DNA of 64,000 nt from an uncultured Polaribacter sp. (GTDB lineage Bacteria > Bacteroidota > Bacteroidia > Flavobacteriales > Flavobacteriaceae), in NCBI GenBank assembly GCA_943788045.1, contig CALSOT010000002.1, forward strand, positions 366,310-430,309, read 5' to 3'. Position numbers and translations under genes: made by a program. The notes below the pieces were generated by a model. That model had not been told where the DNA came from, did no database searches, and worked only from the letters and a program-made list of their open reading frames with translations. Positions 1-64,000 of the stretch are shown one piece after another. Numbering within the stretch: position 1 is the stretch's first letter; the number at the start of each line of letters is the position of its first letter.

Positions 1-1
1 A

Positions 2-673
2 TGGCAAGTAAATGAATGGGTGAAAAAAGCAGTTGTTTTATATTTCCCTATTCAAAAAATGGAAACTTTAGAAGCTGGTATTTTTGAATATCACGATAAA
101 ATGCCTTTAAAAACCAATTATGCAGCGCAAGGAGTTCGTGTGGTTCCTGGAGCATCTGCTCGTCAAGGTTCATTTCTTTCTGCGGGTACTATATTAATGC
201 CAAGTTACGTTAATATTGGTGCTTATGTAGATGAAGGAACTATGATTGATACTTGGGCTACGGTTGGTTCTTGTGCACAAATTGGTAAAAATGTTCACCT
301 TTCTGGTGGTGTTGGAATTGGTGGTGTTTTAGAACCATTACAAGCTGCGCCAGTAATTATTGAAGATGGTGCTTTTATAGGTTCGCGTTGTATAGTTGTA
401 GAAGGAGTAAGAGTAGGTAAAGAAGCGGTTTTAGGAGCTAACGTTGTGTTAACAATGAGTACTAAAATTATAGATGTGACAGGTGACGTACCGGTTGAAA
501 CCAAAGGAGCTGTGCCTCCGCGTTCTGTTGTAATTCCTGGTAGTTATACTAAAAAGTTTGCTGCAGGAGAATTTAATGTACCTTGTGCCCTAATTATTGG
601 AAAGAGAAAAGAAAGTACCAACAAAAAGACTTCTTTAAATGATGCTTTACGTGAATATGACGTGGCAGTTTAA
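2..673 (+). CDS. dapD: 2,3,4,5-tetrahydropyridine-2,6-dicarboxylate N-succinyltransferase (DapD), 5' truncated by the window
   Basis: Catalyses succinylation of tetrahydrodipicolinate in the succinylase branch of lysine/meso-diaminopimelate synthesis, in the cytoplasm. The visible 223 residues contain the left-handed beta-helix hexapeptide repeats typical of DapD, including GTMIDTWATVGSCAQIG and the GGVGIGGVLEP segment. The ORF track starts at an internal GTG (20), but the frame is open to base 2 and reads WQVNEWVKKAVVLYFPI, which continues the family sequence, so the true start lies outside the window. About 50 residues are missing compared with the usual ~270. The downstream glycosyltransferase starts 14 nt after its stop. 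The family assignment is secure. Confidence 0.95.
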   Translation, partial: WQVNEWVKKAVVLYFPIQKMETLEAGIFEYHDKMPLKTNYAAQGVRVVPGASARQGSFLSAGTILMPSYVNIGAYVDEGTMIDTWATVGSCAQIGKNVHLSGGVGIGGVLEPLQAAPVIIEDGAFIGSRCIVVEGVRVGKEAVLGANVVLTMSTKIIDVTGDVPVETKGAVPPRSVVIPGSYTKKFAAGEFNVPCALIIGKRKESTNKKTSLNDALREYDVAV

Positions 674-687
674 TATTTAAAATAGCT

Positions 688-1443
688 ATGACAAAGATTA
701 CTGCAATTATACCAACTTTAAATGAAGAAATTCATATTGAAGAAGCTATTAAGTCTGTAAGTTTTGCTGATGAAATTATAGTTATAGATTCTTTTAGCAC
801 AGATAAAACTTTAGAACTAGCTAAAAATCATAAGGTAAAAATCATCAAGCGAAAGTTTGATGATTTTTCTTCTCAAAAAAACTTCGCTATTACCCATGCT
901 TCTCACGATTGGATTTATATTTTAGATGCAGATGAGAGAGTGACTCCAGAAGTTGAACAAGAGATTTTGACTGCAGTTAACAATCCGAAAGATTTTGTTG
1001 GTTTTTATGTACGAAGAACTTTTTATTTTTGTGGAAAGAAGATTAATTATGGTGGTTGCCAAAGAGACAAAGTTATCCGTTTGTTTTTAAAGGAGTATTG
1101 TAAATATTCAGGTGTCGTTCACGAAACCATAGTTGCTAATGGTAAAATAGGTTTTTTTAAAAATAAAATTGAGCATTACTCTTATAAAAGTTATGATCAT
1201 TATATTTCCAAGATGAATCATTACGGAGCTTTAAGAGCAAAACAATTTTATCAGGAAGGAAAAAAGGTGAATTTATTTCATATTTTAGTCAAACCACCTG
1301 CTAGATTTGTTATCCATTATTTTATCAGAAGAGGTTTCTTGGATGGTTTTCCGGGGTATATTTTTGCCAAAACCCAGTCTTATAGTGTTTATACCAAATA
1401 TTTAAAATTATGGCTTTTAAATAAAGGAATTAAGAAAGATTAA
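688..1443 (+). CDS. Glycosyltransferase family 2, WaaE/KdtX-like
   Basis: Predicted cytoplasmic-face inverting glycosyltransferase, probably for lipopolysaccharide core or another envelope glycan. The GT-A fold is visible from the N-terminus: ITAIIPTLNEEIHIEEAI, then IIVIDSFSTDKT (nucleotide binding) and the DXD-type YILDADERVTPEV near residue 85. The length of 251 aa fits the WaaE-like group, which adds a sugar to the inner core in Proteobacteria; the acceptor here is unknown. It follows dapD by 14 nt, so it may share that transcript. Its stop overlaps the 3' end of the convergent GT25 gene by 4 nt. Confidence 0.85.
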   Translation: MTKITAIIPTLNEEIHIEEAIKSVSFADEIIVIDSFSTDKTLELAKNHKVKIIKRKFDDFSSQKNFAITHASHDWIYILDADERVTPEVEQEILTAVNNPKDFVGFYVRRTFYFCGKKINYGGCQRDKVIRLFLKEYCKYSGVVHETIVANGKIGFFKNKIEHYSYKSYDHYISKMNHYGALRAKQFYQEGKKVNLFHILVKPPARFVIHYFIRRGFLDGFPGYIFAKTQSYSVYTKYLKLWLLNKGIKKD

Positions 1444-2186
1444 TTCTTTTGATAAAAATTATAATTTTTTAAAAGTCTATTTAACTTGTAAGTGAAAAAA
1501 GCAAATAATTGCCAAAAAGGGCGAATAACTTCCCTAATTATCTTTTTATACCTCGCTATCCCTTTCTGCTGCAAAGTAGTGCCACCTAAATTGTAATCAT
1601 TGCTAATTACATATTTTTTTTTAGTAACTAGCACTGGAGTTTTATGCTTAAAAACGTCTTGCTTCAATACGTCTATTGGTGAATAAATGGTTTTTAAATT
1701 TTTAAAAAGATTTTTTGCTGCTTTTTTTCCAATAATTTGTCCCGTAGTTTGCAAAGGAGGAACCAAGAATAGTTGTGTAAATTCTTTTTTATTTAGTGGA
1801 TAAAAGCCCTTCCTTCCAGAAATATCTACAAAATCGTTTATTGTTATTTCATTAAAAATTTCAGGTAAATCTTTAAAAAATGACTCATCTACTAGTGCGT
1901 CATCTTCAAGAATAATAGCAAATTGTTCTTTTTGGTTTTGTATTTCTCTCCATAGTTCAAAGTAAGTTTTGGTTAAACCAATTTCTCCATCATTCAAATT
2001 TGGATAATGAGTGCATATATTGAAATCTTTTTTTGTTTTTTTTAAAAATGTAGTGGGTAATTCTTTCCCATAAAGAGCAGAAAACCTAATAATTGGAATA
2101 TTCAAATCTTTAAATTGTTTCTCCATAAAGTTTTTACGCTTAAGGCTTTTATCAAGATTTATGTAATATACTTTGTATGATTTCAT
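1440..2186 (-). CDS. Glycosyltransferase family 25 (LPS biosynthesis type)
   Basis: Predicted glycosyltransferase of the LOS/LPS GT25 family (LgtB/LpsA-like). It begins with the signature YKVYYINLDKSLKRKNFM, has the GEIGLTKTYFELW segment near residue 80 and the metal-binding-type FAIILEDDALVDE near residue 105. The track start at 2198 (MDKIM) is probably too long. The ATG at 2186 makes an ATGA overlap with the stop of the upstream fucosyltransferase gene and puts the YINLDKS motif in its usual place, giving 248 aa. It is the last gene of a minus-strand run LtaS-like, GT11, GT25. Donor and acceptor cannot be told from sequence. Confidence 0.85.
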   Translation of the reverse strand: MKSYKVYYINLDKSLKRKNFMEKQFKDLNIPIIRFSALYGKELPTTFLKKTKKDFNICTHYPNLNDGEIGLTKTYFELWREIQNQKEQFAIILEDDALVDESFFKDLPEIFNEITINDFVDISGRKGFYPLNKKEFTQLFLVPPLQTTGQIIGKKAAKNLFKNLKTIYSPIDVLKQDVFKHKTPVLVTKKKYVISNDYNLGGTTLQQKGIARYKKIIREVIRPFWQLFAFFTYKLNRLLKNYNFYQKN

Positions 2187-2986
2187 AATTTTATCCAATT
2201 TTCACAAGCTACTTCATTTTCTTTATCCAAAAACCATTTTTTTGGAGCAATCACCGTTTTGTAATTATTGTTATTTAACCAAGCTCCCCACCAAGAAAAA
2301 CTGCTATTTGCAATTATATTATGCTTGCATAAACTCATTAAATACATGTCTTCATGTGGAATGGTATTATTATCAATATATAAAGCATTTTCAATTATTA
2401 GATTTTCTTTAGTCCAGGGGATGTCGTCAGAAAACACGAAAAATGAAAGATTTAAATATTTACTTTTCATCATATCAATTGCTCTGTTATAATAGTCTAT
2501 GTTACATGTTCCATGAACACTGTTGGCTTTTTTATCAGAGATATAATCTCCTCTCCTAATGTGAAGGGAACAACTATTTTCTAATGACTTAATTTTTTCG
2601 GCAATTTTATCCGTATCTGAAGATATTTTTTGATTGATTACAAATTCTGTTAATAATGTATTTCTTATTTTTTTAAAATATTTTTCAGTTTGAAAGTATC
2701 CTTTTATGTATTCATTACCTTTTAATGACTTCAGGTTTTCATTAAATATTAAATTCTTTTCTTTTTTTGATTTCTTTAGTCCGATTTTTCCTAAAAATAT
2801 AGAGAGAGAATTAGCCGTCCTTAAATCGATTTTATATTTATCGAGTTGGTAACCTCCGTGTAATTTGTATTTTTTTACTTTTGATAGATCTAGTTTTACG
2901 GCAAAGCCGTCAAGAGCTAAGGCTTTGGCATATGCATATTGAAACATTTGATTTCCTAGACCACCAAGTATTCTTACAATTATCAT
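2183..2986 (-). CDS. Glycosyltransferase family 11, alpha-1,2-fucosyltransferase-like
   Basis: Likely transfers fucose from GDP-fucose to a surface glycan (O-antigen or capsule). The N-terminus MIIVRILGGLGNQMFQYAYA is the family hallmark. Near residue 150 is the GDP-binding SLHIRRGDYIS motif, and near residue 230 the conserved NSSFSWWGAWL. The track start (3037) adds 17 residues unlike the family; the ATG at 2986 gives 267 aa, close to the usual 270-300. Translationally coupled by an ATGA overlap to the GT25 gene. Fucose and the alpha-1,2 linkage are inferred from family, not seen directly. Confidence 0.88.
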   Translation of the reverse strand: MIIVRILGGLGNQMFQYAYAKALALDGFAVKLDLSKVKKYKLHGGYQLDKYKIDLRTANSLSIFLGKIGLKKSKKEKNLIFNENLKSLKGNEYIKGYFQTEKYFKKIRNTLLTEFVINQKISSDTDKIAEKIKSLENSCSLHIRRGDYISDKKANSVHGTCNIDYYNRAIDMMKSKYLNLSFFVFSDDIPWTKENLIIENALYIDNNTIPHEDMYLMSLCKHNIIANSSFSWWGAWLNNNNYKTVIAPKKWFLDKENEVACENWIKL

Positions 2987-3079
2987 CTTAGTATTTATAT
3001 TTAAAAGGAGAAACCTCAGGGAAAGGACAAGATACAAATGTTATCTCACTTTTTTTTATGTATTTAATCACGAAAATTA

Positions 3080-5098
3080 TTAATATTTAATATTTGGTTT
3101 AGGTTGTTTTTTGTTATTAAAATATAGGTATTTTGTAGTGTAATAGTAGGCTGATAAAAGGCTATCCATTTTTTCTGTAACATCTAGTTTATTGGATTTT
3201 ATATCTCGATATGAATTATTATTTATACTATACAGAGCAGCTTTTTTTGATCTATTTGTTTTTTCGTAATAATACTCGTCTTTTATTAATCCAACTGCGC
3301 CTTCACCTTTATTTTGAGTATAGATAAAAGCAGCGGTATTTATTGATGTACTGTCCAATAAATCCCTTCCCAAAGTATAATTTACGTAATCAATTTTAGC
3401 TATACTCGCGGCGGTAGGAAAAATATCTATCAATTTGGCATATTTATCTACAATTTGCGTTTTTGTATATTTAGGTGCGTGAATAAAACAAGGAGTATGA
3501 TTTAATTGAATTCCGAGATTGACCTCATTATTATTTAAGCCTTTTATTCCTTTTAAGTTAATACTATGATCTCCAAAGAAGACAAAGATAGAATTATCAT
3601 AATAACCAGACTCTTTTGTTCTGTCTAAAAAACGTGCAACATTAAAGTCTAAATATCGAAGTCCGTTGAGTTGACTTAATGATCTAAAGCCTCCATTTAG
3701 TATAGTCTTTTTATCAATTTCATTTTCTAAAATAGGTGTAAAACTTTCTTTTTTATCAGGCACTGTATAAGGCATGTGGTTTGTAGCTGTTTGGATGTAT
3801 GTCACAAAAGGTTTCTCTTTCTCGTGTAATTTTTTCAACTTTTTGTCAGCCTCTTTAAATAAGTCGTAATCATCAATTCCCCATACATCAGCTCTGTTTT
3901 CTTCTTCAAAACTACCTTCTTCATAAATTTTTAATTCCTTTATGTTTGATTGAAATACCCCTCTAATATTTGCCCAATTTGCAGAGCCTCCCAAGAAGTA
4001 TGATTTTTCATAGCCTTTAAATTGATCAAAAATAATACGTTGATCAATAATCATAGGGTTTCTAGATGCTGTTTTAACATCCTCAATATCTGGTAAGCCG
4101 GTAATACTTGCAAAAACACTTCCAGCTGTACCTGGTTTATGAACATAGAATTTAGAAAAACTTAAGCTTTCTCCAATTATGGAATCCATTTTTGGAGTAC
4201 TATTTATTGGGTTTCCGTAAAAACTCATTGGCGCTGTCCCCACTGATTCTAGCATAACAAAAATAATATTAGGTTTTACTTTATAAGGATTTTCAAAAGT
4301 TACCTTTTTTTCAAAGTTAACACTATCTTGAGGTAAATTTAAATGCTTAGCAATTACTGGGTAATAGGTTTTAAATTTCTTAATATCGACTCCTTCGCTT
4401 CTAAAAGCAAAACTATCAAAAAAGTATAGAACAGGGTTTAAAGCAAATTGATTTACTGAATTGTTTTTTGAGAAAAAAGCCTCACTCCATCTAAGAGGAT
4501 AATGAGTTACACTATTATAAATACCAAAGGATAAGACCAGGATTGTGAAAATAAAATATATCGCTTTTATTTTTTTTGTTATTTCTTGCTGAGTTTTAGA
4601 AAATAGGTTAAATAAAGAAGAGTTGAATTTATAGATAATAAAACTGAGTATGAAAAGACCGAGAAGCCCTTTATAAATGGGGTAACTTTCAATTAAAACC
4701 TGAATTGAAATTTTTAAATCACCTAAAAAACGGAGAGAGGAAGCGTCTAAACGAATTGCTAAATACTCATAATATCCAGAATCGAATAAGTAAAAAAGGG
4801 TTAAAACTAAATATGTCAGAACTAAATAAATTGTTCCTATTTTTTTATGAGTCTTACTTTTTAAAAAGCGATAATTTCTAATTAAAACAACTATTGCTAG
4901 AGGAAAAAAAGCAATAATAGCAAGTTTTAAATCAAAACGAATACCGAGCAATATAGCTTTTTGAATTTCTGGTGCTGGAATGTTTTCTAGTGGGCTAAAA
5001 TTATAATAAAAAATTCCTCTAAAAATAGAGTTAAAAACAAATAGAAAAAAAATATTTGTAAAGATGTATTTTATGTAGTTCGGAGTTTTTTTTAACAT
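3080..5098 (-). CDS. LTA synthase-like membrane sulfatase-superfamily protein
   Basis: Integral membrane enzyme with an extracytoplasmic alkaline phosphatase/sulfatase fold, as in LtaS, OpgB and EptA-like phosphotransferases. About the first 210 residues hold five hydrophobic helices. The catalytic domain starts near residue 275 with KPNIIFVMLESVGTAPMSFYG; the candidate nucleophile is the Thr in HKPGTAGSVFASITG, and the later metal-binding motif is FVFFGDHSINL. Gram-negatives lack lipoteichoic acid, so the likely role is adding a phospho-alcohol group to an envelope glycan or lipid (inference). It leads the minus-strand run with GT11 and GT25. A TAnnTTTG-like box (TACCTTTG, 5117-5124) lies just upstream. 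Confidence 0.8.
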   Translation of the reverse strand: MLKKTPNYIKYIFTNIFFLFVFNSIFRGIFYYNFSPLENIPAPEIQKAILLGIRFDLKLAIIAFFPLAIVVLIRNYRFLKSKTHKKIGTIYLVLTYLVLTLFYLFDSGYYEYLAIRLDASSLRFLGDLKISIQVLIESYPIYKGLLGLFILSFIIYKFNSSLFNLFSKTQQEITKKIKAIYFIFTILVLSFGIYNSVTHYPLRWSEAFFSKNNSVNQFALNPVLYFFDSFAFRSEGVDIKKFKTYYPVIAKHLNLPQDSVNFEKKVTFENPYKVKPNIIFVMLESVGTAPMSFYGNPINSTPKMDSIIGESLSFSKFYVHKPGTAGSVFASITGLPDIEDVKTASRNPMIIDQRIIFDQFKGYEKSYFLGGSANWANIRGVFQSNIKELKIYEEGSFEEENRADVWGIDDYDLFKEADKKLKKLHEKEKPFVTYIQTATNHMPYTVPDKKESFTPILENEIDKKTILNGGFRSLSQLNGLRYLDFNVARFLDRTKESGYYDNSIFVFFGDHSINLKGIKGLNNNEVNLGIQLNHTPCFIHAPKYTKTQIVDKYAKLIDIFPTAASIAKIDYVNYTLGRDLLDSTSINTAAFIYTQNKGEGAVGLIKDEYYYEKTNRSKKAALYSINNNSYRDIKSNKLDVTEKMDSLLSAYYYTTKYLYFNNKKQPKPNIKY

Positions 5099-5489
5099 AT
5101 ATTTTGTGTGGGTTTACAAAGGTACTATTTTACAATTATTAATAATAAAAACAATTAAGTAGAACAAAAATAGCTTAAAAATTTTTATGATTATGAGCAG
5201 AGTTAAAGAATTGTTTTACCCCGAGAAAACGAATTATTTGGGGATAAAACTGATTAAATGTTACAATAATTGGTTGCTATTATTTTTACTAGCAAAAAAT
5301 GAAAAAATTTATTGAGATACGTTTTATGATTTCAGTTAGTGTGCTTTAAAATCATTTTAATAAATATGTAATTCATTTTTTTGTGTAGCATATTTTATAT
5401 AGTAAATTTGCCTTAAAATAATACGAATACAAATTCTTCAATTACCGATAAATTGATGGATCATATTCAAGTTTTAAGAGCGTAATTTC
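5099..5489. other. Divergent intergenic region between LtaS-like gene and cca
   Basis: A 391-bp AT-rich region with no convincing ORF. It holds a minus-strand -7-like box (TACCTTTG, 5117-5124) for the LtaS-like gene and a full plus-strand promoter for cca at 5380-5410. I see no RNA gene or repeat. Confidence 0.6.
5380..5410 (+). promoter_or_regulatory. Bacteroidota-type promoter for cca
   Basis: A -33 TTTG (5380-5383) is followed after 19 nt by a -7 TAAATTTG (5403-5410), matching the TTTG/TAnnTTTG consensus of the Bacteroidota primary sigma factor. Transcription should start near 5416, leaving about 74 nt of leader before the cca ATG. Confidence 0.7.
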
Positions 5490-6914
5490 ATGCAAAAGCA
5501 ATTCTATACAGAAGCAATTTCCTCAAAAATATTTAGTGTAATATCTAAAGCATCAAAAGAACTACAAATAGATAGTTATGTAATTGGTGGTTTTGTTAGA
5601 GATTTTTTCCTGAAAAGAGGTAAATCTAAAGATATTGATGTAGTAGCAGTTGGAAGTGGAATTGAGTTGGCTCAAAAAGTAGCTATCATGTTGCCAAATA
5701 ACCCCAAGGTGCAGGTTTTTAAAACTTATGGAACAGCAATGTTGCGTTATAATGACATTGAAATTGAGTTTGTTGGAGCGAGAAAAGAGTCATATTCTGA
5801 AGATAGTAGAAATCCAGACGTAACAAAAGGTAGTTTACAAGATGATCAAAATAGGAGAGATTTAACTATAAATGCTTTAGCATTAAGTTTAAATGAAAAT
5901 AATTTTGGGGAACTTCTGGATCCTTTTAAAGGAATTGATGACATAGAAAACAAGGTTATTAAAACACCTTTAAATCCTGATATTACGTATTCAGATGATC
6001 CTCTGCGAATGATGCGGGCTATTCGTTTTTCAACACAATTAAGTTTTAATATTGAGAATAAATCTCAAGATGCTATCACAAGAAATGGATATCGTTTAAA
6101 AATAATATCGCGTGAAAGAATTGTTGTTGAATTAAATAAAATTTTAGCATCACCAAAACCATCAGTTGGTTTTTTATTATTAGAGAAAACAGGTCTGTTA
6201 AAACAAATTCTTCCTGAGTTATTAGATTTAAAAGGAGTAGAGGAGATAGAAGGTCAAAAACATAAAGATAATTTTTATCACTCACTAGAGGTTGTCGACA
6301 ATATTTGTAATAATACAGAAGATGTTTGGTTGCGATGGGCAGCCTTACTGCACGATATTGGGAAGGCACCAACTAAAAGATTTAGCAAAAAAGTAGGTTG
6401 GACGTTTCACTCCCACGAATTTGTTGGTTCTAAAATGGTATATAAGTTATTCAAGCGTTTAAAAATGCCAATGAATAATAAAATGAAATTCGTGCAAAAA
6501 ATGGTCATGTTAAGTTCTAGACCAATTGTTCTAGCCACGGAAGTAACAGATTCTGCTGTTAGACGTTTGGTTTTTGATGCGGGTGATGATATTAATTCTT
6601 TAATGACGTTGTGTGAAGCGGATATTACAACAAAGAACCCAAAGAAATTTAAGCGTTATCATCAAAATTTTGAGCTAGTAAGAGGTAAAATTAAAGAAGT
6701 CGAGGAAAGAGATCAAGTTCGAAATTTTCAGCCACCAGTTACTGGTGAAGAAATTATGAAAGCTTTCAACTTAAAACCTTGTAGAGAGATTGGACAAATA
6801 AAAGAGGCTATAAAAGAAGCTATTTTGGATGGTAAAATACCAAATGAGCATCAAGCATCTTATGATTTTATGATTGAAAAGGGAAAGAAATTAGGTTTAC
6901 AATTAAATTTGTAA
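5490..6914 (+). CDS. cca: CCA tRNA nucleotidyltransferase with HD domain
   Basis: Adds or repairs the 3'-CCA end of tRNAs. The nucleotidyltransferase head (residues ~20-150) shows YVIGGFVRDFFL, the catalytic KDIDVVAVG and RRDLTINALAL, followed by the RMMRAIRFSTQL segment of the RNA-binding region. A C-terminal HD domain begins near residue 255 with the metal-binding LHDIGKAPTKRF. The 474-aa length is normal for Bacteroidota HD-fused enzymes. A clear promoter lies upstream, and the gene converges on the FkbM methyltransferase with only 9 nt between the stops. Poly(A)-polymerase paralogues share the head domain, but CCA addition is the usual role in this phylum. Confidence 0.92.
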   Translation: MQKQFYTEAISSKIFSVISKASKELQIDSYVIGGFVRDFFLKRGKSKDIDVVAVGSGIELAQKVAIMLPNNPKVQVFKTYGTAMLRYNDIEIEFVGARKESYSEDSRNPDVTKGSLQDDQNRRDLTINALALSLNENNFGELLDPFKGIDDIENKVIKTPLNPDITYSDDPLRMMRAIRFSTQLSFNIENKSQDAITRNGYRLKIISRERIVVELNKILASPKPSVGFLLLEKTGLLKQILPELLDLKGVEEIEGQKHKDNFYHSLEVVDNICNNTEDVWLRWAALLHDIGKAPTKRFSKKVGWTFHSHEFVGSKMVYKLFKRLKMPMNNKMKFVQKMVMLSSRPIVLATEVTDSAVRRLVFDAGDDINSLMTLCEADITTKNPKKFKRYHQNFELVRGKIKEVEERDQVRNFQPPVTGEEIMKAFNLKPCREIGQIKEAIKEAILDGKIPNEHQASYDFMIEKGKKLGLQLNL

Positions 6915-6923
6915 GAATCGTAT

Positions 6924-7583
6924 TTATTTGATTTCCCAATTTTCCCAAACAAATTTATATTGATAAGTAATTTTATGAGTTTTTGCTAATTGTGTTTGAA
7001 TATTCTCCATTCTCTCATTGGCATTATCAATAATAAAATCATGGAATTGGATTTGTAAATTTTTAAAAATTGGAATCATACCTGATGATAAAAGAGACTC
7101 TAAAACTTCATATTCACCTCCTTCAATATTAATCTTAATCAGATCTACATGTGTAATTTTATTATCGTTAATAAAATTTAATATAGATTTTAATTTTATT
7201 TTTTCTGAACCATCTGAATCAATAAAAACAGAAGAAGCATCTTCACTATTACTAATAAAAAGTTCTTTGTCTTGGTCTGCTAAACCATAAGGATAGGCAG
7301 TAACTTTTGTAATATCTTTAAATTTGTTATCAATAATTTTATAGAATGATTTTACAGGTTCAAAAATAAATATTTTACATAAGTATCTTTTATAGATTTC
7401 TTGGGCAAAATTACCTTTATAACCACCTAAATCAAAAACTACTGAAGATTGAGATAAATCATAGTTTAATCTTAAAGTTTTGTCTCCATTAATCTTAAAC
7501 CAAGGTTTGCAACGTTTCTTTTGAATTTTACTTTCTTTTCTTTGCTGATTATTTTTTTTAGAAAAAAGGTTAAATTTTATCAC
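6924..7583 (-). CDS. FkbM family methyltransferase
   Basis: SAM-dependent O-methyltransferase of the FkbM family, commonly acting on sugars of surface polysaccharides. The SAM-binding motif I is SSVVFDLGGYKGNFAQEI near residue 48, with FIFEPVKSFYKII following. The family-defining IKINIEGGEYEVLESLL occurs near residue 148. The first ~40 residues are very basic and lysine-rich, with no membrane segment. At 219 aa it is a compact member. It stands alone on the minus strand, near other envelope glycan genes, which supports a role in glycan decoration; the substrate is unknown. Confidence 0.82.
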   Translation of the reverse strand: MIKFNLFSKKNNQQRKESKIQKKRCKPWFKINGDKTLRLNYDLSQSSVVFDLGGYKGNFAQEIYKRYLCKIFIFEPVKSFYKIIDNKFKDITKVTAYPYGLADQDKELFISNSEDASSVFIDSDGSEKIKLKSILNFINDNKITHVDLIKINIEGGEYEVLESLLSSGMIPIFKNLQIQFHDFIIDNANERMENIQTQLAKTHKITYQYKFVWENWEIK

Positions 7584-7987
7584 AATATTTATAAAATTTT
7601 TGTTCTTGTAATTTTTTCCTAATCTAAATTAATTTATTGACATAAGTAAGTAAATATAATGATATTTCAATTTTATGTTAACTGATAAAGGCAAGAAAAC
7701 AAAATTAATGAAGAAGGACTTTATATATCATCTTACTATCTTCATTCTTAATTTAAAATAAATGAAGGAAGTTATATGAGTTGGTATTTGGTTCAATAAC
7801 AATAAATCAATATCAAGATTTTATGATTTTATAATGTAAAAAGGGAACGTTTTAGAATTAACATTTTTTCTGTGAATTGTTTTTATTCTTGAGATTAAAA
7901 AAATGATTTTAAATCATTTTTAATCGGATTTGAAAGGAATATTAAAATTACTTTTTGCAGTTAGTTCTTCAATGAAAATTATAACAG
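7584..7987. other. Intergenic region upstream of the FkbM gene
   Basis: About 400 bp of AT-rich DNA without a plausible gene. The only clear structure is a hairpin next to the ABC transporter 3' end, listed separately. I could not find a good TAnnTTTG box for the FkbM gene. Confidence 0.5.
7894..7921 (-). terminator. Possible terminator of the GT2-pgm-ABC operon
   Basis: An 11-bp inverted repeat (aaaaatgattt/aaatcattttt, 7899-7921) lies about 66 nt beyond the ABC transporter stop on the minus strand and is followed in that direction by a T-rich tract. The stem is all weak pairs apart from one G-C, so the call is tentative. Confidence 0.4.
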
Positions 7988-9817
7988 CTAATTCATACTT
8001 TGCATGGAAACTAACTTAAAATATTCTCCTTTTTTAGCCAACAACTCATCATGTTTCCCTTGTTCTACAATCTTTCCTTTTTTCATTACAACAATCTTAT
8101 CTGCTTTTTGAATGGTAGATAACCTATGTGCAATTACTAAAGAAGTTCTATTTTGCATCATTTTTTCCAGTGCAACTTGAACTAATTGTTCAGATTCTGT
8201 GTCTAAAGCTGAAGTAGCTTCATCTAAGATCATAATTGGTGGATTCTTTAAAACAGCTCTAGCAATAGATAAACGTTGTTTTTGTCCGCCAGAAAGGGTG
8301 CCTCCACCATCCCCAATGTTGGTGCTGAATTTTTCTGGTAAATTCTGAATAAACTCATTTGCGTTTGCAACCTTCGAAGCATCTAAAATAGCTGCATCAG
8401 TAGCGTTTTCTGTTCCTAACTTTATGTTGTTTGTTATTGTATCGTTGAATAGAATTGAGTCTTGCGTTACAATCCCCATCAGGCCTCTTAAGGATTTTTT
8501 TGTAACGTCTTTTATGTTTGTATTGTCTATTAAAACATCTCCTTTATTGACATCATAAAAACGGGTAATTAAATTTGCTAAGGTAGATTTTCCACTTCCA
8601 GATTGACCAACTAACGCAACCATTTCTCCTTTTTTTACTGTTAAAGAAAAATCTTTTAAAACATCCTCATCTTTATATTTAAAAGAAATATTTTTAAATT
8701 CAATTTCATTTTCAAATTTTTCTATAACTAAAGCATTTGGTTTATCTTTAATACTGTTTTCAGTATTTAAAATTTCCATGATTCTTTCGGCTGATGCTTC
8801 ACCTTTTTTTATGTTGTAAAATGTAGTCGTAATTAGTTTTATAGGATTTAAAACTGTGTAAAAGAGTACTATATATCCCATAAATTTACCAGCTTCTAAA
8901 GAACTTGTGTTTTTTAGAACATCAGTTCCTCCATACCAAAGAATAGCAATAATTGTGGCAGAGCCCAAAAATTCACTCATAGGAGATGCTAATGTTTGCC
9001 TATGAAAAACGCTCGTCATTAAGTTTCTAAAAGTAGAGGTAGAGTTATTGAATTTATGCTCAATAATTTTTTCAGAATTAAAACCCTTAATAACTCTTAA
9101 TCCGGTTAAGGTTTCTTCAATAAAGGATAAAAAAGTTCCTGTTTCTTTTTGAGCCTTAATTGATTGGGCCTTTAATTTTTTGCTGATGGATGAAATAATA
9201 AATCCAGAAACCGGTAATAGTACAAAAACAAATAGTGTTAATTTTACACTAATAAAAAGCATAATTCCAATAGAGATTATTACTGTTAACGGTTCCCTTA
9301 CTAGGGTTTCAATTGAGGTTAAGATAGAGTTCTCAACTTCCTGAACATCAGAGGTCATTCTTGCGATAATGTCTCCTTTTCTTTTCTCAGTAAAATAAGA
9401 TATTGGTAATTCTACAATTTTGTGATATAAATTATCGCGTAAGTCTTTTACAATACCAGTTCTTAAAAATGTAATAGCGTATGAGGCTAAATATCTAAAC
9501 AAGTTTTTGAAGAAAAATAAGGAAAGTGATAGTAAACAAATGAACAATAACACATTAACTTCACCATCTTCAATTATTTTATTAGAGATGAAGTAGTTAA
9601 ACCTACTTTCAAGATAGCTACCTATGTTAGTAAGTCCGTCATAAACAGGTTTTATTCTTACTTTTTCGTCCTTACCAAATAAAATATTCAATACAGGAAT
9701 AAAAGCTAAAACAGATAAAACATTGAATATGGCGTAAAAAATATTAAAGAGAATATTTAAAAGTGTAAACTTTCTGTACTTTCTTTCATATTTCAGAATG
9801 TCTTTAAAGTAGCTCAT
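7988..9817 (-). CDS. MsbA-like ABC exporter (fused permease and ATPase)
   Basis: Half-transporter that forms a homodimeric exporter, probably for lipid A-linked or other lipid substrates. The N-terminal ~340 residues form the six-helix transmembrane domain (for example LFFFKNLFRYLASYAITFL). The ATPase domain carries Walker A GQSGSGKSTLANLI, signature LSGGQKQRLSIARAV, Walker B IMILDEATSALD and H-loop AHRLST. The 609-aa length is typical. Its start overlaps the pgm stop by 1 nt, so it is translationally coupled behind pgm and the DPM/ArnC-type transferase, which fits envelope glycolipid assembly. Other type IV exporters look alike, so MsbA identity is not certain. Confidence 0.88.
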   Translation of the reverse strand: MSYFKDILKYERKYRKFTLLNILFNIFYAIFNVLSVLAFIPVLNILFGKDEKVRIKPVYDGLTNIGSYLESRFNYFISNKIIEDGEVNVLLFICLLSLSLFFFKNLFRYLASYAITFLRTGIVKDLRDNLYHKIVELPISYFTEKRKGDIIARMTSDVQEVENSILTSIETLVREPLTVIISIGIMLFISVKLTLFVFVLLPVSGFIISSISKKLKAQSIKAQKETGTFLSFIEETLTGLRVIKGFNSEKIIEHKFNNSTSTFRNLMTSVFHRQTLASPMSEFLGSATIIAILWYGGTDVLKNTSSLEAGKFMGYIVLFYTVLNPIKLITTTFYNIKKGEASAERIMEILNTENSIKDKPNALVIEKFENEIEFKNISFKYKDEDVLKDFSLTVKKGEMVALVGQSGSGKSTLANLITRFYDVNKGDVLIDNTNIKDVTKKSLRGLMGIVTQDSILFNDTITNNIKLGTENATDAAILDASKVANANEFIQNLPEKFSTNIGDGGGTLSGGQKQRLSIARAVLKNPPIMILDEATSALDTESEQLVQVALEKMMQNRTSLVIAHRLSTIQKADKIVVMKKGKIVEQGKHDELLAKKGEYFKLVSMQSMN

Positions 9818-11532
9818 TAATTTAACTTCATTTCTTTAATAATTCTTTCGATTTTATCATCTAATGCTTTTTCTGTCTTTTTACTATCTGTTATAGAATC
9901 TAAAGTTGAATTTACACTAAAATAAAATTTTATTTTTGGTTCAGTTCCACTTGGTCTGGCTGCAATTCTTGTTCCATTTGCAGTTTGATATATGAGTACA
10001 TTAGATTTTGGTAAATCTATTGATGATACTTCTCCGGTAATTAAATTTTTTCTTGTTGATGCCTGATAATCTGATAGTGTTTCTATTTTTTCACCATCAA
10101 TTTCAGTTAATGGACTATTTCTCATGTCACTGAGCATTTGCTGAATTTCTGCAGCGCCATTCATTCCTTTTTTAACAATAGAAATTAAATGTTCTTTGTA
10201 AAAGCTGTTTTGAGTGTAAATGCTTAATAACTCTTTGTAAAAAGAACTTCCATTTTGTTTTGCATACGCTGCAACCTCACAAGCTAACAATGTTGCAGTT
10301 ACGGCATCTTTGTCTCTTACAAAATCACCAACCATGTATCCAAAACTTTCTTCACCACCACCAATAAAGTCAAGTTCAGGAAAATCTCTAACCATTTTCG
10401 CAATCCACTTAAAACCTGTTAATCCAACTTTGGTTTCTACATTGTAACTAGAAGCTATATCATTTACTAATTCTGTAGAAACTATCGTAGAACCTATAAA
10501 TTGATTACCGTTAATTTTACCTTCCTCTTTCCATTTTTTTAGTAAAAATTCGGTCATAACAACCATAGTTTGGTTACCATTCATTAACTTCATATTTCCA
10601 TCAGTGTCTCTTACGGCAACTCCTAATCTATCACAATCTGGATCTGTACCAATAACAATATCAGCTCCAATTTTATTCGCCAATTCTGTAGCCATTTTTA
10701 AAGCTTCTGGCTCTTCTGGATTTGGAGATTTAACAGTAGGAAAATCACCATCAGGAATTCTTTGTTCTTCAACAATATGAACGTCAGAATATCCAGCTTT
10801 AGCTAACGCTTCAGGAACAGAAATAATTGATGTTCCGTGCAAAGAAGTAAAAACAATTTTTAATCTTTTTCTATCTATTTCATCCGATAAGCAACCGTTT
10901 TTTACAGCGCCATTTATAAATGCATCATCCACATCTTTACCTATAAATTCAATTAAATTTTCGTTTGCCGTGAATTTAATTTCCGAAAAATCTAATGAGT
11001 TTACATTATTTATAATGCCACCATCGTGTGGAGGAACAATTTGACCGCCATCTGCCCAATAGACTTTGTAGCCATTGTATTCTGGTGGATTATGAGACGC
11101 TGTTAAAACAATACCGGCATCACATCCTAAATGACGAACAGCAAATGATAATTCTGGAGTTGCACGTAAATCTTCAAAAAGAAATACTTTTATCTTGTTT
11201 GCAGATAAAACATCAGCTACAATTTTTGCAAACTTTTTACTATTGTGTCTACAATCAAAAGCAATTACAACACTTAATTGTTCTTTTTGTACATTTTCTA
11301 TTAAATAATTAGATAAGCCCTGTGTAGCTCTACCCAGTGTATATTTATTAATTCTATTGGTTCCTGCGCCCATTACTCCGCGCATTCCACCAGTTCCAAA
11401 CTCCATGTCTTTGTAGAATCTATCGGCTAAGGCATCAGGATTATTTTTAATTAAATCTTTTATTTCAGCTTGCGTTTCAGTATCAAAAGTTGATGTAAGC
11501 CATTGTTTTGCTTTGTCTAAAAATTCTTTCAT
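9817..11532 (-). CDS. Phospho-sugar mutase (phosphoglucomutase/phosphomannomutase)
   Basis: Interconverts hexose 1- and 6-phosphates, supplying activated sugars for envelope glycans and linking to glycolysis. The four alpha-D-phosphohexomutase domains are all present. The phosphoserine loop is VLTASHNPPEYNGYKVYW (residues ~145-165), the metal loop GTDPDCDRLGVAV (~293-306), the sugar-binding loop IGGGEESFGYM (~390-400) and the phosphate-binding loop AARPSGTEPKIKFY near residue 530. The 571-aa length matches the long PGM2-like bacterial subgroup. It lies 32 nt downstream of the GT2 gene and overlaps the ABC exporter gene by 1 nt. Preference for glucose or mannose cannot be fixed from sequence. 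Confidence 0.93.
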   Translation of the reverse strand: MKEFLDKAKQWLTSTFDTETQAEIKDLIKNNPDALADRFYKDMEFGTGGMRGVMGAGTNRINKYTLGRATQGLSNYLIENVQKEQLSVVIAFDCRHNSKKFAKIVADVLSANKIKVFLFEDLRATPELSFAVRHLGCDAGIVLTASHNPPEYNGYKVYWADGGQIVPPHDGGIINNVNSLDFSEIKFTANENLIEFIGKDVDDAFINGAVKNGCLSDEIDRKRLKIVFTSLHGTSIISVPEALAKAGYSDVHIVEEQRIPDGDFPTVKSPNPEEPEALKMATELANKIGADIVIGTDPDCDRLGVAVRDTDGNMKLMNGNQTMVVMTEFLLKKWKEEGKINGNQFIGSTIVSTELVNDIASSYNVETKVGLTGFKWIAKMVRDFPELDFIGGGEESFGYMVGDFVRDKDAVTATLLACEVAAYAKQNGSSFYKELLSIYTQNSFYKEHLISIVKKGMNGAAEIQQMLSDMRNSPLTEIDGEKIETLSDYQASTRKNLITGEVSSIDLPKSNVLIYQTANGTRIAARPSGTEPKIKFYFSVNSTLDSITDSKKTEKALDDKIERIIKEMKLN

Positions 11533-11564
11533 GTAGTTTCTTAATTGATGTGCAAATATAAAAT

Positions 11565-12521
11565 TTAGAAATTAATTTTTTCTTTTATAGTGTAGTGTTT
11601 TTCGTTACTTTTTGTCTTTATGATAAGTTCTCCAATAAAGCCAGATAAGAATAACAACGTACCTAATATCATGGATGTGAGTGCTATATAAAACCAAGGG
11701 TTATCAGTAACTAAAATTGTTTTTATACCCTTAAAAACGTTGTATAATTTTCGGCTTCCAATATATAAGGCAGATGAAGTTCCAAAGAGAAACATTATTG
11801 TTCCCCAAAGTCCAAAAATATGCATGGGTCTTTTTCCAAATTTGGATAAAAATGAAATTGTAATTAAATCTAAAAAACCGTTTACAAAACGATCCATACC
11901 AAATTTAGTTTCTCCATATTTTCTTGCCTGATGTTGTACTACTTTTTCTCCGATTTTAGTAAATCCTTCATTTTTGACTAAAACAGGTATATATCTGTGC
12001 ATTTCGCCTCTTACTTTCACAGATTTTATAACTTCATTTTTGTACGCTTTTAGTCCGCAATTAAAATCGTGTAATTTTAATCCAGAAGTTTTTCTAGCTG
12101 CGGCATTAAATAATTTAGAAGGAATATTCTTAGTTATAACATTATCGTAGCGCTTCTTTTTCCAACCAGAAATTAAATCGAAATCCTCTTTTATAATTAA
12201 GTTATGTAATTCGGGAATTTCATCCGGGTTGTCTTGTAAGTCAGCATCCATGGTAATAACAACATCTCCTTTTGCTATTTCGAAACCAGCGTCTAGAGCT
12301 TGAGATTTTCCATAATTTTTTTGAAAACGAATACCTCTGATAGCTTTATTTTTCGATGATAATTTTTCAATAACATCCCAAGAGCTGTCTGTGCTACCAT
12401 CATCTATAAAAATAACTTCGTATTCAAAGGAATTGGACTGCATAACTTTTGCAATCCAATCATATAATTCTTGTAAAGATTCTTCTTCGTTCAGTAAAGG
12501 TATAACTACCGATATGTCCAT
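11565..12521 (-). CDS. Glycosyltransferase family 2, DPM/ArnC-type membrane enzyme
   Basis: Polyprenyl-phosphate glycosyltransferase-like protein that would load a sugar onto undecaprenyl phosphate at the inner membrane. The catalytic domain shows ISVVIPLLNEEESLQELYDW, VIFIDDGSTDSSW and the metal-binding ITMDADLQDNPDEI. Two C-terminal hydrophobic helices (near residues 230-255 and 275-300) anchor it, as in DPM1/GtrB/ArnC relatives of about 310-330 aa. It is first in the minus-strand operon with pgm and the ABC exporter. The sugar is unknown. Confidence 0.87.
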   Translation of the reverse strand: MDISVVIPLLNEEESLQELYDWIAKVMQSNSFEYEVIFIDDGSTDSSWDVIEKLSSKNKAIRGIRFQKNYGKSQALDAGFEIAKGDVVITMDADLQDNPDEIPELHNLIIKEDFDLISGWKKKRYDNVITKNIPSKLFNAAARKTSGLKLHDFNCGLKAYKNEVIKSVKVRGEMHRYIPVLVKNEGFTKIGEKVVQHQARKYGETKFGMDRFVNGFLDLITISFLSKFGKRPMHIFGLWGTIMFLFGTSSALYIGSRKLYNVFKGIKTILVTDNPWFYIALTSMILGTLLFLSGFIGELIIKTKSNEKHYTIKEKINF

Positions 12522-12546
12522 TTGCCGTGCATTGTAAATATTCTAT

Positions 12547-12587
12547 AAAAAAGTAAAGGTAAAACATATGAATATGTTTTACCTTTA
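12547..12587 (-). terminator. Intrinsic terminator of the DUF4199 gene
   Basis: A near-perfect 16-bp inverted repeat (taaaggtaaaacatat and its complement, 12554-12587) with a two-base centre is followed on the minus strand by ACTTTTTTA. It lies 24 nt beyond the DUF4199 stop and before the GT2 start, separating the two transcripts. Confidence 0.75.
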
Positions 12588-12610
12588 AATCGTTTATTTT
12601 TTTTATCTCT

Positions 12611-13132
12611 CTAGTACTGCTCCTCAGCAGATTCCTTCATTACAGCACCCGCTATTGCAGATACAATAAATCCAAAAAAGGCACTAGCTACTAGACCCAC
12701 TGCAGATGAAATAACGGGACCTTGAAATTTTTCCATCATTTTTTTAGAATTCTCTATCTGGTCACTGCTTAAACCAGCATCTATCCATTGTTGTTCTTGC
12801 AAAGCTGACATTTGTTGCATGAGATCAGGTTCTATGAAATTCATAAATATTTGATTATAAATGGTAACAATTACGGCACTGATCATAGTCAATCCAACAC
12901 CAATCTTAACGGCTTCTCCCCAAGACATAAATCCGCCATTACTTGATTTGAATTGCTTCATTCCCATTACAATGAATCCGGTTAATACAACAAAAAATAT
13001 AACACTAACAGACCAGTGAGGTTGTAAATGATTTCCTAGAGCGTAAACGACCAAGTTGATTAGTATAGATACAATTCCTAGGTAAAGTCCCTGATTTATA
13101 ATAATGCTTTTGCTTGACACTTGATTTTCCAT
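12611..13132 (-). CDS. DUF4199 domain membrane protein
   Basis: A 173-aa integral membrane protein of the DUF4199 family, which is almost confined to Bacteroidota and has no known function. Four hydrophobic segments are visible: QGLYLGIVSILINLVVYAL, VSVIFFVVLTGFIVMGM, AVKIGVGLTMISAVIVTIY and the C-terminal SSAVGLVASAFFGFIVSAIAG. Between helices 3 and 4 is an acidic, Gln- and Met-rich loop. Relatives often sit immediately upstream of a DPM-type GT2, as here, but a terminator hairpin separates the two genes in this window. Function unknown. Confidence 0.8.
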   Translation of the reverse strand: MENQVSSKSIIINQGLYLGIVSILINLVVYALGNHLQPHWSVSVIFFVVLTGFIVMGMKQFKSSNGGFMSWGEAVKIGVGLTMISAVIVTIYNQIFMNFIEPDLMQQMSALQEQQWIDAGLSSDQIENSKKMMEKFQGPVISSAVGLVASAFFGFIVSAIAGAVMKESAEEQY

Positions 13133-13266
13133 ATTTATTTTGATAATTAGTTAGTTATATAAATGGTTTTATTTGTTAATCATTTATGTAAAGATATGTT
13201 TTCTATCTTTAATTATTTGATTAGTAGCAAAAGAATAAAAAATGTTACAAAATTGATTAAAAAAGA

Positions 13267-13297
13267 TTGTGGATATTTAAAAATGATTGTAGCTTTG
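13267..13297 (+). promoter_or_regulatory. Promoter of the SRP RNA gene
   Basis: A -33 TTG (13267-13269) is spaced 20 nt from the -7 box TAGCTTTG (13290-13297). Initiation about 5-7 nt further on coincides with the predicted 5' end of the SRP RNA, so box and RNA support each other. Confidence 0.8.
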
Positions 13298-13301
13298 CAG
13301 C

Positions 13302-13395
13302 GGCAAGTCCTACACAACTAGCTCCCTTTGAATCCTCCAGGGTGGGAACGCAGCAAAGGTATTAGGTTGTAGCAGTGTGATGTAGGTAGCTTGCC
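13302..13395 (+). ncRNA. ffs: Signal recognition particle RNA, small bacterial type
   Basis: About 94 nt forming one long hairpin. The ends GGCAAG and CTTGCC pair, and the interior contains the SRP helix-8 asymmetric-loop region in its Bacteroidota form (CCTCCAGGGTGGGAACGCAG). Together with Ffh and the receptor FtsY (encoded at 24.6 kb) it targets nascent inner-membrane proteins. The start is supported by the TAGCTTTG promoter 5 nt upstream. The 3' end is followed by a T run. Confidence 0.93.
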
Positions 13396-13414
13396 ATTTT
13401 TTATTTCTCAAATC

Positions 13415-13445
13415 AATTCTGAATTTCTTCAGAATTTTTATTTTT
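13415..13445 (+). terminator. Terminator downstream of ffs
   Basis: A perfect 8-bp stem (attctgaa/ttcagaat, 13416-13423 and 13428-13435) with a four-base loop and the T-rich tail TTTTATTTTT. It lies 20 nt after the SRP RNA. Confidence 0.7.
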
Positions 13446-13529
13446 ACAGAAGTTATTTTCTTTTTAGTTTGCTTCATTTACTTTTCAGATATTTGTGTAA
13501 TATTTAATCTTTTACTTATTTAATATCTT

Positions 13530-14333
13530 ATGTCTAAAGTTGTATTAATTACAGGAGCTTCCTCAGGAATTGGAAAATCTATTGCTGTTTTTTTATCTGA
13601 AAAAGGATACAAAGTTTACGGAACAAGTAGAAATCCTAAAAATATAGAAAATGTTTCTTTTAATTTAATAGCTTTAGATGTATTAAAAGTTGATACAATT
13701 AATAGTGCGATTGATTTGATAATCAAAAAAGAAGGCAGGTTAGATGTTTTAGTAAATAATGCAGGAATGGGAATTACAGGGCCTATTGAAGATACACCAA
13801 CGGATGAAATGCGTGCTGTTTTTAATACCAATGTTTTTGGTGCAATTGATGTAATGAAGGCTGTCTTACCACAAATGCGTGAGCAAAAATCAGGAATAAT
13901 TATAAATGTGACATCTATTGCTGGTTATATGGGGTTGCCTTTTAGAGGTCTATACTCTGCCACAAAAGGAGCTTTAGAAATTATTACTGAGGCAACAAGT
14001 ATGGAGGTAAAACCTTTCGGAGTTAGAGTTGTGAACGTTGCTCCTGGAGATTTTGCTACCAATATTGCAGCAGGAAGATACCACACACCAGTTTTTGAAA
14101 AATCTGCTTACAAAGAAAACTATCAGAAGAATTTAGATTTGATGGATGCGCATGTAAATAGTGGTATGAATCCTTTAGAAATGGCAAAAGCAGTTCATAA
14201 AATTATAAATTCTAAAAACTCAAAAATTCATTACAAGGTTGGTGGGTTTATGGAGAAATTTTCCATTGTTTTAAAGCGAATATTACCGGATAGAACTTAT
14301 CAGAAAATCTTAATGAATCATTTTAAACTATAA
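13530..14333 (+). CDS. Short-chain dehydrogenase/reductase
   Basis: Classical SDR oxidoreductase with a Rossmann fold using NAD(P)H. The cofactor motif VLITGASSGIGKSIAVFL is at the N-terminus. The Arg at the end of beta-2 (YGTSRNP) suggests NADP preference. The structural NNAG motif is in LVNNAGMGITG, and the catalytic Ser and YxxxK are in NVTSIAGYMGLPFRGLYSATKGA near residues 135-155. The length of 267 aa is standard. It stands alone between ffs and the transaldolase gene. The substrate cannot be assigned. Confidence 0.88.
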   Translation: MSKVVLITGASSGIGKSIAVFLSEKGYKVYGTSRNPKNIENVSFNLIALDVLKVDTINSAIDLIIKKEGRLDVLVNNAGMGITGPIEDTPTDEMRAVFNTNVFGAIDVMKAVLPQMREQKSGIIINVTSIAGYMGLPFRGLYSATKGALEIITEATSMEVKPFGVRVVNVAPGDFATNIAAGRYHTPVFEKSAYKENYQKNLDLMDAHVNSGMNPLEMAKAVHKIINSKNSKIHYKVGGFMEKFSIVLKRILPDRTYQKILMNHFKL

Positions 14334-14402
14334 TTTTCTAACTATTTATAAGTAAGTGAAAAAATAGTTTTAGTTCACTTCTTAAATTTATAAGCAAGTA
14401 AC

Positions 14403-14410
14403 TATCTTTG
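14403..14410 (+). promoter_or_regulatory. -7 promoter box upstream of the transaldolase gene
   Basis: TATCTTTG matches TAnnTTTG. No exact TTTG is found 19-21 nt upstream. If used, transcription would start near 14416, within the first bases of the repeat element at 14410-14495, giving a leader of about 110 nt. Confidence 0.5.
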
Positions 14411-14495
14411 CGTTAAGGATTGATGCGTTTGTTTGAGCTCTTTTGTGAAGAATGCACAAAAAGCGAGTGCGTAAAGCCCGTTAAAACGCCCAAAA
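14410..14495 (+). repeat. Structured leader element, copy A (upstream of transaldolase)
   Basis: An 86-nt element resembling the inverted stretch at 33105-33180. Both begin GCGTTAAGGATTGA and end AAAGCC[C/T]GTTAAAACGCCC. In both, the ends can pair (GCGTT with AACGC) and the interior holds a 7-bp hairpin, here TTTTGTG/CACAAAA, there CTTTTGC/GCAAAAG, so some pairs change together. It lies 29 nt upstream of the transaldolase ATG. It could be a cis-regulatory RNA, a small RNA or a dispersed palindromic repeat. Confidence 0.65.
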
Positions 14496-14524
14496 AAAGA
14501 ACAATTACAACTAAATATATATAA

Positions 14525-15178
14525 ATGAAATTTTTTATTGATACTGCAAATTTAGAGCAAATAAAAGAAGCACAAGCTTTAGGTATTCTAGATGGAGTTA
14601 CTACAAACCCATCTTTAATGGCAAAAGAAGGAATTACTGGTGAAGCTAACATTATTAACCATTACAAAGCAATTTGTGAGTTGGTAGATGGTGATGTTTC
14701 TGCAGAGGTAATTTCTACAGATTTTGAAGGAATGGTTAGAGAGGGAGAAGCTTTAGCGGCTTTAAATCCTCAAATTGTGGTAAAGTTACCGATGATAAAA
14801 GATGGTGTAAAGGCATGTAAGTACTTTTCATCTAAAGGTATAAAAACAAATGTAACATTAGTGTTTTCTGCAGGTCAAGCTTTATTGGCAGCAAAAGCAG
14901 GTGCAACTTATGTTTCTCCATTTATTGGTCGTTTAGATGATATTTCTACGGACGGTATGAACTTAATTGAAGAAATTCGTTTAATTTATGATAACTATGG
15001 TTTTGAAACCGAAATTTTAGCAGCTTCTGTGCGTCATACAATGCACATTATTAACTGTGCAAAGTTAGGTGCAGATGTTATGACCGGCCCTTTAAGTGCA
15101 ATTGAAGGTTTGCTCAAGCATCCTTTAACAGATATTGGTTTGGCTAAATTTTTAGCAGATTATCAAAAAGGAAATTAA
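14525..15178 (+). CDS. fsa: Transaldolase / fructose-6-phosphate aldolase family (TalC-like)
   Basis: Small (217 aa) class I aldolase of the pentose phosphate pathway. The start [19 protein letters not shown] and [13 protein letters not shown] are family signatures. The Schiff-base lysine lies in [11 protein letters not shown] near residue 84, and the phosphate-binding region is [12 protein letters not shown]. Short TalC/FSA proteins in Bacteroidota usually act as transaldolases, so the symbol is a family label. The gene is monocistronic between a promoter-like box with a structured leader and a strong terminator. It would connect with the Gnd-derived pentose phosphates produced by the PUL. 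Confidence 0.92.
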
Positions 15179-15207
15179 TCAACTTAGTTGGTTTTTACAT
15201 AAAATTA

Positions 15208-15250
15208 GTCAGAAAGTAGAAAAAGTTATTTTTTACTTTCTGACTTTTTT
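15208..15250 (+). terminator. Terminator after the transaldolase gene
   Basis: A perfect 11-bp stem (gtcagaaagta, 15208-15218, with tactttctgac, 15234-15244) followed by six T residues, 29 nt after the stop codon. Confidence 0.85.
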
Positions 15251-15274
15251 GTCTCTAATAACTTTTTGACTTTG

Positions 15275-15282
15275 TAACTTTG
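15275..15282 (+). promoter_or_regulatory. -7 promoter box for menD
   Basis: TAACTTTG matches TAnnTTTG and would start transcription near 15289, 14 nt before the menD ATG. The nearest upstream TTTG (15248-15251) is 23 nt away, slightly more than usual. Confidence 0.5.
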
Positions 15283-15302
15283 TCATTTTATAATTTATAA
15301 AA

Positions 15303-16961
15303 ATGTATCCAAAAAAAGAACTTGCACAATTAGTAATTTCAGCTTGTTATCAATTTAATATTGATACGGTTGTAGTTTCTCCTGGTTCACGAAATGCCCC
15401 GTTAACTATTGGTTTTTCAAATCATTCAGAAATTGAAGTTTTTAGTTTAGTGGATGAACGTTGTGCTGCTTTTTTTGCTCTAGGTATTGCTCAACAAAAA
15501 CAAAAACCAGTTGCAGTATTATGCACCTCAGGTTCTGCTTTATTGAATTATTACCCAGCAATTGCTGAAGCTTTTTATAGTGATATACCTTTGGTAATTA
15601 TTTCGGCTGATAGACCAAAACATCTTATTGATATTGGAGATGGGCAAACCATCAGACAAGAAAATATTTTTGAAAATCACATTTTGTTTTCTGCAAACCT
15701 TGTAGAAAATCCAAAGTTTATTGCAAGAAATTCGCAATTAATAGGTGAAGCATTACAAATAGCAAATTCACAAAAAGGACCAGTGCATATTAATGTTCCT
15801 TTTGATGAGCCTTTGTACGAAACTGTGCAAGAAATGAAAACTTTTCATTTTCCGAACATTTCTATGAGTTCTTTAGATAATTCAAATATCAATTATAACA
15901 AATTAGCTTCAATTTGGAATACGGCAGATAAAAAAATGTTGTTAATTGGAGTGAATTATCCAGATGAGGATTTACAACAACTAATGGATTTGTATTCTGA
16001 AGATGATTCTGTATTGTTATTGACGGAGTCAACCTCTAATTTGCATCACAATAAAGCTATAAATGCCATAGATCAGTTGATATTTTCTATGGATGATGAA
16101 CAGTTCAAAGAATTGCAGCCAGATATTTTAATCACTTTTGGAGGAATGATAGTTTCAAAACGAATCAAACGTTTTTTAAGAGATTATGCTCCAAAACATC
16201 ATTGGAATATTGATGAGAAAAAAGGAACAAATACGTTTTTTTGTTTATCAGAATTTATTCAAACAAAGCCTGTAGATTTTTTTAATAATTTTAATAAAAT
16301 CATTTCTAATAAAGAAAGTAATTATCAACCAAAATGGTTGAAAGTTAGAGATAAAAGAAGAATAAAACACGATTTATATTTATCAAAAATTGCACATTCA
16401 GATTTAAAAGTATTTGAACAAATTTTAAAAAAGATTCCAAATAATTCGCAATTACAAATAAGTAATAGTGCAATTATTAGATATGCTCAAATGTATACTA
16501 TTGATAGTAGTTTAGAAGTATTTTGCAATAGGGGAACAAGTGGAATTGATGGCAGTACATCAACTGCAATTGGGGCAGCTTTAGCAAGTGACAAGCAAAC
16601 CATTTTTATTACTGGTGACTTAAGTTTTTTCTACGATTCTAATGCACTTTGGAATAAAAATATTCCTTCTAATTTTAGAATTATATTAGTGAACAATTCT
16701 GGAGGTGGAATTTTCAAAATAATTCCTGGTCCGTCAACAACAAATGCTTCTAAATATTTTGAAACCCCACATTGTTTAACCGCGGAGCATTTGTGTAAAA
16801 TGCATAATTTTGAGTATTTGCAAGCTTCATCCACTAAAACGGTTAAAGAGCAATTAAATGCTTTTTTTGAAGTAGCAGAAAAACCAAGGATATTAGAAAT
16901 TTTTACCCCAAGTATGAAGAATCATACAATTTTAAAAGACTATTTTAAATATATAAAATAA
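15303..16961 (+). CDS. menD: MenD, SEPHCHC synthase
   Basis: Thiamine diphosphate enzyme that joins 2-oxoglutarate-derived succinic semialdehyde to isochorismate in menaquinone synthesis. The N-terminal PYR domain carries VVSPGSRNAPLTIGF and FSLVDERCAAFFALGIA with the catalytic Glu region. The C-terminal PP domain has the ThDP/Mg motif FITGDLSFFYDSNALWN...ILVNNSGGGIF (residues ~440-485). The length of 552 aa is normal. The gene overlaps the next ORF by 1 nt (TAATG). MenB is encoded 2.8 kb downstream in a separate unit; no other men gene is in the window. Confidence 0.95.
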   Translation: MYPKKELAQLVISACYQFNIDTVVVSPGSRNAPLTIGFSNHSEIEVFSLVDERCAAFFALGIAQQKQKPVAVLCTSGSALLNYYPAIAEAFYSDIPLVIISADRPKHLIDIGDGQTIRQENIFENHILFSANLVENPKFIARNSQLIGEALQIANSQKGPVHINVPFDEPLYETVQEMKTFHFPNISMSSLDNSNINYNKLASIWNTADKKMLLIGVNYPDEDLQQLMDLYSEDDSVLLLTESTSNLHHNKAINAIDQLIFSMDDEQFKELQPDILITFGGMIVSKRIKRFLRDYAPKHHWNIDEKKGTNTFFCLSEFIQTKPVDFFNNFNKIISNKESNYQPKWLKVRDKRRIKHDLYLSKIAHSDLKVFEQILKKIPNNSQLQISNSAIIRYAQMYTIDSSLEVFCNRGTSGIDGSTSTAIGAALASDKQTIFITGDLSFFYDSNALWNKNIPSNFRIILVNNSGGGIFKIIPGPSTTNASKYFETPHCLTAEHLCKMHNFEYLQASSTKTVKEQLNAFFEVAEKPRILEIFTPSMKNHTILKDYFKYIK

Positions 16962-17422
16962 TGGATTTACAAGAAGGAGAAAACGATTTTCAAGAAAATG
17001 ATTATAACTTTAAAGAAGGAGATAAGGTAAATTTAATAATTGAAACTGAAACTGGTTTAGGTTATACTGTTTTAATTAATGAAGAGTTTGATGGTTTACT
17101 TTTTAGAAGCGAAGTTTTTCAAGAGTTAGAAGAGAATATGGAGATTACCGGATATATAAAAAATATTCGTGAAGACGGAAAAATAGACGTTTCTCTTCGT
17201 CCACAGGGATTTAGAAATGTTATTGGTTCTGATGTAGAAAAAGTATTGGATAAGTTAAAAAGCAGTAGAGAAGGGTTTATTTTAATTACAGATAAAAGCT
17301 CACCAGATTCCATTCGTTTTCATATGAAAATGAGTAAGAAAGCATTTAAGAAAGCAATTGGTAATTTATACAAGCAAAAGCTAATTGTCATAGAAGAGGA
17401 TAGAATTGTTTTGGTGAAGTAG
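16961..17422 (+). CDS. CvfB-like S1 RNA-binding / winged-helix protein (short form)
   Basis: A 153-aa protein resembling the C-terminal half of CvfB. After an acidic N-terminus, residues ~18-85 form an S1-like OB-fold domain (LGYTVLINEEFDGLLFRSEVF...YIKNIREDGKIDVSLRP). Residues ~90-153 resemble the CvfB winged helix (ISSPDSIRFHMKMSKKAFKKAIGNLY-like arrangement, ending IVIEEDRIVLVK). Typical CvfB proteins are ~280 aa with several S1 modules, so this is a reduced form; the frame upstream belongs to menD, so no missing N-terminus can be recovered. It is coupled to menD by a TAATG overlap. RNA binding is inferred. Confidence 0.75.
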   Translation: MDLQEGENDFQENDYNFKEGDKVNLIIETETGLGYTVLINEEFDGLLFRSEVFQELEENMEITGYIKNIREDGKIDVSLRPQGFRNVIGSDVEKVLDKLKSSREGFILITDKSSPDSIRFHMKMSKKAFKKAIGNLYKQKLIVIEEDRIVLVK

Positions 17423-17442
17423 ATTTATTGTAATTTTAATAA

Positions 17443-18525
17443 ATGAATTCTAGATTAATTTCTTTAGACTTTTTTAGGGGCTTTACTATTGCTGCAATGA
17501 TAGTTGTGAATGATCCAGGAAGTTGGAAACATGTATTTAAGCCTTTAAGACATGCTGAATGGCATGGAGTAACACCTACTGATTTGGTCTTTCCTTTCTT
17601 TTTATTTATTGTGGGCATTTCAATAGTCTTATCGCTTTCGAAAATTGAAAAATTAGATTTCTCAACATATTTAAAAATTTCGAAAAGAACAATTATTCTT
17701 TTTGGTATTGGGATTTTTCTTTCTTTGTTTCCAAACTTTGATTTTAGTAACGTTAGAATTGTAGGGGTCCTTCAAAGAATAGCACTGGTCTACTTTTTAT
17801 GCGCAATGATTTATTTGAATACGAAGCCTTTTTATCATTTATGGATAGCTGCTGTTCTATTAATTGTTTATTGGATTTTTATGACTAAAGTTCCTTTTGG
17901 AAATACGTTGGCAGGGGTTTTGGAGCCTGGAAACAATTTTGCTGCTTGGATCGATCAGTTTATAACACCTGGTAAACTTTATCAAAAAACATGGGATCCA
18001 GAAGGTTTTTTTAGCACTATACCTTCAATCTCAACTGGAATATCGGGGATGTTTTGTGGGCATATTATTTTAAATAAAAATAAAAGTTTAAAAGACAAAA
18101 TAATCTTGATTTATCTTTGTGGATCTCTAGCCCTATGTCTGGGAATGCTTTGGGATTTTAGTTTTCCGATTAACAAAAATATTTGGACTAGTTCTTATGT
18201 TCTTTTCACCTCAGGTTTAGCAATGCTTTTTTTAGCTTCTTTTATGTGGATTATCGATCATAAAAAAAATCAATCCTATAGTAAATTCGGAATTGTATTT
18301 GGGTCTAACGCCATCTTTGCATATATTCTACATTCTATACTTGCAAACCTATTTTATTTGCCAGTTATAGAAGGAAAAGGTATTCAGGAATGTTGGATGT
18401 ATTTCGGAATTTCTACCGGATTAGATCCTAAGTTTATTTCACTTATTTGGGCCTTATTTTACACTTTTTTCATTTATGTAATTATAAAAGAGATGTATAA
18501 GCGAAAAATATTTATTAAAATTTAG
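17443..18525 (+). CDS. HGSNAT/DUF5009-like membrane acyltransferase
   Basis: A 360-aa polytopic membrane protein with the N-terminal signature RLISLDFFRGFTIAAMIVVN, shared with heparan-alpha-glucosaminide N-acetyltransferase-like and DUF5009 proteins. A conserved His/Asp loop follows (HAEWHGVTPTDLVFPFFLFIVG). About ten hydrophobic helices follow, to a C-terminus reading FFIYVIIKEMYK. Relatives are thought to move an acetyl group across the inner membrane to an amino sugar in the periplasm, possibly for peptidoglycan or glycan salvage; this is inferred from family. It lies 20 nt after the CvfB-like gene, so it may belong to the menD transcript. Confidence 0.8.
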   Translation: MNSRLISLDFFRGFTIAAMIVVNDPGSWKHVFKPLRHAEWHGVTPTDLVFPFFLFIVGISIVLSLSKIEKLDFSTYLKISKRTIILFGIGIFLSLFPNFDFSNVRIVGVLQRIALVYFLCAMIYLNTKPFYHLWIAAVLLIVYWIFMTKVPFGNTLAGVLEPGNNFAAWIDQFITPGKLYQKTWDPEGFFSTIPSISTGISGMFCGHIILNKNKSLKDKIILIYLCGSLALCLGMLWDFSFPINKNIWTSSYVLFTSGLAMLFLASFMWIIDHKKNQSYSKFGIVFGSNAIFAYILHSILANLFYLPVIEGKGIQECWMYFGISTGLDPKFISLIWALFYTFFIYVIIKEMYKRKIFIKI

Positions 18526-18570
18526 TTCTTTAACAAGGAATATTATCTTAAAATGTATTTTCGATATTTA

Positions 18571-19725
18571 TTATTTACTTAACCTTAAAATATTTTCATA
18601 AAAAGCATCAGAATTTGGGTCGGATGGATCCATTTTTCCATATCCAATTTTGTAATATTTTAGAGCTTTTTCAGGTTGTTTTCCACTTTCATAATATCTA
18701 CCAATATAGTAGTCGCCTAAAGGAGAACTAGGAAATAATTTTAAAATCATTTTACCAAATTCGCGTAATTGATCTCCGTTTTCTTTCTCAATTATAATCT
18801 TTTCTACAGCATAAATATCACGTTCTCTTATACCTAAATTACTTCCAAAAAGGAATTCAATTTCTAGATATTTATTCTCTAGATAAGAAATAGCGTCAAA
18901 AGGAGGCAGGTCCTTAATATTTTTATCAAACTCTTCTTTTGAAATTGCAGAGTAAATTTCAAAGATTTCATTAAGAGCCCTTGGTATTGCCTCGCTAATC
19001 GCAGAAACGCTACTCTTAGTCGTAATTGTATCGTTTATAATATTAAAATTTTTTAATTTAAGTGAAGATAAACCAGCTTGTAATTCTCCAATCTTTGTTT
19101 GTTTTTTTACTGAAAAGGAACTACTGTTATTTGTGTATAAATAAAAAGTATTATCTTCTTTCAGAAACTTTTTTAGGTTATAAGATTGTAGTTGTTGTCC
19201 TATAAAATCTGAAAAAGTTGGGTTTATGCAAATGTATGAATTTATAAATGGTACAGATTCTTTCAAGTAATGGCTAATTAAATTAGCAGAAGTCCCTTCT
19301 CCTATCAATGAAATAAAAGGAGAGGTTCTGTAGTTACTCTCCATATAAAAGAGCACCTCATCTCGCACAAATTGATAAAAAGCAATGTTACTACCCGTTA
19401 AGCTACCATTTTTTGTATTAAAATAAGTGTCTTTTTTTCTAGTTTTATCCATAGAAATTCCAACAACTATTTGTTTTGGAGCTTTGTCCTTTGCAGCAAA
19501 TAAAATAGAGTTACCAACGTAAGTATCAAATAAATACTCTGAATCAAAAACAATAGCGAGCGGATAGTTTTTGCCATCCTCTTCTTCATAACCTTTTGGT
19601 AAGTAAATTTTAATATTTCTTTTAGTTTCTAACATGTCAGAATCTAAATTTTTTTCAATTAATTTTTGTGAAAACCCATTAAAGAAAAAAAGTATACATA
19701 TTAGGGTGAACGATTTCTTTATCAT
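18571..19725 (-). CDS. Exported esterase-fold protein, probably catalytically inactive
   Basis: An alpha/beta-hydrolase of the putative-esterase (Fes/EsteraseD) type with a signal peptide (MIKKSFTLICILFFFNGFSQ) and a C-terminal helical, TPR-like stretch (PLGDYYIGRYYESGKQPEKALKY). The track start (19803) is too long; the ATG at 19725 puts the signal peptide at the N-terminus, giving 384 aa. The esterase domain shows IKIYLPKGYE and YRTSPFISLIGEGTSANLISHYL. That second segment is where the GHSxGG nucleophile elbow should be, and the Ser position is Gly. It is therefore probably not a serine hydrolase. It diverges from menB with 69 bp between starts. Confidence 0.75.
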   Translation of the reverse strand: MIKKSFTLICILFFFNGFSQKLIEKNLDSDMLETKRNIKIYLPKGYEEEDGKNYPLAIVFDSEYLFDTYVGNSILFAAKDKAPKQIVVGISMDKTRKKDTYFNTKNGSLTGSNIAFYQFVRDEVLFYMESNYRTSPFISLIGEGTSANLISHYLKESVPFINSYICINPTFSDFIGQQLQSYNLKKFLKEDNTFYLYTNNSSSFSVKKQTKIGELQAGLSSLKLKNFNIINDTITTKSSVSAISEAIPRALNEIFEIYSAISKEEFDKNIKDLPPFDAISYLENKYLEIEFLFGSNLGIRERDIYAVEKIIIEKENGDQLREFGKMILKLFPSSPLGDYYIGRYYESGKQPEKALKYYKIGYGKMDPSDPNSDAFYENILRLSK

Positions 19726-19794
19726 AAATTTGAATCTTTTATTTTTGTAACCAATTTTTTTATTCTTCTGTAAGAACGTCCAAAATACAAAATT

Positions 19795-20634
19795 ATGATA
19801 CAACCCAAGTGGAAAACTGTTAAAGAATATGAAGATATTACGTATTCTAAATGCAATGGAGTTGCCAGAATAGCTTTTAATAGACCTAATGTTAGAAATG
19901 CTTTTAGACCTAAAACTACCAAAGAATTATATGATGCTTTTTATGATGCTGGTGAAGATACAGATATTGGGGTTGTGCTACTTTCTGCAGAAGGTCCTAG
20001 TTCAAAAGACGGAGTGTATTCCTTTTGTTCTGGTGGAGATCAAAAGGCACGCGGTCATCAAGGTTATGTTGGAGATGATGGTTATCATAGATTAAATATT
20101 TTAGAAGTTCAGCGTTTAATTCGTTTTATGCCAAAAGCTGTAATTGCAGTAGTGCCGGGTTGGGCAGTTGGAGGTGGACATAGCTTACATGTGGTTTGTG
20201 ATTTAACTTTGGCATCTAAAGAACATGCTATTTTTAAACAAACAGATGCAGATGTAACTTCTTTTGATGGTGGTTATGGTTCTGCTTATTTGGCAAAAAT
20301 GGTTGGACAAAAAAAAGCTAGAGAAATTTTCTTTTTAGGAAGAAATTATTCAGCCCAAGAAGCGTATGAAATGGGGATGGTAAATGCTGTTATTCCTCAT
20401 GAGGAATTAGAGTCTACTGCCTATGAGTGGGCGCAAGAAATTTTAGAAAAAAGTCCAACTTCCATAAAAATGTTAAAATTCGCAATGAATTTAACGGATG
20501 ATGGGATGGTTGGTCAACAAGTTTTTGCAGGTGAAGCTACACGTTTGGCATATATGACTGATGAAGCAAAAGAAGGAAGAGATGCTTTTCTAGAAAAAAG
20601 AAAACCAAATTTTCCTAAAAAATGGATACCATAG
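19795..20634 (+). CDS. menB: MenB, 1,4-dihydroxy-2-naphthoyl-CoA synthase
   Basis: Crotonase-fold enzyme that closes the second ring in menaquinone synthesis. Characteristic features are IAFNRPNVRNAFRPKT, FCSGGDQKARG (oxyanion hole), VVPGWAVGGGHSLHVVCDLTL and the MenB-specific DVTSFDGGYGSAYLA. Near the C-terminus is LAYMTDEAKEGRDAFLEKRKPNF. The length of 279 aa is typical. It lies alone, divergent from the esterase-like gene, with a possible -7 box TATTTTTG at 19740-19747, and is followed 43 nt later by purU. Confidence 0.95.
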   Translation: MIQPKWKTVKEYEDITYSKCNGVARIAFNRPNVRNAFRPKTTKELYDAFYDAGEDTDIGVVLLSAEGPSSKDGVYSFCSGGDQKARGHQGYVGDDGYHRLNILEVQRLIRFMPKAVIAVVPGWAVGGGHSLHVVCDLTLASKEHAIFKQTDADVTSFDGGYGSAYLAKMVGQKKAREIFFLGRNYSAQEAYEMGMVNAVIPHEELESTAYEWAQEILEKSPTSIKMLKFAMNLTDDGMVGQQVFAGEATRLAYMTDEAKEGRDAFLEKRKPNFPKKWIP

Positions 20635-20677
20635 CCAATCAATATTTGTTGAAATTAGCAATTTATAATTAATTAGT

Positions 20678-21547
20678 ATGAAATCACAAATAGTTACTTT
20701 TTTAATAAAATGTCCAGATCAAAAAGGATTGGTAGCCAAAATTACCAGTTTCTTTTATGAAAAAGGATTTAATATTTTAAGTTGTCAGCAATATGTTAAT
20801 TCTATTGAAGATACTTATTTTATGAGAGTGCGTTTAAATGCCGAAGGAATAAATTTAACTAAAGAACAATTAGAAAATAGTTTTTTAGACTTGGCTAGGC
20901 CTTTAAATTTTGATTGGTCTGTTAATTATGGAGATAAAAAACAGAATGTTGCAATTATGGTTTCGCATACAAGTCATAATTTATATGATTTGCTAGAACG
21001 TGCTCATGAGGGGCGTTTAAATTGTAACGTAACAATGGTTATTAGTAATCACAATAAATTAAGACATATTGCAGATATGTTTAATGTGCCCTTTTACCAT
21101 TTGCCCATAACAAAAGAAACAAAAAAGGTTCAAGAAGCTCAGGTAAAAGAATTGTTAGATACAAATAAAGTAGATTTGGTAATTATGGCGAGATATATGC
21201 AAATATTATCTTCTGATTTTATCAACCACTATCCAGAACGAATTATTAATATTCATCATTCATTTTTACCCGCTTTTCAGGGGGCAAACCCTTACAGAAA
21301 AGCATATGAAAGAGGTGTAAAGTTAATAGGGGCAACAGCGCATTACGCAACTGTAGATTTAGATGAAGGTCCTATAATAGAGCAAGATGTAAAACCTGTA
21401 ACGCATGAAAGTACACCAACAACTTTAAAAATAATTGGTGCGGATATAGAAAAATTAGTGTTGGCAAAGGCGGTAAAAAACCATTTAAATCAGCAGATAA
21501 TCGTTTCAGGAAATAGAGCAATTGTTTTTCCAGAAGCAGGAGAATAG
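20678..21547 (+). CDS. purU: Formyltetrahydrofolate deformylase
   Basis: Hydrolyses 10-formyl-THF to THF and formate, balancing one-carbon pools. An N-terminal ACT domain (residues 1-~80) begins FLIKCPDQKGLVAKITSFFYE. The formyltransferase-like domain follows with VAIMVSHTSHNLYDLLERAHEG, DLVIMARYMQILS, the catalytic IINIHHSFLPAFQGANPY and GATAHYATVDLDEGPIIEQD. These features and 289 aa distinguish PurU from PurN. It lies 43 nt downstream of menB and 76 nt upstream of the FAH-family gene. Confidence 0.95.
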   Translation: MKSQIVTFLIKCPDQKGLVAKITSFFYEKGFNILSCQQYVNSIEDTYFMRVRLNAEGINLTKEQLENSFLDLARPLNFDWSVNYGDKKQNVAIMVSHTSHNLYDLLERAHEGRLNCNVTMVISNHNKLRHIADMFNVPFYHLPITKETKKVQEAQVKELLDTNKVDLVIMARYMQILSSDFINHYPERIINIHHSFLPAFQGANPYRKAYERGVKLIGATAHYATVDLDEGPIIEQDVKPVTHESTPTTLKIIGADIEKLVLAKAVKNHLNQQIIVSGNRAIVFPEAGE

Positions 21548-21623
21548 TTTAGATAGCAGTCTACAGTTATCAGTTTGCAGACAAGAAAAATAATAATTAC
21601 GAATTTAGAGTTAGTAATTGCAT

Positions 21624-22232
21624 ATGAAAATAATCTGTATTGGGCGCAACTACGCAAAACATATAGAAGAATTAGCAAACGAAAAACCTGAAAAGCCTGT
21701 TGTTTTTTTAAAGCCAGATTCAGCTATTTTACCAAGAAAAAATCCCTTTTTTATTCCTCCATTTTCTAATGATGTGCATTATGAAGTGGAAGTTTTGGTT
21801 AAAATTAATAAAGTTGGTAAACATATAGATGTCAAGTTTGCGCATAAATATTATGATGAAATTGGTTTAGGAATCGATTTTACTGCAAGAGATGTTCAAG
21901 CAAAATGTAAAGAAAAAGGATTGCCTTGGGAAAAAGCCAAAGCATTTGATGGAAGTGCAGTTGTAGGGGAGTTTTATCCGAAGGAACAATTTGATTTAGA
22001 TAACTTAAAATTTCAATTGTATAAAAATGATGAAATTGTTCAAGATGGAAATACAAATGCAATGTTGTGGCCTACCGATGAAATAATTTCCTATGTCTCT
22101 CAATACTTTACCTTAAAAAAAGGAGATATTATTTTTACAGGAACGCCAGCAGGAGTTGGTAAGGTTTTAGAAAATGATGTTTTAAAGGGAGTGCTTGCAG
22201 AAAAAGAAGCTTTTAACATCAGGGTTAAGTAA
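21624..22232 (+). CDS. Fumarylacetoacetate hydrolase family protein
   Basis: Metal-dependent hydrolase/decarboxylase/tautomerase-fold protein of 202 aa. The track begins at a TTG (21618); the ATG two codons later gives MKIICIGRNYAKHIEEL, the normal N-terminus of short FAH proteins. The metal ligands are in HYEVEVLVKINKVGKH, followed by GIDFTARDVQAKCKEKGLPW and AFDGSAVVGEF. Near the C-terminus is DIIFTGTPAGVGKV. Small FAH proteins of this type include acylpyruvases and oxaloacetate tautomerase/decarboxylases; which reaction applies here is unknown. Confidence 0.85.
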   Translation: MKIICIGRNYAKHIEELANEKPEKPVVFLKPDSAILPRKNPFFIPPFSNDVHYEVEVLVKINKVGKHIDVKFAHKYYDEIGLGIDFTARDVQAKCKEKGLPWEKAKAFDGSAVVGEFYPKEQFDLDNLKFQLYKNDEIVQDGNTNAMLWPTDEIISYVSQYFTLKKGDIIFTGTPAGVGKVLENDVLKGVLAEKEAFNIRVK

Positions 22233-22311
22233 GTAATCGTAAGTTTTAAAAACCTTTTAAATACTTTGTATTTTTTAAACTTTGGTTTTTAGATACTTCA
22301 AAAGAAAAAGC

Positions 22312-23553
22312 ATGAAAGCAGAAATAATTACTATTGGCGATGAAATACTAATAGGTCAAATTGTAGATACTAATTCACAATGGATTGGTCAGCAGTTGAA
22401 TAAAATAGGAGTTTCAGTATATCAAATAACTTCTATACAAGATGATAAGCAACATATATTAAATGCGTTTAAAGAAGCCCAGGAAAGAGTAGATATTGTT
22501 ATTATTACCGGTGGTTTAGGGCCAACAAAAGATGACATCACAAAAAAAACAATTGCAAGCTTTTTTAATGATGATAAGGTTAGAGAATATCCAGAAGTTA
22601 TAGCGCATATAAAAGGGCTCTTTAAAAAGATGAATCACCCGTTTAGAGAAGTTCAACGCACACAAGCACAATTGCCTTCAAAAGCGACGTATTTACAAAA
22701 CGATTTTGGTACAGCGCCAGGAATGTGGTTTTATGAGAACGAGACAGTTTTTGTGTCACTTCCGGGAGTACCTTATGAAATGAAAGGTTTAATGACCAAT
22801 CAAGTTTTACCAAGAATTCAAAAGCAATTTAAATTACCTGTTATCATTCATAAGACAATTATGACTTATGGCGTAGGAGAAAGTACTATTGCGGAGAGAA
22901 TTGAAGATTTCGAAAACAACTTACCACCTTTTATTAAGTTAGCCTATTTACCGTCATTTGGTAGAGTGAGATTACGTTTATCTTCTAAAGGCGAGCATAG
23001 AGAAATACTTGAAAAAGAGCTCGATAAAAAAGTGAAAGCTCTGTATAAACTAATTCCAGAGATTATTACAGGTTTAGATGATGATCGTTCTTTAGAAAAA
23101 AGAGTAGGCGAACTGTTACTTAAAAGTAATACTACCATTTCTACCGCAGAAAGTTTAACAGGGGGTAAAATTGCAGCAACATTAGTCTCAGTAGCAGGTT
23201 CATCTGCTTATTATAAAGGAAGTTTAGTAGCCTATTCTGCAGATGCTAAGATGAATTTGTTGGATGTATGCTCAGAAACTATTAAAAAACACACTGTTGT
23301 TAGTAAGCAAGTGGCTTTAGAAATGGCAAAAGGTGTTAAAGAAAAACTACAAACAAATTATGCAATTGCAGTAACTGGTAATGCAGGTCCAACAAAAGAT
23401 GATACCGATAAAAGCGTTGGCGTTGTATTTATTGCTTTTGTATCGGATACTAAAGAGATTGTGCAAGAATTTAATTTTGGCCAACCTAGAGAAAAAGTAA
23501 TTCATAGAACAGTAAGTAAATCACTAGAAATTCTGCAAAAAGAAATTCTTTAA
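22312..23553 (+). CDS. cinA: CinA family protein (NMN deamidase / ADP-ribose pyrophosphatase type)
   Basis: Two-domain CinA of 413 aa. The N-terminal MoCF-like domain (MKAEIITIGDEILIGQIVDTN, VIITGGLGPTKDDITKKTIA) is associated with ADP-ribose pyrophosphatase activity. The C-terminal domain (ISTAESLTGGKIAATLVSVAGSS, AIAVTGNAGPTKDD) is associated with nicotinamide mononucleotide deamidation in pyridine nucleotide recycling. I moved the start from 22282 to the ATG at 22312 because MKAEIITIGDE is the family N-terminus. The rpmB promoter lies directly downstream. Confidence 0.93.
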   Translation: MKAEIITIGDEILIGQIVDTNSQWIGQQLNKIGVSVYQITSIQDDKQHILNAFKEAQERVDIVIITGGLGPTKDDITKKTIASFFNDDKVREYPEVIAHIKGLFKKMNHPFREVQRTQAQLPSKATYLQNDFGTAPGMWFYENETVFVSLPGVPYEMKGLMTNQVLPRIQKQFKLPVIIHKTIMTYGVGESTIAERIEDFENNLPPFIKLAYLPSFGRVRLRLSSKGEHREILEKELDKKVKALYKLIPEIITGLDDDRSLEKRVGELLLKSNTTISTAESLTGGKIAATLVSVAGSSAYYKGSLVAYSADAKMNLLDVCSETIKKHTVVSKQVALEMAKGVKEKLQTNYAIAVTGNAGPTKDDTDKSVGVVFIAFVSDTKEIVQEFNFGQPREKVIHRTVSKSLEILQKEIL

Positions 23554-23569
23554 AAATATGTGAAATTGT

Positions 23570-23601
23570 TTTGTTCAAATTTAGATTTATTTGTACATTT
23601 G
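23570..23601 (+). promoter_or_regulatory. Promoter of the L28-L33 operon
   Basis: A textbook Bacteroidota promoter: -33 TTTG (23570-23573), 20-nt spacer, -7 TACATTTG (23594-23601). Transcription should begin near 23607, about 35 nt before the rpmB ATG. Confidence 0.85.
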
Positions 23602-23641
23602 CACCTCGTTTAGAGATAACACTATAAATACTGTCGAAAAG

Positions 23642-23881
23642 ATGTCTAGAGTTTGTGAATTAACAGGAAAGAAAGCAATGGTTGGGAACAATGTTTCTCA
23701 CGCCTTAAATAGAACCAAGAGAAAGTTTGACGCTAATCTAATGACCAAGCGTTTTTACATTCCAGAAGAAGATAAATGGATTACTTTAAAGGTATCTGCA
23801 TCAGCTTTAAAAAATATAAACAGAAAAGGTATTTCTGCAGTTATAAAAGAAGCTAGAGTTAACGGATTTTTAACTAAATAA
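23642..23881 (+). CDS. rpmB: 50S ribosomal protein L28
   Basis: A 79-aa ribosomal protein with MSRVCELTGKKAMVGNNVSHALNR, the L28 N-terminus, followed by the basic RKFDANLMTKRFYIPEED. The track start at 23591 lies inside the promoter, so the ATG at 23642 is chosen. It is followed after 27 nt by rpmG and then the DUF4295 gene, the conserved Bacteroidota order that leads to ftsY. Confidence 0.97.
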   Translation: MSRVCELTGKKAMVGNNVSHALNRTKRKFDANLMTKRFYIPEEDKWITLKVSASALKNINRKGISAVIKEARVNGFLTK

Positions 23882-23908
23882 GCTCAAGCAATTTAAAATT
23901 TTATACAG

Positions 23909-24091
23909 ATGGCAAAAAAAGGAAACAGAGTTCAGGTAATTTTAGAATGTACAGAGCACAAAGCTTCAGGCGAAAGAGGTACATCTAGATATATTACAAC
24001 TAAAAATAAGAAGAACACTCCGGATAGAATGGAAATCAAAAAATTCAATTCTATTTTAAAGAGAATGACTGTTCATAAAGAAATAAAATAA
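23909..24091 (+). CDS. rpmG: 50S ribosomal protein L33
   Basis: A 60-aa large-subunit protein: [18 protein letters not shown], then [20 protein letters not shown] and a C-terminus ending KEIK. It lacks the paired CxxC zinc-binding motifs, having only one Cys, so it is the zinc-independent type. It lies in the L28-L33-DUF4295 operon, 27 nt after rpmB. Confidence 0.97.
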
Positions 24092-24143
24092 TAAAATTAT
24101 CTAGAACTCAGAAAAGAGCACATAGATTTAAAACACTTAGACA

Positions 24144-24296
24144 ATGGCAAAGAAAACAGTAGCATCGTTACAAACATCTTCAAAAAGATTAAGTAAAGCT
24201 ATCAAAATGGTAAAATCTCCAAAAACGGGAGCATACACATTTGTAGAATCAATTATGGATCCTTCAAAGGTGAATGAATTTTTAGCTAAAAAGTAA
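24144..24296 (+). CDS. DUF4295 small protein
   Basis: A 50-aa ORF absent from the supplied track because of its length. It reads MAKKTVASLQTSSKRLSKAI and ends NEFLAKK. It is highly basic at the N-terminus and matches the DUF4295 family, found in Bacteroidota next to L28/L33 and probably ribosome-associated (inference from position and composition). It lies 52 nt after rpmG and just before a strong terminator. Confidence 0.88.
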   Translation: MAKKTVASLQTSSKRLSKAIKMVKSPKTGAYTFVESIMDPSKVNEFLAKK

Positions 24297-24637
24297 GTTT
24301 TACTTTATAAAATATTCAAAACTACTTTCTATTTTTAGAAAGTAGTTTTTTTTTGCGTCTTATTATTATGTATTTTTGATTGTTACTTAATGTTGCACTT
24401 GGATTTTAGTTTGAGTTAAGTTTAAAGGTCATATTTTTTGATATAATTTTATTACTAGTAATTTTTTATATGATTACCTTTTGACTATCAGATAGATAAC
24501 GTAGTAATACTTTTAATGAAATTGTTAGGTATTAAAGGTGCCGACTCAAGGACTCTCCATTGCAATCTTAAAGATATTTTAACCCCAACCAATAACCCGT
24601 TTTTTTGGCGTATTATTGTCTTGTATAAAAATTAAAG
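24297..24637. other. Intergenic region between DUF4295 and ftsY
   Basis: About 340 bp. The first part holds the terminator at 24319-24354; the rest is AT-rich with no ORF I would defend. A TTTG (24604-24607) lies close to the ftsY start, but no clear TAnnTTTG follows it. Confidence 0.5.
24319..24354 (+). terminator. Terminator of the L28-L33-DUF4295 operon
   Basis: A perfect 12-bp stem (aaactactttct, 24319-24330; agaaagtagttt, 24337-24348) with a six-base loop and a nine-T run, 22 nt after the DUF4295 stop. Confidence 0.88.
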
Positions 24638-25612
24638 ATGAGTTTTTTTAAAAAAATATTTTCAAAAGAAAAAAAGGAAACCTTAGACAAAGGATTAGAA
24701 AAAACTAAAGAAAGTTTCTTTGGTAAATTAACAAAAGCAGTTGCCGGTAAATCTAAAGTAGATGAAAATGTTTTAGATAAACTAGAAGAGGTTTTAGTGG
24801 CTTCTGATGTAGGTGTAAATACAACGCTTAAGATTATTGATAGAATAGAAGCGAGAGTGGCTAAAGATAAATATGTTGGAACCGATGAACTAAATAATAT
24901 TCTTCGTGAAGAAATTGCAGGTTTATTATCTGAGACCAATCTTGGTAATGAAACCGAGTTTACAATTCCAAAGATTTCTGACGATAAAGACGGTAATAAA
25001 ATGCCCTATGTATTAATGGTAGTTGGTATAAATGGTGTTGGTAAAACAACAACTATTGGTAAATTGGCTAGTCAGTTTAAAAAACAAGGTTTGAAAGTGG
25101 TTCTAGGCGCTGCCGATACGTTTAGAGCAGCAGCAATAGATCAACTACAGGTTTGGGCAGAACGAACAGATGTACCTATCGTAAAGCAAGAAATGGGTTC
25201 TGATCCTGCTTCTGTGGCTTTTGATACTCTAAAGTCTGCAGTTAATCAAAATGCAGATGTGGTTATTATAGATACAGCTGGTCGTTTACATAACAAGGTT
25301 AATTTAATGAACGAGTTAACTAAAATAAAAAGAGTTATGCAGAAAGTAGTAGAAAGTGCTCCACACGATGTTTTATTAGTTCTGGATGGTTCTACTGGGC
25401 AAAATGCTTTTGAGCAAGCCAAACAATTTACAATAGCAACGGAGGTTACTTCTATGGCGGTTACAAAATTAGATGGCACAGCAAAAGGCGGAGTTGTAAT
25501 TGGTATTTCAGATCAGTTTAAGATTCCAGTAAAATATATTGGAGTGGGTGAAGGTATCGACGATTTACAAGTATTCAATAAACACGAATTTGTAGATTCT
25601 TTTTTTAAATAG
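24638..25612 (+). CDS. ftsY: Signal recognition particle receptor FtsY
   Basis: SRP receptor GTPase that docks the Ffh/SRP RNA-ribosome complex at the inner membrane. After a basic, lysine-rich N-terminus (residues 1-35) come the N domain and the G domain: G1 VVGINGVGKTTTIGKLA, the insertion box DTFRAAAIDQLQVWAER, G3 IIDTAGRLHNK and G4 TKLDGTAKGG. The length of 324 aa lacks a long acidic A domain, as is usual in Bacteroidota. Its RNA partner is encoded 11 kb upstream. Confidence 0.96.
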   Translation: MSFFKKIFSKEKKETLDKGLEKTKESFFGKLTKAVAGKSKVDENVLDKLEEVLVASDVGVNTTLKIIDRIEARVAKDKYVGTDELNNILREEIAGLLSETNLGNETEFTIPKISDDKDGNKMPYVLMVVGINGVGKTTTIGKLASQFKKQGLKVVLGAADTFRAAAIDQLQVWAERTDVPIVKQEMGSDPASVAFDTLKSAVNQNADVVIIDTAGRLHNKVNLMNELTKIKRVMQKVVESAPHDVLLVLDGSTGQNAFEQAKQFTIATEVTSMAVTKLDGTAKGGVVIGISDQFKIPVKYIGVGEGIDDLQVFNKHEFVDSFFK

Positions 25613-25642
25613 TTTTCTAAAATTTATACATAAGCATAAAAG

Positions 25643-25680
25643 AACTCCTATTACAGTCTGGTCTGTAAAAAGAGTTTTTT
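25643..25680 (+). terminator. Likely ftsY terminator
   Basis: An inner 6-bp stem (TTACAG/CTGTAA, loop tctggt) inside an outer AACTC/GAGTT pairing, ending in six T residues, 30 nt after the ftsY stop. The internal loop makes it weaker than the others. Confidence 0.6.
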
Positions 25681-25738
25681 ATGTTTTAAAATAGGCTACA
25701 CTTTTCTTAAATCTACCAGAACTGTATTAACGTATAAT

Positions 25739-25921
25739 AAAGGTGTTTTTAGAAGTCTTTAAATTTTGTAAAATTGCATACGTACGCAACTTTTATCGCG
25801 TACGTATGCAATTCGCATCGGGTCAGGGTTGAGTAACTATTGCGTAAGTATGGAATTTTAAAACCCGTAAGTATTTGTTTTTGAGTTATTTGTGTTTTAT
25901 TTTTTTTGGTATAACACCTTT
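25739..25921. repeat. Palindromic repeat island, possible MITE-like remnant
   Basis: A perfect 16-bp inverted repeat (aattgcatacgtacgc, 25772-25787; gcgtacgtatgcaatt, 25798-25813; 10-nt loop) is followed by a third, partial copy gcgtaagtatggaatt (25842-25857, 14 of 16 identical to the right arm) and a shorter trace near 25866. The island is bounded by a 9-bp inverted repeat (aaaggtgtt at 25739, aacaccttt at 25913). The 183-bp layout resembles a non-autonomous element, but I see no target duplication or transposase. Confidence 0.45.
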
Positions 25922-26293
25922 TTTGCGCCAATAAATCATTCAGTTTTTGTGATAAATCATCATCAAAATAAAAGAATCAAAGGTTGGAGTTTTTTGTGAA
26001 TTCTGTCATTCCGATAACATCAATTTTTTAGTCTTCTTGTTTAAAATTATCTTATTTATCTTATACTTTGTCATTTATGTTTGGTAAGTTTTTATCTTGA
26101 GTAATAAAAGTTAAGTTTGTTATTGGTTAGATTTATTTATGAAATACAATATAACTTACTATTTTTTTTTGTGTAAAAATTTTAAATGTATAATTTGAAA
26201 ATCAACGATTTAAATTGATGGGTAACTGTTTGACGGTAAAAATAATACAAAAAAATATACCTTTAGAATGTAATGGAATCATAATGAAAATGT

Positions 26294-26301
26294 TATTTTT
26301 G
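26294..26301 (+). promoter_or_regulatory. -7 promoter box for rimO
   Basis: TATTTTTG matches TAnnTTTG. No exact -33 TTTG is at the expected distance. It would give a leader of about 85 nt before the rimO ATG. Confidence 0.5.
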
Positions 26302-26389
26302 CATTCGTTTTAATTTTGTAAGGTTAAAGCAAGAATTAATTAAAATATAAAGCCTAAAGCCCATTAGCTCAAGGCGAAAAGCAATAAAT

Positions 26390-27742
26390 ATGCGTACAAA
26401 AACCATCAAAAAAAATAAGATTAACGTTGTTACTTTAGGTTGTTCTAAGAATATTTATGACTCAGAAGTTTTAATGGGGCAATTAAAGGCTAATGGAAAA
26501 GAGGTGGTTCATGAAGATCCTGAGGATGATGGTAACATTGTTGTAATTAATACATGTGGATTTATTGGTAAAGCAAAGGAAGAGTCTATTGATACAATTT
26601 TACATTATGCTAAAAGAAAAGAAGCTGGTGAAATAGATAAAGTTTTTGTTTCAGGGTGCTTAAGTGAACGCTATAAACCTGATTTAGAAAAAGAAATAAC
26701 AAACGTAGATCAGTATTTTGGTACACACGATTTACCAAATCTTTTACAAGCTTTAGAGGCTGATTATAGACACGAATTAATTGGTGAACGTTTAACAACT
26801 ACGCCAAAACATTATGCGTATTTAAAAATTGCAGAAGGTTGTGATAGACCTTGCTCTTTTTGTGCAATTCCTTTAATGAGAGGTAAACATGTATCTACAC
26901 CGATTGAAGATATTGTAACCGAAGCAAAAAAATTAGCAGAAAAAGGTATTAAAGAAGTAATGTTAATTGCGCAAGATTTAACCTATTACGGATTAGATAT
27001 TTACAAAAAAAGAGCTTTAGCAGATTTACTAGAAGCACTTGCAAAAGTAGAAGGTATTGAATGGATTCGTATGCATTATGCTTTTCCTACCGGTTTTCCT
27101 ATGGATGTTTTAGAGGTAATGAAACGTGAGCCTAAAGTATGTAACTATTTAGATATACCCTTGCAACATATTAATACGGAGTTATTAAAATCTATGAAAC
27201 GAGGAACAACGCACGAGAAAACAACTGCGCTAATTCATAAATTTAGAGAGGCTGTGCCAGAAATGGCAATTAGAACTACGCTAATTGTTGGGTATCCTGG
27301 AGAGACCGAAGAAATGTTTCAAGAATTAAAAGATTGGGTAGAAGAAATGCGTTTTGAGCGCATGGGGGCTTTCGAGTATTCTCATGAAGAAAATACAGGT
27401 GCTTATGTTTTAGAAGATGACGTACCTGCAGAAGTAAAGTTTAAAAGGGTAAATGAAATTATGGAAATTCAATCTCAAATTTCTTGGGAATTGAATCAAG
27501 CAAAAGTAGGTAAGACTTTTAGATGTTTGTTTGATAGAAAAGACGGAGAATTTTTCTATGGAAGAACAGAATCGGATTCGCCAGATGTAGATAATGATGT
27601 TATTGTAGATGCAAAAGAGCATTATATTAAAGTAGGTGAATTTATTGATATTGAAATTCATGAAGCTGGTGATTACGATTTATATGGAACACCAGTTGTA
27701 AAGCAAGAAAAGCCAGTGCCTTTAAATCAGAAAAGAAAATAA
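26390..27742 (+). CDS. rimO: Ribosomal protein S12 methylthiotransferase RimO
   Basis: Radical-SAM methylthiotransferase that modifies an aspartate of ribosomal protein S12. The N-terminal UPF0004 domain starts INVVTLGCSKNIYDSEVLMG and holds Cys residues for the auxiliary cluster. The radical-SAM CxxxCxxC motif is GCDRPCSFCAIPLMRGKH near residue 150, and a C-terminal TRAM domain covers residues ~370-440 (FRCLFDRKDGEFFYGRTESD). The length of 450 aa and LDIPLQHINTELLKSMKRG are RimO-like, and DSPDVDNDV is typical of RimO rather than MiaB. It ends at a strong terminator. Confidence 0.95.
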   Translation: MRTKTIKKNKINVVTLGCSKNIYDSEVLMGQLKANGKEVVHEDPEDDGNIVVINTCGFIGKAKEESIDTILHYAKRKEAGEIDKVFVSGCLSERYKPDLEKEITNVDQYFGTHDLPNLLQALEADYRHELIGERLTTTPKHYAYLKIAEGCDRPCSFCAIPLMRGKHVSTPIEDIVTEAKKLAEKGIKEVMLIAQDLTYYGLDIYKKRALADLLEALAKVEGIEWIRMHYAFPTGFPMDVLEVMKREPKVCNYLDIPLQHINTELLKSMKRGTTHEKTTALIHKFREAVPEMAIRTTLIVGYPGETEEMFQELKDWVEEMRFERMGAFEYSHEENTGAYVLEDDVPAEVKFKRVNEIMEIQSQISWELNQAKVGKTFRCLFDRKDGEFFYGRTESDSPDVDNDVIVDAKEHYIKVGEFIDIEIHEAGDYDLYGTPVVKQEKPVPLNQKRK

Positions 27743-27752
27743 ATAATGAATT

Positions 27753-27777
27753 CCCTACTTTACGTAGGGTTTTTTTT
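27753..27777 (+). terminator. rimO terminator
   Basis: CCCTAC (27753-27758) pairs with GTAGGG (27764-27769) around a five-base loop and is followed by eight T residues, 10 nt after the rimO stop. Confidence 0.88.
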
Positions 27778-27995
27778 ATACATATGGTTGCGGTGAAAAA
27801 AATATTTTTAATTGTAGATCTATTAAATTTTATGGAGTGCTATTTTATATAACCAACTGATTTTCTCTTGGAGGAAAAACATTTTGTTTGCATACCATGC
27901 CTAATAGTGAAAGTGATAATTGTAATTAATCCGAAAAAAGAAGAGGCAAGCCATGATTCTAGTTTTTGGTATTGTGATTTAGCTAAAATACTTTT

Positions 27996-28013
27996 ATCTA
28001 TCCGCGGATAGAT
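27996..28013. promoter_or_regulatory. 18-bp perfect palindrome (candidate operator)
   Basis: ATCTATCCGCGGATAGAT is fully self-complementary with a GC-rich centre unlike the AT-rich surroundings. It lies 145 bp before the bshC ATG. It could bind a dimeric regulator; no function is shown. Confidence 0.35.
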
Positions 28014-28158
28014 TCATTATCTTGTTAAAACTTTGTTAGATTCATTTTAGCTTAAAGGCAAAGGGTAAAATATTCGTATTTTTATCAAAAATAAACAAAC
28101 TACATGCACGGTATAACAGATTCTGATTGTTGTCTAAAAAGTGTTATTCTTAACTAAT

Positions 28159-29751
28159 ATGAATATAACACATATCCCTTTTAAAAAGACCGGGTTTTTC
28201 TCTAAAACAATGCTAGATTATTTAGAGAAGAATGAAGCAATACAACCTTTTTATAACAATTTCCCTCATATTTCTGGTTTCCATAATCAGATAGAAGAGA
28301 AGCAAAAACTGTTTCGTTTGCAATCTAGATTGGTGTTGGTTGACGCTTTAAAAAGTCAATATAAAAATTTCAATATTTCTAAAAAGACGAGTGAATATAT
28401 AGAGATTTTAAAGAAACAAAATACGTTTACAGTTACTACGGGTCATCAATTAAACTTGTTTACCGGGCCTTTATATTTCTTGTATAAAATTATTTCTACC
28501 ATTAATTTGTGCGAAGAATTATCAGAAAAATTTCCAGAACAAAATTTTGTTCCCATATATTGGATGGCAACAGAAGATCATGATTTTGAAGAAATTAATT
28601 ATTTTAATTTTGAAGGTAAAAAAGTACAATGGAATAGAAAAGATGGTGGACCAGTAGGACGCTTTTCTACAGAAGGTTTAGAAGATGTATTTAATGTATT
28701 TTCGAATCATTTAGGAAGTTCTAAAAATGCAGAATTTATAAGAAAACTTTTTTCTGATGGATATTTAAAACATAAAAATTTAGCAGATGCAACGCGTTAC
28801 ATTGCAAATGAATTGTTTGGCGAGTTTGGTTTGGTAATTCTTGATGGAGATGATGCTGATTTAAAACAATTGTTTAATCCGATTGTAAAAGACGAATTAG
28901 AAAACCAGACTTCTTTTAATGCGGTTTCTAAAACAATTAAAGATTTAGAGAAAAATTATAAAATTCAAGTTACTCCTAGAGAGCTAAATTTGTTTTATTT
29001 GGGCGATGAGTTTAGAGAACGCATCATTTTTGAAGATGGAATTTATAAAGTTAACAATACAAAAATTACTTTTTCTAAAGCAGAAATTTTAAAAGAGGTT
29101 GATAACAATCCAAAAGCTTTTTCGCCAAATGTAATTATGAGGCCTTTATATCAAGAAGTTATTTTACCAAACCTTTGTTATTTAGGCGGAGGAGGAGAAA
29201 TGGCGTATTGGCTAGAGTTAAAAAATTATTTTGATGAAGTTCAAATACCTTTTCCTATTTTATTGTTGCGTAATTCTGTACAAGTAGTTTCAGAAAAACA
29301 AGTAAATAAGCTTGGTAAGTTAAATATTTCTCTTGAAGAACTGTTTTTAAAACAATATGATTTATTGTCTAAAAAAGTAATTGAAAACTCTGAGATTAAG
29401 GTTAACTTCGATGCCAAGATTCAGTTTTTAGAAAAGCAGTTTTTAGAATTGAAAGAAATAGCCCAAAAAACAGATGTTTCTTTTGTAAATGCCGTAAATG
29501 CACAAGAAAGAAAACAACTTAAAGGATTGCAAAATCTGCAAAAACGTTTGTTAAAAGCAGAGAAAAAAAGACAAAAAGATGTAGTTGATAGAATTACTCA
29601 ACTTCAAAATGAAATTTTACCAAACCAAAGCTTAGAAGAGCGACAACGTAACTTCTCTGAATATTATTTAGCGTATGGTTCTTCATTTATAAAAGCGTTA
29701 AAAGGAGCTTTAAAACCTTTACAATTAGAGTTTACAGTACTAGAATTATAA
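28159..29751 (+). CDS. bshC: Bacillithiol biosynthesis cysteine-adding enzyme BshC
   Basis: Adds cysteine to glucosaminyl-malate in the last step of bacillithiol synthesis. The N-terminus MNITHIPFKKTGFFSKTMLDYL fits the family once the start is moved from the GTG at 28141 to the ATG at 28159 (530 aa). Family signatures are TVTTGHQLNLFTGPLYFLYKI, VPIYWMATEDHDFEEINYF (nucleotidyl-transferase-like core) and YLGGGGEMAYWLELKNYF. A C-terminal coiled coil covers about residues 420-500. It is coupled to rlmF by a TAATG overlap. No bshA or bshB is in the window. Confidence 0.94.
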   Translation: MNITHIPFKKTGFFSKTMLDYLEKNEAIQPFYNNFPHISGFHNQIEEKQKLFRLQSRLVLVDALKSQYKNFNISKKTSEYIEILKKQNTFTVTTGHQLNLFTGPLYFLYKIISTINLCEELSEKFPEQNFVPIYWMATEDHDFEEINYFNFEGKKVQWNRKDGGPVGRFSTEGLEDVFNVFSNHLGSSKNAEFIRKLFSDGYLKHKNLADATRYIANELFGEFGLVILDGDDADLKQLFNPIVKDELENQTSFNAVSKTIKDLEKNYKIQVTPRELNLFYLGDEFRERIIFEDGIYKVNNTKITFSKAEILKEVDNNPKAFSPNVIMRPLYQEVILPNLCYLGGGGEMAYWLELKNYFDEVQIPFPILLLRNSVQVVSEKQVNKLGKLNISLEELFLKQYDLLSKKVIENSEIKVNFDAKIQFLEKQFLELKEIAQKTDVSFVNAVNAQERKQLKGLQNLQKRLLKAEKKRQKDVVDRITQLQNEILPNQSLEERQRNFSEYYLAYGSSFIKALKGALKPLQLEFTVLEL

Positions 29752-30605
29752 TGAAAGAAAAAGGCCTACACCAAAAGAATAATTTCAAAAACGGTTATAA
29801 TTTTAAGGAATTAATTATTAAAAACCCAGCATTAAAAGAATTTATTGTTAAAAATGAATTTGGTACTGTAACGATAGATTTTTCGAATCTAGAGGGAGTA
29901 AGAGAGCTGAATAAAGCTTTAATCTGTTCTTTAGATAAAATTTCTAACTGGAATTTTCCTAAAGAAAATTTATGCCCTCCAATTCCAGGACGTTTAGACT
30001 ATATTCATTATTTGGCAGATTTACTTTCACTAAAAGGTGCTGCAAAAATTTTAGATATTGGTACAGGTGCAACGTGTATTTATCCTCTTTTAGGAGTTTC
30101 TGCTTACGATTGGAATTTTGTGGCAACAGATATCGATTTAGATTCTTTAGATACTGCGCAAGATATTATTGACGACAATAAACTTACAGAGAAAATTGAA
30201 TTGCGTCAACAATTAAAAGAAGAAAATATTTTAAAGGGTATTATCGTTGATGGAGATTCTTTCACAGCTGTAATGTGTAATCCTCCTTTTTACAAGTCTG
30301 CAGAAGAAGCACAAGGAGCAAATGGTAGAAAATCTAAAAATTTAGGAAACAACGCAGTTAGAAATTTTGCGGGTAACAATAACGAATTATGGTACATTGG
30401 AGGTGAGAAAGCCTTTTTACATAATTACTTATATGAAAGTTCTTTGTACAAAACTTCTAGTAAATGGTTTACAAGTTTAGTTTCTAAGAAAGAAAATGTA
30501 AAAAGTTTAGAAAAATCATCTAAGAAATTAGGCGCTACTGAATTTAAAGTAATTCCGATGCATCAAGGTAATAAAGTAACCAGAATTGTTGCTTGGAGAT
30601 TTTAA
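29751..30605 (+). CDS. rlmF: 23S rRNA (adenine(1618)-N(6))-methyltransferase RlmF
   Basis: SAM-dependent N6-methyltransferase acting on A1618 of 23S rRNA. Typical segments are MKEKGLHQKNNFKNGYNF, LCPPIPGRLDYIHYLADLL, the SAM motif AKILDIGTGATCIYPLLG near residue 98 and the catalytic AVMCNPPFYKSAEEA (NPPF). The length of 284 aa is normal. Its ATG overlaps the bshC stop by 1 nt, so it is translated from the same transcript. It converges on a membrane-protein pair 58 nt away. Confidence 0.95.
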   Translation: MKEKGLHQKNNFKNGYNFKELIIKNPALKEFIVKNEFGTVTIDFSNLEGVRELNKALICSLDKISNWNFPKENLCPPIPGRLDYIHYLADLLSLKGAAKILDIGTGATCIYPLLGVSAYDWNFVATDIDLDSLDTAQDIIDDNKLTEKIELRQQLKEENILKGIIVDGDSFTAVMCNPPFYKSAEEAQGANGRKSKNLGNNAVRNFAGNNNELWYIGGEKAFLHNYLYESSLYKTSSKWFTSLVSKKENVKSLEKSSKKLGATEFKVIPMHQGNKVTRIVAWRF

Positions 30606-30663
30606 ATTGATGGCATTTTGTGAAAGAATGATGGACTAATTATAAATTGACTTTTACAGGTAT

Positions 30664-31266
30664 TTAATTAAAAACGACATCTTCAATCTTATACTTTTTA
30701 CAAATTAAATGCAATAGCGTATAAACCAACATGTGCACGAATACTAAACAAATAAAAGCATATAGTGGCACTCCCAGAAGCTGATAAGGCCAATAATAAG
30801 TCCAAACACCTAATTGAATGGTAATTACTTCTCCAAACGCAGGTAGAATTAATGCCAATACAATTGCTAAAAGAATCTTGTTTTTTTGAGTTTGTTTTTT
30901 TAATAAAGGAATTAAATTTCGTTCTAATTTGTATAAGTAATGAAAAGCTAACATCCAAGCAAAAGGCAACCAAAGAGGCAGTTCTCTTGTAACTTTATGA
31001 TATTCCCAGTATCCATTTGCAACACCCCAAGTTTCGCCAACAATTCCTCCAAAACCAGTAAGAAGCATACCTGCTATAAGCAACCAATTTTTGTTTGATT
31101 TTGGCAGAATGATTTCTTTGTAAACATTATGTGCAATTTTTAGAATTAAGATTCCTGCAAGTATCGCATCATATTCTTTTAAGACTCCAATGAGAATCCC
31201 AGCAATAATAAGCTTATTGATTGCTTTAAGTATTTCTTTAAAAAACTTTTTTTTGTTGGTAATCAA
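30664..31266 (-). CDS. Hypothetical integral membrane protein
   Basis: I do not recognise this 200-aa protein. It has about six hydrophobic segments, including LIIAGILIGVL, WLLIAGMLLTGFGGIVGE, the helix pair ILLAIVLALILPAFGEVITI and PLYAFICLVFVHMLVYTLL, with short charged loops and several conserved-looking Trp, Tyr and Glu residues (GETWGVANGYWEYH, LGVWTYYWPYQLLG). Its start follows the upstream 92-aa gene by 4 nt, so the two are probably co-transcribed and may act together. No enzyme motif is visible. Confidence 0.7.
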   Translation of the reverse strand: MITNKKKFFKEILKAINKLIIAGILIGVLKEYDAILAGILILKIAHNVYKEIILPKSNKNWLLIAGMLLTGFGGIVGETWGVANGYWEYHKVTRELPLWLPFAWMLAFHYLYKLERNLIPLLKKQTQKNKILLAIVLALILPAFGEVITIQLGVWTYYWPYQLLGVPLYAFICLVFVHMLVYTLLHLICKKYKIEDVVFN

Positions 31267-31270
31267 ATTT

Positions 31271-31549
31271 TTAAAGTTGTTTTTTTATTTTTTGATATTT
31301 CTTTTCATATATCTTAAAGGAAACATAATACGTTAGTAAAAAATAAACACTAAAAATTGTAATAAATTTAAATGCGAAATTTAAAGTAAAAAATCCTTGT
31401 AAACTTTCTAATGCCTGAAAAACAACACTAAAAGGAATTGCAAAATAAAGACTTTGAAAAATAGCATACTTAACTCTGTTGTCTCTTTTTGTCTCCCAAT
31501 ATTTGATGAGGTTATCGTCTTTTAATTGTTTCTTTTCTTTAGGATTCAT
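31271..31549 (-). CDS. Small two-helix membrane protein
   Basis: A 92-aa protein with a charged N-terminus (MNPKEKKQLKDDNLIKYWE) and two hydrophobic helices (YAIFQSLYFAIPFSVVFQAL and FAFKFITIFSVYFLLTYYV), ending in a lysine-rich tail. Not assigned to a family. It is 4 nt upstream of the six-helix protein, and the pair looks like a small operon. Confidence 0.65.
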   Translation of the reverse strand: MNPKEKKQLKDDNLIKYWETKRDNRVKYAIFQSLYFAIPFSVVFQALESLQGFFTLNFAFKFITIFSVYFLLTYYVSFKIYEKKYQKIKKQL

Positions 31550-31577
31550 GGTGTAGTTTATAAGATTTCAAATATAA

Positions 31578-31606
31578 AAAAAACCAAAGGATAATCCTTC
31601 GGTTTT
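31578..31606 (-). terminator. lpd terminator
   Basis: A 13-bp stem with one mismatch (aaaaccaaaggat, 31580-31592; atccttcggtttt, 31594-31606). Read on the minus strand it ends in a run of eight T residues, 65 nt after the lpd stop. Confidence 0.72.
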
Positions 31607-31670
31607 CTTTAATGTATTGTTTTATTAGAAACTCCCTCATATTTATAAGGAGTTACAAATAAGTAATTTT

Positions 31671-33059
31671 TTATAAATGTATCACTTCATCATAAGCATC
31701 TGCTACTGCCTCCATAACAGCTTCACTCATAGTTGGGTGAGGGTGAATTGTTTTTAAAACATCATGACCAGTAGTTTCTAATTTTCTACCTAAGACTGCT
31801 TCAGCAATCATATCGGTAACTCCAGCACCAATCATATGACAACCTAACCATTCGCCATATTTTGCATCAAAAATTACTTTTACGAAACCTTCAGTAGTTC
31901 CTGCTGCCGTTGCTTTACCAGATGCAGAAAAAGGAAATTTACCTACTTTTATATCGTAGCCTGCTTCTTTCGCCTTTGCTTCAGTAAATCCAACAGATGC
32001 AATTTCTGGGGTAGCGTATGTACAACCAGGAACGTTTCCATAATCAATCGTTTCTGTGTGTAAACCGGCTAACTTTTCAACACATGTAATTCCTTCTGCA
32101 GAGGCCACGTGTGCCAAAGCTTGGCCAGGAACAACATCTCCTATTGCATAGTAACCCGGAATATTTGTTTGGTAAAAATCGTTTACTAAGATTTTGTCTC
32201 TGTCAACAATAATACCCACATCTTCTAACCCAATATTTTCTATGTTAGATTTAATTCCAACTGCCGATAATAAAATATCTGCTTTTAAAGTTTCTTCACC
32301 TTTTTTAGTTTTCACAGTTGCAACTACGCCTTCTCCAGAAGTATCTACAGACTCAACAGAAGAGTTCGTCATTACTTTAATTCCGGCTTTTTTAAGTGAT
32401 TTTTCAAATTGTTTAGAAACATCAATGTCTTCTACCGGCACTATATTTGGCATAAATTCTACAATAGTCACATCAGTCCCCATTGTGTTGTAAAAATGAG
32501 CAAACTCAACACCAATTGCACCAGAACCAACAACAATCATAGATTTCGGTTGGCTTGGTAAAGTCATTGCTTTTCTATAGCCAATTACTTTTTCACCATC
32601 TTGTGGAAGATTAGGTAATTCTCTAGATCTTGCGCCTGTTGCAATAATAATATTGTCTGCGCTATATTCAGTTACCTTTCCATCTTCTGACGTAACATCA
32701 ACTTTTTTACCTGTTTTAATCTTACCAAAACCGTCAATAATATCAATTTTGTTTTTCTTCATTAAAAAAGCAACACCTTTGCTCATGCCATTTGCAACAC
32801 CACGGCTTCTTTTAATAACGGCATCAAAATCTTTATCTATAGCTTCTGCCTTTAAACCATATTGGTCAACATGTTTTAAATAATCATACACTTGTGCAGA
32901 TTTTAGTAATGCTTTTGTTGGTATACATCCCCAGTTTAAGCAAATTCCGCCTAAGTTTTCTTTTTCTACAATGGCAACTTTAAAGCCTAATTGAGAAGCT
33001 CTAATCCCAGTTACATATCCTCCAGGTCCGCTTCCAATAATAATGATATCGTATTTCAT
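31671..33059 (-). CDS. lpd: Dihydrolipoyl dehydrogenase
   Basis: FAD-dependent E3 of the pyruvate, 2-oxoglutarate and branched-chain 2-oxoacid dehydrogenases and the glycine cleavage system. FAD motif IIIGSGPGGYVTGIRASQ, redox disulfide in GGICLNWGCIPTKALLKSA, NAD motif MIVVGSGAIGVEFAHFYN near residue 175, and the C-terminal catalytic His-Glu dyad in TIHPHPTMSEAVMEA. The length of 462 aa is typical. A structured repeat (33105-33180) lies 45 nt upstream of the start in the same orientation, and a terminator follows the gene. No E1 or E2 gene is in the window. Confidence 0.97.
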   Translation of the reverse strand: MKYDIIIIGSGPGGYVTGIRASQLGFKVAIVEKENLGGICLNWGCIPTKALLKSAQVYDYLKHVDQYGLKAEAIDKDFDAVIKRSRGVANGMSKGVAFLMKKNKIDIIDGFGKIKTGKKVDVTSEDGKVTEYSADNIIIATGARSRELPNLPQDGEKVIGYRKAMTLPSQPKSMIVVGSGAIGVEFAHFYNTMGTDVTIVEFMPNIVPVEDIDVSKQFEKSLKKAGIKVMTNSSVESVDTSGEGVVATVKTKKGEETLKADILLSAVGIKSNIENIGLEDVGIIVDRDKILVNDFYQTNIPGYYAIGDVVPGQALAHVASAEGITCVEKLAGLHTETIDYGNVPGCTYATPEIASVGFTEAKAKEAGYDIKVGKFPFSASGKATAAGTTEGFVKVIFDAKYGEWLGCHMIGAGVTDMIAEAVLGRKLETTGHDVLKTIHPHPTMSEAVMEAVADAYDEVIHL

Positions 33060-33104
33060 AATTGTAATCGTAATTATTTATCTATGTTGATGTTGTTTGT
33101 TTTA

Positions 33105-33180
33105 TTTTGGGCGTTTTAACAGGCTTTCTGTTTTATCTTTTGCAAAAAAAGCAAAAGGATGTCACTTCAATCCTTAACGC
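33105..33180 (-). repeat. Structured leader element, copy B (upstream of lpd)
   Basis: A 76-nt relative of the element at 14410-14495, on the minus strand between argS and lpd. It shares the start GCGTTAAGGATTGA and the end AAAGCCTGTTAAAACGCCC, which can pair through GCGTT/AACGC, and has an internal hairpin CTTTTGC/GCAAAAG. Upstream is TAAATTGC, a poor -7-like sequence. Like copy A it lies a few tens of bases before a start codon and points toward it. Confidence 0.65.
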
Positions 33181-33218
33181 TTGCAATTTACTAACTTTAG
33201 TTTTTACAGCCAACTAAT

Positions 33219-34994
33219 TTACATTCTCTCAGGAACTTTTATTCCTAATAATAAAAATGCAGATTTTATAGTATCAGCTACTTTTTTAGAAAGTTGGATT
33301 CTAAATATTTTTTTATCTAAATTTTCTTCACCTAAAATATGTACATTCTGATAAAAAGAATTGAATTCCTTTACTAAATCATACGTATAATTTGCAATAA
33401 CTGCGGGCGAATAATTTGCCGCTGCTTGTTGCACCGTTTCAGGATATAATTCTAATTGTTTTAGCAATTCTTTTTCCTTTTCGTGTAATTCGATAGTTAC
33501 AGGTTGTGAATAATCAAAATCTGCTTTTCTAATTATAGATTGAATTCTAGCATAGGTATACTGTATAAAAGGCCCTGTGTTTCCTTGAAAATCTACAGAA
33601 GATTTTGGGTCAAACAAAATTCTCTTTTTAGGATCTACTTTTAAAATGAAATATTTTAGAGCACCTAAACCAATTGTTTGATACAATTCATTCTTTTCAA
33701 TATTGGAGTACCCGTCTAATTTTCCTAACTCTTCAGAAATTTCTTTCGCAGTTGCCGTCATTTCTATCATTAAATCATCAGCATCTACAACAGTTCCCTC
33801 TCTAGATTTCATTTTCCCAGAAGGTAAGTCTACCATTCCATAACTTAAATGGTGTAATTGTTTCGCCCAATCAAAACCTAGTTTCTTCAAGATTAAAAAA
33901 AGTACTTGAAAATGATAATCTTGCTCATTACCAACGGTATAAACCATTCCTCCAACATCTGCATAATCTTTTACACGTTGTATGGCTGTACCAATATCTT
34001 GTGTCATATAAACCGCAGTTCCGTCTGAACGCAGCACAATTTTTTCATCCAAACCATCCTCTGTCAAATCACACCAAACAGAACCGTCTTCTTTTTTGTA
34101 GAAAACACCTTTTTCTAAACCTTGTTCAACAACATCTTTTCCTAATAAATAGGTGTTACTCTCATAATATAGGTTGTCAAAATCTACGCCCATACTTTTG
34201 TAAGTAACATCAAAACCTGCATAAACCCAAGCATTCATCTTTTTCCAAAGAGCCACAACTTGTGCATCTCCAGCTTCCCATTTTAACAACATTTGTTGCG
34301 CTTCGAGCAGCAACGGAGCTTCTTTTTTAGCTTCTTCTTCCGTTTTACCTTCCGAAATTAATTGTGCGATTTCCTTTTTGTATTCTTGGTCGAATCTTAC
34401 GTAGTAATTACCAACTAATTTATCTCCTTTTAAATGTGAAGATTCAGGAGTTTCTCCGTTTCCGAACTTTTCCCAAGCCAACATAGATTTACAGATATGA
34501 ATACCTCTGTCGTTAATAATCTGTGTTTTGTAAACTTTTTTACCAGCAGCTTTTATAATTTCTGCAACAGAATAGCCTAACAAGTTATTACGTACATGCC
34601 CTAAATGCAGTGGTTTGTTGGTGTTTGGCGATGAGTATTCTACCATCATTGCTTTATCATCTGCCTTTGGCGAAATAAAACCATAAGTAGCATCTGAATA
34701 AATAGTATTGAAGAATTCTGTGTAAAAAGAATCATCAACTACTAAGTTTAAGAAACCTTTTAATACGTTGTAATTTGTGATTTCTGGCACGTTTTCTAAA
34801 ACATATTTCCCCAAATCTTCACCAATCTGAACAGGGTTTCCTTTTTTGTAGCGCAATAATGGGAATACTACAACTGTAATATCTCCCTCAAATTCTTTTC
34901 TTGTTGCTTGAAATTCTACCGTTGGGATCTCTATGTTATATAAAGCTAAAAAACCTTCTTTTACTTTGGTTTCTATAATGTTTTGAATACTCAT
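33219..34994 (-). CDS. argS: Arginyl-tRNA synthetase
   Basis: Class I aminoacyl-tRNA synthetase charging tRNA-Arg. The ArgRS N-terminal additional domain covers residues 1-~100. The HIGH motif appears as SPNTNKPLHLGHVRNNLLG near residue 125, and the KMSKS equivalent is the degenerate GKMKSREGTVV near residue 390, which is common in ArgRS. The DALR anticodon-binding domain (IQYTYARIQSII) ends with the typical LLGIKVPERM. A -7-like box TAATTTTG (35015-35022) lies 20 nt before the start. Confidence 0.97.
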   Translation of the reverse strand: MSIQNIIETKVKEGFLALYNIEIPTVEFQATRKEFEGDITVVVFPLLRYKKGNPVQIGEDLGKYVLENVPEITNYNVLKGFLNLVVDDSFYTEFFNTIYSDATYGFISPKADDKAMMVEYSSPNTNKPLHLGHVRNNLLGYSVAEIIKAAGKKVYKTQIINDRGIHICKSMLAWEKFGNGETPESSHLKGDKLVGNYYVRFDQEYKKEIAQLISEGKTEEEAKKEAPLLLEAQQMLLKWEAGDAQVVALWKKMNAWVYAGFDVTYKSMGVDFDNLYYESNTYLLGKDVVEQGLEKGVFYKKEDGSVWCDLTEDGLDEKIVLRSDGTAVYMTQDIGTAIQRVKDYADVGGMVYTVGNEQDYHFQVLFLILKKLGFDWAKQLHHLSYGMVDLPSGKMKSREGTVVDADDLMIEMTATAKEISEELGKLDGYSNIEKNELYQTIGLGALKYFILKVDPKKRILFDPKSSVDFQGNTGPFIQYTYARIQSIIRKADFDYSQPVTIELHEKEKELLKQLELYPETVQQAAANYSPAVIANYTYDLVKEFNSFYQNVHILGEENLDKKIFRIQLSKKVADTIKSAFLLLGIKVPERM

Positions 34995-35081
34995 CTAGTC
35001 TTAAAATTGAAATGCAAAATTACATATTTTTATTTGTTTTTTAGAATCCTTTTTGGTCTAGAATAATTGTATTTTTGCTTC

Positions 35082-35606
35082 ATGGAAAAACGCTTGCAAC
35101 AACTCCCAAAATTAGCAGAGGAGGCTAAAAAAGAAAGTCTTAAATATTTTGCGAACATAAAAAGAAGAGTTCCTAAGAACTTTGATTATGTTGTGCAAGA
35201 GCTGCATGATGCTGAATTTAAAAAGACAGATTGCTTAGATTGTGGAAATTGTTGTAAAACTACAAGCCCAATTTTTACAGATAAAGATACGGAGCGTATT
35301 TCGAAGTATTTAAGAATGAAAGTAGCTGATTTTGAAAAGCAATATTTACAAAGAGATGAAGATAATTTTATGGTACTAAAAACGGCGCCTTGTTCATTCT
35401 TGGACGAAACTGATAATAGTTGTGTTATTTATAACGTTCGCCCAAAAGCTTGTGCAGAATATCCTCATACAAATAGGAAAAAGTTTATAAATATTTCTGA
35501 TTTAACGATTGCAAATACCGCTATTTGTCCTGCCACGTATTCTATTGTAGAAGCATTAAAAAAAGCGTTACCAACGGTTTCTAAAGTGAAAAAGAGAAGG
35601 AATTAG
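35082..35606 (+). CDS. YkgJ family cysteine cluster protein
   Basis: A 174-aa protein of the YkgJ/CxxCxxCC zinc- or iron-binding family, of unknown function. The cysteine cluster is TDCLDCGNCCKTTSPIF near residue 50, followed by CSFLDETDNSCVIYNVRPKACAEYPH and NTAICPATYSIVEAL. The track start (35067) is moved to the ATG at 35082 (MEKRLQQLPKLAEEAKK). A TATTTTTG box ends 4 nt before the ATG, so if it is the promoter the mRNA would be almost leaderless. Divergent from argS. Confidence 0.82.
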   Translation: MEKRLQQLPKLAEEAKKESLKYFANIKRRVPKNFDYVVQELHDAEFKKTDCLDCGNCCKTTSPIFTDKDTERISKYLRMKVADFEKQYLQRDEDNFMVLKTAPCSFLDETDNSCVIYNVRPKACAEYPHTNRKKFINISDLTIANTAICPATYSIVEALKKALPTVSKVKKRRN

Positions 35607-35731
35607 ACGAATAAATGTTAAATATATCTAAAAATATCCTATAGTTTATATTTTGGCATACAACTTGATATAGAATAATTGAAAACAAAGTAGTTAATTG
35701 TTTTTAGTTTGTATAATTAGGTTAGTTGATT

Positions 35732-35763
35732 AAAAAAAACCATCTCATTAGAGATGGTTTTTT
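35732..35763. terminator. Bidirectional terminator at the PUL boundary
   Basis: A 12-bp stem (aaaaaccatctc/gagatggtttttt) with a four-base loop, A run on the left and T run on the right. It can end both the YkgJ transcript (plus) and the GH1 transcript (minus) and marks the left edge of the PUL. Confidence 0.78.
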
Positions 35764-35820
35764 AATTTTAAAAACTTTATTTAGTCATCAATTTCGATTG
35801 TTATTTGATATCATTTTTTG

Positions 35821-37209
35821 TTACAATGTTACTTCCGCACTTTCATTTTTTATAGCTTTTTTAAACCAATTTGCCGATTTCTTGGGAATTCTTTCTAAAG
35901 TTTCAAAATCCACATAATGCAATCCAAAACGTTGTTCATATCCTGATGCCCACTCAAAATTATCCATAAAAGACCAAGCGAAATATCCTTTTAGATTTAC
36001 GCCCTCTTCAATGGCTTCTTGACAAGCTTTTAGGTATTCTTGATAAAACTCTAACCTTTCTTGATCATTAATTTCACCATCTATCAACTTATCTGGATAT
36101 GCACAACCATTTTCTGTAATGTATATGTTCGGTTTGTTATAACGCTTATCGATCCATTTTAATAATTTTTTACAACCCCATGGCACTACTGCCCAACCCA
36201 TTAATGTTACTTTCCAATCTTTACTAATAGATAAGTCTACATCTTGATCTTCAGAAATACCACCATTTCCATTTACAGCAATTTCTTTCGTAATTCCATC
36301 TGAATTTGCGGCATACATGGTTGTATAATGATTTAGTCCAAAAAAATCTGAACTACCTTTTATCAATTCTTTCTCCTCTTCAGAAAAGGATGGAAGACGT
36401 TCTTTTAGTCTTTCTTTCATCACTTTTGGGTAATCTCCAAAATAAATCGGGTCTGCAAACCAAGCAATAAAAAACTCGATAGCTCTTTCTGCAGCTTCTT
36501 TATCTTCTATGTTTTCGGTTAAAGGTTCTCGCCAATCACAATTATTAGAGATTCCGATTTCTCCTCTTTGATGCGCATATTTTTCTCTATATAGTTTTAC
36601 AGATTTTGCATGTGCAATAATTAAGTGATGTCCTGCTAAATAAGGTTCTGATTTAGAAACTCTACCCGGAGCAAAAACACCTTGTCCGTATCCCAAAATA
36701 GAGACTACCCACGGCTCGTTTAATGTAATCCAGTTTTTTACACGATCACCAAATTTATCAAAACATACATCTGCATATTCTTTAAAATAATCAGTAATAT
36801 CTTTATTCAGCCAACCATCATTTTCCAGTTGTAAAGCCAGAGGTAAATCCCAATGGTATAATGTAACCCAAGGAACGATATCTGCTTTAAGAAGTTCATC
36901 AATTATTTCTGAATAAAATTGAATTCCTTTCTCGTTAATAGTTCCTTTTCCTGTTGGCATAATTCTAGACCAAGCAATTGAGAAACGATATGCTTTAATG
37001 CCCATATCTTTCATTAACTTTATGTCTTCCTTAAATTTGTGATAATGATCGCAAGCAACATTACCTGTTTCATTATTATTAATTTTACCAGGAATACCAC
37101 AAAAAGCATCCCAAATCGATGGTCCTTTTCCATCTAAATCACTAGCACCTTCAATTTGATAAGATGATGTGGCTGTTCCCCAAACAAAATCTTTTGGAAA
37201 TTTATTCAT
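35821..37209 (-). CDS. Beta-glucosidase, glycoside hydrolase family 1
   Basis: Retaining exo-beta-glycosidase of 462 aa. The N-terminus FPKDFVWGTATSSYQIEGA is the GH1 signature. The acid/base Glu is in NWITLNEPWVV (~residue 165) and the nucleophile Glu in NIYITENGCAYPD (~residue 365). There is no signal peptide, so it acts in the cytoplasm, probably on beta-linked disaccharides or phospho-free glucosides brought in by the MFS transporter encoded 19 nt upstream. Beta-galactosidase or beta-fucosidase side activities are possible in GH1. It is the last gene of the MFS-GH1 unit. Confidence 0.94.
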   Translation of the reverse strand: MNKFPKDFVWGTATSSYQIEGASDLDGKGPSIWDAFCGIPGKINNNETGNVACDHYHKFKEDIKLMKDMGIKAYRFSIAWSRIMPTGKGTINEKGIQFYSEIIDELLKADIVPWVTLYHWDLPLALQLENDGWLNKDITDYFKEYADVCFDKFGDRVKNWITLNEPWVVSILGYGQGVFAPGRVSKSEPYLAGHHLIIAHAKSVKLYREKYAHQRGEIGISNNCDWREPLTENIEDKEAAERAIEFFIAWFADPIYFGDYPKVMKERLKERLPSFSEEEKELIKGSSDFFGLNHYTTMYAANSDGITKEIAVNGNGGISEDQDVDLSISKDWKVTLMGWAVVPWGCKKLLKWIDKRYNKPNIYITENGCAYPDKLIDGEINDQERLEFYQEYLKACQEAIEEGVNLKGYFAWSFMDNFEWASGYEQRFGLHYVDFETLERIPKKSANWFKKAIKNESAEVTL

Positions 37210-37228
37210 TTATAATTTAGTTTATTCG

Positions 37229-38839
37229 TTATTGTAATAATTCAGCATCACCTTCTGATGTTCTTCTTGATTGTAATTCCGTTGATATTTCACTCATTTT
37301 TTTACTTGTGAGTGGATATAAAAACATTAATGCTGCTGCCGCAAATGTCATGATAGAAGGAATCCAACTCATTAACATCTTAATGGCAGGGAATGCCTCT
37401 TGTGGCGAACTTTCGTAGTTGTATGCTGCTAATACAAAACCAATTAATGCACCTGCGATACCACCACCAAACTTAGTCGCGAATGAACCTGCAGAGTAAA
37501 TAAGACCAGTTGCTCTTCTTCCATCTTTCCATTCTGAGTAATCTGCAATGTCGCCTAACATTACAAAAAATAAAGTAGGGAAGATCGCTGCCGAGAATTC
37601 AGATATAATACCTAATGTAAAGATACCTGAAATATCAGACTGGTCGCATAAGATTAATAATGCATTCATGATGCCAGAGAATATTAGTGCATAGATAAAC
37701 AAGTTACGTTTTCCTAGCTTTTTACTTAATGGCGCTGTAATTAATGCTCCAGCGATAGAGGCAATTCCTAGTCCAAATAAATAAGTTGCTGATAATAACG
37801 CATCATTTAAGTAGTGTGTAAAATATATAATTACAATACCTTGTTTGATGGCATTGTAAATATTAAACAACAAACCTATGATGATTAATACTAACCAAGG
37901 TTTGTTGGTCAATAAGTTTTTAAAATCTTCTAAAAGGTTACTTTTTTGTGTTTTTGGAGGTAATACTCTTTCTTTCGTAGAGGCAAATGTAGCAAGCATA
38001 AGAAGGGCTAAAATAGCGGACATTATATACATTGAATTACTATATCCTTTCTTTTGGTCGATAATAGAAATTTTGGCATCAGAAATTTCTTTTTCTCCTT
38101 CAACAATAAATGAGTACTTTTCTCCATTTACCATATTAAAATTCAATCTTTTCTCTAATGGGGTATCAATATTTTTAGCAGCATCGGCCCAAGCAATAGT
38201 TGCCAATCCGTCTTCTGTTTTGATACCCACGCTTTCTGCGTCTCTTGAAGCTATTACTTCGACTTTAAACTTGCCCTCTGAGATGTTCGAAACATTTATT
38301 TTAGGTTCAACGTTACCAAAATAGGCAACTAAAAACAAAAGAAGTACTTGTACTAACATACCTCCCGCAAATGCGCCAGTCATTCTAAAAGAGCCTATAG
38401 ATGTGCGCTCTTTGTCGTTACCTGTCATTACTCCCATTAATGCTCCGTATGGAATATTATTTGCTGTATAGATTAATGTAAATAAAATATAAGAAATGTA
38501 AGCATAAATGATTTTACCCGTTTCTCCGAAATTTGGTGTTGTAAACAATAAAGCTAATGTTAATCCCAAAGGTATAGCAGTCCATAGTATCCATGGACGA
38601 AATTTCCCGTATTTAGACTTTGTTTTATCACCAATGATTCCCATTAAGATATCACTAATACCATCACTAAATCTAGCAGTTAGTAAAACCAGTCCGGCAG
38701 TTGCAGGGTTTAACCCAAACACATCTGTGTAAAAAATAAATAGAAAGGTGGCAACACCTCTCCAAGCAATGTTGGCGGCACCATCTCCAAGGGCATATCC
38801 TATTTTTTCTTTTAAGGGAACTTTATTTATTTCTAACAT
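37229..38839 (-). CDS. GPH-type MFS sugar:cation symporter with inserted periplasmic domain
   Basis: Inner-membrane importer of the glycoside-pentoside-hexuronide (GPH) family, by resemblance to MelB/XynB-like proteins: VPLKEKIGYALGDGAANIAW at the N-terminus and the GPH loop DKTKSKYGKFRPWILWTAIP near residues 71-90. At 536 aa it exceeds the usual ~450-480. The extra length lies between helices 5 and 6, residues ~176-266, as a soluble, beta-strand-rich segment (GKFKVEVIASRD, NGEKYSFIVEGEK) that should face the periplasm. Twelve helices are otherwise arranged normally. Coupled in one transcript with GH1, it likely imports beta-gluco-disaccharides. Confidence 0.88.
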   Translation of the reverse strand: MLEINKVPLKEKIGYALGDGAANIAWRGVATFLFIFYTDVFGLNPATAGLVLLTARFSDGISDILMGIIGDKTKSKYGKFRPWILWTAIPLGLTLALLFTTPNFGETGKIIYAYISYILFTLIYTANNIPYGALMGVMTGNDKERTSIGSFRMTGAFAGGMLVQVLLLFLVAYFGNVEPKINVSNISEGKFKVEVIASRDAESVGIKTEDGLATIAWADAAKNIDTPLEKRLNFNMVNGEKYSFIVEGEKEISDAKISIIDQKKGYSNSMYIMSAILALLMLATFASTKERVLPPKTQKSNLLEDFKNLLTNKPWLVLIIIGLLFNIYNAIKQGIVIIYFTHYLNDALLSATYLFGLGIASIAGALITAPLSKKLGKRNLFIYALIFSGIMNALLILCDQSDISGIFTLGIISEFSAAIFPTLFFVMLGDIADYSEWKDGRRATGLIYSAGSFATKFGGGIAGALIGFVLAAYNYESSPQEAFPAIKMLMSWIPSIMTFAAAALMFLYPLTSKKMSEISTELQSRRTSEGDAELLQ

Positions 38840-39254
38840 TTTGTATTCGTATAAGTGATTTAGTAATTAAATTATTTTTGGTAAATAAAAGATTGATTTT
38901 ATATGTAAATAAAGAACTGTATTTTTTTGTTACGTTTTATTTAAGAATCATTTGGTTAAACAACATATTCAACTTTTTTATTTATGATTTAGTAATTCTG
39001 TTATAACTTAAGAAGATGGTTTTGATTATGTTTTTAAGCAATATTATAGCACTGCCAAAGTACTCTAAACAATAAGGCGATAAAAACTTATTAATGATAG
39101 ATCTAATGCAAAAGATAGCAGATATGTGCTATTGATGTGTTAAAAGTATGAGTGGTAGAAGAATTGCAACAAATGTTTTAATCTTATTTCAAATAGTTAT
39201 ACTCACCTATATTCTTAAAAAGGTAGTTTTATAAAAAATAATTACTTTTCAAAT
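38840..39254. other. Divergent PUL promoter region (MFS-GH1 / GH3 operon)
   Basis: A 415-bp region between the leftward MFS-GH1 unit and the rightward GH3-to-gntP operon. No gene is visible. It holds a short inverted repeat (atagcag/tgctat around 39117-39134) and a TTGATTATG plus TTTTAAG combination (39022-39038) that also occurs upstream of susC. I found no clean TTTG/TAnnTTTG promoter in either direction, which would suit activator-dependent promoters. Confidence 0.5.
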
Positions 39255-41483
39255 ATGAGGTTACCTTTTAAAAATAATAGTTCATTATTAACTCTAATTT
39301 TATGTCTGCATTTTTTACTCGTAAGTGGGCAGAAGAAAATACCACAAATTAAATTAGAAAAGGGTCAAACAAGTACTGAATTTATAGAGGCTAAAATAGA
39401 TAGTATTATTGCTGTTTTAACTCTTGAAGAAAAAGTAGCGTTGACTCATGCACAATCTAAATTTAGTGCAAAAGGAGTTGCTCGCTTGGGTATACCAGAA
39501 GTATGGATGTCTGACGGACCTCATGGAGTTAGAGAAGAAATTAGCTGGGATGCTTGGTCAGAGGCTGGTTGGACTAATGATGCTATTACAGCTTTTCCGG
39601 CATTAACTTGTTTAGCAGCAAGTTTTAACCCTAAATTATCTAGAGATTATGGTTTTAGTTTAGGTGAAGAAGCGCGATATAGAGAGAAAGATATTTTACT
39701 TGGCCCAGGTGTAAATATTTACAGAACTCCCATGAATGGCAGAAATTTCGAGTATTTAGGAGAAGATCCTTTTCTGGCTTCAACTATGGTTGTGCCCTAT
39801 ATTAAAGGAGTTCAAGAGAATGGAGTTGCAGCTTGTGTAAAGCACTTTGCTCTTAATAATCAGGAGCATTGGAGAGATAAAATTAATGTAGAAGTTAGTG
39901 ATAGAGCCTTGTATGAAATTTATTTACCTGCATTTAAAGCCGCCGTGCAAAAAGGTAATGTTTGGTCTCTTATGGGGGCGTACAATAAGTTTAGAGGTCA
40001 ATACACAACGCATCATAAAATTTTGAATAAAATTTTAAAAAATGATTGGGGTTTTGATGGTGTTGTTATAAGTGACTGGGGTTCTGGTCATAGTACAAAA
40101 GAGGCAGCTTTATATGGCTTAGATATAGAAATGGGAACAGGTACAGATGGTTTAGGTACAGGTGCAGATAATCATTATGAATATTATTATTTAGCAAAAC
40201 CATTTTTAAAAGCAATCAAAAATGGTGAATTAAGTGAGGACTTAGTCGATGATAAAGTACGTAGAATTTTAAGATTAATTTATCGCACAAGCTTAAATTC
40301 AAACAGAGCTTTAGGTAAGCTAAATACTAAAGAACATCATGAGGTTGCTAGAAAAGTCGCTACAGATGGTATTGTTTTATTAAAAAACGAAGATAATTTT
40401 TTCCCTGTTAAAGATAAAAAAGGGTTAAAAATTGCAGTTATAGGAGAAAATGCGACTAGAGATATGACAAGAGGAGGTGGGTCATCACAATTAAAACCTC
40501 TTTTTGAAATATCTCCGTTAGAGGGGCTTAAGACAAGATATAAAAACGCTGCAATTATCCATACTATGGGTTATGAATCTGGCGCTTCCGCCTATGATAA
40601 AACACTTCCAGCAACTTTAAATCAAGATTCTTTATATGTAAAGGCAATCGAGGTTGCTAAAAAAGCGGATGTCGTTCTTTTCATTGGTGGTTTAAATAAA
40701 AGTTATCATCAAGATAGTGAAGGTGATGACAGAGAGGTATTTGCTTTGCCTTATGGACAAGAAAAATTATTAAACGGTATTAACGAAGTAAATAAAAATG
40801 TAGGTTTTTTATTAGTGACAGGTAATGCGGTTGCAATGCCTTGGATATCTAAAACAAAAGGAATTTTACAAACGTGGTATTTAGGCAGTATGGCTGGACA
40901 TGCAATTGCAGATATTGTTAGTGGAGACGCAAATCCTTCAGGAAAACTTCCTTTTTCTTTTCCAAAGAAATTAACAGACAATGCAGCACATTCATTTGGA
41001 GAAGTTTCTTACCCAGGAGATGGTGTAAATCAATATTATAAGGAAGATATATTAGTTGGTTACAGATGGTTTGATACTAAAGAGATAGCTCCTCAATTTG
41101 CTTTTGGTTATGGTTTGTCCTATTCTGATTTTAAAATTTCTAACATTAAAATTGACCAAAAAAAATACAGAATAAATGATAAAATAAAAGTAACCCTGGA
41201 TGTTTCTAATATAGGCAGTAGACCTGGCTCTGAAGTTGTTCAAGTATATATTGGTAAACATAAATCTAAAGTGAAAAGAGCTTTAAAAGAATTAAAAGGA
41301 TTTTCTAAAGTTTATTTAGATAAGGGAGATAAAAAAAACACCACAATAACTATTGATGTATCGCAATTAGCCTATTACAACACTAAAATTTCAGATTGGT
41401 CTGTCGAAAAAGGAACTTACTATTTGTACGTGGGAAACGCATCAAACAACATTGTAAAAAAAATTAAGTTTGTTTTGTTTTAA
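39255..41483 (+). CDS. Exported beta-glucosidase, glycoside hydrolase family 3 (first copy)
   Basis: A 742-aa secreted GH3 enzyme with a signal peptide (LLTLILCLHFLLVSGQ). The (beta/alpha)8 domain includes PEVWMSDGPHGVREE and the nucleophile Asp in FDGVVISDWGSGHST near residue 275. The second domain starts around residue 370 (GIVLLKNEDNFFPV), and a fibronectin III-like domain ends the protein (VTLDVSNIGSRPGSEVVQVYI). It probably removes terminal beta-glucose in the periplasm or at the surface. It is first in the plus-strand PUL operon. A terminator hairpin lies directly after it, so downstream genes need read-through. Confidence 0.92.
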   Translation: MRLPFKNNSSLLTLILCLHFLLVSGQKKIPQIKLEKGQTSTEFIEAKIDSIIAVLTLEEKVALTHAQSKFSAKGVARLGIPEVWMSDGPHGVREEISWDAWSEAGWTNDAITAFPALTCLAASFNPKLSRDYGFSLGEEARYREKDILLGPGVNIYRTPMNGRNFEYLGEDPFLASTMVVPYIKGVQENGVAACVKHFALNNQEHWRDKINVEVSDRALYEIYLPAFKAAVQKGNVWSLMGAYNKFRGQYTTHHKILNKILKNDWGFDGVVISDWGSGHSTKEAALYGLDIEMGTGTDGLGTGADNHYEYYYLAKPFLKAIKNGELSEDLVDDKVRRILRLIYRTSLNSNRALGKLNTKEHHEVARKVATDGIVLLKNEDNFFPVKDKKGLKIAVIGENATRDMTRGGGSSQLKPLFEISPLEGLKTRYKNAAIIHTMGYESGASAYDKTLPATLNQDSLYVKAIEVAKKADVVLFIGGLNKSYHQDSEGDDREVFALPYGQEKLLNGINEVNKNVGFLLVTGNAVAMPWISKTKGILQTWYLGSMAGHAIADIVSGDANPSGKLPFSFPKKLTDNAAHSFGEVSYPGDGVNQYYKEDILVGYRWFDTKEIAPQFAFGYGLSYSDFKISNIKIDQKKYRINDKIKVTLDVSNIGSRPGSEVVQVYIGKHKSKVKRALKELKGFSKVYLDKGDKKNTTITIDVSQLAYYNTKISDWSVEKGTYYLYVGNASNNIVKKIKFVLF

Positions 41484-41502
41484 TTTGAATTATTGAATGT
41501 TG

Positions 41503-41538
41503 AAAAGCAGTATAAAGTATAATTTATACTGCTTTTTT
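41503..41538 (+). terminator. Internal terminator/attenuator after the first GH3 gene
   Basis: A perfect 12-bp stem (aaaagcagtata, 41503-41514; tatactgctttt, 41525-41536) with a T run, only 14 nt before the next start codon. There is no room for another promoter, so it should lower rather than stop expression of the following genes. Confidence 0.8.
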
Positions 41539-41552
41539 AAAATTTTAAAAAA

Positions 41553-42428
41553 ATGAAAATAAAACTTTTAGCGAGTGCAATTTTACTCTGCCTCATTTTT
41601 GCGTTTAATTCTAAAATAGGATTAAAAGAAAATACATTTTTTGATGAAAAGTGGATTCTAAAAAATGTTGATAGCTTATTCGTTAAAAACACCTACAAGG
41701 CTGCCAATGATTTAGAACTACCATACCGCCTATTTTCTCCAAATAAACGACATAACCAAAAGATTCCTTTAGTTGTATTTCTTCACGGTAGAGGGGAAAG
41801 AGGTGTCGAAAACGGAGAGAGAATTTATCGAAACGCTGGGTTTATAATGAATAAAAATTCATTAATAACGGCGCAATCACAAGCTAAATATCCCTGTTAT
41901 ATTTTAGTGCCACAATGTTCTAATAAAACCAATAACGAAGAATGGGCAAAATGGGTTGGGAACTCTCCAGAAACTCCATTTAAAGGCTTGGGCAAGAATG
42001 GCTCTTATATGATGAACCCTATACCTTCAGAGTCTGGTGAAGCTACATTAGAATTAATAGAAAAGTTAATTTCTGAAAAATCAATAGATACATCAAGAAT
42101 CTACATAACAGGTTTATCTATGGGAGGTTTTGGAACATGGGAGTTTATAGCAAGAAAACCTGATTTATTTGCAGCAGCTATACCAATGGCAGGATATTCT
42201 GACCCAAATCAAACTAAAAACATAAAAAAGATTCCTATTTGGATTTTTCATGGAAATAAAGACAAATGGAATCCTGTTGAAGGCTCTAGAAATATGTATT
42301 CTAAATTAACTGAAGCGAATGCTGATGTAAAATACACGGAGTACAATCTTGGTCATGGAGATACCTTTAAGGAGGCATTTAAAGAACAAGATTTAATTCC
42401 ATGGATGTTTTCAAAATCAAAAAAATAA
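41553..42428 (+). CDS. Exported carboxylesterase (PHB depolymerase/feruloyl esterase-like)
   Basis: A 291-aa alpha/beta-hydrolase with an N-terminal signal (KLLASAILLCLIFAFNS). Oxyanion region VVFLHGRGERG, nucleophile Ser in YITGLSMGGFGTWEFIARKP near residue 190, candidate Asp in HGNKDKWNP and catalytic His in YNLGHGDTF near residue 270. Similar proteins occur in many PULs next to GH3 enzymes and remove acyl or aromatic groups from glycans or glucosides; the acyl group here is unknown. It lies 15 nt after the terminator hairpin and 7 nt before the lactonase gene. Confidence 0.82.
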   Translation: MKIKLLASAILLCLIFAFNSKIGLKENTFFDEKWILKNVDSLFVKNTYKAANDLELPYRLFSPNKRHNQKIPLVVFLHGRGERGVENGERIYRNAGFIMNKNSLITAQSQAKYPCYILVPQCSNKTNNEEWAKWVGNSPETPFKGLGKNGSYMMNPIPSESGEATLELIEKLISEKSIDTSRIYITGLSMGGFGTWEFIARKPDLFAAAIPMAGYSDPNQTKNIKKIPIWIFHGNKDKWNPVEGSRNMYSKLTEANADVKYTEYNLGHGDTFKEAFKEQDLIPWMFSKSKK

Positions 42429-42435
42429 AAAACCT

Positions 42436-43410
42436 ATGCTAAAAACAATACCAATTATTGGTTTTTCAATTATACTTTTTGCTTGTAATTCTAAAAATTA
42501 TAAAAAGATAAAAGAAGAAAAAAAACAAAATAACATTGCATCTTTAGAATATAAAGTGGAAGCTAATTTGGGTGAAGGCGCTATTTGGAACTATAAGACA
42601 CATGAGTTATACTGGATAGATATTGAAGGCAGACAGCTAAATATTTACAATCCTAAATCAAAAATAAATAAAGTTTTAAACACTGAATCTAGAATAGGTA
42701 CTGTTGTTCCGTTTACTGAAGATGAAGCTCTGATTGCGCTAGAAAATGGAGTTCATAAAATAGATATACAAACAGGGAAAAGTAATTTATTTACAGATAT
42801 GAAAAATGAATTGCCAGGTAGTAGATTAAATGATGGTAAATGTGATCCTTCAGGAAGATTTTGGGTTGGCTCAATGCATTTAGAACAAGAAACTGGTAAG
42901 GCTAATTTATATACAATTACATCAGAAAACATCTTGCAAAAGAAAATAAATAGTGTTACCATTTCAAACGGTATTGTTTGGACTTCTGATAAGAAAACCA
43001 TGTATTACATAGATACGCCAACTTCAACAATTAAAGAGTTTGACTATAACAATGAAACAGGAGAAATTTCAAATGGAAAAATTGCGGTTAAAATCCCTAT
43101 TAAATTTGGTTTTCCTGACGGAATGACTATCGACGAGGAGAATATGCTTTGGGTTGGTATGTGGAATGGAAATGCGGTGATTAGATTTAATCCGAAAACA
43201 GGAAAAGTGATTTCTAAAATTGAAGTTCCCGCCCACAACATTACTTCTTGTGCATTTGGTGGTGAAAATCTAGAAACGCTTTATATCACTTCGGCAAGAA
43301 TAGATATGACAGAAGAAGAACTAATAAAATACCCTCTTGCAGGTTCATTATTTAGCATAAACCCTGGGGTTAAAGGAGTGAAAAGCAACTTTTATAAACA
43401 TAGTAAATAG
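42436..43410 (+). CDS. SMP-30/gluconolactonase-like lipoprotein
   Basis: Six-bladed beta-propeller lactonase of 324 aa. The N-terminus IIGFSIILFACNSKN is a lipoprotein signal, so it is periplasmic or surface-exposed. The SMP-30 metal sites are suggested by ANLGEGAIWNYKTHELYWID (Glu), SRLNDGKCDPSGRFWVGSM (Asn/Asp), SNGIVW and DGMTIDEENMLWVGMW. Relatives hydrolyse aldonolactones such as glucono-1,5-lactone. The gluconokinase, 6-phosphogluconate dehydrogenase and gluconate permease in the same operon strongly support gluconolactone, or the lactone end of an oxidised oligosaccharide, as substrate (inference). It lies 7 nt from both neighbouring genes. Confidence 0.87.
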   Translation: MLKTIPIIGFSIILFACNSKNYKKIKEEKKQNNIASLEYKVEANLGEGAIWNYKTHELYWIDIEGRQLNIYNPKSKINKVLNTESRIGTVVPFTEDEALIALENGVHKIDIQTGKSNLFTDMKNELPGSRLNDGKCDPSGRFWVGSMHLEQETGKANLYTITSENILQKKINSVTISNGIVWTSDKKTMYYIDTPTSTIKEFDYNNETGEISNGKIAVKIPIKFGFPDGMTIDEENMLWVGMWNGNAVIRFNPKTGKVISKIEVPAHNITSCAFGGENLETLYITSARIDMTEEELIKYPLAGSLFSINPGVKGVKSNFYKHSK

Positions 43411-43417
43411 ACCAATT

Positions 43418-45670
43418 ATGAAAAAAATATTTTTTTTGTTACTATTCAGTTTAACACTTGTTAGCTGTAAAGAAAACAAGCCAAAACTTTTAAAATATGG
43501 AGCTTATGAAAATAAAATAGATGCTTTAATATCTAAAATGACATTAGAAGAAAAAATTGGTCAAACCAATCTAAGAGGGGTCTCGAGTAGGGCAAAAATC
43601 TTACCAGAGGATTTAAAAGAATCTGTGAAAAATGGAAATGTAGGAGCTTTTTTAAACATAATGAATTTAGATTATGTAGATGAATTACAAAGATTGGCTA
43701 TTGAGGAAAGTCCAAATGGAATTCCTTTAATTTTTGGAAGAGATGTTATTCATGGGTTTAAAACTCTTTTTCCAATTCCACTTGGTTTAGCAGCAACTTG
43801 GGACGCACAAATAGTAGAAAAATCTTCTGAAATTGCGGCTTTTGAAGCTTCGGCAGCAGGAATAAGATGGACATTTGCACCAATGTTAGATATTGCACGA
43901 GATAGTAGATGGGGAAGAATTGCAGAATCTCCAGGCGAAGATACTTATTTAGCAACCATATTAGGAGAAGCTTATATTAAAGGTTTTCAAGGAGATGACT
44001 TAAGTAATCCTCATAGAATAGCCGCTTCTGCAAAGCACTACATTGCTTATGGAGCAGCAATAGGAGGTAGAGATTATAATACCGTAAATTTAAGTGAGCC
44101 TTTATTACGAAACGTTTATTTACCGCCTTTTAAATCGGCAATAGATGCGGGGGCGGCAACGGTAATGAGTTCTTTTAATGAGATAAACGGTATTCCTGCA
44201 ACCGGTAATGAGTTTTTATTGAAAGATGTTTTAAGAGGTGAATTACAATTCGATGGTTTTGTTGTAAGTGATTGGGATTCTGTTATTGAAATGATTGAGC
44301 ATGGCTTTGCCAGGGATGAAAAGCATGCGGGAGAATTAGCCGCAAAGGCAGGATTAGACATGGAAATGACCAGTGAAGCGTATGAAAATCATTTAAAAGA
44401 ATTGATTAAAGAAAATAAAGTAACTATTGAAGAATTAAATGAATTTGTTCGTAATATTTTGCGAATCAAATTTAGATTGGGTCTTTTTGAAAATCCTTAT
44501 AGAAATAAAAAACACACTGGTAATTTTTATGCAGAAAAGCATTTAAAAGAAGCTAAAAAAGCCGCAATAGAAAGTACCGTATTATTAAAAAATAAGAATT
44601 CAATTTTACCAATTTCAACAAAAGCAAAAGTTGCTATTATTGGTCCATTAGCAAATGCACCACATGAGCAATTGGGTACTTGGGCTTTTGACGGAGAAAA
44701 AGAACATACAAACACACCTTTATTAGCTTATAAAAATGCGAATGCAAATTTTAAATTTGCAAAAGGATTAACACATAGTAGAGATATTTCTAAAAAAGGG
44801 TTTAAAAAAGCAATTGAAATTGCTAAAAAATCTGATGTAATATTATTCTTTGGTGGTGAAGAGGCAATACTTTCTGGAGAAGCACATAGTAGAGCCAATA
44901 TAGATTTACCGGGAGCTCAAGAAGAGTTGATAAATGAACTAGCAAAAACAGGAAAACCAATTGTGCTAGTTATCATGGCAGGAAGACCAATTACAATAAC
45001 AAATATTATAGAAAAGACGGATGCTGTTTTAATGGCTTGGCATCCTGGCACAATGGGAGGTGAAGCGCTGTATGAGGTTTTACATGGTATAAAATCTCCT
45101 GAAGGTAGATTGCCTGTTTCTTGGCCAAAAACAGCAGGACAATTGCCTTTTTTTTACAATCATAAAAACACAGGTAGACCTGCAGATAGCACTTCTTTTA
45201 TCCCAATGGAAAAAATACCAATTGCTGCGTGGCAAAGTTCTTTAGGAAACGACTCGCATTATTTAGATGCTGGTTTTACACCTCATTTTCCTTTTGGCTT
45301 CGGATTAACGTACACTTCTTTTAATTATTCTGATATGTCTATATCTAAAAATACGATTCATTTTAATGAAGATTTAGAGGTTAAAGTATCGATTAAAAAT
45401 ACAGGTGAAAAGGATGGTAAAGAACTTGTTCAACTCTATGTTCAGGATTTAGTAGGTAGTATTACCAGACCTGTAAAGGAGTTAAAAAGATTTAAACATG
45501 TCTTCTTAAAAAGTGGGGAAACAAAAGAAATTTCTTTTAAAATATCTTCTAAAGATTTGGAATTTGTGAATCATAAAATAATAAAAGCTGCAGAAGAAGG
45601 AACATTTAATCTTTGGGTTGGACCTAATGCTGCTCAAGGTTTAAAAACATCTTTTATCCTTCAAAAATAA
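43418..45670 (+). CDS. Beta-glucosidase lipoprotein, glycoside hydrolase family 3, BglX-like (second copy)
   Basis: A 750-aa GH3 enzyme with a lipoprotein signal (FLLLFSLTLVSCKEN). Typical BglX segments are IPLIFGRDVIHGFKTLFPIPLG, RWGRIAESPGEDTYL and the nucleophile Asp in FDGFVVSDWDSVIEM near residue 285. The acid/base Glu should lie in the GGEEAILSGEAHSRANIDLPG loop around residue 480. It ends in a fibronectin III-like domain. It differs clearly from the first GH3 in sequence, so the two probably have different linkage preferences. It overlaps gntK by 1 nt (AATAATGA). Confidence 0.93.
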   Translation: MKKIFFLLLFSLTLVSCKENKPKLLKYGAYENKIDALISKMTLEEKIGQTNLRGVSSRAKILPEDLKESVKNGNVGAFLNIMNLDYVDELQRLAIEESPNGIPLIFGRDVIHGFKTLFPIPLGLAATWDAQIVEKSSEIAAFEASAAGIRWTFAPMLDIARDSRWGRIAESPGEDTYLATILGEAYIKGFQGDDLSNPHRIAASAKHYIAYGAAIGGRDYNTVNLSEPLLRNVYLPPFKSAIDAGAATVMSSFNEINGIPATGNEFLLKDVLRGELQFDGFVVSDWDSVIEMIEHGFARDEKHAGELAAKAGLDMEMTSEAYENHLKELIKENKVTIEELNEFVRNILRIKFRLGLFENPYRNKKHTGNFYAEKHLKEAKKAAIESTVLLKNKNSILPISTKAKVAIIGPLANAPHEQLGTWAFDGEKEHTNTPLLAYKNANANFKFAKGLTHSRDISKKGFKKAIEIAKKSDVILFFGGEEAILSGEAHSRANIDLPGAQEELINELAKTGKPIVLVIMAGRPITITNIIEKTDAVLMAWHPGTMGGEALYEVLHGIKSPEGRLPVSWPKTAGQLPFFYNHKNTGRPADSTSFIPMEKIPIAAWQSSLGNDSHYLDAGFTPHFPFGFGLTYTSFNYSDMSISKNTIHFNEDLEVKVSIKNTGEKDGKELVQLYVQDLVGSITRPVKELKRFKHVFLKSGETKEISFKISSKDLEFVNHKIIKAAEEGTFNLWVGPNAAQGLKTSFILQK

Positions 45671-46164
45671 TGAAAAATGTTATTGTAATCATGGGAGTCA
45701 GTGGTTGTGGAAAGACATCTGTTGGGGAATTACTCTCTAAAAAATTAAATATTCCTTTTTACGATGGAGATAATTTTCATCCTAAAGAGAATATTGAAAA
45801 GATGAAAAATAATATTCCTTTAACTGATAAAGACAGATTGCCCTGGTTGAAAGAACTATCTAAAAATATTACATCTTGGAAAAAGAATGAAGGAGCTATT
45901 TTAGCTTGTTCTGCATTAAAAGAGTCATATCGAAAAATTTTAAATGCATACAAGAATACTGATTATTGGGTGGTTTTAAATGGTGATTATCAATTAATCT
46001 GCGATAGAATTTCTAAGAGAAAAAATCATTTTATGAAACCCGATTTATTAAAGTCACAAATAGAAACTCTTGAAGTGCCAAATTATGGATTGCACATAAA
46101 TATTTCTATGAGTTTACCTGAAATTGTAAATACAATCACTCAAAATATTAAAACAAATGCATAA
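45670..46164 (+). CDS. gntK: Gluconokinase
   Basis: A 164-aa P-loop kinase phosphorylating gluconate to 6-phosphogluconate in the cytoplasm. Walker A is in IMGVSGCGKTSVGELLSKKL, the substrate region is FYDGDNFHPKENIEKM and LTDKDRLPWL, followed by ACSALKESYRKIL, all typical of the GntK (thermoresistant) family. It overlaps the GH3 gene by 1 nt and gnd by 8 nt, so it is tightly coupled inside the gluconate branch of the PUL. Confidence 0.95.
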   Translation: MKNVIVIMGVSGCGKTSVGELLSKKLNIPFYDGDNFHPKENIEKMKNNIPLTDKDRLPWLKELSKNITSWKKNEGAILACSALKESYRKILNAYKNTDYWVVLNGDYQLICDRISKRKNHFMKPDLLKSQIETLEVPNYGLHINISMSLPEIVNTITQNIKTNA

Positions 46165-47545
46165 ATCAGAATTTGGAGTTATTGGTCTTGGTGTTATGGG
46201 AAAAAGCATCAGTTTAAATATTGCAGAAAATGGATTTTCTACTTCAGTTTATAATAGAATTTGTGAGGGTGAAGAAAATGTTGTTGACGATTTTATTCAT
46301 AGTACTTCCCTTAAAAATATTAATGGTTTTACGAATTTAAAATCTTTTGTGGAGGGTATAGAGAGGCCGCGTAGAATTTTAATAATGATTAAGGCGGGAA
46401 CAGCAATAGATACTATTATTCAGCAAATTTTACCTTTTTTGCATAAAGGTGATGTTATTATTGATGGAGGGAACTCTTTATTTACAGATACTCAAAGAAG
46501 AACAATTTATTTAAATCAGGCGGAAATTGATTTTATTGGATGCGGGATTTCCGGAGGGGAGGAAGGTGCCAGAAAAGGCCCGTCTATTATGCCTGGAGGA
46601 ACTTTTGAAGCCTATCTAAAAGTTGCACCTATTTTAGAAAAAATTGCAGCAAAAGACAACTCAGGTAAACCTTGCTGTACTTTTATTGGTAATGATGGGG
46701 CTGGTCATTTTATAAAAATGATTCATAATGGAATTGAATATGCAGAAATGCAACTAATTGCAGAGGTTTATTCGATTTTAAAAGTATCCTTTACGAATGA
46801 TGAGATTTCTAAATTATTTCATGAATGGAATATAGAAAATACAGGGAATTATCTTTTAGAAATTACATCGAAAATCTTAACAAAAAAAGAAGGAAATAAT
46901 TATTTAATTGATTTAATTTTAGATAAATCTGGTAATAAAGGAACAGGTTCTTGGTCTAGTAAAACAGCGCTAGATCTCGGATTTCCGGGTACGATGATTA
47001 CTGCGGCTGTATTTGATCGATTTATTTCTTCTTTTAAAAAAGATAGAGTTGAGTTATCAAAAAACTTAACAAGAAAAGTTCATTTTAATGCACCAAAAAT
47101 AGAAGATTTAAAAAAGGCGTATCAGTTTGCGAGAATTATAAATCATCACCAAGGATTCCTTTTAATGAAAGAAGCCTCAAAAACGTATAATTGGAATTTA
47201 AACTTCTCTGAAATAGCACGAATTTGGACGAACGGTTGTATTATTCGCTCTAAGTTTATGGAGAAATCTATTGAAATTTTAAAAAACAATAGTGATTACT
47301 TAAAGGATAATCAAACATTTAATTCTTTACATGACAATGAAGATGCTATCGTAGAAACTCTAAAATATGGTTTAGAAAATCGCATTCCTTTAAACACCTT
47401 AAATGCGTCATTTAATTATTGGATGTCCATTACTTCAGAAAGGTTACCTGCAAATATAATTCAAGCACAAAGAGATTTTTTTGGAGCACATACCTATCAA
47501 AGAATAGATAAAAAAGAACAAGAATACTTTCACACAACATGGTAA
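46157..47545 (+). CDS. gnd: 6-phosphogluconate dehydrogenase (decarboxylating)
   Basis: Oxidises 6-phosphogluconate to ribulose 5-phosphate, CO2 and NAD(P)H. The Rossmann motif is FGVIGLGVMGKSISLNI, the substrate-binding GCGISGGEEGARKGPSIMPGG is near residues 125-148, and the catalytic Lys is in HFIKMIHNGIEYAEMQLIAE near residue 183. The 462-aa length matches long, homodimeric 6PGDH. Together with GntK it sends gluconate into the pentose phosphate pathway rather than the Entner-Doudoroff route, whose genes (edd, eda) are not in the window. Confidence 0.95.
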   Translation: MHKSEFGVIGLGVMGKSISLNIAENGFSTSVYNRICEGEENVVDDFIHSTSLKNINGFTNLKSFVEGIERPRRILIMIKAGTAIDTIIQQILPFLHKGDVIIDGGNSLFTDTQRRTIYLNQAEIDFIGCGISGGEEGARKGPSIMPGGTFEAYLKVAPILEKIAAKDNSGKPCCTFIGNDGAGHFIKMIHNGIEYAEMQLIAEVYSILKVSFTNDEISKLFHEWNIENTGNYLLEITSKILTKKEGNNYLIDLILDKSGNKGTGSWSSKTALDLGFPGTMITAAVFDRFISSFKKDRVELSKNLTRKVHFNAPKIEDLKKAYQFARIINHHQGFLLMKEASKTYNWNLNFSEIARIWTNGCIIRSKFMEKSIEILKNNSDYLKDNQTFNSLHDNEDAIVETLKYGLENRIPLNTLNASFNYWMSITSERLPANIIQAQRDFFGAHTYQRIDKKEQEYFHTTW

Positions 47546-47549
47546 TATT

Positions 47550-48890
47550 ATGATAGATTTCACCTTAATTTTTGCAGTTGTTATTGGCATAATAATATTA
47601 CTTTTTTTAATTCTAAAATTAAGAATACCTGCTTTTATAGCTCTTTTAATAGCAAGCATTTCTGTTGGTATCTTCTCAGGAATGAATCCTCTTGATATCA
47701 TCAACACGATAAAAGAAGGTATGGGAAATACTTTAGGTTTTGTAGCTACTGTTGTTGGATTAGGAGCAATGTTTGGTGCTATTTTAGAACACTCTGGAGG
47801 GGCTGAAGCTTTGGCAAATTATTTACTAAACAAATTTGGAGAAAAAAATGCTTCTTGGGCTTTGATGATAACCGGTTTCTTTATTGCTATTCCTGTTTTT
47901 TTTGATGTCGCATTTATAATTTTAGTACCCCTAATTTATTCACTGCAAAGAAAAACTAAAAAATCTTTATTGTTATACGCCATTCCGTTATTAGCAGGTT
48001 TGGCAATTACCCATTCGTTTATACCACCAACTCCCGGACCAGTTGCTGTTGCGGATATTTTAAAAGCAGATTTAGGTTGGGTGATCCTTTTTGGATTTAT
48101 TGTAGGCATACCCTCTGCAATTATAAGCGGCCCATTATTTGCCAAGTATATCTCAAAAAAGATACATATTAATGCGCCTAAGATAGTAGACAAACAAAGT
48201 CATAAAGACTATCCTGCCGTAGGATTAATATTGGCTATTATTGGTATTCCTATTGTTTTAATTGTTGGTAACACCGTTTTAAACAGTCCTTTGTTTGAAG
48301 AAGGTACAATACCTAACAATGTTAAAAATTGGCTACAAATGATTGGGCACCCGTTTTCAGCATTAATCATAGCAAATCTAATTGCTTGGTATTTATTAGG
48401 TATTAAAAGAGGTTATAGTAAAGAAACGTTGTTAAAAACAACAACAAAATCCATGGAAGCTGCTGGAATTATCATCCTTTTAACAGGTGCAGGTGGCGTA
48501 TTTAAACAAATTTTAATAAATACAGGAACTGGTACAATGTTAGCAAATTATTTTGCAGATAAAGGAATTAGTATTTTACTATTCGCTTTTTTAGCGGCTG
48601 TTATTGTAAGAGTTTTGCAGGGTTCTGCAACTGTTGCAATGATAACTGCAGCAGGTATTACAGCTCCATTACTATCAAATACAATTACCGACATAGATAA
48701 AGCTCTTTTGGTAATTGCAATTGCAGCTGGTGCTTCAATTATGTCTCATGTAAATGATAGTGGTTTTTGGCTTGTAAGTAAATATTTACATCTTGATGAA
48801 AAACAAACTTTTAGAAGTTGGTCTGTAATGACTACGATATTATCCCTTGTTGGTTTTACAACGGTTCTTATAGTATCCTTACTATTTTAA
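47550..48890 (+). CDS. Gluconate:H+ symporter, GntP family
   Basis: Inner-membrane permease of 446 aa with about 12-14 hydrophobic helices. Family signatures include IPAFIALLIASISVGIFSGM, GFFIAIPVFFDVAFIILVPL, HSFIPPTPGPVAVAD and the C-terminal IMSHVNDSGFWLVSKYL. GntP members import gluconate or related aldonates, and the gntK-gnd neighbours make gluconate the best guess. It starts 4 nt after gnd and ends the plus-strand operon. Its stop lies one base from the stop of the convergent VCBS lipoprotein gene, with no terminator between. Confidence 0.93.
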   Translation: MIDFTLIFAVVIGIIILLFLILKLRIPAFIALLIASISVGIFSGMNPLDIINTIKEGMGNTLGFVATVVGLGAMFGAILEHSGGAEALANYLLNKFGEKNASWALMITGFFIAIPVFFDVAFIILVPLIYSLQRKTKKSLLLYAIPLLAGLAITHSFIPPTPGPVAVADILKADLGWVILFGFIVGIPSAIISGPLFAKYISKKIHINAPKIVDKQSHKDYPAVGLILAIIGIPIVLIVGNTVLNSPLFEEGTIPNNVKNWLQMIGHPFSALIIANLIAWYLLGIKRGYSKETLLKTTTKSMEAAGIIILLTGAGGVFKQILINTGTGTMLANYFADKGISILLFAFLAAVIVRVLQGSATVAMITAAGITAPLLSNTITDIDKALLVIAIAAGASIMSHVNDSGFWLVSKYLHLDEKQTFRSWSVMTTILSLVGFTTVLIVSLLF

Positions 48891-48891
48891 T

Positions 48892-51800
48892 TTAGTTTTT
48901 TAATTTTAAATATTGAACTTTATCATTATTTTTTGCAATAATTATATGACGTTCTTGATTAACCATTATTTCTGACATGTCTTTTACGTCTCCTGAGGCT
49001 GAAAATCCACTTTTTAAGACAGGAACAGGTAAAAAAGTACCATCACCTTTTCCTTTTAAAAACAATCCGTGACTTGCATCATTTCTTGGTGTTTCAACTT
49101 CTGAAACATATAGATTTCCCGCGATTAATGCGTCTAAATTTCCATCGTTGTCATAGTCATCAACTAAAATTTGATTGATACTTGAAAATTGTGCTTGAAT
49201 TGGAAGTTTGTGAGTAATAAATTGTCCTTTATTGTTTTCTAAGTAAATACTTGCAAACGATTTTACTTGATGATGGATGGCATTATCTAAATCTTGTTTT
49301 GAATATACATCAATTAAAGTCGCTTCAGAGAAACTTTTGTAATCTTTAAATACATGTTTTATTGCCGGAATCTGTTGAGATGAGCATTCTCTACCACGAA
49401 CAGGATATTGCTCTCCATCATTGTAATAACTCAAAACAATATCATTCTTTTTGTTATTATCAAAATCTTTAATGAAAATATCAAAGGTTTCATCTTCAGA
49501 GGCTTTGTATTTATAATTAAGTCCATTATTACCAAGAATATAATCCATATCGCCGTCGTTATCAAAATCACCTTCTTGTATACTCCACCACCAACCAGTG
49601 GTGTCCTTGTCAACTCCCATATCTTCGGAAACTTCTTTGAATTTTCCTTTGTTATTTTTAAATATTCTAATTGGCATCCATTCGCCTACCACAATAAGAT
49701 CTAACCAATTATCATTATCAATATCAGTAACAACTGCACTTGTAGCCATTCCTAATGCATTAAATTCTTTTAGTACTTCATCAGTTGCGTCCTTAAACTT
49801 TGCAATGCCATTTTCACTTTTGTTTAGTAAAATATAAGAGTTTGCTGAAGCTGGGTAATTTTTTGGTAGTTGCCTTCCTAAGACAATTAAGTCTTCTTTT
49901 CCATCTTTATCCAAATCTGCATTGTAAACTCTTGAACCACTTGTTATCATTTTTGGCAAGGCTTTTTCGGATAATGTAAAATTACCTTTACCGTCGTTAA
50001 GGTACAATCTATCTTGAAGCCATTTAGAATTGGCCTCAAATTCATATCCACCGCTAACAACATACAAATCATTATCTCCATCTTGGTCAGCATCAAATAT
50101 TGTTGCCCCAACATCCTCACTCATTAAAGTTTTATTAAAATCGGGTATGTTATTTTCAATAAAACCTGTCGGAGTTTGCAAATACAATTTTCCCTGGTGC
50201 TTTGAGGCTGCGCCCACAAAATAATCCTCTAAACCATCACCATTTAAATCTCCAACTGCCAATGCAGGTCCGAATTGAGACATTTTATGAGGTAATAATA
50301 CTTGATCAATAAAATCGTCGTAATAATTTTCTATATGTTGATGTTCTGGGAACACATTGTCTGTATTTGATGAGAATAGCTGCTGTACTATTTTAGTATT
50401 AGCTTTCGTTTCTATAGCATCTTTGTAATTTAGTGTTATTTTTTGGTTGACATCAAGGTTACTTATTTCTTGCGTTTTTCCATCTGTCCAAACCACTTTT
50501 AGACTTTCAATTATGGGTGATTTGTTCAAACCAAAATGTAGTTCAGGAGCAACAGATGATTGAAATCCTCTGGTAAGGGTAAGTTCCTGCATTTGCGTTT
50601 CATCACCAACTGTAATGTACACTCTATTACCTAAACCAAACTTATTTCCTTTCTTGCCTTCAAAATCAACCATTAAATAATTATTGATAGTCGAACTCGT
50701 ATTTTCAAATACTGATGCAACATCATCAATATTATTTGTAATAATTTCAAGATCTCCATCATTATCTAAATCAACATAAACGACACCATTTGAGAATCCT
50801 TCATATTCTATTCCCCATTTATCATTTGCCTTTTCAAAATTTAAATCTCCATTATTTTTAAAAACAAAATTATCAATCTTTTCAGAGGGAATTTCAAGGC
50901 TTTTCTTTAACATATCAGCCTTTGTTAATTTTAATTTTTTCATTTCATTGAAGAAATCCCTGTTGTTAATCTCTCTTCGCGTTCCGTTTGAAATGAAAAT
51001 ATCTTTTAGTCCATCATTGTTTAAATCTACAAAAAGAGGTCCCCAGCTCCAATCCGTCGATGATAATCCGGCGATTCGTGATACATCGCTAAAATGGGGT
51101 AATGAGTCATTGAGAACACCATGATTTACTTGAAGGTTATTTTGCATGTATTGGTAGTGAAATCCTGAGTTCACAGTACTCCAAAATAATCTAGGATTCA
51201 TACTTGCCATATTCGCTTTTTGCCTGCGGTTATTTTGAGCCATCATATCTACCTGAATCAAATCTAATAATTGATCGTTATTAAAATCAGCAATGTCCAC
51301 GCCCATTCCATAAAAGGCTGTGTGTTTTGTGGTATTTTTTACTTGTTCGCTAAAAGTCCCATCATGGTTATTAATAAATAAATAATCAGGTGAACTAAAA
51401 TCATTGGAAACATATAAATCTGGCCAACCATCATTATTCAAATCTCCTACTGTACAACTTAATGAAAGTCCAAATGTGCCAACTCCAGATTCTTTGGTCA
51501 CATTCACAAATTTACCTCCATCATTACGGAACAATTTATCCGTTTCGTGTTCTTTTGGATTTTTCATTTTCCATAAATAGTGACTATTCGGTGCATTAAA
51601 TCGGGTAGAGGGGTAGTTTGCTAAAAACAAATCTAAATCTCCATCTAAGTCATAATCAAAAAAGGTAGATTGTACGCTATGTCCAGCATCAGCTATGCCA
51701 AATTCTTTTCCTTTTTCGGAAAAAGTCATATCTCCATTATTTATATAGAGAAGATTTTCTTTCGGGCCGAATTTTCCGCTCACTGAGCAGTATATATCTA

Positions 51801-52179
51801 AATATCCATCATCATTAACATCTGCCATGGTAACACCTGTAAACCATCTATTGTCGCCTCCAACATTAGCAATATCGGTAATATCCTCAAATTTGAGATT
51901 CCCTTTATTTAAGTATAATTTATTAGATACCATGTTACCTGTAAAAAATACATCATTTAATCCGTCGTTATTGATATCACCAACAGATATTCCACCACCC
52001 ATATACATGTAGGCATAAGTCAAATAATTTAAAGAGTCATTTTCTGTTAAAGTATTTTCAAAATTAATACCTGAATATGAGGAATTTATTTTTTTGAAAA
52101 TAGGGGAGTTATTTTTAAAATCATTTTTGCAAGCTGATAAAAAGAGTACAAGTGTAAATGGTAAAAATAGTTTTTTCAT
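48892..52179 (-). CDS. FG-GAP/VCBS repeat lipoprotein with ASPIC/UnbV domain
   Basis: A 1095-aa surface or periplasmic lipoprotein. The start at 52179 is chosen because it gives a lipoprotein signal (LFLPFTLVLFLSACKND); the track start adds 19 unlikely residues. At least ten calcium-binding FG-GAP/VCBS loops of the DxDxDG type are visible (DYDLDGDLDLF, DLNNDGWPDLY, DFDNDGDMDYI, DYDNDGNLDAL). A UnbV/CRTAC1-like domain is near residues 500-580 (TLTRGFQSSVAPELHFGL). Such proteins often follow susD and may act as glycan-binding partners (inference). A terminator hairpin separates it from susD. It converges on gntP. Confidence 0.85.
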   Translation of the reverse strand: MKKLFLPFTLVLFLSACKNDFKNNSPIFKKINSSYSGINFENTLTENDSLNYLTYAYMYMGGGISVGDINNDGLNDVFFTGNMVSNKLYLNKGNLKFEDITDIANVGGDNRWFTGVTMADVNDDGYLDIYCSVSGKFGPKENLLYINNGDMTFSEKGKEFGIADAGHSVQSTFFDYDLDGDLDLFLANYPSTRFNAPNSHYLWKMKNPKEHETDKLFRNDGGKFVNVTKESGVGTFGLSLSCTVGDLNNDGWPDLYVSNDFSSPDYLFINNHDGTFSEQVKNTTKHTAFYGMGVDIADFNNDQLLDLIQVDMMAQNNRRQKANMASMNPRLFWSTVNSGFHYQYMQNNLQVNHGVLNDSLPHFSDVSRIAGLSSTDWSWGPLFVDLNNDGLKDIFISNGTRREINNRDFFNEMKKLKLTKADMLKKSLEIPSEKIDNFVFKNNGDLNFEKANDKWGIEYEGFSNGVVYVDLDNDGDLEIITNNIDDVASVFENTSSTINNYLMVDFEGKKGNKFGLGNRVYITVGDETQMQELTLTRGFQSSVAPELHFGLNKSPIIESLKVVWTDGKTQEISNLDVNQKITLNYKDAIETKANTKIVQQLFSSNTDNVFPEHQHIENYYDDFIDQVLLPHKMSQFGPALAVGDLNGDGLEDYFVGAASKHQGKLYLQTPTGFIENNIPDFNKTLMSEDVGATIFDADQDGDNDLYVVSGGYEFEANSKWLQDRLYLNDGKGNFTLSEKALPKMITSGSRVYNADLDKDGKEDLIVLGRQLPKNYPASANSYILLNKSENGIAKFKDATDEVLKEFNALGMATSAVVTDIDNDNWLDLIVVGEWMPIRIFKNNKGKFKEVSEDMGVDKDTTGWWWSIQEGDFDNDGDMDYILGNNGLNYKYKASEDETFDIFIKDFDNNKKNDIVLSYYNDGEQYPVRGRECSSQQIPAIKHVFKDYKSFSEATLIDVYSKQDLDNAIHHQVKSFASIYLENNKGQFITHKLPIQAQFSSINQILVDDYDNDGNLDALIAGNLYVSEVETPRNDASHGLFLKGKGDGTFLPVPVLKSGFSASGDVKDMSEIMVNQERHIIIAKNNDKVQYLKLKN

Positions 52180-52213
52180 TACTTTGAAAATAAATATTAG
52201 ATATGTGTAAATA

Positions 52214-52244
52214 TAAAAAAACAGGGCATCTTTCAATGCCCTGT
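52214..52244 (-). terminator. Internal terminator between susD and the VCBS gene
   Basis: A perfect 9-bp GC-containing stem (acagggcat/atgccctgt, 52221-52229 and 52236-52244), followed on the minus strand by seven T residues. It lies 25 nt after the susD stop and 35 nt before the VCBS start. Confidence 0.82.
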
Positions 52245-52268
52245 AATAAACTAATTCAAAAATTTATT

Positions 52269-53954
52269 TTACCAATCTGGGTTTTGAGTTAATACCCCAC
52301 CACTTCCATCAATTGCTGAAATTGGAATTGGCCAATTATTGTGTTTACTGCTCCATGTACCGGCTTCTGAACCAAATTGCGGGTTCGCACGAGATTCATT
52401 TTCAACATATGTATTCATTCTTGCAGCGGTATTTCCCCATCTTACGATGTCAAAATATCTATGTCCTTCCATTCCCATTTCTAAACGACGCTCAAAACGT
52501 ACTGCTTTTCTAGCAGCTTCTTGTGTTGAAAAATCAGAAGAAACATAAGGCTCTATTACATAATTTGCCGCATTTCCTCCTCCTGGCGCTTGTACATAGT
52601 TCGAGGATTTAGCTCTATTTCTTACTATATTTACGTTTGAAAGTGCAGTACTTAAATCTCCTGTTTCAAGAGCAGCCTCTGCATGCATTAACAATACATC
52701 TGCAAAACGCATAACGTGATAGTTAACACCAGAGTTTTGTTCACCCCAACCACCTGTTGACATATTGTCTGTTTCACCGTTCCAATACGTGTTTTTCTTA
52801 GGTAAATAAGCACCTGAAATATCAGAAGGCTCATTTCTTAACCAATCTGCACCAGGACTTACGCCATAACCGTTATAATCGATACCTCTTCGAGCTATTG
52901 TATAATCAACTCTTGGATCTAATGGCCCCGCGTATGGTGTAAATGGATCTGCTGAAGGAATCCCTAAATCACTAGTTACGTCAGAATCCGCGTAAGTGTC
53001 TAATTCTGGCAAACCAGCTGCAGTAGTTTTATAGGCGTTCAATAAATCTTGAGATGGCATATAGAATCCACAACAAGACGCATAAGGACCACCGTTAATG
53101 AAATTTAAAGCACCTCTTAGGTTTGTATTTGATCCGGTAGCATCTTTAGTAAATTGGATAGCGAACATTGTTTCACTACTATTTTCACCAGCTAATCTAA
53201 AGTTGTCTACAAAATCTGCCATTAAAGAATAAGGTCCATTGTTAACAACATCTGCTAGTAATGGCAGCGCTGCATTCCAATCAGATTGGTACAAATGTGT
53301 TTTTCCTAAAAATGCTTTCGCAACCCAAGAATTTGGTCTACCTATTACATCTTGGCTATTTGGCAAGTTGTCTGCAGCATATTTAAAATCTGCTTCTATT
53401 TTATCCCATGGCGCACTCAGGTTTGGTTGGTTAAACTCTTGAGCGGCATACATTTCTTCGTCAATAAAAGGAATGTACTTATATATTTTCGTCAATTCAA
53501 AGTAAAAATGACCTCTTAAAAAACGTGCTTCTGCCAATTGAGCACTAAAATCTCCTTCAGGAATTGAATTAATCAATGCGATTACTGCATTTGCTCTTTG
53601 AGCACCCGCCCAAACTGCAGACCATTTTCCTAAGAAATATGAACTACCCGTAGACCAATTTAAAGTTTCTACGTTGTATAATTCTGGTTGATCACCATCC
53701 GTACTTCCCTTGTGGGCGTCATCAGACAATGTATCAAAAATCCAGTTAGAAGGGCCTTGTGCCCATCCTTCACCTACAGAGTTTAATCGAACACCATCTA
53801 GCGCAGAATAGGCACCTGTAAGCATTAAATTAACTCCTGTTTCATTTTGCAATGCCACATCACTTAAAGCACCAACAGCTGGTGATTCTGTAAAGTCATC
53901 GCTACACGCTAGTACCAATGCTAGCGCACTAAAATAAATAAATATTTTTTTCAT
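52269..53954 (-). CDS. SusD/RagB family outer-membrane lipoprotein
   Basis: A 561-aa glycan-binding lid of the SusC transporter. The lipoprotein signal is IFIYFSALALVLACSDD, followed by the SusD-like N-terminal domain (NLMLTGAYSALDG, FWNW-like WSAVWAGAQRANAVI) with TPR-type helices (FLRGHFYFELTKIY, AKAFLGKTHLYQSDW). The C-terminal RagB/SusD domain holds VLLMHAEAALETG and FERRLEMGMEGHRYFDIVRWG, which is strongly conserved. It begins 6 nt after susC. The ligand is unknown; genomic context points to a beta-glucoside. Confidence 0.95.
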   Translation of the reverse strand: MKKIFIYFSALALVLACSDDFTESPAVGALSDVALQNETGVNLMLTGAYSALDGVRLNSVGEGWAQGPSNWIFDTLSDDAHKGSTDGDQPELYNVETLNWSTGSSYFLGKWSAVWAGAQRANAVIALINSIPEGDFSAQLAEARFLRGHFYFELTKIYKYIPFIDEEMYAAQEFNQPNLSAPWDKIEADFKYAADNLPNSQDVIGRPNSWVAKAFLGKTHLYQSDWNAALPLLADVVNNGPYSLMADFVDNFRLAGENSSETMFAIQFTKDATGSNTNLRGALNFINGGPYASCCGFYMPSQDLLNAYKTTAAGLPELDTYADSDVTSDLGIPSADPFTPYAGPLDPRVDYTIARRGIDYNGYGVSPGADWLRNEPSDISGAYLPKKNTYWNGETDNMSTGGWGEQNSGVNYHVMRFADVLLMHAEAALETGDLSTALSNVNIVRNRAKSSNYVQAPGGGNAANYVIEPYVSSDFSTQEAARKAVRFERRLEMGMEGHRYFDIVRWGNTAARMNTYVENESRANPQFGSEAGTWSSKHNNWPIPISAIDGSGGVLTQNPDW

Positions 53955-53960
53955 TTTTTT

Positions 53961-56900
53961 TTAAAATTTAAAATTAACACCCATTGTAAAAATCTTAGAA
54001 TTTGGGTAAATTCTGTTATCAACACCTAAACTTAAATTATTTTGTGAGATGATTTCAGGATCAAACCCAGAATAATCTGTAATAGTAAATAAATTAGTTG
54101 CTTGCACATAGAAGCGTGCAGAGCTTATGTTCATTTTTTTAGTGATATCTTCTGACAACGAATATCCGATCTGAATATTTTTTAATCTAAAGAAAGAACC
54201 ATCTTCTACATAATATGAATTTGGATCACCTTCGTTATTTGTAATTGAAGTTGATAATGCTGGTACATTAGTGTTTGTATTACTTGGTGTCCAAGCGTCC
54301 AATACTCTTGTGCTTCTATTTCCATTTACGAAAGCAGGAAAATCTGTATAAAACTTATTAAAGTTATAAATATCGTTTCCTTGAGAACCTGTAAAGAATA
54401 ACTGAGCATCAAAACCTTTGTAAGCTCCTGATAAGTTAAGACCATAGGTGAAATCTGCATGCGGAGAACCAATATTTGTTCTGTCATCATCATCTACAGT
54501 TCCATCACCATTTACATCTTCATAAACAAACCTACCTGTATCAGACAATCCAATTACTTTACGACCGTAGAAATAAGACATCTCTTCTCCTTCTTCTGTT
54601 CTTGTAGGTTGTTGCCCTCTTAATTCATTTGTTCTACCTCCAACTGGAGCGCCCCCAATCAATTTAACCACTTCATTCTTATAGCGTGATAAGTTTAAAC
54701 TTGCGCCATAAGAGAAACCTGAATCGGTAGTATCATTCCATCCTAGACCTAAATCAAATCCTGTGTTTTGTATGTCACCTAAATTTACATAAGGAGCAGA
54801 TGCATCAATTGCAGTTGTGCTAATTAACCCAAAATCTTGAGAAATCAAATCTTTAGTTTTAATTTGATACCCTTCTAGAGACATATTTAATCTACTATCC
54901 AACATCGCTAGTTCAACACCAAAGTTTAAGGATTCACTTGTCTCCCATCTTAAATTTGGGTTTCCAATTGCTGATATAATTGCTCCTGAACTTAAATTAG
55001 CTCCATCAAAGTAATAATCGGCTTGTGAGTTATTTAAGCTTGAGATGTTTATTGTTGGATTGTTAACTGGTAATGTTTGATTACCTAATTGCCCCCATGA
55101 TCCTTTTAACTTTAATCTGTTAACAAAACCATCAGCATTAAAGAAATCTTCTTTACTCATGATCCATCCTCCACTAAAAGAAGGGAATGTTGCACTTTTA
55201 TTGTCACCTAAAAAACGAGAAGAAGTATCGTTTCTTAATGTTACAGTTGCAAAGTATTTATCTCTAAAAGAGTAGTTTACAGTTGCGAAAACAGATGCTA
55301 ATGAATTAGAATTATCGTAAGCATAATCCACTTTTGGTGGCACAGCACCATTGTTTAATAAATAAAAGTCAGGTGTTTCGAATAAGAAATCTGAAACAGT
55401 AACCCCTTTTCCTTTATCAGAATTTTTCAATGCTTCATAACCTACTAAGGCATTAATACTGTGTTCTTTGTATGTTTTGTTGTAAGACAATACATTTGAC
55501 CAAATCCAATTAGAAGCCGTTTGGTCTTGCTCATTTAAATTATTGATACCAATTGGCTCTCCATGTTCAGGATCTAAAGATGTAAAACGTCTTGAATCAA
55601 AAGTATTAAATCCACCACCTAAAGTTGTTTTAAATGATAGGTTTTCTAAAATTTCCCAATTTAAATAAACATCTCCGAAAGCAGCATATCTCTTCGCATA
55701 ATCATCACGAGTTCTGTAATTTTGAGCTACAGGGTTACGAGTGTTTCCAATACCTGGGGCTCTACTTCCTGCAAAAAGACCTTCGTCATCGTATACAGGT
55801 AATAAAGGAGTCATTCTCAACGCCATTTCCCAAGCTTCGCTGTTACCACTTTGCGTGTTTGTAAATGAAACATTCATATGTTCACCAATAGTAATTTTAT
55901 CACCTATTTTGAATTCTGAATTTAATCTTGTACTTAATCTTTCAAAACCAGTATAAGCTGCAACACCATCTCTAGTTAAATATCCAAGTGACATGAAATA
56001 TTTTCCAGTTTCATTTCCGTTAGATAATGACAATGCGATGTTGTTAGTTAAAGCACTTGAAGTCATTGCATCAATCCAATCTGTTCCTCCAGGAGTAACA
56101 GTAGCATTTTTTTCACCTTCTCCCCAAAGAGTGATAGGCTTGTATGATTTAACTCTATTATATTTTACAATAGATGAAGGCACTGTAAATGTACCATCTC
56201 CGTATTGAGGGTGACTTGGGCTTACTCCGTCATTTACTTGACTTTGAAACAACATTTGTGCATGTTGCTCTGGGTTTAGCATGTCTGGTGTATTTGCAAT
56301 TTGCGAAAATCCAGTATACATATCTAAAGTTACCGTAGGTTTACTTTGGTTGTATCCACCGCCTTTCGTTGTAATAATAACAACACCATTTGCAGCTCTT
56401 GCTCCATAAATTGCAGCAGCACCATCTTTAAGAACATTCATCTGATCGATATCAGAAGGGTTCAGGTTGTTTAATGCATTTGGATCATCTGTTTGAACTC
56501 CATCTATAATAAACAATGGGTTGGTATTATTTGTTGTACCGAAACCACGAATATTAATTTTTGGGGCTGCACCAGGAGTGTTGTCACTTAGAACTGTAAC
56601 CCCAGTAGATCTTCCTTGAAGTGCTTCAGCAGCAGTAACTACTGGCGCTTTTAAGGCCTCATCCATATCTATAGAAGCAACAGAACCTGTTAAATCTCCT
56701 CTTGTTTGAGAAGAGTACCCCATCACGATCACTTCATCTAAAGATGTAGCATCCTCTAATAAAACAACATCTATCTTAGAGTTGTCTCCAACAACAATTG
56801 TTTGAGAAATCATACCTAAATAAGAAAAGACTAACTCATTACTTGCTGAAACATCAGAAATTGAATAGTTACCATCAAAATCTGTATCTACACCTATAAC

Positions 56901-57047
56901 TGTCCCTTTAACTAAAATGGACACTCCGGGTAAAGGGTTCCCTGAAGAATCTTTTACCTCTCCGGTAATTTTCTTGTTTTGCGAAAAAACATTTTGCATG
57001 CATAAAAGCAGGCATGCAATAATTGTGACTTTAAATTTGTTCATCAT
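53961..57047 (-). CDS. SusC/RagA family TonB-linked outer-membrane transporter
   Basis: A 1028-aa TonB-dependent importer. A signal peptide (TIIACLLLCMQNVFSQ) precedes a carboxypeptidase-regulatory-like domain (ITGEVKDSSGNPLPGVSILVKG), then a TonB box region (EVIVMGYSSQTRGDLTGSV), the plug domain (LFIIDGVQTDDPNALNNLNPSDID) and a ~700-residue beta-barrel ending in F (TMGVNFKF). The start may be the second Met (57044). It is preceded by a promoter-like box at 57225 and a long hairpin. It is followed after 6 nt by susD, the invariable pairing. Confidence 0.96.
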   Translation of the reverse strand: MMNKFKVTIIACLLLCMQNVFSQNKKITGEVKDSSGNPLPGVSILVKGTVIGVDTDFDGNYSISDVSASNELVFSYLGMISQTIVVGDNSKIDVVLLEDATSLDEVIVMGYSSQTRGDLTGSVASIDMDEALKAPVVTAAEALQGRSTGVTVLSDNTPGAAPKINIRGFGTTNNTNPLFIIDGVQTDDPNALNNLNPSDIDQMNVLKDGAAAIYGARAANGVVIITTKGGGYNQSKPTVTLDMYTGFSQIANTPDMLNPEQHAQMLFQSQVNDGVSPSHPQYGDGTFTVPSSIVKYNRVKSYKPITLWGEGEKNATVTPGGTDWIDAMTSSALTNNIALSLSNGNETGKYFMSLGYLTRDGVAAYTGFERLSTRLNSEFKIGDKITIGEHMNVSFTNTQSGNSEAWEMALRMTPLLPVYDDEGLFAGSRAPGIGNTRNPVAQNYRTRDDYAKRYAAFGDVYLNWEILENLSFKTTLGGGFNTFDSRRFTSLDPEHGEPIGINNLNEQDQTASNWIWSNVLSYNKTYKEHSINALVGYEALKNSDKGKGVTVSDFLFETPDFYLLNNGAVPPKVDYAYDNSNSLASVFATVNYSFRDKYFATVTLRNDTSSRFLGDNKSATFPSFSGGWIMSKEDFFNADGFVNRLKLKGSWGQLGNQTLPVNNPTINISSLNNSQADYYFDGANLSSGAIISAIGNPNLRWETSESLNFGVELAMLDSRLNMSLEGYQIKTKDLISQDFGLISTTAIDASAPYVNLGDIQNTGFDLGLGWNDTTDSGFSYGASLNLSRYKNEVVKLIGGAPVGGRTNELRGQQPTRTEEGEEMSYFYGRKVIGLSDTGRFVYEDVNGDGTVDDDDRTNIGSPHADFTYGLNLSGAYKGFDAQLFFTGSQGNDIYNFNKFYTDFPAFVNGNRSTRVLDAWTPSNTNTNVPALSTSITNNEGDPNSYYVEDGSFFRLKNIQIGYSLSEDITKKMNISSARFYVQATNLFTITDYSGFDPEIISQNNLSLGVDNRIYPNSKIFTMGVNFKF

Positions 57048-57100
57048 TCATATTAATTGGTTAATTAAAAAAAAATTGTTTTGCAATGTGTCCGACGTCT

Positions 57101-57197
57101 AAAGACTTTACTAAAAATTATTAAAAATCAATGATAATAGTGCGACCATAATTAGCACTATTATTATTTCAAAAAATAATTTTTTGGTAAAGTCTTT
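57101..57197 (-). promoter_or_regulatory. Long leader hairpin upstream of susC
   Basis: The outer arms aaagactttactaaaaattatt (57101-57122) and aataattttttggtaaagtcttt (57175-57197) pair over ~22 bp with one mismatch and one bulge. An inner 10-bp stem (ataatagtgc/gcactattat, 57134-57143 and 57155-57164) pairs with an 11-base loop. The structure fills more than half of the predicted ~170-nt susC leader. It may regulate translation or termination, or be a small RNA. Confidence 0.6.
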
Positions 57198-57212
57198 TTG
57201 TTTCATATCCAT
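57111..57212 (-). CDS. Possible 33-aa membrane leader peptide
   Basis: A small ORF inside the susC leader hairpin, starting at the ATG at 57212. It encodes a charged N-terminus (MDMKQKDFTKKLFFE) followed by one hydrophobic stretch (IIIVLIMVALLSLIF) and NNF. The predicted transcription start would be only ~6 nt before the ATG. The composition looks like a real single-span membrane peptide, but the surrounding inverted repeat could create it by chance. The longer track ORF (62 aa) starts upstream of the promoter and is not supported. Confidence 0.3.
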   Translation of the reverse strand: MDMKQKDFTKKLFFEIIIVLIMVALLSLIFNNF

Positions 57213-57224
57213 TATTGTACTCTC

Positions 57225-57232
57225 CAAATATA
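57225..57232 (-). promoter_or_regulatory. -7 promoter box for susC
   Basis: TATATTTG on the minus strand matches TAnnTTTG exactly. The -33 region has only a T-rich stretch (ttttctgtg) instead of TTTG, as expected where an activator such as the neighbouring HTCS is needed. Initiation would fall near 57218. Confidence 0.6.
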
Positions 57233-57445
57233 TTAGAATACATCTTTCTTTTTTGACACAGAAAATACAGAGTTTAAAACTATTGTGGCTAATTAACATA
57301 AAATTAACACGGATGCTACATTTAGTTCATGTTATGCATCAATAGTTTCATTTTGTCTATTTGCTTGATTATGATTGTTTTAAGACAAGTGATGTACGGT
57401 GTTGTTTGATTTTAGTGATAAACACGGTCTGAAAACAATAGCTTT

Positions 57446-60400
57446 TTAGGATTTTAAGATAGCTTCTTTTTTTACTTCTAGTTCTGATGGTAAAACACCA
57501 AAATGTGCTTTAAAGCATTTTGAAAAGTATGAAGGTGAAGAAAAGCCAACACTAAAACATGCTTCGCTTATGTTCGCGTTTCCAGAATCTAAAATTTGTT
57601 TAGCTCTTTCTAATCTTATTTTTCTAATAAATTCATTTACTGTTTGACCAGTTAATGTTTTAATTTTTCTGTACAATTGACTTCTACTTAATTTTAATTG
57701 TGATGCCAATTCCTCTACACTTAAATTAGAGTCAGAAATATTCTCATTTATATAGTCTAAAAGCTGTTGTATAAAATCTTTATCAATCGAACTAGAATTA
57801 ATTTTTTCATCTGCACCGCTTATTGCACCAAAATATTTATCGAAAATTAGTTGTCTACTTGTTATTAATTGGGATAAACGAAGCTTTAATAGTTTTAAAT
57901 CGAATGGCTTTACCATGTAGGCATCTGCGCCATTTTCTATACCTTCTATTCTATTTTTAATGGTGGTTCTTGCTGTCAACATTAATAAAGGAATATGACT
58001 TGTAGATGCATCATTTTTTATAGTTTTACAAAATTCAAAACCGTCCATTTCTGGCATTACAACATCTGTGATTATTGCATCTGGTAATACTTCTTTTGCA
58101 ACTTTAATTCCTTCTTTACCATTACTGGCAATAAATACCTTGTACTCAATAGTTAATTCATTTTTTAGGTAATTTATCAGTTCTATATTATCTTCAACAA
58201 TTAAAACTGTTTTTGTTTTAGCTAAAGCAGTTTGTTCTGGTTGTGCTGTTTCTTGTAAAGATTGAATTGACAAGAAATTTTCTTTTACTTGCTCTTTTTT
58301 ATCTTGGTTATAAATGATTTGATCTTCTCTGTAATGTTCTTTACCAATTGGTAAAAGAATTTTAAATGTAGTCCCAGATCCTAACTTGCTTTCCACTTTA
58401 ATTTCTCCTTTATGCAAGTACACAAAACTTTTTACTACTTCTAAACCTATACCTGTACCTCCTATATATGATTTGTTTTGATCTTCTACTTGATAAAATC
58501 GTTCGAATATTTTTTCTACTTCTTTTTCATTTAATCCTGCCCCTGTATCCGAAATTAGTATTTCTACTGCTTTTACAGGTTTCTCTTTATTAACTAATGG
58601 TAAATGATGAAGTTTATCATTAGAAAATAATTCTACATTTATAGCTCCTCCTTTTGGAGTAGCTTTAATTGCATTAGATAAAAGATTGAATATTATTTTT
58701 TCTATCATTTTTTCATCTGCCCAAACACCGAGATCTGGCACATCAGAATCTACACTTAATAGAATGTTTTTATTATTAGCTTCTTCTTCAAAATAACTTG
58801 TTAGATTTTTAGTAAAACTGATTAAATTAATTTTACTAGCTCTTACATTCATTTTATTATGTTCTAGTTTTCTAATATCCATTAATTCATTAATTAATCG
58901 ATAGAGTCTGTCTGTATTTTTATAAATTATAGCATGTTTATTTTTTACACTTTGCGGTAGATTTAATTCTTTATTACTAATTATATCTTTAATAGGATTG
59001 ATAATTAAAGTTAAAGGCGTTCTAAATTCGTGAGAGATATTCGTAAAAAATTGAAGTTTCTTTTTGTTTAAATCATCATCTTGAGCTTGAATTAAGCGCT
59101 GATTGTTTAATTCTTCTTTCTCTTTTAAGCGTTTTTGGGTTAAGAAATTTAATAAAAAAATACAGAAAAGAAAAGCAGTAATATAGCATAGTATTGCTGA
59201 CTTAGTTTTCCACCAAGGAGGAAGAATCGTTATTTTTAATTCTAAAGGAACCTCATTCCAAATGTTATCATTATTCGATGCTTTTAATTTAAATACATAA
59301 TTTCCTTGATCTAAGTTTGTGTATGTAGCACTTCTTTTTTGACCGACGTAGTTCCATGAAGATTCATATCCCTCTAAATAATACGCGTAGTTATTTTTTT
59401 CTGATCGTGTATAATTTAAACCTGTAAACTCAATTGTAAAAACAGATTGTTTGTGTGATAACTCAATACTATTTGTTTCTGAAATTACTTTTTTTAATGG
59501 GGAGTTTTCTTCCTTTGGTGTAACGGATTTATTAAATAGTTTAAAATCGGTTAAATGCAATGATGGTAGACTTGAATTAGTATTTATATCCTTTGGATTG
59601 AAATAATCTAATCCTTTATAATTACCAAAATATAAAGTTCCTTTTTCATCTTTAAATACGGCTTCAAAGTTAAAATCATTAGATAATAAACCATCATTAG
59701 AGTTGAAATTGGTGAACTTTTTATCTTCTACGTTTATTTTTGTTAGCCCGGAATTACCACTAACCCAAATATTTTTATCATTGTCTTCTATTATTGCTGA
59801 AATATTTTCTTCTTCTAAGCCAACAGATTTATTATACCAAGTAAAAGAATCTTTTTCTTTATTATACATACAAAGACCAGCGCCCCTTGTTCCAATCCAA
59901 ATATTCTTATCAGAAGATTCATAGATTGAGAGAATATGATTTACATCGGATAAGTTACCGTATTCTTTTTGCATTCTTTTGGCTAAAGAGGTAATGTCAA
60001 ATTTGTTATCACCTAAATCTTCTATTTTAAACAAACCATCTGCAGTACCAACCCAGACAACATCATCAGAAGAAACCGACACACACATTATCTTATTACC
60101 TAAATATTTATATTTAAGAAATTCTTTTGAATTGTATTTTGTAAATTCGTTTGTCGATAAATTGTAGGAGTTTAAACCATCAGAGTAAGACGCAATCCAA
60201 ACGTTACCTTTAGAATCTTCTGAGAAACTTCTAAAAGCATTAGAGTTAATTGTCTCTGGCCTGTTTGTTCTATTAAAGTTGATAAATTTCTTAGCACCTT
60301 TCTTGAGGAGAAAGATACCTTCATCCCAACTTCCTGCCCATAAATTGTCTTGAGAATCTAAGAACAAACTTACTATATAGTCAGATTTAAGACCCGAATA

Positions 60401-61597
60401 AGCGGTATTACTTTTTTTATTTATGTGTGTAAATTTTCCGGTTATAGGATTGTAAACATCAATACCTCCGCCATCCGTAGACATCCATATATTTCCAGAT
60501 TTATCTTTGAGAACAGATGTTACGGAAGGAATAGTGAGTGAATTATTTTTATTGCTTAAACTTTTTAGATCTTTAAATTTATCAAAAAGTTGATCACTAA
60601 CAGCAATTCCGCTATTAAAATATCCCATCCAAATTCTATCATTTTTATCTATAAAAAGTTCCCAAATTGAATTATGTAGGATGCTATTTTCGTCGGTTTT
60701 ATTTGATACATAGTGTTTAACTAAAGTACCATTTTCTTTGAGATGAAAAAGCCCATCATTTTCTGTAGCAATCATCAACGTATTATCAGATAATTGAATG
60801 ATCTTCATTATCTTTTTTGATGTATAATCAAATTTATCTAAACGAATAATATTATTGTTTCGATCATTTGTTAGCGCACATTTATAAACCCCTTCACCTC
60901 CGTAAAATCCAATCCATAAATTATCATTGTTATCTATAAATAAATTTTCTATTGCAGTGTTTATTGATTTATCTGTATCTGTAAATAATCTTGTATGAAT
61001 TAATTTATTGTTTATGAAGTCGACTTCTTTTAAACCAAGATTTGTACCTAGAAAAGTTTTACCCTGTTTTGTGTTTTTTATACTGTGTATTGTGAGATCC
61101 TGTTGGGTGTTGTTTAAAACTTTAACAACTTCAAAAGTAGATGTGTTTAATTTAAATAACCCTGTGTTATCAGTTCCAACTAGTAAATTCCCTGATGTAT
61201 CTTCTTCGAGATCTAAAATATTTTCTTTAAAATTACTTTTTAATGATATCCTTTTAAATTGATCTAAATCTTTGTCATATAGGTTTAAGCCATTTTCTGT
61301 ACCAAACCAAAGTCTTTTTTGGCTATCAACAAATGCGCATTGAACAAGATTACTACTTAAAGAAGTGTTGTCTTCTAAATCATTTTTATAGGCGTAGTAA
61401 TCTATACCATCAAATTTGTAAATACCAGTTCCAGTAGTTCCAATCCATATAAACCCAAAATGATCTTGCACTATAGAAGAAACACCAACTTTAGGTATGC
61501 CTTCTTTAATATTTATAAAACTATGCCCTGTAAAAGACTCTTGTGCATAATTATTTATGCATAAAAATAGTAATGTAAACGCAAATAGTTTTTTCAT
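57446..61597 (-). CDS. Hybrid two-component system regulator (HTCS) of the PUL
   Basis: A 1383-aa one-polypeptide sensor-regulator. A signal peptide (KLFAFTLLFLCINNYAQ) leads to a periplasmic two-bladed-propeller sensor made of reg_prop repeats (residues ~25-725, e.g. GFIWIGTTGTGIYKFDG) and a Y_Y_Y domain (~730-790). One membrane helix lies near 800-822. The kinase has the phospho-accepting His856 in FFTNISHEFRTPLTL, then HATPase boxes (NLLSNAIKATPKGG, GGTGIGLEVVKSF). A receiver domain has Asp1178 (AIITDVVMPEMDGFE), and an AraC-type helix-turn-helix ends the protein (~1280-1375). It should sense a released oligosaccharide and activate susC and probably the 39-kb operons. Confidence 0.95.
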   Translation of the reverse strand: MKKLFAFTLLFLCINNYAQESFTGHSFINIKEGIPKVGVSSIVQDHFGFIWIGTTGTGIYKFDGIDYYAYKNDLEDNTSLSSNLVQCAFVDSQKRLWFGTENGLNLYDKDLDQFKRISLKSNFKENILDLEEDTSGNLLVGTDNTGLFKLNTSTFEVVKVLNNTQQDLTIHSIKNTKQGKTFLGTNLGLKEVDFINNKLIHTRLFTDTDKSINTAIENLFIDNNDNLWIGFYGGEGVYKCALTNDRNNNIIRLDKFDYTSKKIMKIIQLSDNTLMIATENDGLFHLKENGTLVKHYVSNKTDENSILHNSIWELFIDKNDRIWMGYFNSGIAVSDQLFDKFKDLKSLSNKNNSLTIPSVTSVLKDKSGNIWMSTDGGGIDVYNPITGKFTHINKKSNTAYSGLKSDYIVSLFLDSQDNLWAGSWDEGIFLLKKGAKKFINFNRTNRPETINSNAFRSFSEDSKGNVWIASYSDGLNSYNLSTNEFTKYNSKEFLKYKYLGNKIMCVSVSSDDVVWVGTADGLFKIEDLGDNKFDITSLAKRMQKEYGNLSDVNHILSIYESSDKNIWIGTRGAGLCMYNKEKDSFTWYNKSVGLEEENISAIIEDNDKNIWVSGNSGLTKINVEDKKFTNFNSNDGLLSNDFNFEAVFKDEKGTLYFGNYKGLDYFNPKDINTNSSLPSLHLTDFKLFNKSVTPKEENSPLKKVISETNSIELSHKQSVFTIEFTGLNYTRSEKNNYAYYLEGYESSWNYVGQKRSATYTNLDQGNYVFKLKASNNDNIWNEVPLELKITILPPWWKTKSAILCYITAFLFCIFLLNFLTQKRLKEKEELNNQRLIQAQDDDLNKKKLQFFTNISHEFRTPLTLIINPIKDIISNKELNLPQSVKNKHAIIYKNTDRLYRLINELMDIRKLEHNKMNVRASKINLISFTKNLTSYFEEEANNKNILLSVDSDVPDLGVWADEKMIEKIIFNLLSNAIKATPKGGAINVELFSNDKLHHLPLVNKEKPVKAVEILISDTGAGLNEKEVEKIFERFYQVEDQNKSYIGGTGIGLEVVKSFVYLHKGEIKVESKLGSGTTFKILLPIGKEHYREDQIIYNQDKKEQVKENFLSIQSLQETAQPEQTALAKTKTVLIVEDNIELINYLKNELTIEYKVFIASNGKEGIKVAKEVLPDAIITDVVMPEMDGFEFCKTIKNDASTSHIPLLMLTARTTIKNRIEGIENGADAYMVKPFDLKLLKLRLSQLITSRQLIFDKYFGAISGADEKINSSSIDKDFIQQLLDYINENISDSNLSVEELASQLKLSRSQLYRKIKTLTGQTVNEFIRKIRLERAKQILDSGNANISEACFSVGFSSPSYFSKCFKAHFGVLPSELEVKKEAILKS

Positions 61598-61964
61598 AAA
61601 AATTTTTTTTTAACGCATTGTAATATTACATTTTTAACTTAACTATACCAAATAGATTTCGTCTCTTTAATAGTTTTTAATTTACATTATGCAATGATTT
61701 TATTTGAAACTATTAAATAAAATTAGGTGCAGAACTATTCGAAAAACTTTTTTTCAATTAACAATATCATTCCAATATTTAAAGATAGTTTTCAATACTA
61801 AAAATTACTATCATAGAATGAGCATCGAATAGAATAAATGTTGCTTTTAGCGAAAAAAATGTTCTAAATTAATTAGAAAGGTATTAATTGTTTATTGTGG
61901 TTATTGCCATTACTTGTAAAAAAATACGTTGAAACGCGAGACCTTTTGGGGAAGTGCTAAAATA
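61598..61964. other. Intergenic region upstream of the HTCS gene
   Basis: A 367-bp AT-rich region without a gene. A TTCTAA/TTAGAA hairpin (61862-61878), followed on the minus strand by CATTTTTTT, may terminate the permease transcript. The 8-bp pair ctattcga (61735) and tcgaatag (61825) is inverted across 82 bp; its meaning is unclear. No TAnnTTTG box for the HTCS gene was seen. Confidence 0.45.
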
Positions 61965-63200
61965 TTAGGCAAATTTAATAGACTTCGAAGGGTTTATTTT
62001 TGTAATGATAAATGAAGGGATAATCAGCATTAAAAATGACATGATTAATGTACCAATATTTAATAATAAAATGTATGTAAATGAAATGTGAACAGGCATA
62101 GTTGTTACATAGTAGGTTTCTGGGTTTAACGTAATTACTTTAAAATAATACTGAATAAAAATAATAGACAAACCAATGATGTTTCCCCAGAAAAGCCCCT
62201 TTAAAATTAGGTAAGAAGCGTTGTATAAAAATATTTTTCGAATACTTGTATTTGTGCTTCCTAAGGCTTTTAAAATACCAATCATTTGCACACGTTCTAG
62301 AATTAAAACCAATAAAGCAGTGATCATATTAATACCTGCAACTAGAATCATTAGGATTATGATAAACCAAACATTGTTGTCAAAAAGTTGAATCCACTCA
62401 AATACAGTTGGGTAACTATCTATGATAGTTTTACTGTTTAAAGTTGCGCCAATATTACTATAAATTTCTTCCCCTTTTTCTTGGATATTATTAAAGTCAT
62501 CTAAAATAATTTCGAAACCACCAATTTCGTTTTCTTTCCATTTATTGAGGTTTTGAACTTCCCTAAGGTCGCCGATCATCATGTTTTTGTCAAATTCTGC
62601 AAACCCAGAATTGTAAACCCCTACAATGGTATATTTTTTATTTGATGTTAATTTACTATTGGCAGTTTTTACGAAAGTAGCTAAGATGGTATCATTCAAT
62701 TTTAATTGCAAACGATTTACAATTGTTTGCGATAATAAAACTTCTTTCGTTCTTGGAAGATTTAAATTAGGAGTTCTCCCTTCAACCATATATTCGTTAA
62801 AAAAAGTCCAATCATAATCATTAGAAACACCTTTAAATATGATGCCTTCAAAATCAGTTTTGGTTCTTAAAATTCCAAATTTATTTCCAAAAACTTGAAT
62901 GTTTTTAATTCCATCTACATTTTTAAATTTCGGATAAAAATCTTGGTTTTTTATTATGGGAACTGTAGAAATATCAGAATTATTTGCATCGTAATTGATA
63001 ATTTGCACATGACCTTTAAAGCCAGCCATTTTATCACGAATTTTATACTGTAATCCTGCGCCTGTTGCCAAAGCAATAAGCATAATAATGATTCCCAGTG
63101 AAATTGCAGTAATTGCTATTTTTATTATTGGTGACGAAATGCTATTTTTATACTTTTTGCCAGCAATAATGCGTTTTGCAATAAATAACTCGTAATTCAA
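61965..63200 (-). CDS. FtsX/LolE-type ABC transporter permease
   Basis: A 411-aa permease with the LolC/E-MacB topology: one N-terminal helix (PIIKIAITAISLGIIIMLIALATGAG), a large periplasmic MacB-like domain (residues ~45-260), then three C-terminal helices (VWFIIILMILVAGINMITALLVLILERV, GNIIGLSIIFIQYYF, LLLNIGTLIMSFLMLIIPSF). It would work with a separate ATPase in lipoprotein release or a related export step. No in-frame ATG lies near the N-terminus: the track start (63227) and the start chosen here (63200) are both TTG. The latter gives LNYELFIAKRIIAG, the usual family N-terminus. Confidence 0.82.
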   Translation of the reverse strand: MNYELFIAKRIIAGKKYKNSISSPIIKIAITAISLGIIIMLIALATGAGLQYKIRDKMAGFKGHVQIINYDANNSDISTVPIIKNQDFYPKFKNVDGIKNIQVFGNKFGILRTKTDFEGIIFKGVSNDYDWTFFNEYMVEGRTPNLNLPRTKEVLLSQTIVNRLQLKLNDTILATFVKTANSKLTSNKKYTIVGVYNSGFAEFDKNMMIGDLREVQNLNKWKENEIGGFEIILDDFNNIQEKGEEIYSNIGATLNSKTIIDSYPTVFEWIQLFDNNVWFIIILMILVAGINMITALLVLILERVQMIGILKALGSTNTSIRKIFLYNASYLILKGLFWGNIIGLSIIFIQYYFKVITLNPETYYVTTMPVHISFTYILLLNIGTLIMSFLMLIIPSFIITKINPSKSIKFA

Positions 63201-63204
63201 ATTG

Positions 63205-64000
63205 ATGATTGATTTTATACCTTTCAAAAGTACATATTTATTCTTATTTCTAATGCTGAATTTTCAGCTGATTTCTTGCGCTCAAAGCTCGGGTTTAAAA
63301 GTTAAAAAAAGGAATATAAAAAAGGAGAAATCTGAAAGCTTAAAAATTAAAACCGCAGCAGATAGAACCAACTTGTATTTAAAATTATTAAAAGGTAAAA
63401 ATGTGGCTGTTGTTGCAAATCAAACTTCAGTTATTTCTAAAAGATTTAATTCAGAATCATATGGTATCGATATTCCTTCAAGACAGGTTGTTGAAGGGGT
63501 AACACTTTCAAAAATTAAATATGTTCATTTAGTAGATAGTTTACTTTCGTTAAATATAAACGTAAAAAAAGTATTTGCACCAGAGCATGGGTTTAGGGGA
63601 AAAGCCGACGCTGCTGAAATTGTAAAAGATGGTTTTGATACTAAAACAGGTTTAAAAATTGTTTCCTTGTACGGAAAAAGTAAGAAACCTTCAGCCAAAG
63701 AATTAGAAGGAATTGATGTTTTAGTTTTTGACATACAAGATGTGGGAGTTCGTTTTTACACTTATATTTCTTCGTTACATTATGTAATGGAGGCGTGTGC
63801 AGAAGCAGGTATAAAAGTAATTGTTTTAGATAGACCCAACCCCAATGGACATTATGTTGATGGGCCGGTTTTAGAAATGGAACATACATCTTTTGTAGGT
63901 AAACATCCTGTTCCAGTAGTTTATGGAATGACAATTGGCGAATATGGCAAAATGATAAATGGTGAAAAATGGCTTAAAAATGGTATTCAGTGTGATTTAA
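63205..64000 (+). CDS. DUF1343 lipoprotein, NamZ-like exo-beta-N-acetylmuramidase (3' truncated)
   Basis: The first 265 residues of a DUF1343 protein, missing from the track because no stop lies in the window. The ATG at 63205 gives a lipoprotein signal (STYLFLFLMLNFQLISCAQ); the ATG at 63253 would cut it off. The DUF1343 core follows: NVAVVANQTSVI, KVFAPEHGFRGKADA, DIQDVGVRFYTYISSLHYVM and LDRPNPNGHYVDGPV. Relatives such as NamZ release terminal MurNAc from peptidoglycan fragments for recycling. The divergent permease gene starts only 4 bp away, so the promoters of both must lie inside coding sequence. Confidence 0.85.
   Translation, partial: MIDFIPFKSTYLFLFLMLNFQLISCAQSSGLKVKKRNIKKEKSESLKIKTAADRTNLYLKLLKGKNVAVVANQTSVISKRFNSESYGIDIPSRQVVEGVTLSKIKYVHLVDSLLSLNINVKKVFAPEHGFRGKADAAEIVKDGFDTKTGLKIVSLYGKSKKPSAKELEGIDVLVFDIQDVGVRFYTYISSLHYVMEACAEAGIKVIVLDRPNPNGHYVDGPVLEMEHTSFVGKHPVPVVYGMTIGEYGKMINGEKWLKNGIQCDL

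Follow-up and report, generated by a model that had tools for sequence, protein, structure and literature searches.

A gluconate branch beside GH3 beta-glucosidases in a Polaribacter Sus-like locus: a candidate route for C1-oxidised gluco-oligosaccharides

Gene content and transcription units

We analyzed a window of 64,000 nucleotides from an uncultured Polaribacter sp. (contig CALSOT010000002.1), in which six genes form a tight run on the forward strand (41553-48890): an exported alpha/beta hydrolase of esterase type (EST), a gluconolactonase/SMP-30 lipoprotein (SGL), a beta-glucosidase lipoprotein (GH3b), gluconokinase (GntK), 6-phosphogluconate dehydrogenase (Gnd), and a gluconate:H+ symporter (GntP). 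The genes are 7 nt (EST-SGL), 7 nt (SGL-GH3b), and 4 nt (Gnd-GntP) apart, with overlaps of 1 nt (GH3b/GntK) and 8 nt (GntK/Gnd). An earlier note on this DNA had named the esterase, lactonase lipoprotein, gluconokinase, Gnd, and GntP; all are present, and profile scores bear out the family names. The note also placed two GH3 enzymes in one operon. GH3b does lie inside the run, but GH3a (39255-41483, forward strand) precedes it, with a strong terminator-like hairpin (41502-41538, forward strand) in the 69-nt gap between GH3a and EST. This hairpin, a 15-pair stem with a U-tract, folds at -17 to -18 kcal/mol (z = -4.9; 0 shuffles fold as well); it was revealed by folding and went unlisted in a terminator pattern scan, perhaps since its stem enters the U-tract. 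Because of this hairpin, GH3a is probably its own transcription unit, with some read-through. On the reverse strand, UnbV, SusD, and SusC form a separate operon that is convergent with GntP, with the regulator HTCS beyond it, and GH1 is paired with a GPH symporter in a divergent unit (35821-38839).

EST (41553-42428; PF00326/PF01738), the first gene of the operon, matches the esterase PDB 3DOH at E=2e-46; among related clusters (designated by L numbers), it occurs in L098, L157, and L103 at 65-67% identity and is missing from most others. SGL (42436-43410) carries the lipobox LFAC and scores 267 bits against PF08450 (cut-off 26). Its PDB matches to regucalcin and to 7PLB, an SMP-30/Cgr1 family member that we take to be Caulobacter xylonolactonase, are level (E about 1e-46), and its predicted metal ligands E47, N132, N178, and D228 are invariant in an alignment of 13 homologues. 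By family score and by possession of the E, N, N, D ligands of regucalcin, SGL is a predicted lactonase of the SMP-30/gluconolactonase type. Gluconolactone is a well-known inhibitor of beta-glucosidases.

Both GH3 enzymes are exported. GH3a is of BglB type (PF00933 and PF01915; 751 bits against PDB 8VA7) and also adjoins the core in L111, L098, L157, L206, and L103, at 69-72% identity. GH3b (43418-45670), a BglX-type lipoprotein with the lipobox VSC, scores 700.7 bits against NF011678 (cut-off 666), carries the SDW nucleophile motif, matches JMB19063 and Bacteroides GH3 enzymes in the PDB, and is 60-77% identical across 16 clusters. GH1 (35821-37209, reverse strand; TIGR03356, 562 bits, cut-off 478.5) has beta-glucosidases as its PDB matches and is likely cytoplasmic, as we saw no signal peptide. 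The GPH-type sugar:cation symporter next to it (37229-38839, reverse strand; TIGR00792, 352 bits, cut-off 231) has orthologues in L131 and L090 at 67% identity. The scanned proteins from around the locus include no GH94 cellobionic acid phosphorylase.

The three gluconate genes exceed curated cut-offs and retain their motifs. GntK (45670-46164), a cytoplasmic gluconokinase, scores 161.7 bits against TIGR01313 (cut-off 113.75), has the P-loop GVSGCGKT and the motif DGDxxHP...DKDRxPW, and matches PDB entries 3T61 and 1KNQ. Gnd (46157-47545; TIGR00873, 553.9 bits, cut-off 426.7) is of the NADP type and aligns with E. coli Gnd over its full length, with SGG, the catalytic KxxHNGIEY, and the C-terminal QRDxFGAH kept. 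GntP (47550-48890; TIGR00791, 460.9 bits, cut-off 292.75) is 69-83% identical to its counterparts in related clusters.

Of the convergent reverse-strand genes, UnbV (48892-52236) encodes a probably surface-exposed FG-GAP/ASPIC-UnbV repeat lipoprotein of 1114 aa (PF13517, PF07593) with 49-62% identity in related clusters. The SusD-like lipoprotein (52269-53954; PF07980) shares only 24-27% identity with any SusD from the related clusters, and the SusC-like TonB-dependent transporter (53961-57047; PF07715, PF00593, PF13715) reaches 23-33% over most of its length against their SusC proteins. Given the low identity of SusD, we drew no substrate from the solved homologue 5LX8. HTCS (57446-61597, reverse strand), a hybrid two-component regulator with Reg_prop, Y_Y_Y, HisKA, HATPase, Response_reg, and HTH_18 domains, shares 69% identity with its L111 counterpart across 988 aa. 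The adjacent SusC/SusD pair (52269-57047) with linked GH3a, GH3b, GH1, and HTCS makes this a Sus-like locus.

Gluconate as a pentose phosphate entry in the host

The classical oxidative pentose phosphate pathway does not appear in the host genome, which has 0 PF02781 matches for zwf (glucose-6-phosphate dehydrogenase). Nor does the Entner-Doudoroff pathway: no edd match in the genome rises above the cut-off, the best reaching 231 bits versus 708, a score comparable to that of other dehydratases (e.g., IlvD). Gnd is single-copy, as the sole PF00393 match. Because there is no zwf, no true edd, and one Gnd, imported gluconate is, as far as the genome sequence tells, the one visible way for the host to enter the oxidative pentose phosphate pathway; GntK is the sole visible supplier of 6-phosphogluconate, and Gnd its sole visible consumer. 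This is the larger point that the earlier note overlooked: in a host lacking zwf, the branch is the only visible route to 6-phosphogluconate.

That note had also stated that no sugar dehydrogenase is present, which is true of the locus and, by profile search, of the whole genome for three families (GSDH, GMC, PQQ), so that periplasmic glucose oxidation of the Pseudomonas type is not seen. The same three families are absent from G404, a genome with the same cluster type. We rejected the only BBE match of the host as an AA7 oxidase, as it is a 27-bit fragment (20/45 positions) in a 967-aa frame.

Recurrence of the gene set in relatives

The core of GH3b, lactonase, and gluconate genes recurs together with UnbV and SusC/D across several genera of Flavobacteriaceae, often as one operon (L065, L126, L131, L135, L170, L172, L175, L157) and elsewhere in a convergent arrangement like that of the host (L098, L206, and, without UnbV, L111). 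The gene association is therefore beyond chance, and the earlier claim that the gluconate genes belong to a beta-glucosidase PUL holds. Identity among clusters is 50-83% for the core, while SusC/D come in three unrelated types. In most of the 16 clusters, SGL and GntK directly flank GH3b, and the kinase, dehydrogenase, and permease genes stay with the lactonase in nearly all; L206 has SGL, GH3b, and GntP with GntK and Gnd missing.

Other relatives carry SGL-GntK-Gnd-GntP as a stand-alone operon (L089, L091, L092, L097), and the set stands by itself beside housekeeping genes in L089, L092, L097, and L104. In L101, L140, L168, and L169, a GMC dehydrogenase and gluconate-2-dehydrogenase subunit 3 directly precede SGL-GntK-Gnd, which supports gluconolactone as the shared intermediate. 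A GH5 endoglucanase is added in one related cluster (L098) and a cellobiose 2-epimerase homologue in L065, L170, and L172; both point to beta-1,4-gluco-oligosaccharides. GntK and Gnd are often fused in the core of relatives (fusions assigned by frame length), and our literature searches found nothing on a GntK-Gnd fusion in Bacteroidetes or on a bifunctional GntK-Gnd with alginate. We separated gluconate-class gnd from housekeeping (zwf-linked) gnd with a quick tree that has long branches, using only its well-supported split and PUL counts.

Interpretation and known systems

We hold with moderate confidence that the locus takes up C1-oxidised beta-gluco-oligosaccharides, cleaves them with its GH3 enzymes, and includes an aldonate branch of its own; the covalent glucose-gluconate link is one that we infer, as are the linkage, the compartments, the direction of flow, and the regulation of the locus. 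SusC, SusD, and UnbV would import short beta-linked gluco-oligosaccharides whose reducing end is already gluconate or the lactone. The exported GH3 enzymes would free glucose, gluconate or gluconolactone would remain, and SGL would open the lactone, thereby also clearing a beta-glucosidase inhibitor. GntP would import the gluconate, GntK would make 6-phosphogluconate from it, and Gnd would yield ribulose 5-phosphate, CO2, and NADPH. That the lactone or aldonate arrives ready-made, as proposed earlier, is favoured because there is no GSDH, GMC, or PQQ dehydrogenase genome-wide; however, an unrecognised dehydrogenase would look alike, and Gfo/Idh/MocA and SDR dehydrogenases are possible gluconate sources. 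Uptake of free gluconolactone alongside beta-glucosides would likewise leave the same picture. Several points count against the oxidised-oligosaccharide reading: we know of no C1-oxidising enzyme in the surroundings, the exchange of SusC/D between clusters gives no pointer to one fixed glycan, and the presence of SGL-GntK-Gnd-GntP alone beside housekeeping genes indicates that this set can serve free gluconate.

The last two points would also fit a possible, though rather doubtful, arrangement in which beta-glucosides are scavenged together with free gluconate or gluconolactone from other organisms (made by algal hexose oxidase or bacterial glucose dehydrogenases) and are co-regulated as co-occurring substrates with no covalent link. 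The stand-alone operon in L089, L091, L092, and L097 and the swapping of SusC/D types around an unswapped gluconate core agree with this, as does a hexose oxidase reported in red seaweed (PMC4750953); yet the repeated position of GH3b between SGL and GntK exceeds what shared regulation needs. It is unlikely that an unrecognised host dehydrogenase oxidises GH3-freed glucose in the periplasm, with SGL, GntP, GntK, and Gnd completing a direct oxidative route in place of zwf. A host without zwf would gain NADPH from glucose in this way, and the GMC dehydrogenase beside SGL in four relatives shows that such a route can exist, but GSDH, GMC, and PQQ enzymes are absent from both the host and G404, and the host's sole BBE match is the fragment described above.

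SGL is exported and encoded immediately 5' of GH3b, so that it could chiefly shield the beta-glucosidases from inhibitory gluconolactone, with gluconate catabolism secondary. We consider this very improbable, as nearly all clusters keep the genes for kinase, dehydrogenase, and permease and even L206 retains GntP, import thus still accompanying the lactonase. We see equally little prospect for a lactone or aldonate other than gluconate, e.g., xylonate: 7PLB is the best PDB match of SGL, if level with regucalcin, but GntK, Gnd, and GntP are all of gluconate type by curated cut-offs.

Extending the oxidised-oligosaccharide reading beyond this host, we suggest only tentatively that in Flavobacteriaceae lacking zwf, imported gluconate freed from C1-oxidised glycans may feed the oxidative pentose phosphate pathway as its sole, dedicated input, by way of a mobile GH3-lactonase-GntK-Gnd-GntP core plugged into unrelated SusC/D importers; this would be the Bacteroidota equivalent of the oxidised-chitin pathway. 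If so, oxidised sugar ends, so far regarded as a minor by-product of LPMO/oxidase action, would nourish marine Bacteroidota through a dedicated route, and in many such bacteria the NADPH-yielding half of the pentose phosphate pathway would operate only with gluconate available.

The Gnt systems of E. coli and Bacillus use the same permease and dehydrogenase families as the locus, and E. coli also shares the kinase family. There, zwf is a further source of 6-phosphogluconate, and in E. coli Edd provides an exit for it, whereas in the host neither was found; no lactonase, GH3, or SusC/D is attached to these systems. The earlier suggestion that no PUL with such content has been described is slightly too strong, given ZGAL_587-589 of Zobellia galactanivorans (gluconolactonase, GntT1, DgoD), a single laminarin-induced transcription unit for which the authors predict conversion of gluconolactone to gluconate followed by import (PMC5613140). 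This precedent likewise joins a periplasmic gluconolactonase and a gluconate permease under beta-glucan induction in a marine flavobacterium, but a dehydratase replaces GntK-Gnd, and the unit as described is without GH3 or SusC/D (PMC5613140). Its response to laminarin, and not to an aldobionate supplied on purpose, argues against our preferred reading. The precedent for aldobionate cleavage by a secreted beta-glucosidase appears to be fungal only: NCU08755 of Neurospora crassa splits cellobionic acid into glucose and gluconic acid, in a pathway (NCU08755, CBT-1, CAP) that differs in having a second branch via a phosphorylase and no dedicated gluconate route identified (PMC4537572). A further precedent, the ong cluster of Pseudoalteromonas prydzensis, a gammaproteobacterium, handles C1-oxidised chitooligosaccharides and differs in yielding GlcNAc1A instead of gluconate and in its GH20, SSS transporter, and deacetylase/deaminase route, but it has the same layout of a TonB-dependent receptor, a periplasmic glycosidase that frees an aldonic acid, a dedicated inner-membrane transporter, and cytoplasmic catabolism (PMC9537276).

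Gene order and active-site motifs of the cluster

In this Flavobacteriaceae genome (2.9 Mb, 99.8% complete), we find an exported alpha/beta hydrolase (EST, an esterase), a gluconolactonase/SMP-30 lipoprotein (SGL), a BglX-type beta-glucosidase lipoprotein (GH3b), gluconokinase (GntK), 6-phosphogluconate dehydrogenase (Gnd) and a gluconate:H+ symporter (GntP), in that order, at 41553-48890 on the forward strand, with gaps of at most 7 nt and partial overlaps. GntK, Gnd, GntP and GH3b passed curated NCBIfam cut-offs, while SGL and EST were assigned by Pfam. Reading the N-termini by eye, we identified a signal peptide and lipobox cysteine in SGL and GH3b, and a signal peptide in EST and in the upstream BglB-type GH3a (39255-41483, +). 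Folding places a strong hairpin with a U-tract between GH3a and the EST-GntP unit, and a GH1 and a sugar:cation symporter (GPH) diverge from GH3a. An operon of SusC, SusD and the FG-GAP/ASPIC lipoprotein UnbV converges with GntP, whose end lies 1 nt away; a hybrid two-component regulator (HTCS) precedes this operon. The locus is a variant of a polysaccharide utilisation locus (PUL).

SGL can be aligned to regucalcin and to a solved SMP-30/Cgr1 protein across the entire catalytic domain, and its E47, N132, N178 and D228, which correspond to the metal ligands of regucalcin, do not vary among 13 homologues. GntK has its P-loop, DGDxxHP and DKDRxPW motifs; the alignment of Gnd with its E. coli counterpart spans the full length, and Gnd retains SGG, KxxHNGIEY and QRDxFGAH.

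A predicted gluconate-only source of 6-phosphogluconate

The window gnd is the only 6-phosphogluconate dehydrogenase gene genome-wide, neither the host nor any of the 19 genus mates tested has zwf, and no Edd scored above the cut-off in the host. On sequence, 6-phosphogluconate would therefore be made from gluconate only and consumed by the window Gnd only. Across 301 family genomes, zwf occurs in 60, all with gnd, and a further 80 have gnd without zwf; within the genus gnd occurs in 33 of 99 genomes, and no copy there scores at the level of the main zwf-linked class. In the Gnd tree, the sampled zwf-linked sequences are separated from the gluconate class with full support. Direct matching identified GntK-Gnd fusions in 52 of 80 loci read in detail, most of the others having gntK immediately 5' of gnd, and about 46 family genomes have gnd frames of fusion length (615-672 aa). 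In one zwf-bearing genome, gnd spans two adjacent frames (G169:C1:592462-593324), perhaps a frameshift or sequencing error.

The fusion, or an adjacent pair, also lies within alginate PULs (L070, L071, L083, L109, L121 and about 30 more loci), both domains with intact motifs, alongside chondroitinase B family, Alginate_lyase2 and heparinase-like/Alginate_lyase proteins, a cupin and an SDR, and adjoined by an Nramp-family transporter.

As to the gluconate itself, a survey of the host for dehydrogenases of the GSDH, GMC and PQQ families found none, and no AA7 oxidase matched convincingly. Four relatives (L101, 5200-7526; L140, L168, L169) have GMC and gluconate-2-dehydrogenase subunit 3 immediately before SGL-GntK-Gnd, so a dehydrogenase can feed the module. 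These are a dehydrogenase-fed version of the route, and the host lacks the GMC/subunit 3 part.

A retained core and an exchanged importer

The core (SGL, GH3b, GntK, Gnd, GntP) recurs with UnbV and SusC/D in relatives. It forms a single operon in L065, L126, L131, L134, L135, L170 and L172 (SusD-UnbV-SGL-GH3b-GntK/Gnd, then GntP where the contig continues), several of which add GPH, a LacI regulator and a cellobiose-epimerase homologue; in L175 and L100, the latter without SGL; and in L157 and L103, with EST and GH3a. The convergent layout of the window recurs in Algibacter (L098/L158), in the host's genus (L111, without UnbV) and in Tamlana sargassicola (L206). Mapped on the Gnd tree, the PUL arrangement requires five changes, and supported branches force no fewer than four of them.

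L206 (GH3a-SGL-GH3b-GntP) is otherwise the same PUL but lacks GntK and Gnd, and its organism must use gluconate by a route other than a locus-borne GntK-Gnd. In L096 (4582-8381), the place of SGL and GH3b before GntK-Gnd-GntP is taken by one protein with a 3-keto-disaccharide hydrolase domain and another of Kelch/DUF5060 type.

In related clusters, identity to the window is 60-77% for GH3b, 69-83% for GntP, 50-67% for SGL and 50-70% for Gnd, whereas SusD reaches 24-27% and falls into three unrelated types (the window; L098 and L157; all others, to which L111 is 43-45% identical). The core has therefore been kept and the importer exchanged. The HTCS of L111 shares 69% identity with the window HTCS despite a different SusC/D, so that in this single instance the sensor has been kept with the core. 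UnbV (48892-52236, -; also L065, L098, L126, L131, L206), at 49-62%, is far better conserved than the neighbouring SusC/SusD pair.

Proposed route and comparison with known systems

In our model, SusC/D would import C1-oxidised beta-gluco-oligosaccharides, GH3 enzymes would release glucose and gluconate or its lactone, SGL would open the lactone ring, and GntP, GntK and Gnd would yield ribulose 5-phosphate and NADPH. The genes, their motifs, their recurrence and the lack of zwf, edd and the three dehydrogenase families are established from sequence, whereas the import and enzymatic steps are inferred; an aldobionate substrate is the leading, still unproven, reading. Some related clusters encode a GH5 endoglucanase or a cellobiose 2-epimerase homologue, a hint of beta-1,4 linkages. 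A Zobellia gluconolactonase-GntT unit responds to laminarin (PMC5613140), which points to a beta-1,3-glucan; outside the locus, four GH16 matches occur in the host genome.

The enzyme families are ordinary; their combination is unusual and conserved, has received little description to date, and is of interest for its gluconate-only oxidative pentose phosphate pathway and its exchangeable importer. For the beta-glucosidase step there is a precedent in a fungus: deletion of the secreted Neurospora beta-glucosidase NCU08755 lowered cellobionate consumption and deletion of the other three secreted beta-glucosidases did not (PMC4537572). The overall logic of the proposed route matches that of the Pseudoalteromonas oxidised-chitin pathway (PMC9537276).
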